Source: Rhodocollybia butyracea (taxonomy: Eukaryota; Basidiomycota; Agaricomycetes; Agaricales; Omphalotaceae). Taken from it: DNA of 64,000 nt. Shown piece by piece: positions 1 through 64,000 of this stretch (its first letter is position 1; each line of letters begins with the position of its first letter). A model generated the notes under the pieces. It made no database searches. It had not been told where the DNA came from and saw only the letters and a program-made list of their open reading frames with translations. The position numbers and the translations under genes were made by a program. The stretch spans positions 1 through 64,000 of the forward strand of contig JADNRY010000021.1 of NCBI GenBank assembly GCA_015501585.1. The letters are read 5' to 3'.

Positions 1-702
1 GTCAGTCTTTACCCACTGGTTCTGAAACTCATGTACTCTGTATTAGATTGTTGACGAAGCCAAGCGTGCCTTGCATGATGCTATTTGCGCAGTTCGTAAC
101 CTCGTCGTGGACAACCGGGTGGTTTATGGTGGTGGTGCAGCAGACATCAGCTGTTCTGTTGCTGTTGCAAAAGCCGCTGACGAGGTTTGTTCTGGTCCAT
201 CAATATCCATTCGCAGTTTCTCAAACTCTACAGATCGCCACAATCGAGCAATACGCAATGCGCGCCTTTGCCTCTGCTCTTGACGCTATTCCTCTGGCAC
301 TAGCGGAGAACAGCGGTCTTTCACCTATCGAAACCCTTGCAGATGTCAAGAGTCGACAGATAAATGAAGGCGATTCGCACATTGGTATCGACTGCAGCGG
401 GAAAGGCAACAACGGTGATCAGATTCCACCCTCACCTTTTAGCCAGGATTAGATCTAAAATTCTCCATAGACATGAAAGAACAATTTGTGTACGACCCGC
501 TTATTTCTAAAAGACAACAGTACTTGCTCGCTACACAGGTACGCTACGAATCTCCATTTTATAGCTCTTCTAAATTTTCTATTCTAGCTCGTGCGTGCGG
601 TTCTAAAAATCGGTGGGTTTATTCTTCACGTTCCTTGACACTTATTGACTTTGTCCTTCTGTTACAGACGACGTGATCGTCGCTGGCCAGGCTGAGGATT
701 AG
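1..702 (+). CDS. CCT5: T-complex protein 1 epsilon subunit (CCT5), 3' end only
   Basis: This is the C-terminal part, about 148 residues, of the epsilon subunit of the cytosolic chaperonin CCT/TRiC, which folds actin, tubulin and other proteins with ATP. The exons I can join are 47-184, 234-414, 471-538, 588-612 and 668-702, all with GT-AG introns and consistent phases. Seen motifs are [70 protein letters not shown] and the end IVAGQAED, all characteristic of CCT5. The window opens inside an intron: positions 1-46 match the intron that follows NKM in the duplicate at 2.6 kb. The gene is cut only by the window edge and shows no lesion. Identity is very secure; the upstream exons are outside the window. 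Confidence 0.95.
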
Positions 703-849
703 AGTCTTAGTAGTTGAAGTATAGATACATAAATCTTTTTGTAATAATTCGAATTACTTTCAAGAGCAAGCGCCAGAGCTAAGATAAGATAAGATAGATA
801 ACTGTCATTCTAGTGCTTGCAACTTCGCACCACCATCTTCTAGCTAGCT

Positions 850-1582
850 ATGACTTTGGATTCAGATTTTCAAACCTCGTTGGACTTGCAATTATCGCAC
901 ACGTATGTGTTCTCTCCAGAATGTGTCGCTCGAGGTTGACCGGTCCCTTCCGAAAGCCAAGAATCCAGTTGAGGTATGTACTAGTCGTGCATCGTGTTTC
1001 GACTAGCCTCACATGTACTCAGGCCCAGCATCTATACAACCACAGTAAGCCCCAAGTCTACACAGAAACAGACTCTTAATAAAATTTTCCTTCGAGGGCA
1101 GTCAGAACAGTGGCCTTCCTTCTTGACGCATCCTCAGAATGGCTTATCCCGATATTCCCATTCCTAGGATCGCTTCCTTCCGAGATGCAATTTGGATTAG
1201 ACTCTGTTATTGGAGCTGTTCTGCCCGGGGTGGGTGATATTATCGGCATGTTCCTGGCCTTCTACCAGTTGTTCTTGAGCAGGCTATTTGGGCTGCCTTC
1301 GAACGTGATAGGAATTATGATATTCTACATATTGGTGGACACTTTCGTTGGAGTGATACCAATTATAGGTAAAAGTTCAAACATGCGTCTACGCGCGAGC
1401 TTTCTGACTGAATATTTTCTATAGGAGATATCTTTGACGTAGCATTCAAGGCCAACATCTATAACCTAAAATTGCTTGAGAAAGAATTGAAGCGAAGTAG
1501 ATGGGCTACAGCTGTACGTGTTTCTTCTATGTCTTGGTTCAAAACGTTGGCTCATGTTATGATGCAGGTCATTATACCGTAA
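850..1582 (+). pseudogene. DUF4112-domain membrane protein, copy 1 (two lesions)
   Basis: The DUF4112 core reads cleanly from about 1111: SEMQFGLDSVIGAVLPGVGD, then IGMFLAFYQLF, GIMIFYILVDTFVGVIPIIG and, after an intron (1369-1424), DVAFKANIYNLKLLEKELK. This is a small membrane-associated family of unknown function; the glycine-rich and VGD motifs are conserved. Compared with copy 2 at 3.0-3.8 kb, the first exon has an extra T near 910 that breaks the N-terminal frame. The last exon has CAA changed to TAA (1580-1582), removing about 18 C-terminal residues. The likely start is ATG 850; introns begin near 970, 1047, 1369 and 1514. The central domain is intact, so a shorter product is not excluded. 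Confidence 0.75.
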
Positions 1583-1751
1583 TACACAGACTGGATACCA
1601 CGTTCAAAGAAGAATACGAAGAAATTCGGGGATTAGCTTTTGTATATCCGTATGGGCCTATCTATATGAGAGACGTTACTTGTAACAAATGGCTGCTTCG
1701 TTGTGATATTGGCCCCAGGAGAGAAATGTGAGAGTAATATCTTTCAAGAAA

Positions 1752-1965
1752 GGACTTCGTATGGAAGGTTTTGAATGGGCAATTACTGAAGTCATCAATA
1801 GGTTAATTATCTCGGTTACACTGTGGAGGAAGAACGACGTTGGCGTATTATGGAACCTCTGTCGGTGGACCCCACAGTGGCCATATGCAACCGTGAACGA
1901 GCACTACAAGGCAATGTCCAATCGGATGTTCGATTTGAAAAAACTGCTACTAAAACGAAAGGAAA
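1752..1965 (+). pseudogene. alpha/beta-hydrolase gene fragment A
   Basis: Near 1860-1930 the translation gives QWPYATVNEHYKAMS, a clear match to WPYAHVNEYYKAMS in the intact hydrolase gene at 19.2-21.0 kb. The preceding VGG-P part is in another frame, so the piece is not functional. The same block, starting with a GAAGGTTTTGAA-like segment and containing CTCGGTTACACTGTGGA, recurs at about 3.97, 8.81 and 14.15 kb. Each copy follows a duplicated gene. Confidence 0.6.
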
Positions 1966-1989
1966 GAAAAAATCATAGTAACTCGGAAG

Positions 1990-2110
1990 TGAAAGTAAGT
2001 TTTATATTACAAAAATACACATCGAAGATGAATTGACCATCACCGCGAGCAACCGGGAACGAGCGATTTCGAGCGGACTGGAGACTGAGTGCGGTAAGAG
2101 CGAGATACGG
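1990..2110 (-). repeat. 3'-flank fragment of the P-loop NTPase gene
   Basis: This stretch resembles the 3' flank of the NTPase gene (about 14,415-14,520) and the inverse of about 6,090-6,180. All share a block built around ACACATCGAAGATGAATTG and GCGAGCAACC. Together with the hydrolase fragment just upstream it repeats the arrangement seen at 14.15-14.5 kb. I see no coding content. Confidence 0.5.
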
Positions 2111-2483
2111 GCCACGACGTTTGGTACGACGTTTCGTCTGTAAAGACTCATCAGGCGGCGTTGTTCTCCGACGTCACGGCAAACTTTGTTTGTCTGTGGG
2201 CTCTGGGCCGAACAGTAACTTACAATGCCTAAACGGGACAGCGGAGTACCTTTTTTGGTTCTCGTACGCTGATCCTCGTATAGATCTATACTTACTGTTA
2301 TCCCGAAGTATTATTACCTCTTATGGGATACCAGTGGATAATATAAGTATTATTCCTCTTCTTAGTCACTGTTAAGCTTTGAAGTCCCGGCAAGGGTATA
2401 AGATTTAGCTTAAGCAATTTTAGAATGATTACATGTTCCTGGAGACACGAAGTGTCTTCTACAGTGGATGGAGTAATACTTGT
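2111..2483. other. non-coding stretch between duplicated units
   Basis: About 370 bp separate the two CCT5/DUF4112 units. Short ORFs occur on both strands, but none has recognisable similarity or splice structure. I see nothing functional here. Confidence 0.5.
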
Positions 2484-2836
2484 ATTCGTCAAAGCAGGTG
2501 TCGTTCGGGAGGTTTCCTTTGGTACAACCAGGGATAAAATGCTTGTCATCAAAGAATGCGCAAATAGCAGAGCCGTAACAATCTTTGTTCGTGGAAGTAA
2601 CAAAATGGTCAGTCTTTAGCCCCACTGGATTCCCCGCTTATTTCTAAAAGACAACAGTACTTGCTCGCTACACAGGTCCGTTACGAATCTCCATTTTATA
2701 GCTCTTCTAAGTTTTCATTCTAGCTCGTGCGTGCGGTTCTAAAAATCGGTGGGCTCATTCGTCACGTTCCTTGACACTTATTAACTTTCTCTTCTGTTAC
2801 AGACGACGTAATCGTCGCTGGCCAGGCTGAGGATTA
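2484..2836 (+). pseudogene. CCT5 pseudogene with internal deletion
   Basis: A decayed second copy of the CCT5 3' end. It begins mid-exon with [16 protein letters not shown] and GSNKM (to 2607), continues into the intron GTCAGTCTTTAG, then jumps at about 2632 directly into the exon encoding [14 protein letters not shown]. Against copy 1 this is a deletion of roughly 470 bp that removes the exons carrying VYGGG and IEQYAMRAF. The last exons, including IVAGQAED, follow to about 2836. It cannot make a chaperonin subunit. Its 5' exon supplies sequence that, in the real gene, lies outside this window. Confidence 0.9.
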
Positions 2837-3009
2837 GAGTCTTAGTAGTTGAGGTATAGATACATAAATCTCTTTGTAATAATTCGAATTACTTTCCAGA
2901 ATGCTCTCAAGAGCAAGCGCCAGAGATAAGATAAGATTAGAAGGATAACTGGCATATGATGTCATCAGCTAGTTGCAACTTCGTAAGTACCACCATCTTC
3001 TAGCTAGCT

Positions 3010-3807
3010 ATGACTTCGGATTCAGATTTTCAACCTCGTTGGACTTGCAAATATCGCAGACGTATGTGTCTCTCCCGAATGTATCACTTGAAGTTGACTG
3101 GTCCCTTCCGAAAGCCAAGAATCCAATTGAGGTACGTACTACTACTAGTCGTGTATCTTGTTTCGACTAGCCTCACATGTGCTCAGGCCCAGCATCTGTA
3201 CAACCACAGTAAGCGTCATGTCTACACAGAACAGACTCTTACTCATAGCTCTCTCCGAGGGCAGTCAGAACAGTGGCGTTCCTTCTTGACGCATCCTCAG
3301 AATGGCTTATCCCGACATTCCCATTCCTTGCATCGCTTCCTTCTGAGATGCAATTTGGATTGGACTCTGTTATTGGAGCTGTTCTGCCCGGGGTGGGTGA
3401 CATTATCGGCATGTTCCTAGCGTTCTACCAGTTGTTCTTGAGCATGCTATTTGGGCTGCCTTCGAACGTGATAGGAATTATGATATTCTACATATTGGCG
3501 GACACTTTCATTGGAGTAATACCATTTATAGGTAACAGTCCAAACACGCGTCTGTGCGTGAAGTTTCTCACTGAATGTTTGCTATAGGGGAATTCCTTGA
3601 CGTAGCGTTCAAGGCCAACATCTACAACCTGAAATTACTAGAGAAAGAATTGAAACGAAGTAGATGGGCTACAGCTGTATGTGTTTGTTCTCTGTCCTTG
3701 TTCAAAATGTTGGCTCACTTACTGCCATGCATTTGAAGGTCATTATACCGCAATACACCGACTGGATACCACGTTCAAAGAAGAATACGAAAAAATTCGG
3801 GAAATAG
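3010..3807 (+). pseudogene. DUF4112-domain membrane protein, copy 2 (one frameshift)
   Basis: Exons by splice signal and phase are 3010-3131, 3187-3208, 3265-3531, 3588-3676 and 3739-3807. The DUF4112 domain is intact: EMQFGLDSVIG, VLPGVGDIIG, LADTFIGVIPFIG, DVAFKANIYNLKLLEKEL. The C-terminus VIIPQYTDWIPRSKK is complete, unlike copy 1. The only lesion I see is one missing A near 3032 (CAACC against CAAACC in copy 1), which throws the first exon out of frame. The correct frame downstream reads SLDLQISQTYVSLPNVSLEV. The two copies carry different lesions. It may be functional if the indel is a sequencing error or translation starts further down. Function of the family is unknown. Confidence 0.7.
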
Positions 3808-3964
3808 CTTCCATTGTATAACCGTAGTATGGGCCTATCTATATGAAAAACTTTTCTTGTACCAAATGGCTGTTCCAACAAAAGCGAGGCTCATGATTTT
3901 GATATTGGCCCCAAATTCCACAGGAGAGAAATGTGAGAGAGTGATATCTTTCAGGGAGGGAACT

Positions 3965-4310
3965 TTGTATGGAAGGTTTTGAACAAGCAATTACTGAAGT
4001 CATTGATAGGTGAATTATCCAAGGAATTATCTCGGTTACACTGTGGAAGAAGAATGACATCGCCGTACTATAGAACCTCAGTCGGTGGACCTCACAGTGG
4101 CCATATGCAATGGTGAACGAGCACTACAAGGCAATAGAGCCTATTTGCAGCCGCTAAAAATGTTACTTGTAACGATGAGACGCCGATGAGACGGCGTGAC
4201 AAGCTTGCGGTCGTCTTCCGCGATCGTTGGGTGACGTAGCGAGGAGACGCCGAGGTAACTGAGCCGACTGCAAATACCCTCTAATGTCCAATCGGATGTT
4301 CGATTTGGAA
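3965..4310 (+). pseudogene. alpha/beta-hydrolase gene fragment B, split by a MITE
   Basis: Second copy of the hydrolase fragment, with QWPYAMVNEHYKA readable near 4100. A 147-bp insertion (4136-4282) interrupts it; fragment A at 1.9 kb shows the empty site. The remainder continues to about 4310. Confidence 0.6.
4136..4282. mobile_element. 147-bp MITE with 15-bp TIRs and AAT target duplication
   Basis: The element starts AGAGCCTATTTGCAG and ends with the complement of AGAGGGTATTTGCAG, giving 13 of 15 TIR matches. It is flanked by AAT on both sides, and the duplicate locus at about 1915 has the same sequence with a single AAT and no insertion. It is too short to code. A 3-bp duplication suits a PIF/Harbinger-like source, although that group usually prefers TWA. 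The empty-site comparison makes the insertion certain; the superfamily is a guess. Confidence 0.85.
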
Positions 4311-5087
4311 AACTGTGTATAAGTATGGCACATACTCACACGTGCTCTTACACTGCTGTTCTTTTATACTTTGTTTGAATGTTTCGTCGTCTTTGCCATC
4401 TTATATAGTAACCACCATCATCGATAGTTCATCTGTTGCTCGTAGTACCTCGTGTCTCTTGTAGCACCTTGTATCTCGCCGGAGAATATACCGTGGTTCT
4501 GACAACATTGTGTGATCTTCTCAGAGTGTCTGTTGATACGAAACGACAGCCTTCCAAATTGTCAATCATCCGCATCCATTCAATTTGGCGGTGAGCTCAT
4601 GTATCTGGTTTGTTGCATAGGTTTGGGATGGTGAATGCATTGGAATGGCCCCTGGGAGAATACTATACTGTGTTCGCTTGTGCTTGTACACCCTTTTTTC
4701 ACTCTATCAATTGGAGACAGATACTAGGCAGTCAGTGGGACTTGGGAGTGTGGGCCATCGCGCCAAGCGCGTGGCAGGTACGAGTCCTGTACTTAAAAGA
4801 AATCAATCTACTCTGCCACTTACAGTAAGCGTTACATCCAGAACTATCAAAAGAAACACTTGACAAGATATGGACAGATTAGATTAGACTATATATAAGA
4901 CGATTGTAATAAGCGCGACTGGCACTAACAAACAACTAACTTCTTAACAATTTACTATGTTTTCCTCATAAATGTGGTCGCAGTAAGCGGCAGGACGCGA
5001 ATAAAGAAAGTAAGTGTCGCGCAACTGGGAGCTTTGAAAAGTGCAGTGAGATGAGCGTTAAGGCCGATGATTCATAAATCACATGAC
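4311..5087. other. non-coding stretch
   Basis: No gene recognised. It contains one short repeat core (4746-4789) shared with 24.1 kb. Small ORFs on both strands lack similarity or splice support. Confidence 0.5.
4746..4789 (+). repeat. tRNA-like repeat core shared with 24.13 kb
   Basis: A 44-bp core beginning GAGTGTGGGCCATCGCG and ending GGTACGAGTCCTG recurs at 24,130-24,172 with one indel. GGTACGAGTCC resembles an RNA polymerase III B box, but no A box or cloverleaf is evident. It may mark a SINE or other small repeat. The sequence about 0.3-1.4 kb downstream of each core is also shared (5,088-5,215 and 25,507-25,632). Confidence 0.45.
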
Positions 5088-5215
5088 AGGCGCTTTGACA
5101 TCCCAAATAAGGCGAAACGCTTAATTTGGACGCGATCAAATCCAATCGGGACAAAATTCCCATGCGAAACCGGCCATAAGGATGAGCCTTCATTACATTC
5201 AGGACTGACTCGTAA
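5088..5215. repeat. dispersed repeat shared with 25.5-25.63 kb
   Basis: GCTTTGACATCCCAA, ATTCCCATGCGAAA and GGATGAGCCTTCATTACATT occur in the same order here and at 25,507-25,632. With the tRNA-like core upstream, both loci may be copies of one element, the 5-kb copy being about 1 kb shorter inside. No coding content. Confidence 0.5.
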
Positions 5216-5747
5216 CTGGGGACAAGAAGCTTCGAGAGAGGATCGGAAATACGCCATGAACTTGGACTTCTGCTTAATCTTCCGCTTCATAGCCCGGATG
5301 TTCCGAATGAAACGCTTCTCTTGAGTCATATGTTATCGCTGGGCCGTGGGGCACACTCGTTGCGGTAAGAGTATTGGAAGAAGCTATGTTTCGAGGGCAT
5401 GAGCTCAGAAAACTTGATCGAACTCGAGTTTTGCCAGCACCACTATGAAACTTGGACTAGGACCTGACGTTGTTGGCATGTTAGCATGGCGGGTGTCAGT
5501 GCGATCATGAGACAAGACTGTCAAGCTGCCGCTTGCTCAAAAAATATTGGGTGAATTTTGAAACAATTATTTTTGGTTCTAAGGATTGAGCACCCCTAAT
5601 ACTAACTTGAAAAGACTGTTTGCCCAAGAAAGACATTGAAGTGGCTGCGAGCCCGCAAAGAAGGAAAGAGGGCGAGGTTTCATGTCGCCCCAGCCAGACT
5701 AAGCCTGGTAACCAAGCCCTTAAGAGGTTGACGTTGTTAAACAAGGA
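5216..5747. other. non-coding stretch
   Basis: About 530 bp with no recognisable gene, repeat or RNA. Confidence 0.5.
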
Positions 5748-6185
5748 AATTATGCTCAGAAAACGCTAGAATGGCGTGCTAAAGGGGAGCAACCGAAAAC
5801 GGAGAATGTGATAACATGGGGTACGTTAGATGAGATGGAGAAAGGAGAACCGATGGACAGTGAGAGACAGTGAGTCGGTTCGGTTTTGGTTCGGTTGGTG
5901 ATCCTAAGCGTGATGGGAAACAAAAGGGCATTTCATCATTGCTTCTACCAAGTTTGGCCGTCCTCTCAAGAAGTTCGCCGGACATCACCCTACCTCTGAC
6001 CGTGGATCCCGAGGCATCTTCATCGCACTCAACCACTCGCGCTCGCGGACCATAGCGTAGGCATCGGGTGAAGGTGCTGCTGATACTAGCTTCTTGATCC
6101 ACGCGGTTGCTCGCGGTGATGGTCAATTCATCTTCGATGTGTATTTCGATAAGTTTAACTTGGGCATAAAACATACTACTTTCAC
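5748..6185 (+). pseudogene. 3' fragment of a P-loop NTPase gene
   Basis: In the plus frame the start reads KTLEWRAKGEQPKTENVI, then LDEMEKGEPMD, GDPKRDGKQKGISS and LLPSLAVLSRSS. This is the degraded C-terminal tail of the NTPase encoded at 14,546-16,681 (KTLEWRALRKQPKTENVIA there). Similarity begins abruptly at about 5748 inside the coding region and runs through the 3' flank to about 6185. It is a truncated, non-functional copy in the opposite orientation to the full gene. Confidence 0.8.
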
Positions 6186-6868
6186 TTTCAAGTTGCTATG
6201 GCTTTTGAAGACTTGGGATTTGAGACTGGGGAAAAGGGCACTAGAAGGTACCCAATACCCGATACGCCAAACGAGAGGGGGCGGTAAAAGGCGGCAAAGC
6301 TGCGTTGGTAGTTACTAGTTATTATATATAATTATCGGTTGCACGCATGTTCAAGTTACTAGTGCGAAGGGAAGTGAGTGATACCATTTCAATGAGGCCG
6401 AGGCGTTTGGTCAGAAGGAGAGACTCGGACTCAGAGCAATTCATACAAGATATCGATACACTCATGATCTCGAAAAACATTACAACAACACTTGACTCAA
6501 CGTTATCTCTTGTGGATATTGCGTTTAGTTGTTCTTCTTTCAGGCACAAAGCGCGCCTACTAAATAGGCGCCTTTAGTCGATGATCGTTGAACATGAACA
6601 TGCTCATGCAATGTGCAATGTGCATGCCCTTGCTCCAAGTTCGCAGTTGCGTGCAGACCCTCATTGTAACATGCAACTGAAGGACGGAATGGCTAGCCTG
6701 CTAGGAATAGGCGAGAATTCGCCGGTGGATGCGGAACTTCCACAGTTCCATGGCTGGAGTTAACGTGCTGAGCACACCCGATTAGAGCAGTATATATATG
6801 AATGTTGAACTCGCAGAACTTAACGAAATCTTCCATTAAGCTCACCCTAGCTCTGCATTTGTCCTACT
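6186..6868. other. non-coding stretch upstream of membrane-protein copy A
   Basis: No gene recognised. The last 50 bp, with TCTTCCATTAAGCTCACCCT, are shared with the region before copy B at 12.2 kb, so they belong to the duplicated unit and probably to its promoter or 5' UTR. Confidence 0.45.
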
Positions 6869-8602
6869 ATGCTCATCCCGTACCTATTGAACGCATCCGC
6901 AAACTCAGTCACAAATATCACTGAAAGCTTGTCGATGTCCACCACCACTACTCCCGGAGATAGCACGCCAGGAACATGCAGTATACGCTGCCAGACTACG
7001 CTTCAAATCTTCTGGAGTTGCACTAGCGTGCTCATCGCTTGTATTTGGGTATCGATTCATCCCAACATTCCAGGACCGACGGATAAGTGGTGGCGAGTTC
7101 TAGCAGAGAAGATATTATTGATGCTGATCACTCTAATCGCACCAGAAATGATGTTGTATTGGGCAGTTCGTGATTGGTACTCTGCGAGGCTACTTGCAAC
7201 ACGTACGAACCTTAAATCTTTCAATCTTCTACCAGATTCACTGATATCTTGTAACATGTACTAGGTCTCGAAATAATTGGGTGGACAAAGACCCATGCAT
7301 TCTTTGCGCTGATGGGAGGATTTTCCCTATATGAAGGCAAAGAATTCATCTGCGTTTTACGAGTCATGCCAATATTGGAGGAACACCAAAACATTCAGGA
7401 TTGCATTGCTGGTGCCTCTTGTAACACTAGCGAGTTGGATGATCGCTCACTTCTAGCTCATGCGCACTTCATTGGTCAAATGACCGAACATGAGGTCAAG
7501 GACCGCAGTCACAGCGATGGGTTCTCCAAATTCATTGCTGTTGCCCAAACCACTTGGTTGGTGGTTCAACTAGTGGCTAGAGCTGCTCAAGGGTTGCCCG
7601 CCACTGAGCTTGAAGTCATGACAGCTGCCTTTGTCTTCATGAATGTTCTGTTGTATCTTTTCTGGTGGAACAAGCCACAAGGAGTACGGTGTCCTATTCG
7701 CATTCAACGAACTCGAAAGGTGACTGCGGATTTTGGCAACTCGGACTCAAAAATCGCTGGCTCTGTATCTTCTCACCCTCCATCTACATTCTCTGATCAA
7801 GATTCGCTCGTCATTGAAGCAGAGGATGATGAGGAAGATCCCACTTTTCCTTTAACCGCTAAAGCAAGGGACGGTGGGGAAGATCCCACTATCCCCTCAC
7901 CGCCTGCTCCCCAGAAGGAGCCACGATTCTCCTTATCCACTCTTACTAGTGTCCTCAAAGCTATTCCACATGCTGTCTTGCACTGGATGCATCTGATGAT
8001 GACATTCCTTGCTGCGAGCATACACCTAGTCTGGCGATCCATTTGCCACGACTTTCGTAGCTTTTTTGGGGCAAAATATGATCATTCAAATACAATAGTC
8101 AAAAGTTTCTGGATTGTGTTATTCGTGACCATGTCTCCATTCATTTTCTTTCTACAGTTAGTAGCCCTCGCATTTGGCAATTTAGATGAATGTGCAGAAA
8201 AAGTCCTTTCTTTTGAAGATCATCTAGGTATACCAATTGGCAGGGAAAGTCTTTTCTTAATTCTTATTTCCTATGGTGCAGCAATAATCTTTGGTGCTAT
8301 CCACTGCACTGCTTTGGAGCTGACATTTACAAGTACCGGGGAACAGTTACTATGGGAGATATCTTCGTTGGTTGTTGTAGGTGCTCCAGTGATTTTGTTT
8401 ATCGGTTACTGTTTTTTGGGAATATACCAACGTGACTGCCTCCATACCAGAATCTGTTCATATGTTGTTTTTAACACTGGGTCTTGTTCCATATTCACTT
8501 GCCCGTGTTACTCTCATTGTACTGGCATTCATGGATTTGAAAGATCTACCTTCTGGGGCTTTAGAGACTGTTCAATGGACGACGTTTATCCCACATATCT
8601 AA
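6869..8602 (+). pseudogene. multi-pass membrane protein, copy A (frameshifted near the 3' end)
   Basis: Exons are 6869-7202 and 7265-8602. The first ends in LLATR and the 62-bp intron begins GTACGA and ends CTAG. The protein belongs to a large uncharacterised Agaricomycete membrane family with motifs FWSCTSVLIACIWVSIHPNI, GWTKTHAFFALMGGF and a terminal VQWTTFIPHI. A run of six T (8412-8417) is one base longer than in copy B. It puts the last 60 codons out of frame, so the literal reading runs on to 8733 with unrelated sequence. The correct frame resumes and ends at 8602. This may be a young pseudogene or a sequencing error. Function is unknown. Confidence 0.75.
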
Positions 8603-8804
8603 TTGTTCATTCCTTTCTTTTTCTACACATACGTTACTTAGTACTTCTCTCTCTCTCTTCCTTACTCTCATCTCGCTCTTACTTTATCGTCTCACAATAC
8701 AACATCTGGCATGCATATCCGACAACGTCGTGATTGTGAGTTGTTCTTTCTTCTTGTGTAGCTTGTCGCCGTTCTCAACTTGAACGTCAAGCTTCCAGGA
8801 ACTA

Positions 8805-8905
8805 TGTATAGAAGGCTTTGAATGAGCAATCACTGAAGTCATAGATAGGTGAATTATCTCCGTTACACTGTGGAGGAATAATGACGTCGCCGTAAGGTAA
8901 CCAGC
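8805..8905 (+). pseudogene. alpha/beta-hydrolase gene fragment C (5' part only)
   Basis: Matches the start of fragments A, B and D, with GGCTTTGAATGAGCAATCACTG and TTACACTGTGGAGGAATAATG, but ends before the WPYA-VNEHYK portion. It directly follows membrane-protein copy A. Confidence 0.45.
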
Positions 8906-11900
8906 CCATAGACCCGTACATAACTTTAAACTTGCCGAGTACTCCATCAAGACCACTGAAGAAGGTAGGGATGAGATTTAATCGGTTTTAATCTATGATT
9001 ACACGAGTCTAATCATCAAGTAAGTGAGTAGCTTTTGCTGCAGCTTTAGCAAACTCACCGATACATTTCCACCTCGTAAGGTCGCAAGTGAAATGTTGAT
9101 TCTGACTCGCCTTGTACGGCCGAAAGTAGTGGTGAGTCACATTGTCTCTATCGAGACACGTGCGCTCAAGCATTGCTCAGCATATGCTTATGACACCAGG
9201 TGAGACAGAGAGCACCAGCTTATTTTACGAGGGCAATTTATTGCCGAGTTTCTGTTCTGAAGATTGTGTGCCTTAATGCTTTTTTTGGTAATTACTCCCG
9301 TTAAAAGTGGAGCTTCGATTTAACTAATTAGGAGTGAGGCGCTTAGATAACAGACCCATTTCGTCATAACAGAATATCCGAATCGTAGTATAAAAAGATG
9401 TTGGGATACGTCGTTGAATTGTCTTTGTTCGAACCAGTGGATGAAGAATCTTCAATGCTGAGATGTTGATAGAAAGGTGGTGAGGAAATACTTAAGAGAG
9501 ATGTCAGACTTGTCATCGCTGAGCCGAGGAAATATAGAGATAGAGGCAGTGAACCAGGTTCTATGTTCAACATTATTATCTAGTCACCATTTCCTTGACT
9601 GGTTCTGTGCACTTGACCTAACAAAGATGAGAACAAGGATTTTTTTGAGCTGAAAATTCACGTACAGATACCCAATCCGGCTGGGATACGAAAAAATCGA
9701 CCCGGCCTCAGTACTCAGTACTCAGTCACGGCACTCGACCCAACCAAATGAATATGTGTGAGCCTCGTTTAGCGTAGGCTCTAGTGAAGCCATATCCGAT
9801 GCGGCGTGAACGCGTGAACCACGGCGAATGCCATATACAACTTATGTATGCTCAGAAGATCCTGGTTGCACTCTTCAGCACTTGCAAGCATCGCGACCGC
9901 CTCGGCTCAGAACCTCCCGGACGTTCCCGATCCTTCCCTTTCCAGTGCATATACAACATCTAACATATTGTAACCTGTTAGATGACCTACTAACTGCTGC
10001 TAGTTCCAATTTACGACATCCACAAAGGTTCTTTGGCTCTGATCTGCCATACCATCCAACGTTATGAGATAGAAAGAATCTCTTTCGGAATTCAATGGAT
10101 TGCAGTCATTGCTACTCCTGACGGAGGAACGAACGCAGATTTTTGGCATGACCAGGAAAGAGTTACCTCTGGAGTAAAATCATCTTATCAATTCAGAAAA
10201 AAATAGCATCCTTACCACACCCTCTCATATTGTACACTCTGATCATACATGTCTATCTACCTTGCCAGGTTGCCCGAGTAACCGCCACGCGAGAGCGCTG
10301 GCCCACTTCTAGTCTTCTCTCTGTCTCGCCAGGTGTGTTTTCTGGTATTTGGTATTCTCTCATATGCTTATTCTTCTCATTGTCTCGCCAGTATTTCGAG
10401 TGTTTTACCCACCCTACGTATTCTCCCTTTCCTTCTGTGTTGTATTGTAGTATGTACAGATGTAACCCATCGTTCGCCCTTCGCAATCCATTCCTGGGCT
10501 GTTTAGGCCGTGTTTTGGCTACTCCCGTGTCTTCAGACGACTTGTACTACTGTTGAAGAAGATATGAATGTGAATTAAATGGCTCATCTAAGTCTCAGGC
10601 GTTCAGCAGAGACAGATCCAAGGGCACAGTTGTACTGTCAGAGACAGATCCAAGGGCACAGTTGTACTGTCAGAGAAGACATGAATGAGATTTTAATGAC
10701 ACCCACCAGAGTACTGTTGCATCGCACTGTTGATGACAGGTTGAGCCTGGGCCGAGGGGCGGACAAAAAATTCACGGAAGAGGGTGACCATGCGAGTCCG
10801 TTGGCATGGGTAGCTGAGTGAGCAGGTGGTGATAGGAAGACAAGAGGAAAGCAATTTGAAAGCAATTGCGACGAACAATCTCGAACAATCCAAGGATGGT
10901 CAAAGCGATATCTCGTGATCGGCGATCTCCGATCATACTATAATATAAGTACCTGTCTTTTCCTCTTTTCTGAAGAGAATACTCGTATGTAGGGGGAAAC
11001 TTTTATTCATCCATAACGCCAGCCTCACTGTAGTGGCAAAGATATATCTGTTGTAACTTTAGTAGATACTTGCCAAGATATCTTGTGGTCACGGATCTCG
11101 AGATACTTATCGCGTACTAGGTCGTTTGCAATCGCTTTTCTCTTGTCTTTCAACTACCACCTGCTCACCTAGATACCCAGGCCTCTAACACCAATAGACT
11201 TGGATAATCACTCTCTCTCATGCCATACCTCTGATATCGTCAGCTGTCGATGCCTTTAACTCTACCGGACTTGCAGAGTCACCTCCGAGTCCGCATGTGC
11301 TGGTCCAGGCCAAAACATCTAATATTGATGGACATGAACCACAAAACTGTCAAATGTGAATCAAATGCATGATTTTGAACAATGGAGCTTTGACAAGTAG
11401 AACTGGTGGCAGTTGATCAAGGAAATTTCGAGGCAGTGGCTTTATCTAAATGTAGTCTATCTACATCAATGTATTGATCGTGAGATACGTCGTTTATAAG
11501 AGACTATAATGGATGGTGATTTAAAGTGGAGAGGACTTGAATGCAGCGAGCCCAAGGCAGGAGTCTCCTTGAGAAGCGAATTCAAAGTAGCATTTAAATG
11601 GGTTTTTGAGATGACTTAAATGGTATTTAAGTAAATAGTGGTGCGGGTTTTCGAGAGCTTTCCAGGGGGAGCACTGGAGAAAAATAAAAGTTGAATAGAT
11701 ATCAAAGCAAAGGTACTGTAAACACTACGCGTCGCTACTGACGACCACATGACAATCACGTTACCTACTTTAAATACCTACGTATCAAGGTCACGGTCTT
11801 TTTCACAAGCTTCTTGACTTCTTACTCCCATCATCTCTCGCCACCATATCGTACGATCTCCAAGTATCGCCGGATAGACATAAGATTCCTTTCATTTGTC

Positions 11901-12246
11901 ATCTGTAAGTGTTCGTCCTATCTATGGGACGTTTCCAGGTACCCAGTATTGAAATATATCTTAAAGTTATTTACAGATGGCGTTTTGTTGGAAGCGTTCA
12001 ATATTTAGATGATATGGTACTTATCTTCACACAAGGTACATCAAAAGAATTCAACGGTCATTGCTTTGCAAATCAACACCACGCTCCTTGCCACCCCCTA
12101 TGCACTTCGACGATGGATGATCGATCATTTTGATATGCCTTGGCGTGAGCCCTCACAACACAGAACCTAACGATATCTTCTATTAAGCACACAGAACCTA
12201 ATGGAATCTTCCATTAAGCTCACCCTAGCTCTGTACTTGTCCTACT
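8906..12246. other. 3.3-kb stretch without a recognisable gene
   Basis: I find no ORF with family similarity, no convincing chain of splice sites and no RNA gene. Present are a perfect 32-bp tandem duplication (10,609-10,672), AT-rich spacer and, at the end (about 12,170-12,240), a promoter-proximal sequence shared with copy A containing two imperfect copies of AACCTAA-TCTTCYATTAAG. It separates the two duplicated membrane-protein units. Confidence 0.45.
10609..10672 (+). repeat. perfect 32-bp tandem duplication
   Basis: The 32-bp unit starting GAGACAGATCCAAGGGCACA occurs twice head to tail with no mismatch. Probably a recent slippage or repair duplication; no function seen. Confidence 0.9.
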
Positions 12247-13973
12247 ATGCTCATTCCATACCAGTTGAACGCATCTGCAAACTCAGTCGCAAACATCACT
12301 GAAAGCTTGTCGGTGTCCACCACCACTATTCTCGAAGATAACACACTAGGAACATGCAGTGGTATACGCTGCCGGACTGCGCTCCAAATTTTCTGGAGTT
12401 GCACTAGCGTGCTCATCGCTTGTATTTGGGTATCAATTCATCCCAACATTCCGGGACCGAGGGATAGGTGGTGGCGAGTTCTAGCAGAGAAGATATTCTT
12501 GATGCTGATCACTCTGACCGTACCAGAGATGATGTTGTTTTGGGCAATTCGTGATTGGTCCTCTGCGAGACTACTTGCAACACGTACGAACCTTGAATCT
12601 TTCAATCTTCTACTAGATTCACTGATATAACGTAACATGTACTAGGTCTCAAAATGATTGGATGGACAAAGACCCATGCATTCTTTGCGCTGATGGGAGG
12701 ATTTGCCCTATATGAAGGCAAAGAATTCATTTGTGTTTTGCGAATCATGCCAATATCGGAGGAACACCAAAACATTCAAGATTGCATCGCTGGTGCCTCT
12801 TGTAACACTAGCGAGTTGGATGATCGCTCACTTCTAGCTCATGCACACTTCATTGGTCAAATGACCAAACATGAGGTCAAGGACCGCAGTCACAGCGATG
12901 CGTTCTCCAAATTCATTGCTGTTGCCCAAACCACTTGGTTGGTCATTCAACTTGTGGCTAGAGCCGCTCGAGGTCTTCCTGCCACTGAGCTTGAAATCAT
13001 GACTGCTGCCTTTGTCTTCATGAATCTTCTGTTGTATTTCTTCTGGTGGAACAAACCACAGGGAGTAGAGTGTCCTATTCGCATTCAACGAACTCGAAAG
13101 GTGACTGCGGATTTTGATCACTCTGAAATCGCTAGCTCTGTATCTTTACAGCCTCCATCTACATTCTCTGAACAAGATTTTTCCACTATTGAAGCAGGGG
13201 ATGGTGGGGAAGATCCCACTTTTCCTTCAACTGTTAAAGCAAGGGACGGTGGGAAAGATCTCACTATTCCTTCACTGCCTGCTCCCCGGAAGGAGCCGCA
13301 ATTCTCCTTATCCACTCTTACTAGTATCCTCAAAACTATTCCACATGCTGTCTTGCATTGGATGCATCTGACAATGACATTCCTTGCTGCAAGCATACAC
13401 CTAGTCTGGCGATCCATTTGCCATGAATTTCGTGGCAGATTTGGGGCAAAATATGATCATTCGAATACAATAGTCAAAAATTTCTGGATTGTGTTATTCG
13501 TGATCATGTGTCCGTTCATTTTCATCGCACGGTTAGCGGCCTTCACATTTGGCGATTTAGATAGATGTGCAGAAAAAGTCCTTTCTTTTGAAGGTCATCT
13601 AGGTATACCCCGAGTCAACAGGGAAAGTCCTTCCATGATTCTTATCTGCTATGGTGCAGCGGAAATCTTTGGCGCTATTCACTGCGCTGCTTTGGCGCTA
13701 ACTTTTCCAAGTGCCAGGGAACAGTTACTATGGAAGATATCTTCGTTGACTGTTGTAGGTGCTCCAGCAATTGTGTTTATCAATTACCGTTTCAAGGAGT
13801 ATACCGGCATGGCTGCCACGGATTCTGTTTTGCATATTTTGGTGATACTGGTTCTTGTCCTATATCCACTTGCTCGTAGTACTCTCATTGTACTGGCATT
13901 CACGGAGTTGAAACATCTACCTTCTGGGGCTTTAGAGACTATTCAATGGACGACGTTTTTCCCACATATCTAG
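12247..13973 (+). CDS. multi-pass membrane protein, copy B (intact, uncharacterised family)
   Basis: Two exons, 12247-12583 and 12646-13973, give about 554 residues with consistent phase. The N-terminus has a Ser/Thr-rich segment followed by hydrophobic stretches: LQIFWSCTSVLIACIWVSI, FLMLITLTVPEMMLFW, FVFMNLLLYFFWW, MTFLAASIHLVW, WIVLFVIMCPFIFIARL and VILVLVLYPLARSTLIVLAF. A long acidic and Pro-rich loop lies between the fourth and fifth. The end, IQWTTFFPHI, is typical of this abundant Agaricomycete family. No enzymatic motif is visible and function is unknown. The start is the ATG before LIPYQLNASANS, which copy A shares. Copy A lies 5,378 bp upstream in the same orientation. Confidence 0.85.
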
Positions 13974-14144
13974 TTGTTCATTCCTTCTACTCATACATGT
14001 TACTTCTGTCTCACTCTTCCTTACTCTCATCTTGGCACTCTTACTTTGTCATCTCACAATAAGATATCATGCATATCAACATCATGATTGTGAGTTGTTC
14101 TTTCTTCTAGTGTAGCTTGTCGTCGCTCTCAACGTCAAGCTTCC

Positions 14145-14345
14145 AGGAGCTATGTATAGAAGACTTTGAACGAGTAATCACTGAAGTCATCGATAGATGA
14201 ATTATCTCGGTTACACTGTGGAGGAATAATGACGTCGCCGTATATAGAACTTCAATCAGTGGACCCCCCACTACAATGGCTATATGCAACGGCGAACGAC
14301 CACTACAAGGAAATGTTTAATTGGATGTTCGATTTGAAAACCGTT
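14145..14345 (+). pseudogene. alpha/beta-hydrolase gene fragment D
   Basis: Fourth copy of the dispersed hydrolase fragment, with QWLYATANDHYKEM readable near 14,275-14,320. It follows membrane-protein copy B and abuts the 3' flank of the NTPase gene, the same order as at 1.75-2.1 kb. Confidence 0.55.
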
Positions 14346-14545
14346 GCCAGCAAGATGAAAAGAAAGGAAAAAATCATGACATTCATACATAGAAAAAAAA
14401 TCATAGCAATTCAGAAGTGAAAGTATATTTTATTACACATCGAAAGTGACCAGCATAATCACTGCGAGCAGCCGCGTTAATCAAGAAGCTATCAGCCGGT
14501 GATGCGCGGGTGGCTGAGTGCGATGAAGATGTCTCGAGATCCCGA

Positions 14546-16681
14546 TCATGTTCGACGGACCTTTTTAACATGACGGCTACTGTTGGGATTCCTGGCCAGA
14601 CTCGGTAGGGACGATGATGAAACGCCCTTTCGTTTCTCATTGCTCTTAGGGTCATCAACCGAACTGGAAGTCGTCACGCCGTCCATTGGTTCTCCTTCCT
14701 CCATCTCATCTAGCATACCCCGTGCTATCACATTCTCCGTTTTCGGTTGCTTCCTTAGAGCACGCCATTCTAGCGTTTTCCGAGCATAATCAACCATGCT
14801 GGGGTCGTCTGGGAGTGGAACTCCAAGATAAAACACCCTGCCATCAGTGAGTCCTTCAGCAATTGGAGGGGCAAAATACGCAGGCTCGATCGCCCAAGTT
14901 CGATCCCTGGTAGAAGGAAGAACGTCAGGCGCAACACAGAGGTACATAACTTCAGCAGGTTTGGAAAACCTGGCTTCCACGATGTTTTTAACCTCTTCGA
15001 TGAAACCAGTAGCCTCTTCCGAGGTATGCTCATGGCCTTGGGGTCCGGAAATGATCTGGATATAGACGATGAGAATATGTTTGGGCAGATCCCAAAGGAA
15101 GAAGGACTTAAAGAATAGGTTATTCGTGTTTTTGAGGACAAAGTAGTGCATGAAATCAAATTGGGAACTAGCAGGAAGACCGTCGTATACAACCGACAGT
15201 CTCTCCATCCTAGGAAAGTCTTCGTACACCGGCAAGTCGGAAGAGGTGGTTTGGAAGAAGTAGAATTCTGTATTCAGTCGCACCATCGGTTGCATTGGAG
15301 GCAAGTCCTTTTCGCATTTTGTAAGGACTTTATGCACATACCGCTCGTACATGTTGGCTGCGAAAGAGGTGGATTTCGCCTCCACGAAAAAGAGTGCAAA
15401 GAGCTCGCCTCTCTGCTCATCTGTCAGAGTTCTCTCCCCGTTTTCCATCACCTCCGCAATGTACGGCGATTTCCAGACAACTGCGAAAGTATCTGCACTC
15501 CACCATAGGTCCCGATTCTCCCGCTCCTTCAAGTCGAGCGCGCAGATGCGATGTGATAATCGAGATCCCCATTCGGAACACTCCACCAGAGCTTCTCTAT
15601 CTCCGAGGTAAGTATTGATGAATTCTATTGCCATTTGCCAAGCGAGAAAGACATTATTAGGTACAGTTTTGAGCGAGGTAGGAGATCTGAGATAGGTGTA
15701 GATGTCGCGCGCCGCATAGCCATAGCGGTTGATAGCTTCGTTTATGAGGAGCTCTGTCACCTGAGCGACTATGTCCATGTCCATGAGTTGACCTTGATCC
15801 CGCTTTGCTTGCAAGAACGCCTTGTGCTCGTTCGCAAGATCGCCGGCAGAAGTCCTAGATCCTTTTCCGGCCCAGTAGATGATACGTTCCTCAAAATCGT
15901 GTTGTTCTTTCTGAGATTTCCAACTAAAAGGATTAGCTGGTTCAGTATACGATACCACGATACCAGTAAACGTATAACTTACCCCTGGTGAAGTAGCTCA
16001 CGGTTCCAAAGTGGAAGTCCAATCTCAATTGCATCCCTCGAGCGAACCCACGTCTGACAACGAGCCGGGAAGTTAGGCAAGGTTGGTTGGACGATAAAGA
16101 TGTCTCCTGATCCCTTGATCAACTCCGAAGACACGTTCTTATCCCCTTCCCAATCTACTAGGACCCATACAGGAGGTTTGGCAGTAAACTTCTCGTTCTT
16201 GTACTCTTTCTTTGGCTCAGGAAGGCTTTTGATGGTGAAAATTGAGTCGTTGACGGGCACGTAGATTTTTCCCTCATAAAAGAACACCATGTCGGTATCG
16301 CTGTAAAAACAGACGGGAGCGGCGAGCAGGCCTGTAACAGAATCTTCCTCGTGCAAGTTGAGGCCCAAGAGTACAAAAAGCAGGAAGTACAACAGCATGC
16401 TCTTGCCTGTGAATCCTTCAGATACATATAGAGGCATAGATTGTTGAACACATACCAACGCCCACCTGGCCTGTAATGAGGACTCCTCCCCGACCCTGAT
16501 TTTGATAGACCTTGGCAATCCGTTTTACGGCCTCACAGTAGTCGGGTAAGAGTAGAATTTCACCAGTGACGGTGTCATCCAGCATGGGGGAGAGAAGAAA
16601 CTTGTCTGGTACGACCTGTAAAACAGTTCCTGCGGGAAGTTCTAGGGGTGCCCCAACTGCGTCGTCAACTTGGTCACCCAT
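14546..16681 (-). CDS. P-loop NTPase of a multi-copy Agaricomycete family
   Basis: Exons 16681-16456, 16406-15983 and 15923-14546 join in phase to about 675 residues. The Walker A motif is GQVGVGKS, split by the first intron, and a Walker-B-like segment VWVLVDWEG follows about 120 residues later. The rest is a long helical region ending in a basic Ser-rich tail (PSLARNPNSSRHVKKVRR). The family resembles the NTPases found beside Crinkler/RHS-type proteins in fungi; a role is not established. Upstream, on the same strand from 16,767, another frame reads MSHTEDYEWLYQNQW and LPATHIWYQYTEWVTKL and would fuse to this protein if the C4 run at 16,645-16,648 had one more base. The true N-terminus is therefore probably 16,767. 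A truncated copy lies at 5.75 kb. Confidence 0.75.
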
Positions 16682-16767
16682 TCAGTGTACTGATACCATA
16701 TGTGGGTCGCCGGCAGTTCTCGCCATTGGTTTTGATATAGCCACTCATAGTCCTCTGTGTGAGACAT

Positions 16768-17093
16768 TGATGAAGGTAGCCTGAGTGGTGAAATCGGACA
16801 AAACCGTGGACAGAAATGGACCCGGAAAGTTGTCTCGAACTCATATTATTTACTTTCATTATCCATTTATCTTTCTTTTCTCCCTTATATATGCTTGCGA
16901 TCCTTTCTATGTCTTTCTGCATCTCTATAACAAGGTCAAATGATGAATGACGTCATCGTATACTCCAACGATTCTGAGCGCTTCTTTTCTTTCTTGAGAA
17001 CCATCTGGCTACAAACGAAAGGTAACTTCCGTGCCCGTTCTACGATCTAAGCGATCAACTCTCATCGTGACCTGATCTCCAAGAATTGCTTCC
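16768..17093. promoter_or_regulatory. divergent intergenic region (NTPase / proline iminopeptidase)
   Basis: The 326 bp between the probable start codons of the minus-strand NTPase and the plus-strand peptidase must hold both promoters. I see AT-rich tracts near 16,860-16,900 but no unambiguous TATA box. Confidence 0.4.
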
Positions 17094-19051
17094 ATGTATC
17101 CCGACATCCAACCATACGAAACTTCCACACTGAAAGTGTCTGACATCCATACTCTCTAGTACGTAGCCAGATGTTCAGATCAAGATTACGTTCACCCATT
17201 CTTTATCTAAATCTTCAGCTATGAAATCAGTGGAAACAAAGACGGAACTCCTGGTACTACTCTTGGCCTTTGTGTGCTCAATTCCGGTTTTCTGACTGCG
17301 GATATCTTACAGTGATTTTTGTCCATGGTTAGCTTTAGCGATGATCTTTGTGACGACTGCTTTATACGATGATACATCTTTGCAGGTGGTCCAGGTCTGT
17401 ACCGTCTGAAAAAATACTTGCAAAACATGATTTATGTGCGTCTGATGGCTAGGCGGAGGTTGCGATGAGAAGGACAGATCGTTTTTCAATCCAAACAAAT
17501 ACAAGGTGTGTACCCAAAATGTCAAACACGATCGATGTAGATTGACCGGATCTCTCATAGATCATCCTTCTCGACCAACGAGGTGCTGGACGCAGCACAC
17601 CGTGAGCACTTTTATCCCATAATCCGAACATCATTCCAGCGTTCGCTTCCAGCTCTGCTTGCCTAGAAGAAAACACTACCTGGGATCTCGTAAAGGACTT
17701 GGAGAAACTGAGAGAAGCGCTGAAGATCGAGAAGTGGCATATTTTCGGAGGATCGTGGGTTCGTCGATAAATGTTTTTGCTCAAGATTCATATTTTCGCT
17801 AAGCTGACTTAAGGGATCTACGCTTTCTTTGGCGTATGCTCAAGTCCGTTCGCCTGTCGTTCTGTCGTCCACTTCTCATCTATGAATCAACAGTCTCATC
17901 CGGACCGAGTCAAGAGCTTGGTGTTAAGGTCCGCCTGTTTCTTCCTAACCCATACGCCGATTCAGCCCTGAGTGCCGTTGCAGAGGAATATTCATACTTA
18001 GGAAAAGGTCCGCATCCAGCTTACAATCTCCCCCAGCTGACTTGGAATCACAGCGAGCTCAAGTTTTTTTATCAAGAGGGTGCTTCTCATCTTTTCCCCG
18101 AGGCTTGGTGAGACCCTGCCTTTGACTTGTACGCGCGGGCCTCGTACTCAACCAAGGACAGGGATGAATACCTCGAGCCCATCCCGGAAGCCGAAAGGCA
18201 CGATATGATACTTGCTTATCACGCGCAGCTGAATTCAGTCGACGAAGGAACGAAAATCCGGGCTGCTAAAGCGTGGAGCAAGTGGGAGTGCGTTCAAAAT
18301 ACTCTCATCTTCTCTCATCTTCCTGCTATTCTTAGCAATCGCTGACGAGAATTTAGAATGACGACATCTAAGCTCTACGTCGATCCTTCCTACGTCAAAC
18401 GCGCAGAGAGCGATGATTTTGCAAAGTGGGCATGCTCAAGTCAAAATTGCTACAAAGTCGTCCGAATATTGAACTTGGTTAATCTCAGTGCTTTCGCCCG
18501 GATCGAGAATCACTATTTCGTCAACGATGTGGGTTCCCATCTTCGGAGTCCGCAGTAACTGATGATTTAATACACTGTTGTTAGGGCTTCATGAGAGATG
18601 GCCAGCTATTGGAGAAACAGGAGATCGATAAGATGTACGTCCAAAGATACGTCCAAAGATACCACGTTCGGTTTAATTAAAAATACTCGTTTTAGTCGCC
18701 ATATTCCCTGCATCGTGGTACAAGGAAGATACGATGTTGTTTGCCCGGTACGGTCTTTCAATAGGTCACCTATCTTGACCCTCTGCTGAACGCTTGGAAT
18801 GATAGGCAACCACGGCCTACGCCCTCAAAAAGGTACAGCCTTCGTCATAATTGAACCCATCTGCGAAACTGACTGTGCCAAGGTATGGCCTGAGCTCGAA
18901 CTTCATATCGTCCCCGATGCAGGCCACTCTTCTCGGGAGATCGGTATAGCTAAGCTCTTGGTTGAAGTAAGCCATTTGGGTTGTCTTGTCATGCTGAACA
19001 TTTTTCTCATTTATGCTTCCATAGGCTACTGATAAGTTTGCGAACAAGTAG
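17094..19051 (+). CDS. proline iminopeptidase (EC 3.4.11.5), 19 exons
   Basis: A complete alpha/beta-hydrolase that removes N-terminal proline from peptides, hidden by 18 introns. Exons: 17094-17158, 17219-17253, 17313-17327, 17386-17394, 17453-17505, 17561-17601, 17653-17758, 17814-17843, 17894-17928, 17984-18007, 18054-18107, 18162-18287, 18357-18425, 18489-18528, 18585-18634, 18696-18747, 18806-18832, 18883-18966 and 19025-19051. The protein starts MYPDIQPYETSTLKVSDIHT. It contains the oxyanion motif HGGPGGGC, LLDQRGAGRSTP, the nucleophile box GGSWGSTLSLAYAQ, RYDVVCP (acid region) and PDAGHSSRE (catalytic His). All junctions keep phase and no lesion is seen. One exon is 9 nt (VHG|GP|GGG region). 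The ATG is preceded by an in-frame stop at 17,073. Confidence 0.92.
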
Positions 19052-19197
19052 ATTGGCTTATCGATAACATATTTGTACTATATTTTAGCCTGTTATGAAC
19101 CATACTTCGAGTGTTACAGACAATTACTGTCTGGGTAGATAAAAGAAAGTCCTCCAGTTGTTAAATAATCTATAAATTCTATAAATTCTATCATTCA

Positions 19198-21029
19198 TTA
19201 CAGCCCTTTACGCAAACCCTCAACTCCCGCATTCCCATTAATCAGCTCAACCTCTCCGACCTCCTTACACCCAAGCTCATCATCCCCTCCCTCATTCCTC
19301 AAAAACCCATCCTCACCCAGAACAACCCTATGCCCCCTCTCACTACCCGTCTTACACTTAACCTCCTTACTCATCAACGCAAGCCACTCAAGCACCGGCT
19401 TCGTCGACCACCGCTCCTTCCCCGAACTATCATTAAACCACCCCAAATGGCCTCCGCCCGAAGTCAACACCATCACCGCATACCCATTCCCTGCTCCATG
19501 CATCGGGACGTACTGCACCACAGGATCGTCAGCGGAGTTGATCGCGAGGTACGGGATGGTGATGTCCCCGACGAGTTCATGCGAAGACATGGCTTTGTAG
19601 TACTCGTTCACGTGCGCGTACGGCCACAGCGGTGGGGGCCCGCCGACCTGGGAGAGGAAGACCTGGTCGAAGTTCGTGAGGGTCATTTGCGAGACGGACA
19701 TGAGGGGCTTGAGGGCGTCGGCGATGGGGAGGCGGGGGTCTGCCATGAGAGCTGTGTGGTGCTGCTTTGCGACGTTCATGAGGTTGGTGCCGAGGGCGTT
19801 GTTGTAGATGTTTCTGCCGATGAGGGTTCCGGAGAGACTGGGAGGGTTCGATTGAGCGATTGAGGGAGTGAGAAATGAGAACATGAGTTTGCACTTACAT
19901 ATCGCTGTTGGCTGCCAGATCCCATGGCTATTCAAACAAACCTTTCACTTTAGCAATCTCTCCGATAACGAGTAAGTAAAGAGCTTTTGCTTACGTTCGC
20001 CAATGCACATACAGAGCTAAGCCGACTCTTTTCTCCTTCCTGTGCGATATACCGGGTCATGATATTCGATCCTAACGAAAACGCGAGCCCCAGAAGGACT
20101 GCTCGAGGATACCGATGGGATATGTAGATTAACGCCTGTCGAAAGTCGTCTGTTCCGCCTGCAGAGTAGAACTTTGGGCTGGTGATAGCTACGCCGCCGC
20201 CTGGATTGTTATAAGGTTGAAGGTTTCGGGTTTAGCATTGTCAAAAAGAACAGATTAGGATACGCATACGTACAACCACGAGAATGAGGAACAACAGCTC
20301 GGTAGCCTAATCCGCCCTTTTCGACAGGTTTGATAACGTGCGTTAGGACAGACTTGATGTATGGCTCGTAGGATCCTATGAGCAAGTTAACGTTAACGTT
20401 GATAAATGGTAGGTGGAAGCATATGAGAAATCGTCTAACCTCCAGTCAAGCCATGAAGCATCACGACAATGGGGGTATCATCGCTGAGTGCATAGTCGTC
20501 TATTGGGGCAAAGTCGAGACCACTATAGCAATAGGCAGTAATCAGAGCTCAGTATGACAGCCTAGCAGATCGCGGGTAGCTCACAGTGTACCGCCGTCTA
20601 CAAGCTGGAGAAGCTGCCTAAACACAACAAGTTTTACAGAGTTTCAAGCAGATACAGAAGTGACATACCTCCGATACCAAACACTATCCACTTGCGAGAT
20701 ATCCGCAAACACAGAGTATGTTGTTTGAATATGCCCACTTTTACGGTGAAAGGGTAATATAGTTGATAAGAAAGGATGTAACAAGGATGTAACAAGGGAT
20801 GTCAGTAGAGAACCAAGTAAAATGGTTAGAAATGATAGAACACGCACTTGTTCATCCACCACGTCGGCTCAAAAGGCGTAAAAAGACTCTGACATTTCTC
20901 CTGAACCAGATTCCTAAGCGATTCTGAAGCTTTCTCCTGAGGATTTACCGTCTGAAGCGGAATTTGCGCAGTCTTGGGTGCGAAATGGACGAGCGGAGGA
21001 GCGGAAGTGGAGCAACCGAGGAATCCCAT
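19198..21029 (-). CDS. EMB8/YheT-like alpha/beta-hydrolase (ABHD1/3 group)
   Basis: Eight exons join in phase to 446 residues: 21029-20848, 20737-20669, 20617-20585, 20522-20440, 20375-20277, 20200-19995, 19927-19899 and 19837-19198. Seen in order: WWMNNGHIQTTYSVFADIS, PIVVMLHGLTGGSYEPYIKS, AVVPHSRGGGVAITSPKFYS, the nucleophile LAFSLGSNIMTRY, INSADDPVV (acid) and SGGGHLGWF (His). This matches the EMB8/YheT family of esterases or acyltransferase-like hydrolases; substrates are unknown here. The C-terminus is a charged tail. It is head-to-head with the small gene at 21.15 kb. Four fragments resembling its WPYAHVNEYYKAMS region are scattered at 1.9-14.3 kb. Confidence 0.88.
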
Positions 21030-21151
21030 AGCCGGCGAGAAAGTGGGCGCCTAAACGTCTTTGGTTTGCTTTATACCAACTTTCTAGAGGCCCGGGGTAA
21101 AACGAGCCCAAGCGCGTCGGGAGTGTCGAATTAGAGGGGATCTACTGTTAC
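21030..21151. promoter_or_regulatory. short bidirectional promoter region
   Basis: Only 122 bp separate the start codons of the hydrolase (minus) and the small gene at 21,152 (plus), so the promoters must overlap. No clear TATA box is seen. Confidence 0.4.
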
Positions 21152-21679
21152 ATGGTCTGTGTCTTGATTGCTACTTGGTTTGTATACTGATGACTTGGTG
21201 CACAGACCAGCTCACGCTATGTAAAAGGCTACGCGGTCGACTTTGAAAAGGTCGCTCGGGTTCTAGGGTTTGAATACAAACCATCTGATAGACGAGTGGA
21301 TCACGCCATCATCGACCTCGTCTCGTCCATTCGTACCCAAAGCCATTCTTCTGGAAACACTCATTCATTTTCTACTGCTCGTTATCTTGTTCCGAAAGAC
21401 GAGTCCAAAAGGGTTTTTATGGTGATATCCATGGGCCTCGAATCATTCAGCGATAACTCGGAAGAACTGAAGGATAGAACCCTTCAGTTTCCGGATTACT
21501 TGCGACTACTGGCAGAACATTTTTTTACCGGGCCTGATGTGTTCGAGATATTGAATTCTAATGATCCTCGTGCGTCGCTTTGATACCTGATAAAAGATAG
21601 AGAAGCTTACCTTCAGCTCACAGTCATTAGCCAACCGGAATCGTCTTTGGCATATGCATCGTATTTGGGGTTCTGTTAA
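21152..21679 (+). CDS. uncharacterised small protein, 3 exons
   Basis: The main exon (21206-21569) encodes TSSRYVKGYAVDFEKVARV, RRVDHAIIDLVSSIRTQ, RYLVPKDESKRVFMVISMGL and FFTGPDVFEILNS, a well-composed reading frame. It has no start codon of its own in a good place. The nearest fit is ATG 21152-21154 immediately followed by a GTCTGT intron (21155-21205), making a one-codon first exon. A second intron (21570-21623) leads to SQPESSLAYASYLGFC and a stop at 21,679. No domain is recognised and function is unknown. The exon is convincing; the start is tentative. Confidence 0.6.
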
Positions 21680-21912
21680 CATTTCACGTCAAGCCTCTGC
21701 GTATCATGATAACAGCGCGGTATATCAAATTTTCCTCATCAACCTCTTGAGAACACATCGCAAGACCATCTGCCTGAACGCGAGGACGATATTTACCAAG
21801 CGCGTCAGGAGTAAGGCAGCATTAACTTCTATATAAAGACTGCTGAAGTTGTAGTATAGTACAGTAATGGAGATGGTAAGCTTATATGATTTCGACGCGT
21901 AGCCGCGTTCCT

Positions 21913-22622
21913 TCATACCGAGTTGGAATACACTTTCGTCGACTTTTCCACCGTCTCCTCCTCCTCTTCCATAACCTTCTCACCAGGTCGCGCGTGTCTG
22001 AGCGGACCACCAACTTCGTCCCTAGAGTATACAGCCTCGGTAGGCTCGAGATTGTTGCTGCTTTCTGGATCCGCGTGATGGCGGGCATGCACGTATTTGA
22101 TAGTTTTTTCCGCAAGCTCCTGGGGCGAAACACCGGAACGATCAGCCTAAGACCAGTGTTTAGTTGATGCATCGTAAAAGTGAAGGAAACGTGTACGGAC
22201 CTTTACATAGGCCTCGGAAGTTGAAGCCAGATGTTCGTTCCATCCAGGTGCATGGTCGTGAGGGGTAGAGGTAGTATGCTGGGTCTTGCTTAGATTTCTG
22301 TGTTTTTCTTTCTCCAGAACCTATAAACCGAAAGCTTCAGCATTGAGTTCGTGACGGTACAAGCTTTTATATTGCCTCTGGATCATTGTCGTGTATAGCA
22401 CTGAACTCGACGTCAGTTTGCTGCAAAAAGGAGAGTGTTGACGGTTAACACGAACCTAGAGAATCTAAAGCCAATTATCGTCGTTAAGTATCGCCTTTAG
22501 GATGGTAGCAAGGTGAAAGCTAACCTAGTAGTTGTATATCTTGAAGTAACAGGGCCAGCTGCGCGGGTGCGAGCCACTGTCTTGAATAACAGGCGAGAAC
22601 TCGAAGTGAGAGCGGTAGTCAT
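21913..22622 (-). CDS. uncharacterised protein, probably mitochondrial
   Basis: The first exon (22622-22525) encodes MTTALTSSSRLLFKTVARTR, rich in Arg, Ser and Ala without acids, as expected for a mitochondrial presequence. Later exons read FSAIHDNDPEVLEKEKHRN, TPHDHAPGWNEHLASTSEA, then after an intron at about 22,201-22,146 ADRSGVSPQELAEKTIKYV and a Glu-rich end stopping at 21,913. I recognise similar hypothetical proteins in basidiomycetes but no named family. The junctions of the second exon (about 22,425-22,380) are uncertain; one donor may be GC rather than GT. Function unknown. Confidence 0.65.
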
Positions 22623-23116
22623 TTTGTCAAGGTGTGAAAAGAGAAGCTGAAACCTCGTATCGTGGGTCTTTTAAAAGCAGCTGCCTTTGAGGATGACGTC
22701 AAAATTACATAGCGTTTATTTGAGTTTCCCAAGTGTGGCGCAGATCAGTGATCCGTTTCTAGGCCCTCCTCCGATAAGCACAAGACATGTTTATCTATCT
22801 ATCTGTGCTATCTATACAGCAGATAGATAGATGGAAACGAGCGGGGAGCCTTGACAAGTATCTCCTCATCTTCATTCCTATTTTTTCAACCAAGTTTTCG
22901 ACTCTCAAAAAAGCCCAGCCTTGATTCCTGAGGCTTATCTTATCGTTAGATCCCCAAAGCGGGGTAACGATCCCCAGGAATGGATCTCAGGATCCTGGCA
23001 ATAGACTCCTCCAGACTCCCACCACCCAGTGCGAAAGCCGCAGATTGCTTTACTTAGTTAGCACGAAATGTCCAATACGGTTCCAGGTGAAGCCGTTCAG
23101 TTCAAGGTCAACCAAC
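22623..23116. other. intergenic stretch with a small inverted GATA/TATC repeat
   Basis: No gene seen. At about 22,793-22,831 a run of CTATCTATCTG faces its complement CAGATAGATAG across an 11-13 bp loop, giving a simple-repeat hairpin. Confidence 0.5.
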
Positions 23117-23811
23117 TTATACAGGTAGCGTTACGATATGCTCTTCAAATCCCTCGGGTTCGTAAATGCGAATCTTGTGCACGCGGACACAAACCCCTTC
23201 GAACAAGCGCAACGCCTCATAGCAACGCAATATACCCATAGCCACGGTCTGCACTAGGTGAAAGATGGTGTGGAAGTTGTACTTCGTCCTCCCAAGCGCT
23301 TTCGGTGGAGCGTCTACGGTACCCGGAGAGAAATGAACCAACTCTGAACCCCAAAACTGTGAGAAAGAATATATAAATAAAGATGGACTACTACTCTCGA
23401 TAGTAAGTAGTAGCAACAACGCGCGGGCCAACGGAGACATCTGCAAACTTCAGTCAGTGACAAGTTCCTGAAATGGTAAAAGATTCTTCAAGATACCGTT
23501 AAGCAAACTTCAGTCCGCTATCTATAATTTTGGTAATGACCGCAGAAAGGTCACTTTTAGACACTGGTGGAGATAGAACTGAAGAATCTGCTGGCGTAAC
23601 TGCTAACTTCATTAGTCCCAGCGTCTTGATGAGCCTCACGGCCCAGGACCATGCCATCCAACCCGGGCACCAGACCAGCGTTGTGATCCAACACGGCCTC
23701 ATCGGCCTCGGCAAGAAGCGGGGTGCTGGGGCCGGGGGTGAGGGTGGGCCAATTGGGATAGCGACAGCGAGGGTAGCGAGTGCGGCGGTGACGAAAGAGA
23801 GCTAAGTGCAT
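23117..23811 (-). other. possible small secreted-protein gene or remnant
   Basis: Several minus-strand frames have coding character, but I cannot join them. One frame has a signal-peptide-like LSFVTAALATLAVAIPIG followed by a Pro-rich stretch. Another has LLAEADEAVLDHNAGLVPG from ATG 23,811. A downstream open stretch (about 23,360-23,117) reads VHFSPGTVDAPPKAL and ends EEHIVTLPV after a plausible TTCTCACAG acceptor. Switching between frames would need indels or unseen introns. No known family. Confidence 0.3.
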
Positions 23812-24129
23812 AATGATGGTATTTAAACGACTGTGGTACTTGAACGACTGTGGCTGGCTGTTTGAGTGGGGAAGTGAAGCAGCTTTTGGACCAGCTTTTA
23901 TACCCTTTACACTCCAACTACCCTTTTTTGTTTATCACACGAGAAATTGGGGGGACTCGTAGGTTTACGTTTTAAATATTAATCTGACTGGTTATACTTG
24001 AGAATGAACCGAGGATTATGCCATTCTCCCTTGAAGTCTCCAAGAAGGATCTAGCCTAGCCTAGCTTAGTTAACCTAGTAAGTACATGGTCCCACTTCAC
24101 ATTCCTGCTTGAAGTATAAGTATACTTGT

Positions 24130-25640
24130 GAGTGTGGGCCATCGCGCAAGCGCGTGGCAGGTACGAGTCCTGCAACCTGCGGCTGGGCATAGGATCACAA
24201 TTTTCTGAGCGCTTGGCAACAACGATGGATAAGACACGGTCAAAAGTCCGGATGGCCAGGCCGGACCAGAGCATGTAAAAACAAAAATGTTGGCATGATC
24301 TGCTCTGGTCCGAGAAAATGTACACTTGGCTGAAGTCAAGATTTGAAGATGCTCCAGCTAGAGATGATGCGACAAAATCCAGATTGTGCAACTGAAAAGA
24401 AGAAAAGGTGCAAGAGAAAGATTGGTGGTTTCCATGCACATGATAATTGCAGAAACATGGGATGGGAGGTGGTTCTGAGCCAAGTCAAGGAGTTGGCACA
24501 AGAACAATGGACAAATGGGATGGAACGAGAAAGCAACACATCAAACATTAGGAGCATGGTGAAGAATTTCGCCAATGCAACTCCCAGTATTAACTGGGCT
24601 AAGCGTGAGGGTTGAGCCAAATGAGAAAGAAAATTTGACATAAGTCAAAGCGCTAGCAAAGTGACCTGTGATGTGCAAGTGCAAGCAAACAGCATTGCGG
24701 AAGTTGGGAACTGCGCTGATGGAAAAGAGATTAATGCAATACTGCAGCAAATGAGCGGCAAACAGAGAGCATCGCAAGCAGCTCTAAGCACTCAGTAAGG
24801 CGGCGGGATTTGAGTGCGGAACTATTGTTTGCAGGGACACGAGTGATATCAAAACCAGGAACTAGGAGACGTAAATTCGCAATATTTTTGCAGTGATCTC
24901 AGTGGGAACTGCAAAGGAAAACAATCAATACGAGGAATAAGAAGAGCCTTGAATATCACTTACAAGAACTGATAGTCGGCATGTTATATGCAAGGGATGG
25001 AACCAAAAAAAAGCGGGGTAATAGAAGATGAAGGTGCTACTAATAAGAGCAATAAATATGGTGAAGGAAACAGAGCGCAAATGAAAGCTCACACTGAAGA
25101 CATTGAAATACCGAGGAGGTAAAGAGCGGAGTCTCAAATAGGGGAGATAAACGCCGTGTGGCGAAAGAACATCCATGCATTGAACCACGAATCTGTGCAT
25201 CAGAGGGCAGCGGACTGGAACAGAGACAGCATTTAGCACAGGTGAAGAGAAGAATGAAATATCAGTGAAAGCAGCAGTATGCAAAGGAGGTTTCAGGCCT
25301 TAGTCCTTCTAGGATACAGATGAATATCACTTTGTAAACTTGTAATTCAACTCACCAATATTGCAGCGAAAGAACAAAGAAACTACAAATCCCTGAACTG
25401 CATATGCATGGATAGAAAGTTACACTTCAAGTAGCACACGAAAGGTGAAACAAGAAAACAAGAAACAAAGTGGAATATTGAATGAGCAAACCCAAGGTCA
25501 CATGGCAAATGCTTTGACATCCCAAGTATATCAAAACTAATCTCCTTATTGGGTCAACCCGATTTAGACAAAAGGAAGCCTAATTCGGATAAATTCCCAT
25601 GCGAAAGGATGAGCCTTCATTACATTCAGGACTCGTAACA
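24130..25640. repeat. unidentified dispersed repeat, long copy
   Basis: The left end (24,130-24,172) and right end (25,507-25,632) are shared with 4,746-5,215, where the interior is about 1 kb shorter. The interior is A-rich, has no ORF with similarity, and shows no LTR, TIR or target duplication that I can define. It may be a non-autonomous element or a mosaic of older repeats. Confidence 0.4.
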
Positions 25641-25879
25641 TATTGCCTGATTAGGAAGAACAGTACTATATTTAGGGAGGAGATTTAAAATGTAAATTAT
25701 CTCGCCACTGCTGGGCAGTTTTAGAGCGAAATTAAAGGGAGATTCAAAGGTTCAAGGCAGCCAGCCAAATTCGCAACAAATTCGGCTAAGTAACTGTGAG
25801 TGATCTTGATTTTGTTACACACCTCAGATCCGATCAAGTAATATCTTTGACTCGGGTAGTGGTTACGGCGGGAGCCCTG

Positions 25880-26336
25880 GTGTTCGGTGATCACTTGGAT
25901 GTAAGAGCTAACGAAGTACGCAGTAAGCTACAGCTCAGAGATAAGAGAACACTCTGTATTGATAAATACCTAACGAAGTACGCAGTAAGCTACAGCTATG
26001 GACCTTGTCAGTAAAAGTAAGTATAAAGGAAGTAAGTAGGCTCACCTCAGAGATAAGAGAACACTCTGAGGGGAGCCGATACAAATATAAGTAAAAGATA
26101 CGCGGCCTCCGCAGGCGGTGCGGAAATACGAATAGGCTATGAAACAAGGTACAAACATATAATAGTGCATGTTTAAGGATAGGATCAAGAAATATACCGC
26201 AGGATGAGACGCTTTGTGGAGTAATGGCCCGAAATACCTAGTCCGGCACTCGGAAAGTCCAATCCTAGTGATCAATCCCGATGATGTCACTGCATTTATG
26301 GAAAATCGCGTGACATCATAAGAATCAATTCCAACA
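25880..26336 (-). repeat. probable Ty1/copia 3' LTR (distal end undefined)
   Basis: On the minus strand a purine tract GAGGGGGAG directly precedes TGTTGGAATTGATTCTTATG at 26,336, the usual polypurine-tract/LTR start. The distal end is unclear. Within it, CAGAGATAAGAGAACACTCTG occurs twice (about 25,936 and 26,046), and CTAACGAAGTACGCAGTAAG also occurs twice. Confidence 0.55.
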
Positions 26337-26380
26337 CTCCCCCTCAAAGCAAGCTCAGCCCAAGTTCCAAAGCGAAGTGC

Positions 26381-26717
26381 TTAACCTTTTGCAGAAGGTA
26401 AAGCTTTAGTGAGAGCGTCGGCGACCATATCCTCGGTAGGACAATAAACCAAATGAATAGAACCTTCGCTGACAACCCAGCGAATAACATGATAACAAAT
26501 GTTGATGTGTTTAGTACGAGCATGATATTGATGATCTTTAGCAAGAGCAATAGCAGATTGATTATCGGAGAAAAGAGTTGTTGGATCACGGAGGGGATAG
26601 AAGACTTGAGTCAGAAGGCTCCGAAGCCAGAGACCTTCCTTGGCGGCATGAGTAGTGGCGACATATTCAGATTCTGTAGTCAATAGAGTAACCATTTCCT
26701 GTCGTTTAGAAGCCCAT
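26381..26717 (-). pseudogene. Ty1/copia RNase H C-terminus (truncated)
   Basis: The minus strand reads WASKRQEMVTLLTTESEYVA, AKEGLWLRSLLTQ, LFSDNQSAIALAKDHQYH, ARTKHINICYH and EDMVADALTKALPSAKG. This is the classic copia RNase H end with the ESEY and SDNQSA motifs. Upstream coding sequence is cut at 26,717/26,718 by the 5' LTR of the gypsy element; the rest of the copia pol is not on the far side of that element. It lies 45 bp before its own 3' LTR. Confidence 0.9.
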
Positions 26718-27392
26718 TGTAAGGTATCAAACCAATTCATGCCAAAAGTAATGAAGGGGACACTCCTAAATCCACATATATTACATTGTATACTTGTTAA
26801 TTGTTAAGTTACTGCGTCCTCAAGTGTTGCCTAACCTTCTGAATGACTTGGAATGACTCGACAAACCAGATCAGCGGAACATGCGGATATGGCCTGCCTG
26901 ACCATGTGACTATTTAAATGACTTACATCGAGTCATTATCTCACTTAGGAAGGCTTACCTGTACAAACCATGGTTTGCCTTGAGGATAACACATGTACTA
27001 TATATATTTAATTACTTAATGATCTCCCATGTAAAAGACTATAAAAGGAGGGGATTATCGATACACCCTTTTTCTTTAGTCTCTATATTTTGTAACCACA
27101 AGAATTACACTTGTTATCTTGATTCTTTGTGTGAACAACACCTGAGGAATTATCTACTGAGTGAATACAGCAAGACTCACTTTAATATCAAGGATATTGA
27201 AGGTACGTATTCCCGACACTTATTGTCACCAATACCCGTATAGTGCACACCAACTCTATACAAAGATACCCCAAAACACCGTAACGTTTAGGTTCTTGTA
27301 AGCATTATCTACCGAGCAGCCCCCGAATCTGTTAGATCAGAAGTATTAGTTAAATACAACTGGTTAACAAGCCTCTTTGTTCAGACTTGACA
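26718..27392 (+). repeat. 5' LTR of the chromovirus
   Basis: 675 bp, TGTAAGG...GACTTGACA. It differs from the 3' LTR by scattered substitutions and small indels, including an 8-bp stretch missing here near 27,097. Estimated identity is about 98% by eye. Sequence after it (TAATATAGAGACTAAAG) does not look like a usual tRNA primer site. Confidence 0.93.
27040..27047 (+). promoter_or_regulatory. LTR TATA box
   Basis: TATAAAAG within the 5' LTR, 345 bp before its end, with the same sequence in the 3' LTR. Likely core promoter of the element. Confidence 0.6.
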
Positions 27393-27422
27393 TAATATAG
27401 AGACTAAAGCTGTGACTAGAAA

Positions 27423-29384
27423 ATGTCTACTAGAACTGTTACTGGTGCGAGTACTACTAACGAGCAAAATACCACAGATACCCAAGCTTCTTTTTACACT
27501 CGTACCCCTGGTTCAAATCGTCTTATGGCAAATGATAGTAATTCTATTAACAATTCTAACCAAGCACCCAGTCAACCTTCTTTTCCAGAGGGAGGAAGAA
27601 CACTAGGTGCTATGCCCGGTAATGTATACCCAAATACTCCGTCACATGTTCCGAGACGTCCCGCATCTACCCCTGTGGCTCGTCCTAATAATCCAATGCA
27701 GTCTAATTGGACACCTTCACCTGTGAGACCAAGAACTAACTTGGCAACTGAGGGATGGCATTATGCTAGCACTCATGGTCCAAGATCACCGTTGGATATG
27801 GGTCCAAGTAGATTGGATAGATTGACAGAAGAGTTGGAAGGGTATGGTGAGCTACCAGAGCACGGCGGTAGCCCAAATTTATTTTATCACACATCAGCTG
27901 AACAACAGTCCGTGACTCCATTACCAAGTCGAACAGGAGACTCGGAACATTTTCCGTCTCTTAACTCAATAGTGGGACCCACTATGAGGAGGCAGGAAAC
28001 TCCGGAAACTCCTTCAAACCGATTCACACGGTATCGCAATCAGTTTAGAGCTATTGTGGGCGAAAGTCCATTAAGAACACCACACCCACAAGTAACTAAC
28101 AGAGAAAATATACCCCAAGTTTTAACGGTACCATCAACAGAACCTGCTACAGTAATTGGACTGTTGATTTTAACTCAACCTGCTCCTACGCATGCAATGC
28201 AAGGGAATAGTTGGACAAATTATCAGACACCTCCACCAAATTACCATAGAAGGGCATCTGTACAGAGTAGTGACCAAGTTGAAATTGCACGGGTTCATCG
28301 AGATCAGTTAGTTGCTTTAGGTGAAACTTGTAGGGAATTACTTCATCGAATCGGAATATCATCACAGAATGGTGACGATTCAGTAGAAGGGTGGATCCGT
28401 AGATTTTTATTAATCACCACTGCAAATCCCAACAACTTAGACTCTGAAGTTGCATTAGCATTAGAAAGGAGGGGAATTAGGGATGAGGTTATAAGACTTA
28501 CGGAATATGCTAACCGCCCTGAATTACGAGGGTTTTATGAGCTACCAGGTAGTCCAAGGACAAATTCTCATTCTAGTTCCGGGGGTAGCCATTCACAACA
28601 GGTTCAACCTGTACTAAATCCCCCCCTATCTGAGCAACCTAGGTCAGAGTCTGTAAGTACAGGAATTGATGAGATAGTATATCCTATAATAAGGAGAAGT
28701 ACTGGATCTGATTCAGTACATACAGCAGTAAGTGAAATTTTAGGTACCTATTTCGGAAATCTGGATCGTGTACATCAATCCGCAGAGAATCTTGAATCCG
28801 TACAATTAGCGGTAAGTGATATTCTCGAATCATACTTGGCAAACCCAGACCGCAGATTCCCGGCGCACACCATCACTTTTTCAAATTCTTCTATGCACTC
28901 AAATGATAGGAGAACTGAGAATAGGGAATCTAGGGAAGTAGTTGTAGTGGAACCTCAGAATAGAAGAGTACTAGGGACCCAAAACACAAGTGGAATAGGA
29001 AGGGGCAGGAATGTAGCTGCTCACTTCCCAACCCCATTTAATAGGGCTCCTATAGTAATATCTTCTGACTCCATGACATCTCACTCCACTGGGGAACCAT
29101 TTAGTTCTCACTCAAATTCAATTATTGGACCATCACAAGGGGTAAGTATGGATGTTCCAGTAGTGCATGTACCCAGGTATCATGACCTTGAGACAAGAGA
29201 ACAAGATACTCATGGTAACACTCCTTATGCTATTGTAGATCCAGTCCCATGCTATGAGCAACAGGAAACCCAACCAGCCTCAGATTTAAGTTCAGCTGGG
29301 AGAGTACAACAACACAATGAGTGGCAGAGGCGTGATGCCGAGGCTCAATGGGCTGTTGGTGATCCCCAGAAAGAGAAATTCTAA
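27423..29384 (+). CDS. chromovirus N-terminal Gag-like ORF (653 aa)
   Basis: A long open frame starting MSTRTVTGASTTNEQ, about 31 bp after the 5' LTR. It is rich in Ser, Pro, Asn, Thr and Gln with no recognised domain; a central stretch (about residues 280-380) looks more folded. It ends DPQKEKF at TAA 29,382-29,384. The next frame (Gag core) opens at 29,363 and overlaps the end, one base back. The two may once have been one Gag polyprotein, or this is a separate leader protein. Confidence 0.7.
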   Translation: MSTRTVTGASTTNEQNTTDTQASFYTRTPGSNRLMANDSNSINNSNQAPSQPSFPEGGRTLGAMPGNVYPNTPSHVPRRPASTPVARPNNPMQSNWTPSPVRPRTNLATEGWHYASTHGPRSPLDMGPSRLDRLTEELEGYGELPEHGGSPNLFYHTSAEQQSVTPLPSRTGDSEHFPSLNSIVGPTMRRQETPETPSNRFTRYRNQFRAIVGESPLRTPHPQVTNRENIPQVLTVPSTEPATVIGLLILTQPAPTHAMQGNSWTNYQTPPPNYHRRASVQSSDQVEIARVHRDQLVALGETCRELLHRIGISSQNGDDSVEGWIRRFLLITTANPNNLDSEVALALERRGIRDEVIRLTEYANRPELRGFYELPGSPRTNSHSSSGGSHSQQVQPVLNPPLSEQPRSESVSTGIDEIVYPIIRRSTGSDSVHTAVSEILGTYFGNLDRVHQSAENLESVQLAVSDILESYLANPDRRFPAHTITFSNSSMHSNDRRTENRESREVVVVEPQNRRVLGTQNTSGIGRGRNVAAHFPTPFNRAPIVISSDSMTSHSTGEPFSSHSNSIIGPSQGVSMDVPVVHVPRYHDLETREQDTHGNTPYAIVDPVPCYEQQETQPASDLSSAGRVQQHNEWQRRDAEAQWAVGDPQKEKF

Positions 29385-29419
29385 GGCAAGGGGGACATCA
29401 GTATGTTGATAGAAGTGGA

Positions 29420-31735
29420 ATGTGGATGAATAATAGTGCTAGAAGAGGGGGAGGAAGAAATGGTGGTCATACACCACCCAGAGTCCCACCTCAAAGTGCC
29501 ATAAGTACTTCTGCATCTAGTTGGCAAGGTATTGGTACAAGACCTCTTCATCAAAGTTGGGGAAATGCAAGGGACGGAGGAGGCAGCACACCACCTCCCC
29601 CTAATGATGGATTTTCCTTGACCTCTGAATCTTCTGCTGATAGGCGTAGGGGAAGGAGTAACCATGTCCCTGTCTCAAATCAAATTCATCAAAATGAATT
29701 ACAGACAGCAGGGATTGTTCCACCACCCCCTCCACCCCCACCTAATGAGACTGATTATATGTCAGCTTCTAACTCTTCAGATAGAAGGGGAAGGGCCCAT
29801 ACTTATGGTCTCACACCACATGTCAATGTGGAAATTGATGGGAATGGTACACGAAGGTTGGTGGCCGCTGGAAATTCCCGGCAACCTGTACTGGAGCCAA
29901 GTGGAATTAATCCACCGCCCCCACCACCTCATGGGCCAGGCACTCCAGAGTATGCATCTCCAGAATTTCCAGGACAACCCAATCCACATAACCATAGAAG
30001 TATGAGGAATATGCAGACCTCAGGAGTAACCAGCAGTAGGAACAGATCCCAATTTAATGATACAAGAGCTGTAGGTCAAGAAGGTGAGTCATGGGAAGAA
30101 GAGATAGGAACAACAGAGGTGGAATTTAATTCCACTTATGTTGGGTATGGTGGGAGAATGCCAAGAGCGCCCCTAGGGGCCAACCCTTACCTCAATGCTC
30201 AAGCTGGACCTGGGCCATCAACACTACAATTTAGGAGTAGTTATCCTAACATTCCTGGAAAAGGAAAAAACATTGTGAGAAACACTCAAATGATGCAAAG
30301 TAGTGGTGATGGTGGACCTCCTGATCAACCCAATGATCCTCCAAGTGGGAACTATGGAGATTCAGGGGATGAGGGCCAGAACCAAGAGGGTCACTTACCG
30401 GACCATAATAATTTCGAGAATGGGGAAAATCATAATGGAGGGGAAGGAGGAGGTCAATATAATGGACCTCCTGATGGACCCCCAGGAGGACCCCCAGGAG
30501 GTTATTATGGCTATGGAAGGGATGGGCGTGATGGGAGAGATGGAAGAGATGCACGAGATGCACGTGAAATGGAAAATGAGCAAAGGCGAAGAGAGAGTGA
30601 GAGAGATAGAGAGCTCACACGTACACTCAATTATGAGTCAAAACTTGATATTGCAAAGCCGGAACAATTTTCGGGTACTAACCGTGCAAAATGGAGGCCG
30701 TTTGTGGATAAGTGCTTGACAATGTTCAAGGCAAAACCCACAATATATGCTGCTGATAAATCTAAAGTAATGTTTGCAACTTCTTACCTTATTGATTCTG
30801 CGTATACGTTTTACCAGAATTTAATGCGGCGGGAGGAGCAAGGCAACAATGTGCCAGAACTTCTATTCTGGGATCATTTTGTATTAGCCTTTAGTAAACG
30901 ATTTGGTTTATATGATGAAGTATTAACGGCACAATCCAAATTGGACAAGACGTACCAACGCGCAAATGAACCCTTTGGAGATTATATCATACGGTTTGAG
31001 GAGTTCAGCACTAAATGTGAATACAATGATGCTGCCATGAGATTCCGCTTAATAAAGCAGATCAGATCAGATCTTCGTGAGAAACTGACCAACAGAAGTG
31101 GAGGTCTACCAAACACTTATGAAGAACTGACGGATCACTTGATGGCAGTGGACAATGTTAGAGAATCCTTTACCAATATGGGTCTCTCTGTGGGATCAAC
31201 CTTTCCAAGAAGGAATGACCAAATGGTAAGCACTAACTTAGGTAATACCACTCATCCTACAGGTCAGGGATCAGGATCTCGGAATGCTGGACCTAGCCCT
31301 GGGAACCGGAGTGGAAATTATCAGAGGGATAATCAGGCTACCGGACGGCGTGCAATGTCAGAGGAAATAAGCACAAGTGAGGAGATAAGTGAGGAGGTAG
31401 TAAGAGGAGTGAAAGAAGAATTGAAACCAAGGAGTGAATATCCTAGGGTTCCAACTGAAGTATGGAATCAGCGTTGGAAAGATGGTGTATGCGCACTATG
31501 CGAAAGCCCGGAACATAAATATTTTGACCATGTCAATGATCTCCGAGGTGGAAAAAATAGGAATGGGGCTATAGGCAGAGCCACATTCATCGACTATGAC
31601 AATGATGACCAAGACCCCGAAAATCTATTTGTAGAAATTGAAGGGTTTGACCACCCAATTCATATCTCTGACCCAGTATTAAATGGGCCATTAGGAGATG
31701 AAACTGGCGAAAATCCTGGAGGTTCGGGAAACTGA
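29420..31735 (+). CDS. gag: chromovirus Gag (capsid and zinc-knuckle-like)
   Basis: About 771 residues. The N-terminal half is Pro/Gly-rich with poly-Pro runs and a GRDGRDGRD tract. From about residue 410 comes a retrotransposon Gag core: KLDIAKPEQFSGTNRAKWRP, FATSYLIDSAYTFYQNL, FWDHFVLAFSKRFGLYDE and FGDYIIRFEEFS. Near the end CALCESPEHKYFDH resembles a zinc knuckle, with His where Cys is usual in the last position. It stops at TGA 31,733-31,735 directly after a GGGAAAC heptamer that would shift ribosomes into the protease frame. Confidence 0.88.
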   Translation: MWMNNSARRGGGRNGGHTPPRVPPQSAISTSASSWQGIGTRPLHQSWGNARDGGGSTPPPPNDGFSLTSESSADRRRGRSNHVPVSNQIHQNELQTAGIVPPPPPPPPNETDYMSASNSSDRRGRAHTYGLTPHVNVEIDGNGTRRLVAAGNSRQPVLEPSGINPPPPPPHGPGTPEYASPEFPGQPNPHNHRSMRNMQTSGVTSSRNRSQFNDTRAVGQEGESWEEEIGTTEVEFNSTYVGYGGRMPRAPLGANPYLNAQAGPGPSTLQFRSSYPNIPGKGKNIVRNTQMMQSSGDGGPPDQPNDPPSGNYGDSGDEGQNQEGHLPDHNNFENGENHNGGEGGGQYNGPPDGPPGGPPGGYYGYGRDGRDGRDGRDARDAREMENEQRRRESERDRELTRTLNYESKLDIAKPEQFSGTNRAKWRPFVDKCLTMFKAKPTIYAADKSKVMFATSYLIDSAYTFYQNLMRREEQGNNVPELLFWDHFVLAFSKRFGLYDEVLTAQSKLDKTYQRANEPFGDYIIRFEEFSTKCEYNDAAMRFRLIKQIRSDLREKLTNRSGGLPNTYEELTDHLMAVDNVRESFTNMGLSVGSTFPRRNDQMVSTNLGNTTHPTGQGSGSRNAGPSPGNRSGNYQRDNQATGRRAMSEEISTSEEISEEVVRGVKEELKPRSEYPRVPTEVWNQRWKDGVCALCESPEHKYFDHVNDLRGGKNRNGAIGRATFIDYDNDDQDPENLFVEIEGFDHPIHISDPVLNGPLGDETGENPGGSGN
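31726..31732 (+). promoter_or_regulatory. putative -1 ribosomal frameshift site (gag/protease)
   Basis: GGGAAAC sits in the Gag frame as G-GGA-AAC and is followed at once by the Gag stop TGA. A -1 slip there reads GGG AAA CTG and enters the open protease frame exactly. This fits the X XXY YYZ rule for slippery sites. A downstream stimulatory structure was not established. Confidence 0.65.
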
Positions 31736-31743
31736 ACACCGAC

Positions 31744-32529
31744 TTGCCAGAGCCTCGGGAGCTTACAAGTCGGAGTGATTCCAATGATCCCGAATTTTTG
31801 AGAGCCAATAGGGTGGAAAGTGTTGTAATTAATTCACGATCCGAGGATGCTTTTATTTTACCAGTAAAAATTGAACAGATACACTCACCTTTTTATTTTG
31901 CCTTGATAGACTCAGGAGCATCAAGAGCATTCATAGATATAGCCTTAGCAAACAGCCACCCAGAAAAAATGGAACAGTTGGGAATTCCAATCCCTCCGAA
32001 GCTGTTTGATGGGGAATATACCTCTGCAGGTAATATCACACATAAATTCAAAACTAACATTGTATTAGAGAATGGAGAGGTACAACATGTTACCTTTTTA
32101 GTAACTAAGCTTCATCCAGACACTCCCATTGTGCTTGGGCTGCCATGGTTGCGAGAATGGAATCCTTTAATTGACTGGAAGAACCTAAAAATATCTTTTG
32201 AAAAAGGAGTTCAACTTTCAGGAGCCAGAGTGAAGGACATACCTGAGGGTAATACCCCTAAGGTACCAACACCCCGGACAAAGGAAAAATTCCGTAAGTA
32301 TGGATCAGTTCCAACAATAGAAGAAGTAGAAGATGAGGAGATAACAAAAGAGAAAAGAAAGAAAAAATTAACACTGGAGGAACCACTTCTGTTGAGAGAA
32401 GAGGAGGTAGAGATGTACAGACAACAAGGACAAAGACAGAAGGAAGGTACCGAAAAAAATAAGCAAAAGCACAGAGAAAATCAACAAGGTACCAGTACAT
32501 CCGAGACCCCAACAGAAAACTCCACATAA
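31744..32529 (+). CDS. chromovirus aspartic protease region
   Basis: The frame is open from upstream of 31,726, so the -1 product would begin inside Gag. The catalytic motif is ALIDSGASRAFID, followed by HKFKTNIVLENGEVQHVTF and PIVLGLPWLREWNPLIDW, the usual flap and C-terminal motif of retropepsins in gypsy elements. The frame ends at 32,529 in a Lys/Glu-rich linker. The RT frame is reached if one A is removed from the A7 run at 32,453-32,459, so the break is probably a one-base insertion rather than a second programmed shift. Confidence 0.85.
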   Translation: MPEPRELTSRSDSNDPEFLRANRVESVVINSRSEDAFILPVKIEQIHSPFYFALIDSGASRAFIDIALANSHPEKMEQLGIPIPPKLFDGEYTSAGNITHKFKTNIVLENGEVQHVTFLVTKLHPDTPIVLGLPWLREWNPLIDWKNLKISFEKGVQLSGARVKDIPEGNTPKVPTPRTKEKFRKYGSVPTIEEVEDEEITKEKRKKKLTLEEPLLLREEEVEMYRQQGQRQKEGTEKNKQKHRENQQGTSTSETPTENST

Positions 32530-34555
32530 AAAAGAACAGGAAGTAAAAGGAGAAAAAAATAAGGTACCAATAGATACAACTCCAAAAAAGGAGGAAGAAA
32601 AAGGTAAAATAAATCCCAAAAAAGGTAAGCATCAAGGTAAGAAGGATAGGTGGGCAAATACAGAAGGGGGGAGGAAGATTGGCCTGGTGGGAGCCACTAC
32701 CTTTGCAAAACTTGCACAATCTGGCTGTGAAACCTTCACATTGCATCTCAAACCAGATGGAACCATCTATGAAGAGGAGCAAATGTTGAAGGAGGAACAA
32801 GCAAGACAAGCAGAAGCGGAGGAGGCAAAGCCTAAGCCAGGAGAGGAGGAGAAGAGATATACCCTACCTAACAGGGTAGAAGCTGGGGCAAAAGACCAAG
32901 AGTCTTTGGAGAAATTTGTTCCAAAACAATATCATGAGTTTGCAAAAACATTTGCAGCAGGAGAGGCAAAGACATTGCCACAGCATAGACCCTATGATAT
33001 GCACATTGAAACAGAAAATGACCAGCTCTCACCCCCAGGAAAATTATATAACATGTCGCAGACTGAATTACACTCACTCAAGGAATATATTGATGATATG
33101 CTGGATAAAGGATTTATTAGGGCATCAAGTTCACCAATTGGAGCTCCTGTATTGTTTGCAAAAAAGAAAGATGGGAGTTTACGGTTGTGTGTCGACTATA
33201 GGGCATTGAATAAACTCACAAAGAAAAACCGATATCCATTACCCTTGATTGGGAACCTTATTGATCAACTCGGAAAGGCAAAAATATTCACCAAGTTAGA
33301 TCTCAGGGTCGGATATAACAATATACGGATAGCAGAAAACCATGAATGGAAAACTGCCTTCCGTACTCGGTATGGTTCTTATGAGTATTTAGTCATGCCG
33401 TTTGGATTAACTAATGCACCTGCAAATTTCCAATACTTCATGAACGATATATTCAGAGACATGGTGGACAACTTTGTGGTAGTTTATCTTGATGATATAC
33501 TGATATTCTCAAACAATGAGAAGGACCATGAAGAACATGTAAGACAAGTACTGCAAAGATTAGAAGAGCATGACTTACATGTGAAACCTGAAAAGTGTGA
33601 TTTTCATCAGACATCAGTAGAGTACCTAGGTATGATTGTTTCACCCGAAGGGATTTCTATGGATCCAAAGAAGGTTGAAGCTATTCAAAATTGGCCAACT
33701 CCAGAAAACATGAAAGACTTACAATCATTTTTGGGGTTTGCTAATTTCTATTGGAGATTCATAGACAATTTCTCAGGAATTGTGAAGCCTCTCACTAAAT
33801 TACTTGGAAAGGACATTAAATGGGAATGGTCCAATCGGTGTGCCTCAGTATTTGAGTTATTGAAGAAGGCATTCACAGAAGCACCAATTTTACGACACTT
33901 TGATCCGGAACTACCGATCATTGTAGAGTCGGATGCTTCTGATTTTGCAGTTGCTTCAATTATATCTCAAATTGACCCGATTTTGAATGAGATCCATCCT
34001 GTAGCATTCTTTGCACGTAGTATGATTGCAGCAGAATTAAATTACGACATCTATGACAAAGAGATGTTAGCAATTGTTGAGTCTTTCAAACAATGGAGGG
34101 CATACCTAGAAGGATCCAAGTACAAGGTAGAAGTATACTCTGATCATAACAATCTACAGTGGTTCACTACCACCAAACAATTGACGCGCCGACAATCTCG
34201 TTGGTCTGAGTTCTTATCAGGTTTTGATTTCCAAATTAACTACCGGCCCGGTAGACTTGGCGCGAAACCAGATGCATTGACACGGAGATCGGATGTATAT
34301 CCCAAGAAAGGGGAAGTAGAGAAAGCAAACAGTATGAATAATAAAGTATTCATCCGACCAGAACAACTGCTGAATGCTTCCCTTGTCATGAATGAGGAGG
34401 CTGACCTGAACAAAATCCGTAGGTCCAAAAAAGACTATTTTTGGAATAAGTTTGTGGAGATTGCCAAGTCAGATGACCCCGGAGTATGGAAGTACGAAGA
34501 TCAACTTCTATTAAGGAATGGTCTAGTGTATGTACCTGATGATGGGAGTCTCTGA
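32460..34555 (+). CDS. chromovirus reverse transcriptase and RNase H
   Basis: Open in this frame from about 32,453. Reverse transcriptase motifs: KKKDGSLRLCVDYRALNKLT, FTKLDLRVGYNNIRI, EYLVMPFGLTNAPANFQ and the catalytic VYLDDILIFS. RNase H follows: IVESDASDFAVASII, EMLAIVESFKQWRAYLEG and YSDHNNLQWF. The frame then meets TGA (34,553-34,555) in a context where a CGA arginine codon would continue straight into the integrase. The stop thus looks like a single C-to-T change at CG. Confidence 0.93.
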
Positions 34556-35890
34556 ATGGAAATTATGAAAGCCCATCATGACCACAAACTAAGGGGACAT
34601 CCTGGTATCCGTAAAACCATCAGTCAAATTCAAAGGACTTATTTCTGGCCAAGGATGGGACGTGATGTTAAAAGGTATGTGAACAGTTGCCATGAATGTA
34701 TGAGGGCCAAAAGCTCTCGGCAGCGACGACTTGGATTTTTAAAACACCTACCTATTGGAGAAAGACCATGGTCCTCAATATCTGTGGATCACATTGTAGA
34801 ATTACCAGAATCAAATGGTTTTAATGCAATAATGGTTGTAGTCTGTAGGTTAACCAAGCAATCCATCTTTGTGCCCTGTCATACCACAGACACAGCAGTG
34901 GATTTATCCAAGTTGTTCATTAAGTATGTATTCTCTAAACATGGACTACCAATGGATATTGTGTCAGATCGAGGAACCCTGTTTGTTTCCAAGTTCTGGA
35001 AGGCACTGTGTGAACTGTTAGATGTAAAGCAGAGCTTTTCCACAGCCTACCATCCCCAAACAGATGGTCAAACTGAAAGAACCAACCAGACTCTGGAACA
35101 ATACCTGAGGATGTTTGTAAACTATGATCAAGATGATTGGGAGGAGTGGTTACCTCTAGCAGAGTTTGTGTATAACAATAGCCCAAGTGATGCCACTGGT
35201 ATATCACCATTCTTTGCAAATAAGGGGTTCCATCCTCGTCTAACCATTTCTTTAAAAAATGTACCAAACCATGCTGCTCACCTAAAGGCAAAGGATATGA
35301 ATAGCATCAACGAATATTTAAAAAGAGAAATTACACGATCCAATGAGCAGTATGCTAAATACTCAAACCGAAAAAGAAGGGGGATACCGGAGGAGAAATT
35401 TCAAGTAGGTATGGAGGTGTGGCTGAACTTAAAAAACGTGGAAACCAAGAGGCCAGCGAAAAAATTAGACCACAAGAGGTTTGGTCCATTTAAAATCTCT
35501 GAGAGGGTCTCGTCACATGCATATAGGCTAGAGTTACCTCCAACAATGCAAGGAATACATGATGTATTCCACATTGACTTACTCACTCCACATCCAAAAG
35601 AATATTATGCAAGTAGAAACCCACCTCCGCCTCCTCCAATTGAAGTAGATGGCCTTGATGAAAATTACGAGGTGGAAGGTATTTTAAACAGCAGAAGGAG
35701 ATATGGAAAATTGAAGTACTTAGTGAAATGGAAAGGTTATGGACCTGAACATAACACCTGGGAACCGATTGTAAACATGATCAACTCACAGGAAGCGGTT
35801 GAAGAGTTCCATAACCAAAACCCAAACAAACCTGCACTCAAGGACAGAGAATGGGAGCAGGAGTCCCAACACAAGCCTTGGGAAGGCTAG
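34556..35890 (+). CDS. chromovirus integrase with C-terminal chromodomain
   Basis: In the same frame as RT, separated only by one TGA. An HHCC zinc domain (HHDHKLRGHPGIRKT ... CHECMRAK) is followed by the DDE core: SVDHIVELPES, DIVSDRGTLFVSKFW and HPQTDGQTERTNQTLE. A GPFKISERV and VFHIDLLTPH segment follows, then a chromodomain: YEVEGILNSRRR, LKYLVKWKGYG, HNTWEPIVNM. Chromodomains in this position direct integration to marked chromatin in chromoviruses. As it stands it would need readthrough or its own start at ATG 34,556. Confidence 0.93.
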   Translation: MEIMKAHHDHKLRGHPGIRKTISQIQRTYFWPRMGRDVKRYVNSCHECMRAKSSRQRRLGFLKHLPIGERPWSSISVDHIVELPESNGFNAIMVVVCRLTKQSIFVPCHTTDTAVDLSKLFIKYVFSKHGLPMDIVSDRGTLFVSKFWKALCELLDVKQSFSTAYHPQTDGQTERTNQTLEQYLRMFVNYDQDDWEEWLPLAEFVYNNSPSDATGISPFFANKGFHPRLTISLKNVPNHAAHLKAKDMNSINEYLKREITRSNEQYAKYSNRKRRGIPEEKFQVGMEVWLNLKNVETKRPAKKLDHKRFGPFKISERVSSHAYRLELPPTMQGIHDVFHIDLLTPHPKEYYASRNPPPPPPIEVDGLDENYEVEGILNSRRRYGKLKYLVKWKGYGPEHNTWEPIVNMINSQEAVEEFHNQNPNKPALKDREWEQESQHKPWEG

Positions 35891-36086
35891 AAATATTAAG
35901 GGGGAGAACAACTTATATATTGGCACTGTTTCACAGAAACATACAAAAATAGATACACAAAAAATCAAAACAAAGTTGGAGGGATCAGTAGATCCTTAGG
36001 AGCGAAAGCCTAGCAGTGCAAGGTCAGAAAAATAAAATAAAAAGAAAGAAAAAGTGAAAGCCACACCTATTAAAAAATACATAAGC

Positions 36087-37671
36087 TCATCCCTGAGCTC
36101 TATCGTTACCCTGATCGTCTACTACTGGTGCGGTAACTGCTAAATACAAACTTCCGGGAGTGACAGCCTCAAAGTGACCCCCGCATCGTTCCCATGGCCC
36201 ATACTTGATACCATAACAAGATACTGCTGAGGCTTGCTCCACAACAGAAGGGAGAATCGGCATATGGTCATGTACTACATCTCCCCGCAGCCGGAACGCA
36301 TCATGCATCAGGTCAACGACCTTTCCTAACTCAGTGTGTAGCCAAAAACGAAGTCGGCCCCCAGGGCTGTTAGCATCACCTACCAAGGTCGAACTAATCT
36401 CCCTTTGGATGGCATAAATACTCTTCCCAACCGAGTGAACAAACGGGCCCAGATCATTGCGCTGTTGTACTACAACCGCCTTAGCAAAATCCTCTCTGGA
36501 GAAGTGAGGCTTGGTGGGAGAAGTAGGGGATGGGCCCAGAGGGACAAGATTTGCACCAGTAGCCGGAGCGTCAAAACTCCGAGACTCTGAGCGAAAATGA
36601 GCATAGTTTGGAGTATTAGTGAACGGAAGTACCTATTCCATTAGAATTTTCCGAAGGCCTAAGGCGAGGATCCATAGCACGACTTGTAACAGACTTAAGA
36701 CGGGAAGCACGTGCATTGTTCAGTTGTTTGTTACGCTTGCGGAAGGGTTTGTGCCGTACTGGCTGAACGGATACTTCGGATTGAAGCTCCTTGAAACGCC
36801 TAAACATGTCCAGTATTAATTACAAATACATAATTGTGATGGCAAAGGAGTGTACATACTTCTTCAGATCTTCTAGATCTTTCATTACCTGGTTCCGCTC
36901 AGTAATCGCTTGTGTAAGTTGCCTGGGAGATAATTAACACACATCACTCCGCATATATCTGTTCAAACTTACCATAACAGAGTTGCATTGGTCTTCTTAG
37001 ACTCTTGAAACTCCTTTTCAGTCTCCTCTCCATTGATCTCTTGTAGCAAGATGTGCCTAAACTACTGTCAGTGAGAATCCAAGGTGTAAACAACCGTACT
37101 TACGCGTTCAGAACCGCCTCCTTCTCGGCAAAATCCTTCTGCTGTGCTGTAAGCGATTGGACCTCGCTGGTAAGATTGGTCACTTGAACCGATTGGGACA
37201 AGGCAGCGTTGAGGAACTGCCCAATATTCCTGTAGGGAATGTTACTCAATGAAGCAAAGACTGTAAGACAGATTAACGAAAGGGTACATACGTTGCAAGC
37301 AAAACGAACTCCTCTTGGATCAGTTGTGATCGCTCTTCCAGCCCTACCGCAGTAGGAGTCCCATAATCACTGAGTGCGGGTGGAAACTCTGCATCAGGCG
37401 GACGAGAAGAAATACTGTCCTCAATTTTGATATTCTGTTCTGATGCGGCGGCCATCCCGGATCTGTTATATGTGAAGCTACCTAAGCCAGGAATAGAGTA
37501 GGAGTTGTTGACGTCAGAAGAGGAAGCGGCAATGACACCTGTGGCCGCATGCCCATGACAATCATAGGAAAAATGCATGAGATGTGAAATCAGGAAGTGG
37601 GAGCCTGTTGAGAGACTGTTGGAACGAATGGGACTCATACAGTTACCCTTATATACCCTAGGCGAGATCAA
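36087..37671 (-). CDS. intron-containing antisense gene inside the chromovirus
   Basis: Six exons on the minus strand join in phase to about 439 residues: 37671-37292, 37229-37104, 37056-36973, 36922-36860, 36799-36633 and 36586-36087. All five introns are 46-62 bp GT-AG. The N-terminus is Ser-rich (MISPRVYKGNCMSPIRSN; an internal Met follows). The middle is a likely coiled coil: VTNLTSEVQSLTAQQKDFAE, KEFQESKKTNATLLW, ITERNQVMKDLEDLKKRFKE. A basic patch FRKRNKQLNNARASRLKS follows, then a folded-looking C-terminal part: HSVGKSIYAIQREISSTLVG, GGRLRFWLHTELGKVVDLMH and CYGIKYGPWERCGGHFEAV. No known family is recognised. Because it is antisense, its introns are not splice sites in the element's genomic RNA, so they survive retrotransposition. 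No lesion is seen although pol is damaged. Confidence 0.8.
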
Positions 37672-38207
37672 TAGATGTCTTATCAGTGCTGGCGTGCTTG
37701 TGGTGTCATTACCGCTCGCTTGTTAAAAATATATTATTCTTGCCTCATGGTGTACCGTCTGACTATCTCTTTGATAATTGCCTCAAATGTACCAAGAAAT
37801 CTCGAGTTAATCGACCGGTGCAGAGTGCAGAGACTGACAGAATCATGTGGAAATGATCCAACGGTAATCCTTTGTTCAATTTACGATAGAAAACGAGGTG
37901 CGGGAAGGGAACAGACCTCTACCCAGCCGAGAATCTACTGTATGATATGTCGGACAGCCAAGCCCAAGAGAAAATGTCTATGTACCTGCTCAAAGTTGGC
38001 GGCACAAAATGTGCAGCACTACCGACTTGAATAAACTGTGGCATTAACACGCAAGTGACTGACTGCAAAGTATTGGTAACGCCGTAAACGGGAAATTAGC
38101 GCTGAATCAATTATAATGGATAACTATAACTGATCGGTCAAATCAAATTACACTAACGGGTCGGGATCAATGACTTCGAGGGCTCAGTCTTTAGAAGGGG
38201 GAGCTTC
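37672..38207. other. spacer between antisense gene and 3' LTR
   Basis: Presumably contains the promoter of the antisense gene. The end (38,192-38,204) is a purine tract AGAAGGGGGAG typical of a plus-strand primer for LTR synthesis. Otherwise nothing recognised. Confidence 0.55.
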
Positions 38208-38891
38208 TGTAAGGTATCAAACCAATTCATGCCAAAAGTAACGAAGGGGACACTCCTAAATCCACATATATTACATTGTATACTTGTTAATTGTTAAGTT
38301 ACTGCGTCCTCAAGTGTTGCCTAACCTTCTGAATGACTTGGAATGACTCGACAAACCAGATCAGCGGAACATGCGGATATGGCCTGCCTGACCATGTGAC
38401 TATTTAAATGACTTACATCGAGTCATTATCTCACTTAGGAAGGCTTACCTGTACAAACCATGGTTTGCCTTGAGGATAACACATGTACTATATATATTTA
38501 ATTACTTAATGATCTCCCATGTAAAAGACTATAAAAGGAGGGGATTATCGATACACCCTTTTTCTTTAGTCTCTATATTTTGTAACCCAGTACCTACAAG
38601 AATTACACTTGTTATCTCAATTCTTTGTGTGAACAACACCTGAGGAATTATCTACTGAGTGAATACAGCAAGACTCACTTTAATATCAAGGATATTGAAG
38701 GTACGTATTCCCGACACTTATTGTCACCAATACCCATATAGTGCACACCAACTCTATACAAAGATACCCCCAAAACACCGTAACATTTAGGTTCTTGTAA
38801 GCATTATCTACCAAGCAGCCCCGAATCTGTTAGATGGGAAGTATTAGTTAAATACAACTGGTTAACAAGCCTCTTTGTTCGAGACTTGACA
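38208..38891 (+). repeat. 3' LTR of the chromovirus
   Basis: 684 bp, same ends as the 5' LTR. The base after it, 38,892, is already inside LINE coding sequence (compare 62,840), so the right boundary is exact. Confidence 0.93.
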
Positions 38892-40980
38892 GCTGGCCAT
38901 GTGGGATCGAAGTGAGCGGGGACGATGTAGCGATGGCACGGAAATGGACATGTAGGTGAACCAAAGGAGGAATTGCCGTGCATTGCAGGAGAACATGTTT
39001 GGGTGTCTCAAACGGCGCGTGACATAAACGACACGAGAAATCGGTTGGTAACTGTCCAGCGGTAAGGGTACATTTGCCAGGTGTGGCCTGAAAAAGGCCG
39101 GGAGCCAAGGAACCACATAAGAGACGAGTGATGGAAAGTCAATGGCGAAAGTTTTTAACTTGTAAGAGGTAATGACAAAGGTGTAATGGTAAAGCCAACG
39201 ATGGACCCGCTTCCTGTGGTTTGAGCCAATCTTTCAGGAGGCATAATTTGCTCATAGAATTAAGGTTGTTGTTCAGATGGTGAAACATTGTATTAGAAAT
39301 GTCAGTGATAATAGAGCGGATATGTGGAGGAGACAAGTCCCTCAGAGGAGGGAGGCGATCCTGAGAGCCTGGCAAATTGGAGATTGCCCAATTGACATCC
39401 ATAAGCCAACACAGATGACCATTAGAGTGTAAGTTAGTTATTGTTTGCTACTAAAGCGAGGGCAATGAGGCTATTGTCCAGTGCTGAAACAAGATAAGAA
39501 AGGAATTTGAGACAAAGTTCCAATCGGCGGGACCGGAGAGGCAAAAGACCAAGTTCGGTGAAGAGAGGAGAGATGGTGGAGTGATGAGGAAGACCAAGGA
39601 TGCGACGGAGACACCAAGTTTGAATGTCAAATAAGGTATTCATTGATGATGAATCCATGTCAATGGCGACGTCACAGCCCTGAGTGAGGTGGCAATCAAT
39701 GAGAGCAAAGTAAAGGCACCAAGTGACATGAGGGGGGATCCGAGACCTGCCAACTAAACATTCACATCCAAAAACACTTCTGGCCACAGCGACAGCGGCT
39801 TCCGACTTCTTTTTATAGTGCATCGCAAAGATGTTGCATGAAGAGGATTGTAGCCAGACACCAACATAAGGCCAGGATTGTTTTATTTGAAGAGGGCGAT
39901 CGGAGAGTGTGAGACGGGGAAGCAGGGAGGGCAAAGGCCCAAAGATCATAATCACAGATTTTTTAACATTGAGTGAAAGGAAATTGTCGCTACACCAGGA
40001 TTTGAGCTCGTGAAGGTGCCTTTGCAGGCCATGAGGTGTCCAAGAAATAATTGCGATGTTGTCCGCATGTTCCAAGTGAGAGATATGAATGCCACAGAGA
40101 TCAGTGTCATCTGGATTGGGAGTGAGGTGAAGAGATGAGAGAAATAGATTCCAAAGTGTTGGAGAAGCTGGATTGCCCATTAGGACACCACATAGGGCAT
40201 GAAAGCACTCGGAAAGTTTGCCGTTCTGGAGAATTGTATATGACATGTGGTCGTATAATGTCCTGAGCCAGTCAAAATAGCGGCCAGTCAGTCCATAGTC
40301 ATATAGTTTATTCCAGAGCCGATGTTGGTTTGTCGATGGAAATGCATTTGAAATGTCAACAAAGGCAACATACAGAGTCTCACCTCTTGACCTCGTGTCA
40401 TCTATTAGTGTCCGTAGGATGAACACATTATTGTTTGTTCTGTGGTTTTCCCAGAAGCCGTTCTGGGAGGGAGGAATGATGCCAGCCTGTTTGGCTGCAT
40501 CAGAGAGCTTCATATGAATGATGAGTGTCAAGAACTTCAAGATGCAGCTCTCAAGTCCTACGGCACGGTATTCACTTGGATTAGTGAAGTTGCGTCTACC
40601 TCGCTTGCGAATGGCTTCAATAAGTGTGGTCAGCCAAGCGGAAGGGACTTCACTGGCATTAAGAAGATCACATAGGATTTGGTTATCAAGGTCAAGTATC
40701 CATGAATAAGAGGACCCATCGACCCCCGTGGTGCGCGAGGGCTTTGACCGCATGAGGTGAGCTTTGGCCCACTCAATATCATGTATTGTGAGCCGTTCGT
40801 TGAGTATCAGGAAGATGGAGGGCTTTGACACTTTAACGCACTCACACAAGTTGCACTCATGAGTCAGGCGATCTTGTAACGGCTGAGGGATGTTCTCGGG
40901 CGGGTTCATTCGTGGAATGAAGCACTCGGCGAGGCTCGACAAAGACACTAGAGTAGGAGCATTGCCTGGGTAGCGAAGGC
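38892..40980 (-). pseudogene. LINE 1 ORF2: reverse transcriptase and C-terminal Cys/His domain
   Basis: The frame enters from the KDZ target site as RLRYPGNAPTLVSLSSLAE and runs through the reverse transcriptase: SKPSRTTGVDGSSYSW, NPSEYRAVGLESCILKF, QNGFWENHRTNNNVF, VAFVDISNAFPSTNQHRLW (motif A) and GVLMGNPASPTLWNLFLSS (motif B). Motif C reads HADN (about 40,055-40,067) where ADD is expected, a likely inactivating Asp-to-Asn change. A frame break follows ALVANNN at 39,434; beyond it the C-terminal CRLCHAPFETPKHVLLQC continues, and the copy ends at PHGQL. Defective. Confidence 0.9.
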
Positions 40981-40988
40981 GCTTGTAA
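40981..40988. repeat. KDZ element target duplication, left
   Basis: GCTTGTAA, identical to 56,351-56,358. In LINE orientation TTACAAGC; one copy restores the LINE frame WRLYK-RLRYP. Confidence 0.95.
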
Positions 40989-40997
40989 CAGCCGCTT

Positions 40998-41155
40998 CAG
41001 TAGCATTATTTAAATACCCCCAGTACCTGTTGTGGAGATTATGATAATAAACCCAGTAAGCTACTGTACAGTAAACTTGTAGGGGCATTAATATACCCCT
41101 CAGCTGGGGTGCGTATTAGGTATTGGCCTACGTATCCAGGTGGGAATTGATTATT
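40998..41155 (+). repeat. KDZ terminal inverted repeat, left
   Basis: Starts CAGTAGCATT, contains CTGTACAGTAAACTTGTAGG and ends where the 103-bp array begins. Nearly identical to the inverse of 56,190-56,342. Confidence 0.9.
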
Positions 41156-42765
41156 ACCATATTTGGATGATACTGCCACTGCTGGGGGGATTAAAATACC
41201 CCCTCAGACAGGTGCGTACTATATATTGGCCTGCGTATTTGGGTGGGAATTGATTATTACTGTATTTGGCTGATACTGCCACTGCTGGGGGGATTAAAAT
41301 ACCCCCTCAGACAGGTGCGTACTATATATTGGCCTGCATATTTGGGTGGGAATTGATTATTACCGTATTTGGAGGATACTGCCATTGCTGGGGGGATTAA
41401 AATACCCCCTCAGACAGGTGCGTATTAGCTATTGGCCTGCGTATCCAGGTGGGAATTGATTATTACCGTATTTGGATGATACTGCCCCTACTGGGGTAAT
41501 TAAAATACCCCCTCAGACAGGTGCGTACTATATATTGGCCTGTGTATTTGGGTGGGAATTGATTATTACTGTATTTGGATGATACTGCCACTGCTGGGGG
41601 ATTAAAATACCCCCTCAGACAGGTGCGTACTATATATTGGCCTGCGTATTTGGGTGGGAATTGATTATTACCGTATTTGGCTGATACTGCCACTGCTGGG
41701 GGGATTAAAATACCCCCTCAGACAGGTGCGTATTATATATTGGCCTGCATATTTGGGTGGGAATTGATTATTACCATATTTGGAGGATACTGCCACTGCT
41801 GGGGGGATTAAAATCCCCCCTCAGACAGGTGCGTACTATATATTGGCCTGCGTATTTGGGTGGGAATTGATTATTACCGTATTTGGAGGATACTGCCACT
41901 GCTGGGGGGATTAAAATACCCCCTCAGACAGGTGCGTACTATATATTGGCCTGCATATTTGGGTGGGAATTGATTATTACCGTATTTGGAGGATACTGCC
42001 ACTGCTGGGGGGATTAAAATACCCCCTCAGGCAGGTGCGTACTATATATTGGCCTGCGTATTTGGGTGGGAATTGATTATTACCGTATTTGGATGATACT
42101 GCCACTGCTGGGGGGATTAAAATACCCCCTCAGACAGGTGCGTATTAGCTATTGGCCTGCATATCCAGGTGGGAATTGATTATTACCGTATTTGGATGAT
42201 ACTGCCACTACTGGGGTAATTAAAATACCCCCTCAGACAGGTGCGTACTCTATATTGGCCTGCGTACTCGGGTGGGAATTGATTATTACCGTATTTGGAT
42301 GATACTGCCCCTACTGGGGTAATTAAAATACCCCCTCGGACAGGTGCGTACTATATATTGGCCTGCTTATTTGGGTGGGAATTGATTATTACCGTATTTG
42401 GCTGATACTGCCACTGCTGGGGGGATTAAAATACCCCCTTAGACAGGTGCGTACTATATATTGGCCTGCGTATTTGGGTGGGAATTGATTATCACTGTAT
42501 TTGGAGGATACTGCCACTGCTGGGGGCATTGAAATACCCCCTCAGACAGGTGCGTACTATATATTGGCCTGTGTATTTGGGTGGGAATTGATTATCACTG
42601 TATTTGGAGGATACTGCCACCAGACAGGTATGTACTATATATTGGCCTATGTATCTGGGTGGGAATTGATTATTACCATATTTGCATGATACTGCCACTG
42701 TTGGGGGGTTTAAAATACCCCCCTCAGACAGGTGCATACTATTTATTGGCCTGCATATGTGACCC
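41060..42765 (+). repeat. subterminal 103-bp satellite array, left (about 16 copies)
   Basis: GATACTGCC recurs every 103 bp (for example 41,169 and 41,272). The unit contains ATTAAAATACCCCCTCAGAC and GGTGGGAATTGATTATTAC. Some units are variant, with CTACTGGGGTAATT or missing the central part (about 42,610). Both strands are open for long stretches only because the repeat lacks stops in some frames. Confidence 0.93.
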
Positions 42766-43015
42766 AACAACAGGAATCCAAGATAGAGACACAGAATATG
42801 TACTCTCAAGGTGTAATCCAAGTTGAGCCCTCTAAGGCCTAAGATCATATGTATAGCAAGTAGGCGTCTGCAACAGTACTAAATTGGTGTATGAAGAAGA
42901 AAAATTATTAAATATCAAATCAAATCTGGACACTAAGAACTCTGAGTTGAATCATCACAAAAATTATCCGAGTTAAATCAGCACGCCAAAATATAACAAA
43001 ACACACTCAAGTCCT

Positions 43016-45997
43016 TTACTCCTGCCCCCGTGATCCCTGAGCACTACGTCGGCGGCGAGTGGAATGTCCAGGAGCAGACCCTACATTGTCCTCTGCTGCT
43101 TCAATCTCAATATATTTACGCTTTACCTTCCCTTTGGACTTTTTCACCCCATGAGCAATGATACTGTCCAAGACATACCAGACATCAGCTACAGCTAAAC
43201 GCCAATCTTCAAAGTTTGCTGGGTGCTTGTCTCGCAACTTTCCACTATGTGTATCATGACCCCACCAAAGGAGGGTGAGCATGATCAACAAAAATCCATC
43301 AACACCTCCCTTGTCTCGAAGACTATTCCAATCAAGAGACTCTGGACGTACAAGCTTATTTTTCTGCACCCGACCCTGCGGCTGGATTGAGCGCCAATAA
43401 GTCCACCACTCTTCACGCCACCTTGAGCCAATCTCAGGAGTCCAAACCTTCATCATCCTTCGGGGATTCCGACGATTCTTGAACCACGCCGCAATCTGAG
43501 GAGGTCTGAGAGCCAGAGGAATCTTCCCACAGCTCTCCTCGTACCCAAGCTTATGTTCAAACTTTAGATAAAGCTTGATACAGTCAAACCATTGCGTATC
43601 CCAGGTAACGGTGGGCCGGAAAACGTTGTAAAATTTTGAATCCATTCTGGAAACTCTGCCATAGGCCATTCCCTATCCAGAGAGGCAATATCCTCTGATA
43701 CCATGTCTTTGTTTGGTGCTACTGAACAAGCATCGCTGGGCACAACACTTGTTGACTGGGTTCCGCTGGCTTCGGAATGAACCTTGCCAACTGCTGCGAT
43801 GGCCAAACAAGCCCCGCTGGGTGCGGTGCTCGTTGAACGGCCGTTACTGGGGGCGGAATGAGCTTTGTCAGGTGTAACACTCGTTAAACAAGCTTCCACG
43901 GGCGTAACACTTGCTCCATGGGATCCATCGGGTGCAACGTCAGTTGAACAAGATCCACTAGGAGTGGAACGGGTGTTGTCAGGTGTGACACTTGTTGAAC
44001 AAGCTTTGTTCGAAGCCGTGGAAGATGTGACATTCATTGGATGACCCTCATCAGGTACAGCTCCCGTTGAATGAGGTATGGGAGGAGCATCGTCGGGTGC
44101 AACACTCGTTGAGCAAGCATCACCTGAGGGTGTGGAACGAGCATCATCGCGTGCAACACTAATTGACCGAGTTTTGTCTGAGGGTGCAGAAGGACTATTA
44201 TTGGGTGCAGCACTCATTGAACGAGCGTCAGCTGAGGGTGCGGAATGAGCATTATCGGGTGCAACACTCATTGAACGAGTTTTGTCTGAGGGTGGAGAAG
44301 GAGTATTATTGGGCGCAACACTTGTTGCACGAACGTCATCTGAGGGTGTGGAACGGGGATGGCCGGGTGCAGCACTCGTTGAACAAGCTTTGTCTGAGGG
44401 CGTGGAATGAGTATTATCGGGGGAAGCACTCGTTGAATGAGCTTCGTCGGAACATGCGGAATGAGCATTGCCGGGCGAAACACTCGTTGAACAAACTTCA
44501 TCTAAGGGTGTACAATGAGCATTGGGCGCAACAGTTGTTGAAAAAGCTTTACCAAGAACGGGGTGCGTTGAACAGGCACCTAGGGTGGTGGAAGAGGCTT
44601 TTCTGGGTGCGTCAGATGCGACGCTGGTTGAACGAGCAGAATGAGCTATGTTCGGTGCTACACTCATCGAGTCGATTGAATGAACCTCGTCGGCGTTTGT
44701 TCCTGTACTCTCTGCTACTCCTTTAGCTCGAAGTGCTTCTTGGGCCGCTGTGAGCTCCTGGGGGCTGAGCGCTCGGTCCCGACATTCCTGTGCACCTAAA
44801 TTTCATTTCATATCACATATTTTTGCGAACAAGAAAGAACTCACTGAATACCTTTAACCCGAATTTTATCATGAGGTTTTCAACCTGTTGAAAGCCTGTT
44901 GGGTCGAAATCTGGCCATGTAGTAGAAGTGCCTTTAATTGTCCCTGAGTGAAGGCTGGAAAGGAAAATATTAACGACGAACAAAATAAAATATGCACTAC
45001 GGAAATATGTACCTTCGTACTTCTACATTCCCTCCACTCTCTGGAATTGGTCCGCACAGCAAAATCGAGGTAGCCATGCCAAAATAGTCCTGGCAAGCAT
45101 CGACAAGCTTCTGCAACAATGCGGACAAGCTTACCAGAGCCCTTCAAAAAAATTAATAATGTGAAAGAAAGGATTACAAAAACACATACAGATAGTAGTC
45201 CAAGCCCGTCTTAGTCCCTGGGTTATCCCTTGCGAAGTTATATTCCTTCATATTGCGAGCATGGTGCTCTTTGATTAATCTCCGGACCTACACCAATGCG
45301 GTCAGAGCAAGCGGGTTGGTGCAAAATTAATCATACCTCTACCCGCACTTCCTCTGGCTCAGCCGCCCACAGTTTTTTGGTCACTTCGTTAGCAATGTTG
45401 ATTGTCGCTGGCCTTTTCTCCCCAGCCTCAATTGCGATTTTCTCTCGGCGTGCTTTCTCTTCCAAATAGACGGGTTTAATCTTCTCAGTCCAGTAGAGGG
45501 AGGAGTAGAACTGCATCTCCCTGGGCCGACGGGGAGCATTGGGAAGTACCTCTGCAACACGCTCAAACAGAGAGTAAAGAATATTTTCTTCTCCCTTGCT
45601 GCTGCGACGATTACGTGCATTGAACCAGTCACCAACTTTCTACAACAAAAAATGTCTCAACGTCAATACCAACGCATGATAATTTTGAGATAAATACCTT
45701 TCGACGGTCTTTGAAATTGGCTTGGAACTCCTTCAACTCTTCCTCCGTTTTATCGTCCATTTCGATGTCCAACGCTTCGTCTTCAGGATCTTCCGTTTCA
45801 TCTGTTGCATCCCCCTTCGCTGTTTGCTCCCCGAATTTAGCATAAAGCCTTTTGGTCATCAGAGTGTAAAACTCCCCAACTTTTCCTGCCTCCCGCGCTG
45901 TTCTCCACTCGGTAAAGTAACGTTCCAGATATACAAGTTTGTTTCCTGTCACCCAGCCAGGCCTTCCTCGAGGGTTTCCGGTTTTTCCTTTTGGCAT
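43016..45997 (-). CDS. large transposon-associated protein with Ser/Thr repeats (one frameshift)
   Basis: Exons 45997-45698, 45639-45337, 45287-45190, 45141-45013, 44954-44845 and 44795-43016 join in phase to about 905 residues. Start MPKGKTGNPRGRPGWVTGNK; then DWFNARNRRSSKGEENI, REMQFYSSLYWTEKIKP, YFGMATSILLCGPIPESGG. A repeat region (about 44,670-43,690) of degenerate 18-residue units such as SVAPDNAHSAPSADARSM follows. The end is DWNSLRDKGGVDGFLLIML and a basic tail. Sequences like the N- and C-terminal parts are very common in basidiomycete genomes as unnamed hypothetical proteins. The frame changes by one base at the T4 run (plus 43,630-43,633): EFPEWIQNF must join YNVFRPTVTWDTQWF. Function unknown. 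Confidence 0.72.
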
Positions 45998-46093
45998 TTT
46001 GGAGGAGGTTTCTATGCAGGACAACGTCTGTTTGCGCGGTAAAGTTCTAGTACCTATGTATAACCTCTAGTATCTGTACGGAGTTTGAACGGG

Positions 46094-46440
46094 AACATCA
46101 TACCAGGGTACCAGGCGCCACTGACCTCCTTTGCATCTGACATTCCGGTCCAAACGTCTTGCTCCTCCGCCTCACATACAGCGTTCAAATGCTGGACATC
46201 TTGCTCCTACAGAATGCAGCGTCAATCGGGAAAGGATAAATGGGGGGCTGCTTACCTCCACCTCACGTACAGTTTTAATTTAGCCTTGGTTCACATTCGG
46301 TTTCATGGACTGACCTTCTTTGGAGCTACAGAATGTAACGTTAACCGGGAAGGAAGGATCCACACTGACCTTCCTTGGACCTACAGAATGTAACGTCAAC
46401 CGGGAAGGAAGGAACTACCGGGCACTGCTTACCTCTCCCT
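46094..46440. repeat. three degenerate copies of an ACAGAATG-GTCAA-CGGGAA repeat
   Basis: CTACAGAATG followed by TAACGT(T/C)AACCGGGAAGGAAGG occurs at about 46,326 and 46,381, with a weaker copy at about 46,206. The spacer lies upstream of the large gene's start and downstream of the next gene, so it may include regulatory sequence. No coding content recognised. Confidence 0.5.
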
Positions 46441-46699
46441 AACGTACAATTCAATCCAGCTTTGGTTCACGTCCTGGTTCATGCCCTGGTTCAAGTCATA
46501 CTCAAATATACAGAAAAAAAATGTATATTGCACAAAGGCCATAACTCGTAAGCTAGCGGGTACTGCGGCTGATAGAGGTGAAGAATCTCCCTCAACATTT
46601 CTACTTTCTTCGCCTGTCTCCTGGGGTTATGTCGAGGGAACCGAAAATAATATACGCAGGTACAAACCTGTTTACCCAGATGAATCTGGTCTCTCTCTC

Positions 46700-47555
46700 T
46701 CACTGGTTATTGCGGCTGCTAGAGGCTGCAAAATCGAAAGCATCGTTGAGTGAGGGGGTGATGCGCACAGAGTGCAGTGTTCCGTCAGCACGGCGTTTGC
46801 GTACTGCTTTCTTAGCCTGGTTTCTAGAAGAATTATGCAGTAAATGGAACAGAAAATAACACACAGAGACGAACCTGTTTGCATAGATAGTGGTGCCAGG
46901 GGAGCCCTGCTGTCTTACAGCATAAATATCTCCCAACGGGGATTCACGGGATTTACGGTAGCGAGATGAACCCGAAGAGTTAGAATCGAGAGTAGACTCT
47001 ACCTCAGTGCTGAGCACAAGAGAGCTAGCGAACTCCTCTTCCAGGCTGCCTGCGGAACGATCTCTGGGTTCAGAAAGGGATTGAAAAGAGGACGACACCA
47101 AAGATGCAGAGCTTCGACTTTGCACCGGCATATGAGGTGCTGACGGCCAGGCAGCATCGATTTGTGTGGTTGGGAAGATCGTGGTTGCACGCTGTGCCGG
47201 ATACCCCTCGGGATGTCGGCTAAGGAATATTTCCAGTGCTGCACGCCATCCTTTGGCACTTTGGAAACCACTGCCAGAAACATTGGTAACGTTTGGGTGT
47301 GCGTCGGACCTGCAAACGCTCAGCAATCCTTGAATCCTTGTCAAAAGAGCAAGCAGACCAAACATACCATTGATCGAATATTCCTATGTGGATACCCTTC
47401 CACACCACTATAAACTTCCATGCTTCCTTGCCTCGATTTTCTGCTTTCCCGTAATACGGGATCTGCCGTGCATCGGTAAGGACTATGTCCCCGTCGTTAG
47501 TCTGCGCCATATCGTCAAGCTGCAGCCAGTAAATATCACTCTGCCGTCCTCGCAT
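46700..47555 (-). CDS. KDZ cargo protein with an RNase-H-hybrid-binding-like motif
   Basis: Three exons, 47555-47368, 47309-46875 and 46823-46700, join in phase to 248 residues. Start MRGRQSDIYWLQLDDMAQ. The segment KFIVVWKGIHIGIFDQW, then, across the intron, VSGSGFQSAKGWRAALEIFL, has the pattern of the viroplasmin/RNase H1 hybrid-binding domain (a VVWKG-x-GIF-x-W start, a VSG-x-S-Q-K middle, an aliphatic helix end). The rest is Ser-rich and disordered with a basic end QAKKAVRKRRADG. A nucleic-acid-binding role is inferred only from that motif. Confidence 0.65.
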
Positions 47556-47838
47556 GGCCTATAAAACACTCAAAAGTTAGCCAATCTCAAAAATGAGGAA
47601 GCCTGGCCAACACACCATAGAGGGAACGCTGTGGCAATGAAGCAAGCCGTTATAGCTGACTTCTCCCACGCAGCTCAGAATGTCAGAAGAACGTACTTAT
47701 AGATTTCATAATTATTAACAGAGTATAAAAATTGGGCTGCCGAACTAGAACTATTGATGCAACGGTTTTGCAGCGACTTTGGAAGACCTGGGAGGAAGAG
47801 TTAAGCAACGTACTTGAAGCAAGCTTGAACATTTTCAT

Positions 47839-48339
47839 TTACCGTCTGATTCGTTCTTTTTCCGCCAATACTTCCCGATTTCGCATCCTGTACAACTCTT
47901 GTGCACGGCGACGCTTCATGATTTTTTCTGACTGCTGTTCTAGGGTAAGCTCTTGCTGCCTATGTGAATGACGGTCAGCAAAGCAAAGAATAGCCGAAAA
48001 AAACTAAACGATAGAGACCGAGCATACTGAGCTCTTGCTTGCTGCAGCTTTGTTTCTCGTTTTCTGTTCGAAAGTCAAACATGAAGAGAAATGAATACTT
48101 GCGTGACAAACCGTAGATAGAGTTTATGGTCACTTTCTTGCTTGTGCTTTTGACGACGAAGGATACGCCTGAACTTGACACATTCCTCTATTTCATTCTC
48201 TTCAATTCCAACGTGACGAAGGTGTATTTCTTCAAGGACTCCGCGCAGCTCAAGTTGGGTGAAATAAGGAATTTCAAGTTCTGTTATCAGTAAGCACTGG
48301 TAGGAAGAAACAACTTTGCAGTTTTGCCTTACCTGTCAT
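47839..48339 (-). CDS. small basic, probably coiled-coil cargo protein
   Basis: The first exon is seven bases, ATGACAG (48,339-48,333), then an intron, then an exon from 48,280 reading ELEIPYFTQLELRGVLEEI and FRRILRRQKHKQESDHKLYL. Further exons give KRETKLQQARAQ and QQELTLEQQSEKIMKRRRAQ, ending REVLAEKERIRR at TAA 47,841-47,839. The junctions near 48,090 and 48,040 are not fully resolved. No known domain; the composition (many Arg, Lys, Glu, Gln) suggests a helical nucleic-acid or protein-binding factor. It lies between the hybrid-binding-like gene and the dioxygenase, all on the minus strand. Confidence 0.6.
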
Positions 48340-48948
48340 GGTGGGATAAGATAAGGTCAGGATTCAAACACGATGGTGTGAAACGCGACCAGGTGATCTT
48401 AGCGCCAAGGTGAAAGATAGCCATTTAGGTGAAAGATCGCCACAAAACCCCTTGAAGCAGCGATTAATGAACGATTGTGAACTCAGTGCGCTGTAATCGC
48501 AGCTTATATAGACTCCCACCTATCCCAGCAACCTTTAAAGCAAGTTTGAAGCCATAAGTTATTTATTAAAGCATCTGTACTCACACATCGTATTTATCAG
48601 GCTAACGGGATTGTATGCCTAAATATAACCAAGTTACTTATCTCAAGTGTGACTACTTATCTCAAGTGAGTGAGTACCAGAAGGGATTGTGGTTTGACTA
48701 CTGCTCGCCGTCATCATATCAGGTAAGTAAAAAGGCGGGTTTTCAAGCTAGTTGTATTTCTCAAAGTTTCCTTCACAAGCGGTTCAACGTCTCAAGTACA
48801 TCTGAAGTTCTTAAGAGTTGCTTATAGGTGAGCGATGTGCATTTCACGCAGCGGTATATTAAAAGAATGATCTACGAAGGCGTTGGGTGTATAGTGATAA
48901 AAGTACGGGTTACATTACGGGTTACAAGGTGGGTGTACAAAAGTCCGT
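48340..48948. other. intergenic region within the KDZ element
   Basis: Between the dioxygenase 3' end and the small basic gene. TTATCTCAAGTG is repeated at about 48,635 and 48,658. An ORF at 48,615-48,827 has no similarity and I do not call it. Confidence 0.45.
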
Positions 48949-50753
48949 TCAGCGGTAACGAGCGCGTTTCAACACAGGGAGATCGACTTCATCATCGCTA
49001 AGCTCGCTGAGTTCATCGAGGCCGGCCTCTGTCCTCTTCTTCCCTTGCCAATCTCCAGCAACTAGGTCCCTCCACCGGGTGAACTTACCCAGGTTAACTT
49101 TCCACTGACGCACCCGCTCGCGTTCCCTCTGCTCCCTTTGCTCAGGAGAAGCCTTGGAAAACCAGGTCTTATCCGAGCACCAGCCGTTGTTCCTCCAACG
49201 GAAAAGGCCCCCGCAGAATATTGGATGATGGAGTACCGGGTTTCACGGGAGGAGACAGGAATGTTGGAGTGGGTAATGAGCGCGGAAGGGAAGAGAATGG
49301 TGGACCCGGGCGGGAATCGGATAACCAACCGGAGGTTCCAGAGAACGAGGTGGCCTCCCTTGTCAGGGTCGAAGTCTCCTGCGGCTGTATCGGTGCACCA
49401 GCCGTGAGCGAGATTTCCGGCGTCGATGTGAGGGGGAGTGGTGGTCTGAGGGCCCAAGTTTACCGTGGTAGCTGCAAAGACTGTGCTGGGGGATGTAGAA
49501 CGAAGGCGAGGATCCCTAGCGAGATGATCGGTGAGCGTCTCTTTGTACTCGCAGTACATTTTATGGCTGAACGAATTAAACAAAGCTAGGGAGTTTTCAG
49601 CGAAAAGGAAAGGAAGAAATTTGTAGAACGTACAGTTGGAAAAGCCGATGACCCGCAGCATGTTGCTGTCTAGCATCAGCTTTTGCATTTCGGCTTGGTT
49701 GACCTCGCCGCTGATTTTCACGTTCCCGGGTACCTGCCGTCCGCCGCCGTACCCAATGCCAGTGGCTCGGGCAGTAAAGCCACCTCGAGGGTGACTGGTC
49801 TCCTTACTCGTGAAGGTACTTCCTTCGCTGCATCTGGCGAGGGCTGCGTTCAACCCTTGCAGCACGGACTGCCACTCTGGACCTTTGGAACCCGGCGGAA
49901 CACCGCCAAGCACCGCCATAATTCGATCGGACGCGTCGACAAGAATGATGCAAGCCTCGCCGTCCCAGTTGAGCAACTTGAGGCCGGTTTGGGTGAGAAC
50001 GGAGAGGTTGCGCCAGATTCGCTGAAGGCCGGAGGATAGTTGGGAAAGCGAACGGACGCCTGTCCAGCCGGTAGAGGAAACGGGGAGGGAGGAGGCGTCG
50101 AAATCACTGAGGGAAACAGGGGTGGCACTCTGGGCGTGCTTCATGGCGCAAGGTTTAAGGTCGCTGGTTGATTTGCGAGCCTGTGCTGCGGCAGAACGTT
50201 TGGCACGTTCCCTGACGCGTTTGGCAAGGTTCTTTTTCTGAGATTTGGAACGAGGGCCTGAGTTGACAGAAGTAGGGGAAGGCGTGAGCGAGAGAGAGCC
50301 AGGAGGTAAGGCTGTAAGAGGGTCGCGAGGAAGAGGAACAAGAGCCGGGGTACCCAGGTCTTCTTCGGCCAGAAAAACATCCTCGAGCTCGACATCTTCA
50401 TCGTCGAGAATCTCTTCTCTATCCTCGGCATCCATCCGAACCCGGTTGTCGTTCTGAAGAGCTGACGCAAGATTAAAATGATCAATCTGCAACTTGAGAG
50501 CGTGAAAAGGAGTGCTGTCGGGCTCTAGAAGTCGAGGGAACGTTGGGTCAGAAAATGACACGAGGATTAGACTACAACGAGAGAAAGATCGGCCTGTAGG
50601 CTCCGGCGTCGCATGGACCCAACAGCCAGGAGATGAACCTTGCTCTCTAGAGGGAGTAGGATCATCGGAGCTGTTGGGTCGCGTGTGACGGCCGGGAGCG
50701 CATAACAAGGGAGGATTGCAGAGAAAAATCTGTAAACATGACTTACCAGGCAT
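48949..50753 (-). CDS. TET/JBP-type 2OG-Fe(II) dioxygenase of the KDZ element (one frameshift)
   Basis: Members of this family oxidise 5-methylcytosine or thymine in DNA. Seen: an acidic N-terminal stretch, a basic SQKKNLAKRVRERAKRSAAA, then the double-stranded beta-helix core: FAATTVNLGPQTTTPPHIDA (HxD near 49,430), LAHGWCTDTAAGDFDPDKGG, LVLWNLRLVIRFPPGSTILF, ITHSNIPVSSRETRYSIIQY (distal His near 49,270, 2OG-binding Arg near 49,240). After YSAGAF the frame should move by one base at the T4 run (plus 49,202-49,205) into FRWRNNGWCSDKTWF and a charged tail ending at TGA 48,951. As written the frame runs on to 49,062 with unrelated residues. The likely start is ATG 50,753 (MPG followed at once by a GTAAGT donor); the N-terminal exons are not resolved. 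All active-site residues are present. Confidence 0.85.
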
Positions 50754-50941
50754 GGTTGCGGTGGAGAAAGAAATGTCTTGCTTGTGGTTGAAAGTGATCA
50801 ACGAACAACGATTAGACGCCCGTATGGCGTAAAACTAATGATCAAGCGATCGAGCGCCCGTGTGATCGGGGTTCCGGTTCAGTTATTCCGTTCCATTATC
50901 ATCAGTCAATCGCAGTTCACTGCTCATCCACGACCGTCATT
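50754..50941. promoter_or_regulatory. bidirectional promoter between TET/JBP and KDZ transposase
   Basis: The two start codons are 188 bp apart and face away from each other. The spacer has ATGATCAAGCGATCGAGCG and CGTGTGATCGG with repeated GATC-like motifs. Shared regulation of methyl-base oxidation and transposase is implied by the layout. Confidence 0.55.
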
Positions 50942-53900
50942 ATGAACTACGGGCGCAACAAGAATAAACTATTTAAATCCACTCCACGCCCTAACATTGC
51001 CACCACTATCAGCGCATCGCAGGGACGAGTCTTGCAAAGTTCTCGCCCAGTTCCTGCAGAGCTTGGACCGACCCTTCCAGAGGAAGACACGATCACATTC
51101 GATGCTGCCGCAGACACAGAGAACTTCTCTCATATACTGAATTCGACCCTTCAGATTTCCCAAGATGCACCCTTCGAAGATGCTGCTACAGATCTCATCA
51201 TGCAGCTCAAGCCCATGGGTCCAAAAACAGTATGACTCTGTTTCATATACATATATGGCTTGCTGAAATGATATACCTCAGAGGCCCGAGATATACACCT
51301 TTATTCCAGCACGAGATGAATTTTTGGATGATTTGCTCTATGGGAAGGGCAAGGGTTAAATGGAGAGAATTGTGCAGGCTGTAAATCGCCAGATCCAGTG
51401 TTTCGGTGTGCAGATGAAGAATGTGCGGGATTAGGGATGAGATGTAAGGAATGTATGGTGAAATCGCACCAGTGTTTGCCATTTCACTGGATGGAGGTGT
51501 GTTTGTGCCCTGCCTGGATATTGGTTATGCCTAAAAATAATAGGAATGGGATGGTAGCATGTTCTGGACCCGAACTCTACAAAGTTTGGGCCTTCGCATT
51601 CAGCTTGGTCATAAAGCTGGCTCCGCTTGTCTTCTTCCCCAGCCAGCGCATACTGATTTTGCTGTCCTGCACACCAACGGTATACATGAAATCAACCTTG
51701 ATTTCTGTGGATGTCAGCCCAATCTTCTGCAACGCACACAGCTGCTTCATAGTCATTGGTGGCCGGGGACTGTGTTCTCCCCTCAATCGGCATGTACGTT
51801 CATGTCTCTTCGGCAGTTCCACACCTTCAATTGCATTGCCAAAATTCCTGCGTATGATTACTATAAGGGGTTAGAAACAATGACAGAGAATCGCACCAGA
51901 GAGAAGCCAAAGGTAACTATAAACCCGCATATTATAGAATATGGCTAATACAGGTTCTATATAAAAAGGATAGGTACCGTACACTACTGCAGTGCATGGT
52001 CGAATGGCGGCATCTCAAGATGTGTAAACGAGCAGGGCGGGGACATGATCCTAGTGGTGTGATGGGCACTCAACCAGGAGAACTAGCGGTAGAATGCCCT
52101 GCGTGTCCTCATCCAGATAGGAATATTCCAACAGACTGGAAACGCTGGCCATCAGAGCTTCAGTATGTCTAATATGTTCCCATACTCCATACTAATGCTG
52201 GTATATCATGGTAGGTATCTATTTTACAAATTTGTTGCTGTAGATGCCAATTTCCGACTTCGAAACAAACTTGTTTCGACACATGCCAAGAATCCTACTC
52301 TGGGTGATGGATTTGCATATTTTGTCCCCTACAGTGACTATATTGATTGGGTCAAGAAATTTGTTGACCAAACTGAGGTATAATATTATTAATATTTGAT
52401 AAAATTGATGATGATAGCTTGCTATAGATCAGTTCTTGTTCTGGCTTTGCTGCAATATTTCTGGCCAATTTAAAAAACATCAAGGGGCTGCAAACGACGG
52501 GCGTTGGAGGCTGCTGTTGTGGGAGACATGGATTTTGGCTCCCAAATGGCATAGGTGACCTTCAGAAAGGGGAACGGTATGTACAGCTTCTGTAATCATT
52601 TATTTCCATTCTAATCTAACAATATAGGTACTGTAACATGGATTACATTTTTGCACAAGCTGTCAAAGGCCTGGATTGCATGATCATATTGTCATATGAT
52701 ATTGCATGCCAGTGGGGACGAAATTTCTGGGTTCGGCTTGAGGAACTTAAAGACAAAATTGATTTTCGCATTACAGAAGACAATCTTATCTTCCTCATCC
52801 CAAAATTCCATCTGCCGGCTCATCAACCTGGGTGCCAAGTTCCATATTCCTTCCACTTTACCCCAGGCTGTGGTGAGACACACGGCGAGGTGATTGAGGG
52901 AAATTGGGCTATCACAAACAAAGCTGCGAGCCAAACAAAAGAGATGGGACCTGGAAACCGTGCTGTCACTCTTGATGATATTTTTGGACATCATAATTAT
53001 CGACTTTTGCAGAATCTAGACAGGCTATTAGGGCAGAGACTTCTAACAGCACTGCGCCAGGCAAAAGAACAAGGCCAAGGTTTTGAGAGGTTTTCAGAAG
53101 GGTTAGAGATGAATGTGGGGAAGGAGGTGTTAGATAAATGGAAAACGTTGGTGGTGGAATGGGAAAAGGACCATTCAAAGTTATGTCCTTATGAGACTTT
53201 GAATGAGGGTATGGTTCACAACCAGTGTATAACATTTTTACTGATCTTACCTTGAATAGATAAAAATGCACTCAAGAAGGTTGAGATCCGCCTTGCCAAT
53301 GAAGAGCATGAGGCAATGGTGCGCGGGACCATGGTCCACAGCTCCAGTGTAACAGTATTTCTGGTGCTTGGACTCAACATTGAAGAACAGCAACGGCAGC
53401 TAGAGGTTGATTTAAAGATCAGCTCTCCCTTCACTCCTGCACAAACACTCACTATACAAAAACAGCAAACTGTCATTCTAAGACATATTCAGCAATTTTG
53501 TGGACTCCAGGCAACATTCATGCCTCGTCTGCAAGATTTTCTCACTCCATCACAGCGACATAACCTTGATGACCCTGACACAGATAAACCAGAGAGAATC
53601 AAGCTGTTTATGCCATCAGAGCTTGCTAATCAGGCCGCCCGTAGTACTGCATGTGCCGGAAAAATCTGGGAGCAGGAAGGAGAACTGAGGCAAGGTGAAG
53701 CTATAGATGCTCTGAATGCCGTGCGACAGGGGCTCCGAGCAAGAACACTTACCAACAACTTCAAATTGAAGAATATCACAGGTCAGAAACATAATACTCG
53801 AGCTCAAGGGGTGCTGCGGCATATCGATTTGAATATCAACTCAAACAAGATACGGTATCGGTTTGCACGTAATGCCCTTTTCCGACTATGGGGTCATGGA

Positions 53901-54619
53901 GATTGGGAGAAACAACTGCAGATCTTGAAGGATGGGGATGTACGGGGTTTGAATGAGCGGGCTCTAAATGCAGAAGAAATTGCTCAGGAGGAATACCTTA
54001 GAGAAAGGGGTTTACTGAATGAACTGCAGACTGCAGGCATTGCATCACCTGGGGTTGCTGTGGTAATGGGTGATACAGGGAAACGTACTCTTTCCTGGAT
54101 CTGGTATGATGCTTTGGTTGATTCTGATGACCCTGAGTTTCAGGATGGTATGTGTGACATGTTCCTTTCTTGCATACAAGCAATCAATTTCCAATAACTA
54201 ATTGTCATTTGGTTATGTTTCTAGCTCTACGAGTTGAGTGGTGTAAGGCTCGTGCACGGTCACTTCGGTGGAAGGAAGAAGTATTACTTCTTTGTGAAGA
54301 GCTTAGACGGATGAAGGAATTTTCAAGATGGAAAGCTAAGTGGTGGAAAAACCAGATTGGCCGTCGGGAGAACTTAGGTAAGGAGCTTCAAGAGGGACTA
54401 ACAGCATACGCTTTGCAACATGCAGCTTTTGAAGAGCATCAGGCAGAATTAGTAAGTTCAAGATGGGATTATGTGGTTGAACATGCAAAAGGAGTCAGGC
54501 CTGATATTCCAAACCTTGAAATTCTGTTTGAAAATGTCTTGGATATAGGGCACAGCTACGCAGAGGATGAAGATATGGGACTTGAGCAGGAAGTTGAAGG
54601 TGGGGTTATGGTAGAGTAA
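50942..54619 (+). CDS. KDZ transposase with CxC2-like cysteine cluster (one frameshift)
   Basis: Nine exons: 50942-51229, 51282-51496, 51544-51912, 51969-52162, 52215-52377, 52428-52576, 52628-53208, 53260-54147 and 54225-54619; about 1,080 residues once one base is allowed for. The Cys cluster reads NCAGCKSPDPVFRCADEECA and MRCKECMVKSHQCLPFHWME. The core follows: SLGLRIQLGHK, LHTNGIHEINLDFCGCQ, EWRHLKMCKRAGRGHDP, VAVDANFRLRNK, TTGVGGCCCGRHGFW, LSYDIACQWGRNFW, PKFHLPAHQPGCQ and GEVIEGNWAITNKAAS. The acidic residues usual for the family are kept (Asp near 52,243 and 52,698, Glu near 52,895). The C-terminal third is helical. The G3 run at 51,342-51,344 is one base short: DEFLDDLLYG must join EGQGLNGENCAGC. 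Confidence 0.9.
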
Positions 54620-54694
54620 TGCCAATCAAAACAAGTCTTGGTACTATACATAATTGATTTCCACTTCAATATGAAGCCCAATGTATAATATGCA

Positions 54695-56230
54695 CAAGAG
54701 GTATTTTAATCCCCCCAGTAGTGGCAGTATCATCCAAATATAGTAATAATCAATTCCCGCCCAAATACGCAGGCCAATATATAGTACGCACCTGTCTGAG
54801 GGGGTATTTTAATTCCCCCAGCAGTGGCAGTATCCTCCAAATACAGTAATAATCAATTCCCACCCAGATATGTAGGCCAATATATAGTACGCACTTGTCT
54901 GAGGGGGTATTTTAATCCCCCAGTAGTGGCAGTATCCTCCAAATATGGTAATAATCAATTCCCACCCAAATACGCAGGCCAATATATAGTACAAACCTGT
55001 CTGAGGGGGTATTTTAATCCCCCCAGTAGTGGCAGTATCTTCCAAATACAGTGATAATCAATTCCTACCCAAATACGCAGGCCAATATATAATACGCACC
55101 TGTCTGAGGGGGTATTTTAATTCCCCCAGTAGTGGCAGTATCCTCCAAATATGGTAATAACCAATTCCCACCCAAATACGCAGGCCAATATATAATACGC
55201 ACCTGTCTGAGGGGGTATTTTAATCCCCCCAGTAGTGGCAGTATCTTCCAAATACAGTGATAATCAATTCCTACCCAAATACGCAGGCCAATATATAATA
55301 CGCACCTGTCGGAGGGGGTATTTTAATTCCCCCAGTAGTGGCAGTATCCTCCAAATATGGTAATAACCAATTCCCACCCAAATACGCAGGCCAATATATA
55401 ATACGCACCTGTCTGAGGGGGTATTTTAATCCCCCCAGTAGTGGCAGTATCTTCCAAATACAGTGATAATCAATTCCTACCCAAATACGCAGGCCAATAT
55501 ATAATACGCACCTGTCGGAGGGGGTATTTTAATTCCCCCAGTAGTGGCAGTATCCTCCAAATATGGTAATAACCAATTCCCACCCAAATACGCAGGCCAA
55601 TATATAATACGCACCTGTCTGAGGGGGTATTTTAATCCCCCCAGTAGTGGCAGTATCGTCCAAATACAGTGATAATCAATTCCTACCCAAATACGCAGGC
55701 CAATATATAATACGCACCTGTCGGAGGGGGTATTTTAATTCCCCCAGTAGTGGCAGTATCCTCCAAATATGGTAATAACCAATTCCCACCCAAATACGCA
55801 GGCCAATATATAGTACGCACCTGTCTGAGGGGTATTTTAATCCCCCCAGCAGTGGCAGTATCCTCCAAATACAGTAATAATCAATTCCCACCCAAATACG
55901 CAGGCCAATATATAGTACGCACCTGCCTGAGGGGGTATTTTAATCCCCCCAGCAGTGGCAGTATCATCCAAATACGGTAATAATCAATTCCCACCCAAAT
56001 ACGCAGGCCAATATATAGTACGCACCTGTCTGAGGGGGTATTTTAATCCCCCCCAGCAGTGGCAGTATCAGCCAAATGCAGTAATAATCAATTCCCACCC
56101 AAATACGCAGGCCAATATATAATACGCACCTGTCCGAGGGGTATTTTAATCCCCCCAGCAGTGGCAGTATCATCCAAATATGGTAATAATCAATTCCCAC
56201 CTGGATACGTAGGCCAATACCTAATACGCA
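54695..56230 (-). repeat. subterminal 103-bp satellite array, right (about 15 copies, inverted)
   Basis: Same 103-bp unit as on the left in opposite orientation. A higher-order pair is visible at about 55,030-55,740: units with CTTCCAAATACAGTGATAATC alternate with units with CTCCAAATATGGTAATAACC, so two-unit blocks (206 bp) have spread. Confidence 0.93.
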
Positions 56231-56342
56231 CCCCAGCTGAGGGGTATATTAATGCCCCTACAAGTTTACTGTACAGTAACTTACTGGGTTTATTATCATA
56301 ATCTCCACAACAGGTACTGGGGGTATTTAAATAATGCTACTG
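56190..56342 (-). repeat. KDZ terminal inverted repeat, right
   Basis: Inverse of 40,998-41,155, ending TAATGCTACTG. One visible difference lies in CAGTAAGTTACTG against CAGTAAGCTACTG. Confidence 0.9.
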
Positions 56343-56350
56343 CTATGGGT

Positions 56351-56358
56351 GCTTGTAA
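56351..56358. repeat. KDZ element target duplication, right
   Basis: GCTTGTAA, identical to 40,981-40,988. Confidence 0.95.
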
Positions 56359-57869
56359 AGTCTCCAGAATGCACCCGAATCGGAAGAGCATTCGATAAGG
56401 CGGTGCAGGATCCCATCCTGAAGTTGTCGCTTGAATGACCTGTGTCGGTGGTTGCAGTGGAAGGAACGTTGGCGAGATGGGTGTGGTTTGCAGGGAGCTG
56501 GGTCTTCAGGGAGATCTGTATAGACCTTTGGATATCCTAGCGGGACCGTAAAAGGGATAGGAGCGGGCACATGGTAGTAGTCTGTAGGAGAAAAGGGGAT
56601 GGGTAGGGGCAGTCCTGCGCCGTGTTTTGCCAAGGCATCTGCGGCATCGTTGTGTTTATTACCAGAGTGACCTTTAACATGATGGAAGCGGATAGGAGCT
56701 GAGCGTGCTGCAATCCAGCTTGCAATCAGTCTGAGAAGGTCACTGTTGACGCAAACCCATCCGCATTTAGCATTGCAGATAGACCAATGTACAAGGGAGT
56801 GTATCACGTAGGTGGAGTCTGTGAAGATGTCCAGTACGCGATGTAGTGGGGTCTTTTGTACGGTCAGTAATATTGAGTAAAGTTCCGCCTGGTTGTTGGA
56901 AGGTGTTCCCGTCACCCATGCAGTGGTGTTGAAGGGGTGAGTGGGGCCCGCATAAATCCCTGCGCCCGCTGTGGCACCTAGTTGTCCATTATTGGTAGCC
57001 AACCCATCAGCGTAAACCTTCAGACCATGTGTTCCAGCATGAGCGGGGTCAAGGTTACTGAAACCGTATAGTTTACCTAGTTCGTCACTGGCCTCAGGAG
57101 GGGAGGTATGTAGAACCTCGTCAAGAAGGTGGTCGAGGTGCGTTACCAATGGTAAAGTGAATTCGGGACGCTTCCGTTTCATGGATGGAGGAGGAGGGAG
57201 AGTGAAGCATGGTGAAAGGATCTGCAAAGATAGGAACGCATGGTCAGACCACCTTGTTCTATCTGAAATGTCAAAGGAGGCGATGTTAGAGGAGCTATAG
57301 GCTGAGCAGATGCCATAGTCAATGACCGAGGTGTTGTATATCCCATCCCGTTTTTGAAACGAGGTCCAGCAAGAGTGGGTGCCCGGGATGTGCTCTGAAC
57401 CATTCAGAATGGTTAAGTTGAGGTTGTCGCTAAGAGCCAGAAGGTGTGATCCTCGGGAAGAGCAGTGAGTATCGGGTGAAGTCCGAGATGGGTGTGCGGC
57501 GTTTGGCCGAAGGGAGCCAGTGTGGGCGTTAAGGTCTCCTAGAATGAAAAAGGTTTGTCAAGGTTAGCGGCGAGTGTGCAGATCTCTCTGAAGGCGTCCC
57601 ATGGGGATGTATCAGTCCACCAGGACCAATCAAACTTGGAGATTGAAGGGAGAAGGTACGCGTTAATGAAGAGAATACCTTCAACTTCGACTGTCACAAT
57701 GTCGGGCCCACAGAGGTCCTTGTGTAACGTTGCATGTAGGTCCGAGCGGACAAAGGTAGCAACCCCCAGAGGGATCGTCGAAGTATTCCATCGGTCGAGC
57801 TTGAGAAAAAAACAGAAAAATTATCTGGGGCATGCCATACCTCATCAGGATATAAGTCAGTTTCCTGGA
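56359..57869 (-). pseudogene. LINE 1 ORF2: endonuclease (most) and RNase H domain
   Basis: Right to left, the endonuclease gives ACIQETDLYPDEVWHAPDNF, then VATFVRSDLHATLHKDLCG, KFDWSWWTDTSPWDAF, FFILGDLNAHTG, TSVIDYGICSA and DRTRWSDHAFLSLQ. These are the QET, GDLN and SDH motifs of apurinic-type endonucleases. Two one-base losses in T runs (plus 57,806-57,812 and 57,547-57,551) break the frame. RNase H follows: LKVYADGLATNNG, SNNQAELYSILL, IFTDSTYVIHS and HHVKGHSGNKHNDAADALAK, with all four acidic residues. The frame reaches FWRLYK and enters the KDZ target site. RNase H thus lies before the reverse transcriptase, not after it. Confidence 0.9.
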
Positions 57870-57876
57870 TACATGC

Positions 57877-59995
57877 GAGGCAATGTGGAGCCCATAATGT
57901 AATGTAAGATGGATGTGGCCACATCCTGCATTGCAATTTAAGATGGTTCTGTCTGCCATGGCAAATGTGCCTGCATTGCAATGTGGTATATGTCACAGCC
58001 TGGCCTTTGAAAAATTACTGAATTAGGGAATTTTTCGCTGTGTGTAACATGAAGCTTGCATCTGCATGTCACATCACAACTGTTTTAGCCAAATTTAGAA
58101 ATATAACAGTTGGCCATATTAAGCTATGGTTAAAGCGGCAGCGCGGGTACACATTTGATGGGGTCATGTGACTCGCCGATTGCAGGTTTAGATAGCTTCG
58201 TTAAAATAGGCAATTTACGAGCCTAATTGGGATGTTTCTGTATGGGTAGCTAGCCCAAAAAAGGCTATGGATAGTGTATTAATATTTTAGCACTGTACCT
58301 CGATGGATGGGGCACCGTAATGGGTTGGATTGAATGAAAAGATTTAGATTACCTTCGGTCAAAGCTGTACATCACTGCCTAATTGGGAATGCCAGCAAAG
58401 CGGCCTAAAAGCCTGCTTGTACAGCAGATATCCTTGCTAATAGGGATGTACATAGTGTCTTTAGATATATCAGAAGTCCCTGAAGCGAAATTACAGCCAG
58501 AGCGGCGGTCAAAGCTGTTTTATTACCATATTTAGAATGCCAGCAAAGCGGCCTAAAAGCTTGTTTATGCATGGGTATTCTACCTAATAGCAGTCTACAC
58601 AGTGTTTATAGATGCACAGTAGGTACCTAGAGCGAAATAAAAGCTGGTATGTGGTGTAATAGTGGCCCTGCTTTGAGGTTTGGGACTGTGGCTGTGCTTT
58701 AAAAAAATCGAAGTAAAGGTAGGGATGTTTGATATACTAGTGGTACAGGCATGATTTCTACATAGTATATATATACCTGAAGCGAAATTAGAGCATTCTG
58801 TGGAGAGAATAAGCTGTAATTGCCAGCTCTAGGCCGGAGGAGGTCAAAGCTGTATGACCAAATAGGGAAATATATGATTACATACAGGTGGTGTTGAGTC
58901 GAAGTTGGGCTCAGTAATGGCATGGCCTCTCAAGGTCTGAGGTTTGGAATACATATCTGAGTAGTGTAGTATACTAGCTACGCCCTCCAGGTGTTATATT
59001 TGGGACCCTATTTGGTCATACAGCTTTGACCTCCTCCGGCCTAGAGCTGGCAATTACAGCTTATTCTCTCCACAGAATGCTCTAATTTCGCTTCAGGTAT
59101 ATATATACTATGTAGAAATCATGCCTGTACCACTAGTATATCAAACATCCCTACCTTTACTTCGATTTTTTAAAGCACAGCCACAGTCCCAAACCTCAAA
59201 GCAGGGCCACTATTACACCACATACCAGCTTTTATTTCGCTCTAGGTACCTACTGTGCATCTATAAACACTGTGTAGACTGCTATTAGGTAGAATACCCA
59301 TGCATAAACAAGCTTTTAGGCCGCTTTGCTGGCATTCTAAATATGGTAATAAAACAGCTTTGACCGCCGCTCTGGCTGTAATTTCGCTTCAGGGACTTCT
59401 GATATATCTAAAGACACTATGTACATCCCTATTAGCAAGGATATCTGCTGTACAAGCAGGCTTTTAGGCCGCTTTGCTGGCATTCCCAATTAGGCAGTGA
59501 TGTACAGCTTTGACCGAAGGTAATCTAAATCTTTTCATTCAATCCAACCCATTACGGTGCCCCATCCATCGAGGTACAGTGCTAAAATATTAATACACTA
59601 TCCATAGCCTTTTTTGGGCTAGCTACCCATACAGAAACATCCCAATTAGGCTCGTAAATTGCCTATTTTAACGAAGCTATCTAAACCTGCAATCGGCGAG
59701 TCACATGACCCCATCAAATGTGTACCCGCGCTGCCGCTTTAACCATAGCTTAATATGGCCAACTGTTATATTTCTAAATTTGGCTAAAACAGTTGTGATG
59801 TGACATGCAGATGCAAGCTTCATGTTACACACAGCGAAAAATTCCCTAATTCAGTAATTTTTCAAAGGCCAGGCTGTGACATATACCACATTGCAATGCA
59901 GGCACATTTGCCATGGCAGACAGAACCATCTTAAATTGCAATGCAGGATGTGGCCACATCCATCTTATATTGCAATATGGGAACCACATAGGGTG
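57877..59995. mobile_element. 2.1-kb giant palindrome (fold-back element) in the LINE
   Basis: Arms 57,877-58,867 and 59,006-59,995 (about 990 bp each) are inverse copies with very few differences, around a 138-bp spacer. It is flanked by TACATGC on both sides (57,870-57,876 and 59,996-60,002), and removing it restores the LINE reading NVHIACIQETDL. Each arm contains two clear and one weaker copy of a roughly 150-bp subrepeat with GGTCAAAGCTGT, CAGCAAAGCGGCCTAAAAGC and GAAGCGAAAT. No ORF codes for a transposase. Long subrepeated TIRs recall fold-back or Mutator-like non-autonomous elements; the class is not settled. Confidence 0.9.
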
Positions 59996-60170
59996 TACAT
60001 GCAATGTGAACGTTGTCCAGTAACTCGCAGAACTCAGAGTGGAGAAGGTTAGATTGAAGACGGCCCCCCAAATTGAAGCTAAGAATGTTCAAGTTACCCA
60101 TAGTACTAATACAATTAGGAGAAATACTATGGTGCGGCGAGGGAGCGCAATCAATCAAAGACTTCCCCAC
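59996..60170 (-). pseudogene. LINE 1 ORF2 N-terminus (endonuclease start)
   Basis: Begins MGKSLIDCAPSPHHS and, after a second Met, NLNILSFNLGGRLQSN and HSEFCELLDNVHIAC, the first strand and helix of the endonuclease, then runs into the palindrome. It starts 10 bp after the ORF1 stop. Confidence 0.85.
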
Positions 60171-60179
60171 TGCTAACCG

Positions 60180-61627
60180 TCATTCAGAGGGTGACTGGTA
60201 GGAGACATTGAATGCAGCGTTGTTGACAATCCGGGACCGGTGGCTATCCCAGGCATTAACGAATGCTAATGCCTGAGAGGCATTAGTAAAGAACAGACGC
60301 ACCTGGCATCTGGCGGGCCCAGTGTGTCGGATACGGTAGGGGAATGTCAATGGCGTGGCTGCGTTATCCAACAGGTCAAACCAGGTGTGGAAGAAGGCAC
60401 AGAGAGCTCTACCTTTCCTGCGGAATTTCCAACTTTTGGTGGAGATACAAACTGTCGATCCCGGGAATGCGTTGTGATTGGTAAAGGACGTGGAGGAAGG
60501 TGTGCCAGTTCTTCGATGTGGAGGAAGGTGTGCCAGTTCTTCGACGTGGAGGAAGGTGTGCCAGTTCTTCGACGTTTTGGTGTTGGTTCCATAAATGACA
60601 GGGATGCGGGTCGGCGAGATATACGGTTTCGGAGAGGCACGGGATTTTGAGGCGCGACAGAAGGAGGGGTGTCCGAGGCCATGTGCAGCGACGGCGAGGG
60701 AGAACAATCCTGGGGTGAGGCCGAAGGTTGCCTCTGGGACCCGTGACAGGGAGAGTCGAAGTCGGAGTCGGGGTTTCATGGATTGCTGAAGATGTCTGAA
60801 GTACCCCACAGTGGGCAGTCAGGTGTGTTTTGTGTGGTAGGGGGAGATGACAAGCCAGGGGAGCTGGCGCATGTATACAAGAGTAGCTGTCCACTAGGAC
60901 CGGGAGGCCGTTGTTCCAGTTGATCCAGTCACTGAAGAACGGCGTCGTAGGGAGGTTGTGAGTTCTCAATGTCATGGACCTGTGTCTGTAGGTTGTTGAC
61001 GTCAGTGCGGAGAGTGTTCACGTCCTGTCCCAGAGATTGCTGTGCATGGCCGTAGGTCTCGTCATGTTGGTGAAGACTGTTGTTGAGGTTTCGAATGAGA
61101 TTGGTCGCCGTGGATGACTCTGTACGAATCATCCCTTCGAGGCGTAAGTCATTGCTGTCCAAGCAATATCTGGTGGTTGCAGCAGATTCCTTCGTTCCCG
61201 AGGTGTTCGGGATGAGCCTGGATTCTGCAGGGTAGTGCAACGTAGGCAGATTCAATGAGGACTGGGGAGAGACCGTCTTCGACGGCGTGACCTTTGAGGC
61301 TTTTCCCTTAGCGGAGATAGCCTTTTTCAAGGCTTTCCCGGAAGGGGTCAGCATTGTAATGGTGCCAGCATTACTCGGGGAAGGGCTGTGGCGCAGTTCC
61401 GAGGGATTGTCGTCGTCGAGAAGATGTGTAAAGGATGTGGCAGATTGTCTAGCGAGGGATCGGTTTGCTGAGGAAGTAGGAGCGGGAAGAGGAGTAGGTG
61501 AAGGACGGCTTTCCAGTGTTACGGCTGAGGTGCTGGCCTGGGGTTGTTGTGCATATGGCACATATTGGTCCTGGATCCTACTCAGTCTGACCGTGTCCTC
61601 CATGAGTTCTTCGATGGATTTGGCCAT
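60180..61627 (-). pseudogene. LINE 1 ORF1 (Gag-like), frame-broken
   Basis: Starts MAKSIEELMEDTVRLSRIQD, followed by a Ser/Pro-rich region and a likely coiled coil (LIRNLNNSLHQHDETYG, LGQDVNTLRTDVNNLQTQ). The frame closes at about 60,929. The C-terminal part resumes in another frame with PARCQVRLFFTNASQALAF, weakly RRM-like, and ends SYQSPSE at 60,180. Between them lies a 28-bp tandem repeat that shifts frame with each copy. Probably an RNA-binding ORF1 protein, no longer intact. Confidence 0.7.
60487..60574 (+). repeat. 28-bp tandem repeat in LINE ORF1 (3.1 copies)
   Basis: The unit GACGTGGAGGAAGGTGTGCC plus AGTTCTTC repeats three times with one substitution. As 28 is not a multiple of three, each copy changes frame. 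Confidence 0.9.
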
Positions 61628-61847
61628 TCTGTGGTTAGAGACGGTGTGTCTCAGAATGTCTCAGGTAGCAATTGGTGGTGGAAGTCAGGCAGCGGCTGAG
61701 ACTTTTGTAGAGCGTGCGCGTGAAGAGTGACGAATGAAGAAAAAAAGCGTTAATGTTGTTGAAGTACAAAGTTGCGGCGATGAGCTCGATAGAAATTTCG
61801 GGCGCCTAATCGGTGATGGTGGTTAGAGCGTCAGACTTTTTTTTTCC

Positions 61848-61930
61848 AGAGCGTCAGACTCTTATCGAAGTCCCATAGTCGTATTACTTAGGCGGATCTG
61901 AAGGCTGCAAGTTCGACCCTCGCGGTGGGC
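61848..61930 (+). pseudogene. tRNA-Lys(CTT) pseudogene, 3' part with intron
   Basis: AGAGCGTCAGACTCTTA, an intron of about 31 bp at the canonical 37/38 position, then ATCTGAAGGCTGCAAG, the T loop TTCGACC and the acceptor strand GGTGGGC. The anticodon is CTT. The 5' acceptor and D-stem are absent: upstream is a second AGAGCGTCAGACT (about 61,824) after poly-T and then LINE 1 sequence. Four of five T-stem pairs remain. Confidence 0.7.
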
Positions 61931-62134
61931 TACGGAACGTTAATCCATGTACAGAATAGTTTCCAGTTTTTTTGTTTTTGTAACCATATATATATAGAAG
62001 AATTCATTCAACTCGCGCACGACAGGGACAACTCGGGATTGTGTTGTCGTGTTATCGTGTGTACGTGCCAGGGGCGGCGCTTATTTTCCGATACAGGTAA
62101 GTACCTTCCTCTTTCCCTTTCTCTTGTAGGTACT

Positions 62135-62214
62135 GTCCACCTAGCTCAATCGGATAGACTTATTTAGAATCCTTTCTGGAAGAAGTAAGATAGAGTTCGA
62201 CCCCCGCGGTGGGC
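62135..62214 (+). pseudogene. degenerate tRNA-Lys-like copy
   Basis: Acceptor GTCCACC/GGTGGGC pairs over seven bases with one G-U. The A box TAGCTCAATCGG and B box AGTTCGACCCC are good. The D, anticodon and T stems are badly mismatched and no CTT loop remains. It is the second unit of a tandem of about 290 bp. Confidence 0.65.
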
Positions 62215-62431
62215 TATGGAGAGAATGATATGGGGACCAATATTTTTCATCTTTTCTTCATTTCTTGTGTAACAATAGAGGTTATACTATATTCAACTGT
62301 TCAAAATCCACAACAGCAGGGAACCTGGGATGTATGATCGTGTGTGCACATGAGAGGGGCGCTTCTTTACTGTTCTGTTACAGATAGCGATACAACAGTA
62401 AGTTTATTTTTCCCTTTCTGCTGTAGGTATT

Positions 62432-62453
62432 GCCCGCCTAGCTCAATCGGATA
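62432..62453 (+). pseudogene. 5' part of a third tRNA-Lys-like copy, cut by LINE 2
   Basis: GCCCGCCTAGCTCAATCGGATA matches the start of a tRNA-Lys and then stops in the D loop, where the LINE 2 3' tail begins (AGGTATAAGGTATAAGG, a CCTTATA repeat on the LINE strand). Confidence 0.65.
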
Positions 62454-64000
62454 AGGTATAAGGTATAAGGTGTACACGGCCCAGTCGGCATACCGACAGT
62501 GGTCCCGCAAGGGAAACAGCCGGTCCCTACGACAGCGCAAGCAGCGAGCTCGACTCCCGAGGAGAAGGTAGACTGCAGGTCCAGCGTAGGGATGGGTAGC
62601 AAGGCCCCAGAGCGGAAAAGAGGCTAGCTAATGATAAAGTACGATGAAAACCTTTACTACTCCCATTATCCACTATCAGAATCCTCATCCTCTCCTTCCG
62701 AGCCGTAGTCCAACGGAATGCCTGAGATAGCTGTAGTCCAAAGCTGTATGGCTTCGTGGATAAATTTTGCCGTGGAAGAGACATCCGACCAGGAAAAAAT
62801 ACGCTGTTTGAGATAAAGTAACGCATCCCCATCACTGAGCTGGCCATGTGGGATCGAAGTGAGCGGGGACAATGTAGCGATGGCACGGAAATGGACACGT
62901 AGGTGAACCAAAGGAGGAATTGCCGTGCATTGCAGGAGAACATGTTCGGGTGTCTCAAACGGCGCATGACATAAACGACACGAGAAATCGGTTGGTAACT
63001 GTCCAGCGGTAAGGGTACATTTGCCAGGTGTGGCCTGAAAAAGGCCGGGAGCCAAGGAACCACATAAGAGACGAGTGATGGAAAGCCGATGGCGAAAGTT
63101 TTTAACTTGTAAGAGGTAATGACGAAGATGTAATGGTAAAGCCAACGATGGACCCGTTTCCTGTGGTTCGAGCCGATCTTTCAGGAGGCGTAATTTGCTC
63201 ATAGAATTAAGGTTGTTATTCAGATGGTGAAACGTTGTATTAGAAATGTCAGTGATAATAGAGCGAATATGTGGAGGAGACAAGTCCCTCAGAGGAGGGA
63301 GGCGATCCTGAGAGCCTGGCAAATTGGAGATTGCCCAATCGACATCCATAAGCCAACACGGATGACCGTTAGAGCGTAAGTTATTGTTCGCTACTAAAGC
63401 GAGGGCAATGAGGCTATTGTCCGGTGCCGAAACAAGATAAGAAAGGAATTTGAGACAAAGTTCCAATCGGCGGGTCCGGAGAGGCAAAAGACCAAGTTCG
63501 GTGAAGAGAGGAGAGATGGTGGAGTGATGAGGAAGACCAAGGATGCGACGAAGACACCGCGTTTGAATGTCAAATAAAGGGTTCATTACTGATGAATCCA
63601 CGTCGACGGCGACGTCGCAGCCATGAGTGAGGTGGCAATCAATGAGAGAAAAGTAAAGGAGCAGAGCGACATGAGGAGGGATCCGTGACCTGCCAACTAA
63701 CCGTTTGCATCCAAAAACACTTCTGGCGGAAGCGACGGCGGCTTCAGACTTCTTTCTATAATGTGTTGCAAAGATGTCGCGTGAAGAGGATTGTAGCCAG
63801 ACGCCGACGTAAGGCCAGGATTGTTTTAGTTGAAGAGGGCAGTTGGAGAGTGTGAGACGGGGAAGCGGGTTGGGCAAAGGACCAAAAATCATAAACACAG
63901 ATTTTTTCACATCGAGTGAAAGGAAATTGTCGTCACACCAGGATTCGAGCTTGTGAAGGTGTCTTTGGAGGCCATGAGGTGTTCGCGAGATAATTGCAAT
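62454..64000 (-). mobile_element. LINE retrotransposon 2, 3' part (runs off the window)
   Basis: Same family as LINE 1, highly similar over the shared reverse transcriptase. The 3' UTR (62,665-62,480) ends in CCTTATA-type tandem repeats at a tRNA-Lys-like D arm. Confidence 0.9.
62666..64000 (-). CDS. LINE 2 ORF2: C-terminal reverse transcriptase region (partial)
   Basis: The frame is open from the window end: SRTPHGLQRHLHKLESWCDD, NFLSLDVKKSVFMIFGPLP, AVDVDSSVMNPLFDIQTR, CRLCHAPFETPEHVLLQC and a final acidic EGEDEDSDSG. The Cys/His cluster resembles the zinc-knuckle-like end of many LINE ORF2 proteins. It shows no lesion in 445 codons, unlike LINE 1, so it may be a younger copy. The catalytic motifs are outside the window. 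Confidence 0.9.
   Translation of the reverse strand: MAIISRTPHGLQRHLHKLESWCDDNFLSLDVKKSVFMIFGPLPNPLPRLTLSNCPLQLKQSWPYVGVWLQSSSRDIFATHYRKKSEAAVASARSVFGCKRLVGRSRIPPHVALLLYFSLIDCHLTHGCDVAVDVDSSVMNPLFDIQTRCLRRILGLPHHSTISPLFTELGLLPLRTRRLELCLKFLSYLVSAPDNSLIALALVANNNLRSNGHPCWLMDVDWAISNLPGSQDRLPPLRDLSPPHIRSIITDISNTTFHHLNNNLNSMSKLRLLKDRLEPQETGPSLALPLHLRHYLLQVKNFRHRLSITRLLCGSLAPGLFQATPGKCTLTAGQLPTDFSCRLCHAPFETPEHVLLQCTAIPPLVHLRVHFRAIATLSPLTSIPHGQLSDGDALLYLKQRIFSWSDVSSTAKFIHEAIQLWTTAISGIPLDYGSEGEDEDSDSG

Follow-up and report, generated by a model that had tools for sequence, protein, structure and literature searches.

A TET-carrying, probably Kyakuja-like KDZ transposon with further genes and terminal-motif arrays in Rhodocollybia butyracea

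We identified a transposon of 15,363 bp at positions 40989-56351 of the 64,000-nucleotide stretch of a Rhodocollybia butyracea contig analysed here (the window), where it interrupts a LINE frame on the minus strand. It carries five genes, encoding a KDZ/CxC2 transposase, a TET-fold dioxygenase, an RNase-H1-N protein, a small basic protein and a large repeat protein; models spliced by hand at GT-AG sites were splice-consistent for all five, the number given in an earlier note on this DNA. The features of the locus are:

40982..40988 (no strand): left target duplication CTTGTAA, 7 bp
40989..41123 (plus): left end, a 9-bp tip CAGCCGCTT common to many copies, then an inverted repeat shared with the right end
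41082..42698 (plus): left 103-bp satellite array, units with AAATACCCC oriented as in the left tip
43016..45997 (minus): gene DE, a large protein starting MPKGKTG, with a region of 18-residue (54-bp) repeats; apparent frame loss near 43634
46700..47555 (minus): gene C, 248 aa, RNase H1 N-terminal domain (PF01693; E 1.7e-7, above cut-off)
47751..48339 (minus): gene X, a basic protein of 124 aa without a Pfam family above cut-off
48949..50753 (minus): TET-fold dioxygenase; apparent frame loss near 49210
50754..50941 (no strand): gap of 188 bp separating the starts of the TET and transposase genes, which diverge
50942..54619 (plus): transposase with CxC2 zinc cluster and KDZ core; apparent frame loss near 51342
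54700..56258 (minus): right 103-bp satellite array, in the opposite orientation to the left one
56217..56351 (minus): right end, inverted repeat, then the 9-bp tip CTATGGGTG
56352..56358 (no strand): right target duplication CTTGTAA, 7 bp

The earlier note had placed the element at 40989..56350, between exact target duplications of 8 bp. The left end stands, and the right end moves to 56351 by one additional G: an identical 8-mer, GCTTGTAA, is indeed present at 40981-40988 and 56351-56358, but the first G of its right-hand copy is the last base of the element, so that the true duplication is 7 bp. Other copies with the same tips agree. About 25 tip pairs were matched by eye from the lists of left-end and right-tip matches, and 20 of them were taken for a duplication test; 14 have a perfect 7-bp duplication, three have one mismatch (two of these, C781 and C257, share identical flanks) and three have two or more. 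Since none of the 14 perfect copies extends leftward by an eighth base (two extend rightward by one), we take the length to be 7 bp and reject 8 bp. Two diverged elements, C463 (120203-132402) and C1027 (154676-167765), have both ends, with duplications AAATTCC and GCTGCAT.

When the element and one duplication are deleted in silico, a single open LINE frame of 917 codons is restored, as previously claimed. The joined flanks (300 bases) have 24 matches in the genome: 12 of them, 96-98% identical, cross the junction uninterrupted and are other LINE copies with empty sites; nine more, 74-76% identical, likewise cross it; the remainder are the two halves of the window itself and one short piece. 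The insertion into the LINE is precise. An assembly chimera was considered and rejected, given the restored LINE frame, the paralogues empty at the site and the existence of syntenic copies. Window positions 62666-64000 hold a partial second copy of the LINE into which the element inserted, and an uninterrupted copy of the insertion site lies just past the window end (C506:64796-65093). Elsewhere in the window, positions 27420-35890 hold genes of a Ty3/gypsy-type LTR element, including a reverse transcriptase and a chromodomain integrase, and two open frames that resemble each other (7255-8733 and 12636-13973), separated by about 5 kb, are apparently a local gene duplication; a Pfam search with the frame at 7255-8733 gave no match.

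The element begins with 5'-CAGCCGCTT and ends with CTATGGGTG-3', tips of the CA..TG type. Its termini are inverted, matching at 109 of 110 bases over positions 10-119 and at only four of the outer nine, and in C1027 the inverted repeat reaches the tip. The two inverted satellite arrays comprise 15.0 and 15.2 copies of the 103-bp unit. Counting the copy in each tip, there are 15 occurrences of AAATACCCC at the left end and 15 at the right, each oriented like the tip next to it; on neither strand does the motif occur in the 11,870-bp interior or in 48,620 bp of flank. Counted as exact copies within the retrieved stretches, the motif is also arrayed in some relatives: the sibling element C69 has 26 at its single visible end (median spacing 103 bp), C463 has nine inward-facing copies per end (median spacing 139 and 47 bp), and C1205, with 47-bp spacing on both sides, has nine on one and 33 on the other, where a 34th is part of another tip. 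That the motif persists with two different unit lengths suggests that the units are protein-binding sites, and the transposase would be the simplest candidate to bind them; the exact form is perhaps dispensable, since several relatives hold few copies or none (C1050 three, C1027 and C1268 one each, C633 none). C650 has six.

The transposase is of the KDZ type, as the earlier note had recognised: a spliced piece of 531 aa matches the KDZ domain with an E-value of 2.8e-59 (PF18758, profile positions 3-217) and CxC2 with 3.8e-38. Genome-wide there are 144 exon-level KDZ matches. Judged by duplication length and tips, the element fits a Kyakuja-like assignment: Kyakuja elements have 7-bp duplications, found here in 14 of 20 copies and in C463 and C1027, and CA..TG tips, a combination that suits Kyakuja better than Zisupton or Dileera. 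Membership in another KDZ lineage (Zisupton, Dileera or a new one) would be in keeping with the inverted repeats of the element, as two Laccaria Kyakuja families are said to be without them (PMC12730594), a description that may not be defining; but Zisupton and a Puccinia Dileera family make 8-bp duplications (PMC12730594), and with a length of 7 bp and CA..TG tips we consider this assignment improbable.

A search with the left end returned at least 40 matches (the best 40 of 148 candidates), both window ends among them, and the right-tip pattern has 60 matches in the genome including that of the window, against none for the control. Most of the tip pairs that we took (15 of 20) span 3.0-3.5 kb. 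For example, L072 (C1305:201995-205049; 3,055 bp) matches the window element over the outer 101 bp at either end and nowhere else, and its two longest open frames have 100 and 112 codons. Such copies, mostly of about 3.1 kb, are a non-autonomous family with the same 101-bp ends.

The dioxygenase starts at 50753, as does P0001, the deposited R. butyracea model of the sibling. It retains the Fe(II)-binding HxD...H motif and the arginine for 2-oxoglutarate that the earlier note had listed (H at 49430, D at 49424, distal H at 49271, R at 49238). Among 120 homologues, the first H is conserved in 113, D in 114, the distal H in 113 and R in 105, with five or six unaligned. A fold comparison with the predicted model of homologue P0002 gave CcTet, NgTet1 and TET2 as top matches. 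Profile and sequence searches recovered less: the window protein has no match to Pfam Tet_JBP, two of 23 relatives match it below cut-off, an exon-wise search of the genome gave four Tet_JBP matches, none above cut-off, and PDB sequence searches with the TET alone, with a TET profile or with homologue P0088 gave no TET match. The genome holds a large expansion of TET-like genes, with at least 103 exon-level matches from the best 90 of 217 candidates.

The active-site signature, which the earlier note had missed, differs from the published AG and PE types. The window TET shares 15% identity with CcTet of Coprinopsis cinerea (PMC11040006), and by ungapped spacing it has Asn and Cys in place of Gly331 and Asp337 of that protein; the AG type has Gly or Ser at the first place and Asp at the second (PMC12730594), and the PE type has HxE where the window TET has HxD. 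The Asn is shared with human TET2. A bolder proposal, which we think unlikely, would make this dioxygenase a fourth transposon-borne type (HxD, Asn at H+5, Cys at H+11) that, like human TET2, would be selective for 5mC and would belong to a five-gene counter-silencing unit, in which the TET would act on DNA methylation and the RNase-H1-N-domain protein on RNA:DNA hybrids or double-stranded RNA.

Of the other genes, gene C has one homologue in the protein search (49% identity over 98%). Gene DE has three matches, all in the same species, among the best 7,994 candidates by shared words; against Pfam it has a sub-threshold match at most, and the predicted structure of its C-terminal part has a mean pLDDT of 42. 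Deposited models fuse neighbouring genes (P0122, from the sibling, joins X, C and DE, and P0124 joins C and DE). We kept the three apart because the gene C stop lies at the same position in C463 and C1027 and because P0121 resembles gene C at both its start and its end.

The sibling (C69:1-13463) is 98.4% identical to the window element over 8.4 kb and ends at the contig start; further relatives are C1050, C463, C1027, C1268, C650, C1205 and C633. The five-gene layout is kept in two diverged elements with both ends and duplications. Together with the tips, duplications and empty sites, these syntenic copies uphold the earlier claim of a complete mobile unit with a TET gene and other cargo. When codons were compared with those of seven relatives, 23 gene pairs reached a length of 30 codons or more; 19 of them yielded a value and four had saturated synonymous sites. 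The dN/dS values range from 0.06 to 0.37 across the 19 (0.17 in all three TET comparisons; a single value, 0.11, for gene X) and indicate purifying selection; synonymous distances exceed 1 in 13 of the 19, so that the ratios are rough and their lowness is more trustworthy than their exact values. The relatives carry stops too, up to six per gene.

The window copy itself shows three apparent frame losses, also missed in the earlier reading, each a single base at a homopolymer when judged against relatives. The sibling has neither the loss in gene DE (near 43634) nor that in the transposase gene (near 51342), but it does share the one in the TET gene (near 49210); the sibling TET has one extra frame loss and one stop. 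The shared TET loss lies downstream of the residues that bind metal and co-substrate; from there on, the window frame runs to a stop at 49062, and that of the relatives to one at about 48949. With apparent losses in three genes, this copy could be a dead relic, the intact state residing in other copies, a reading that we rate a little below even. Against it, the 8.4-kb interior alignment with the sibling contains 25 gaps, all of a single base and most in runs, and 19 of them crowd into the last 1.25 kb at the contig start of the sibling (L039, C69:1-1250). Single-base losses at homopolymers and gaps gathered at a contig end are what assembly error would produce, and the frame losses look like long-read error, with decay as the other possibility.

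Our preferred reading, to which we give a probability of roughly 0.6, is a Kyakuja-like KDZ transposon that moves by cut-and-paste and carries a TET that most likely delays its silencing; as a whole, this best explanation also takes genes X, C and DE to be maintained accessory genes. The transposase, with its CxC2 cluster and KDZ core, would recognise the near-identical ends, the inward-facing arrays of the terminal motif would help it to do so, and it would then insert the unit, generating the 7-bp duplication. The 188-bp gap between the divergent genes is possibly a shared promoter. The head-to-head TET would most likely act by oxidising 5-methylcytosine in the element or close to it, which would delay silencing. 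Alternatively, the TET may be a passenger, a captured gene that travels along with the element and acts for the host or not at all. Passive transfer of TETs between transposons has been described (Kojima 2025, PMC12730594), the product of one copy may not matter to its own element in a genome with at least 90 scored TET-like candidates, and the TET of this copy loses its frame. The head-to-head arrangement is nevertheless kept in C463, C1027 and C1268, the relatives in which both genes are adjacent, and the TET dN/dS of 0.17 in three of three comparisons also speaks against a mere passenger, which we regard as rather unlikely.

As for what the oxidation would achieve, unmasking of the element is possible yet one reading among several, since the data from two other fungi disagree. 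Most Laccaria bicolor genes with high 5hmC/5fC are silent (PMC8889193), which would suit a TET that writes a lasting oxidised base as a repressive or regulatory mark, quieting or timing the element without demethylation; in Coprinopsis cinerea, the more active genes are marked by low 5mC together with higher 5hmC (PMC8889193), and we hold such a mark to be an outside prospect next to the delayed silencing that we favour. What the locus contributes is a TET-carrying transposon with exact ends, a corrected length for its duplication and a list of conserved cargo; together with the non-autonomous copies that have its tips, it makes testable whether transposon-borne TETs help their own element.

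A paper by Iyer in 2014 is reportedly the founding one on TET and KDZ in fungi. Complete Kyakuja elements that carry a TET, make 7-bp duplications and end in CA..TG tips have since been described, along with TET elements of other families that hold further genes, and escape from silencing has been proposed for them (Kojima 2025, PMC12730594). TET-carrying KDZ elements and the unmasking idea are therefore already known, and the novelty lies in the cargo, the arrays and the TET signature. The agaricomycete TET-carrying Kyakuja elements in that study (PMC12730594) resemble the window element in their KDZ transposase, TET/JBP gene, 7-bp duplication and CA..TG tips. The two Laccaria families described there (PMC12730594) are said to be without inverted repeats, which in the window element run from position 10. 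We found no mention of further cargo genes or of arrays for Kyakuja in the main text of Kojima 2025 (PMC12730594); the window element has three further genes and arrays of a terminal motif. The IS3EU and Harbinger/PHISTA elements of rust fungi (PMC12730594) similarly combine a TET and a transposase with a further gene (an alpha-kinase or an unnamed third protein), but they belong to other transposase families, make 6-bp or TA duplications and carry other extra genes. The KDZ1-3 elements of Cryptococcus (PMC12810828) share a KDZ transposase and long inverted repeats with the window element and differ in having CxC1 rather than CxC2, duplications of 8 bp or 4-8 bp and a length of about 9-11 kb; we found no mention of TET in the parts of that paper on which we drew. 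Terminal motifs of KDZ elements were also characterised, in a supplement, in a study of Marasmius oreades (PMC8290104).
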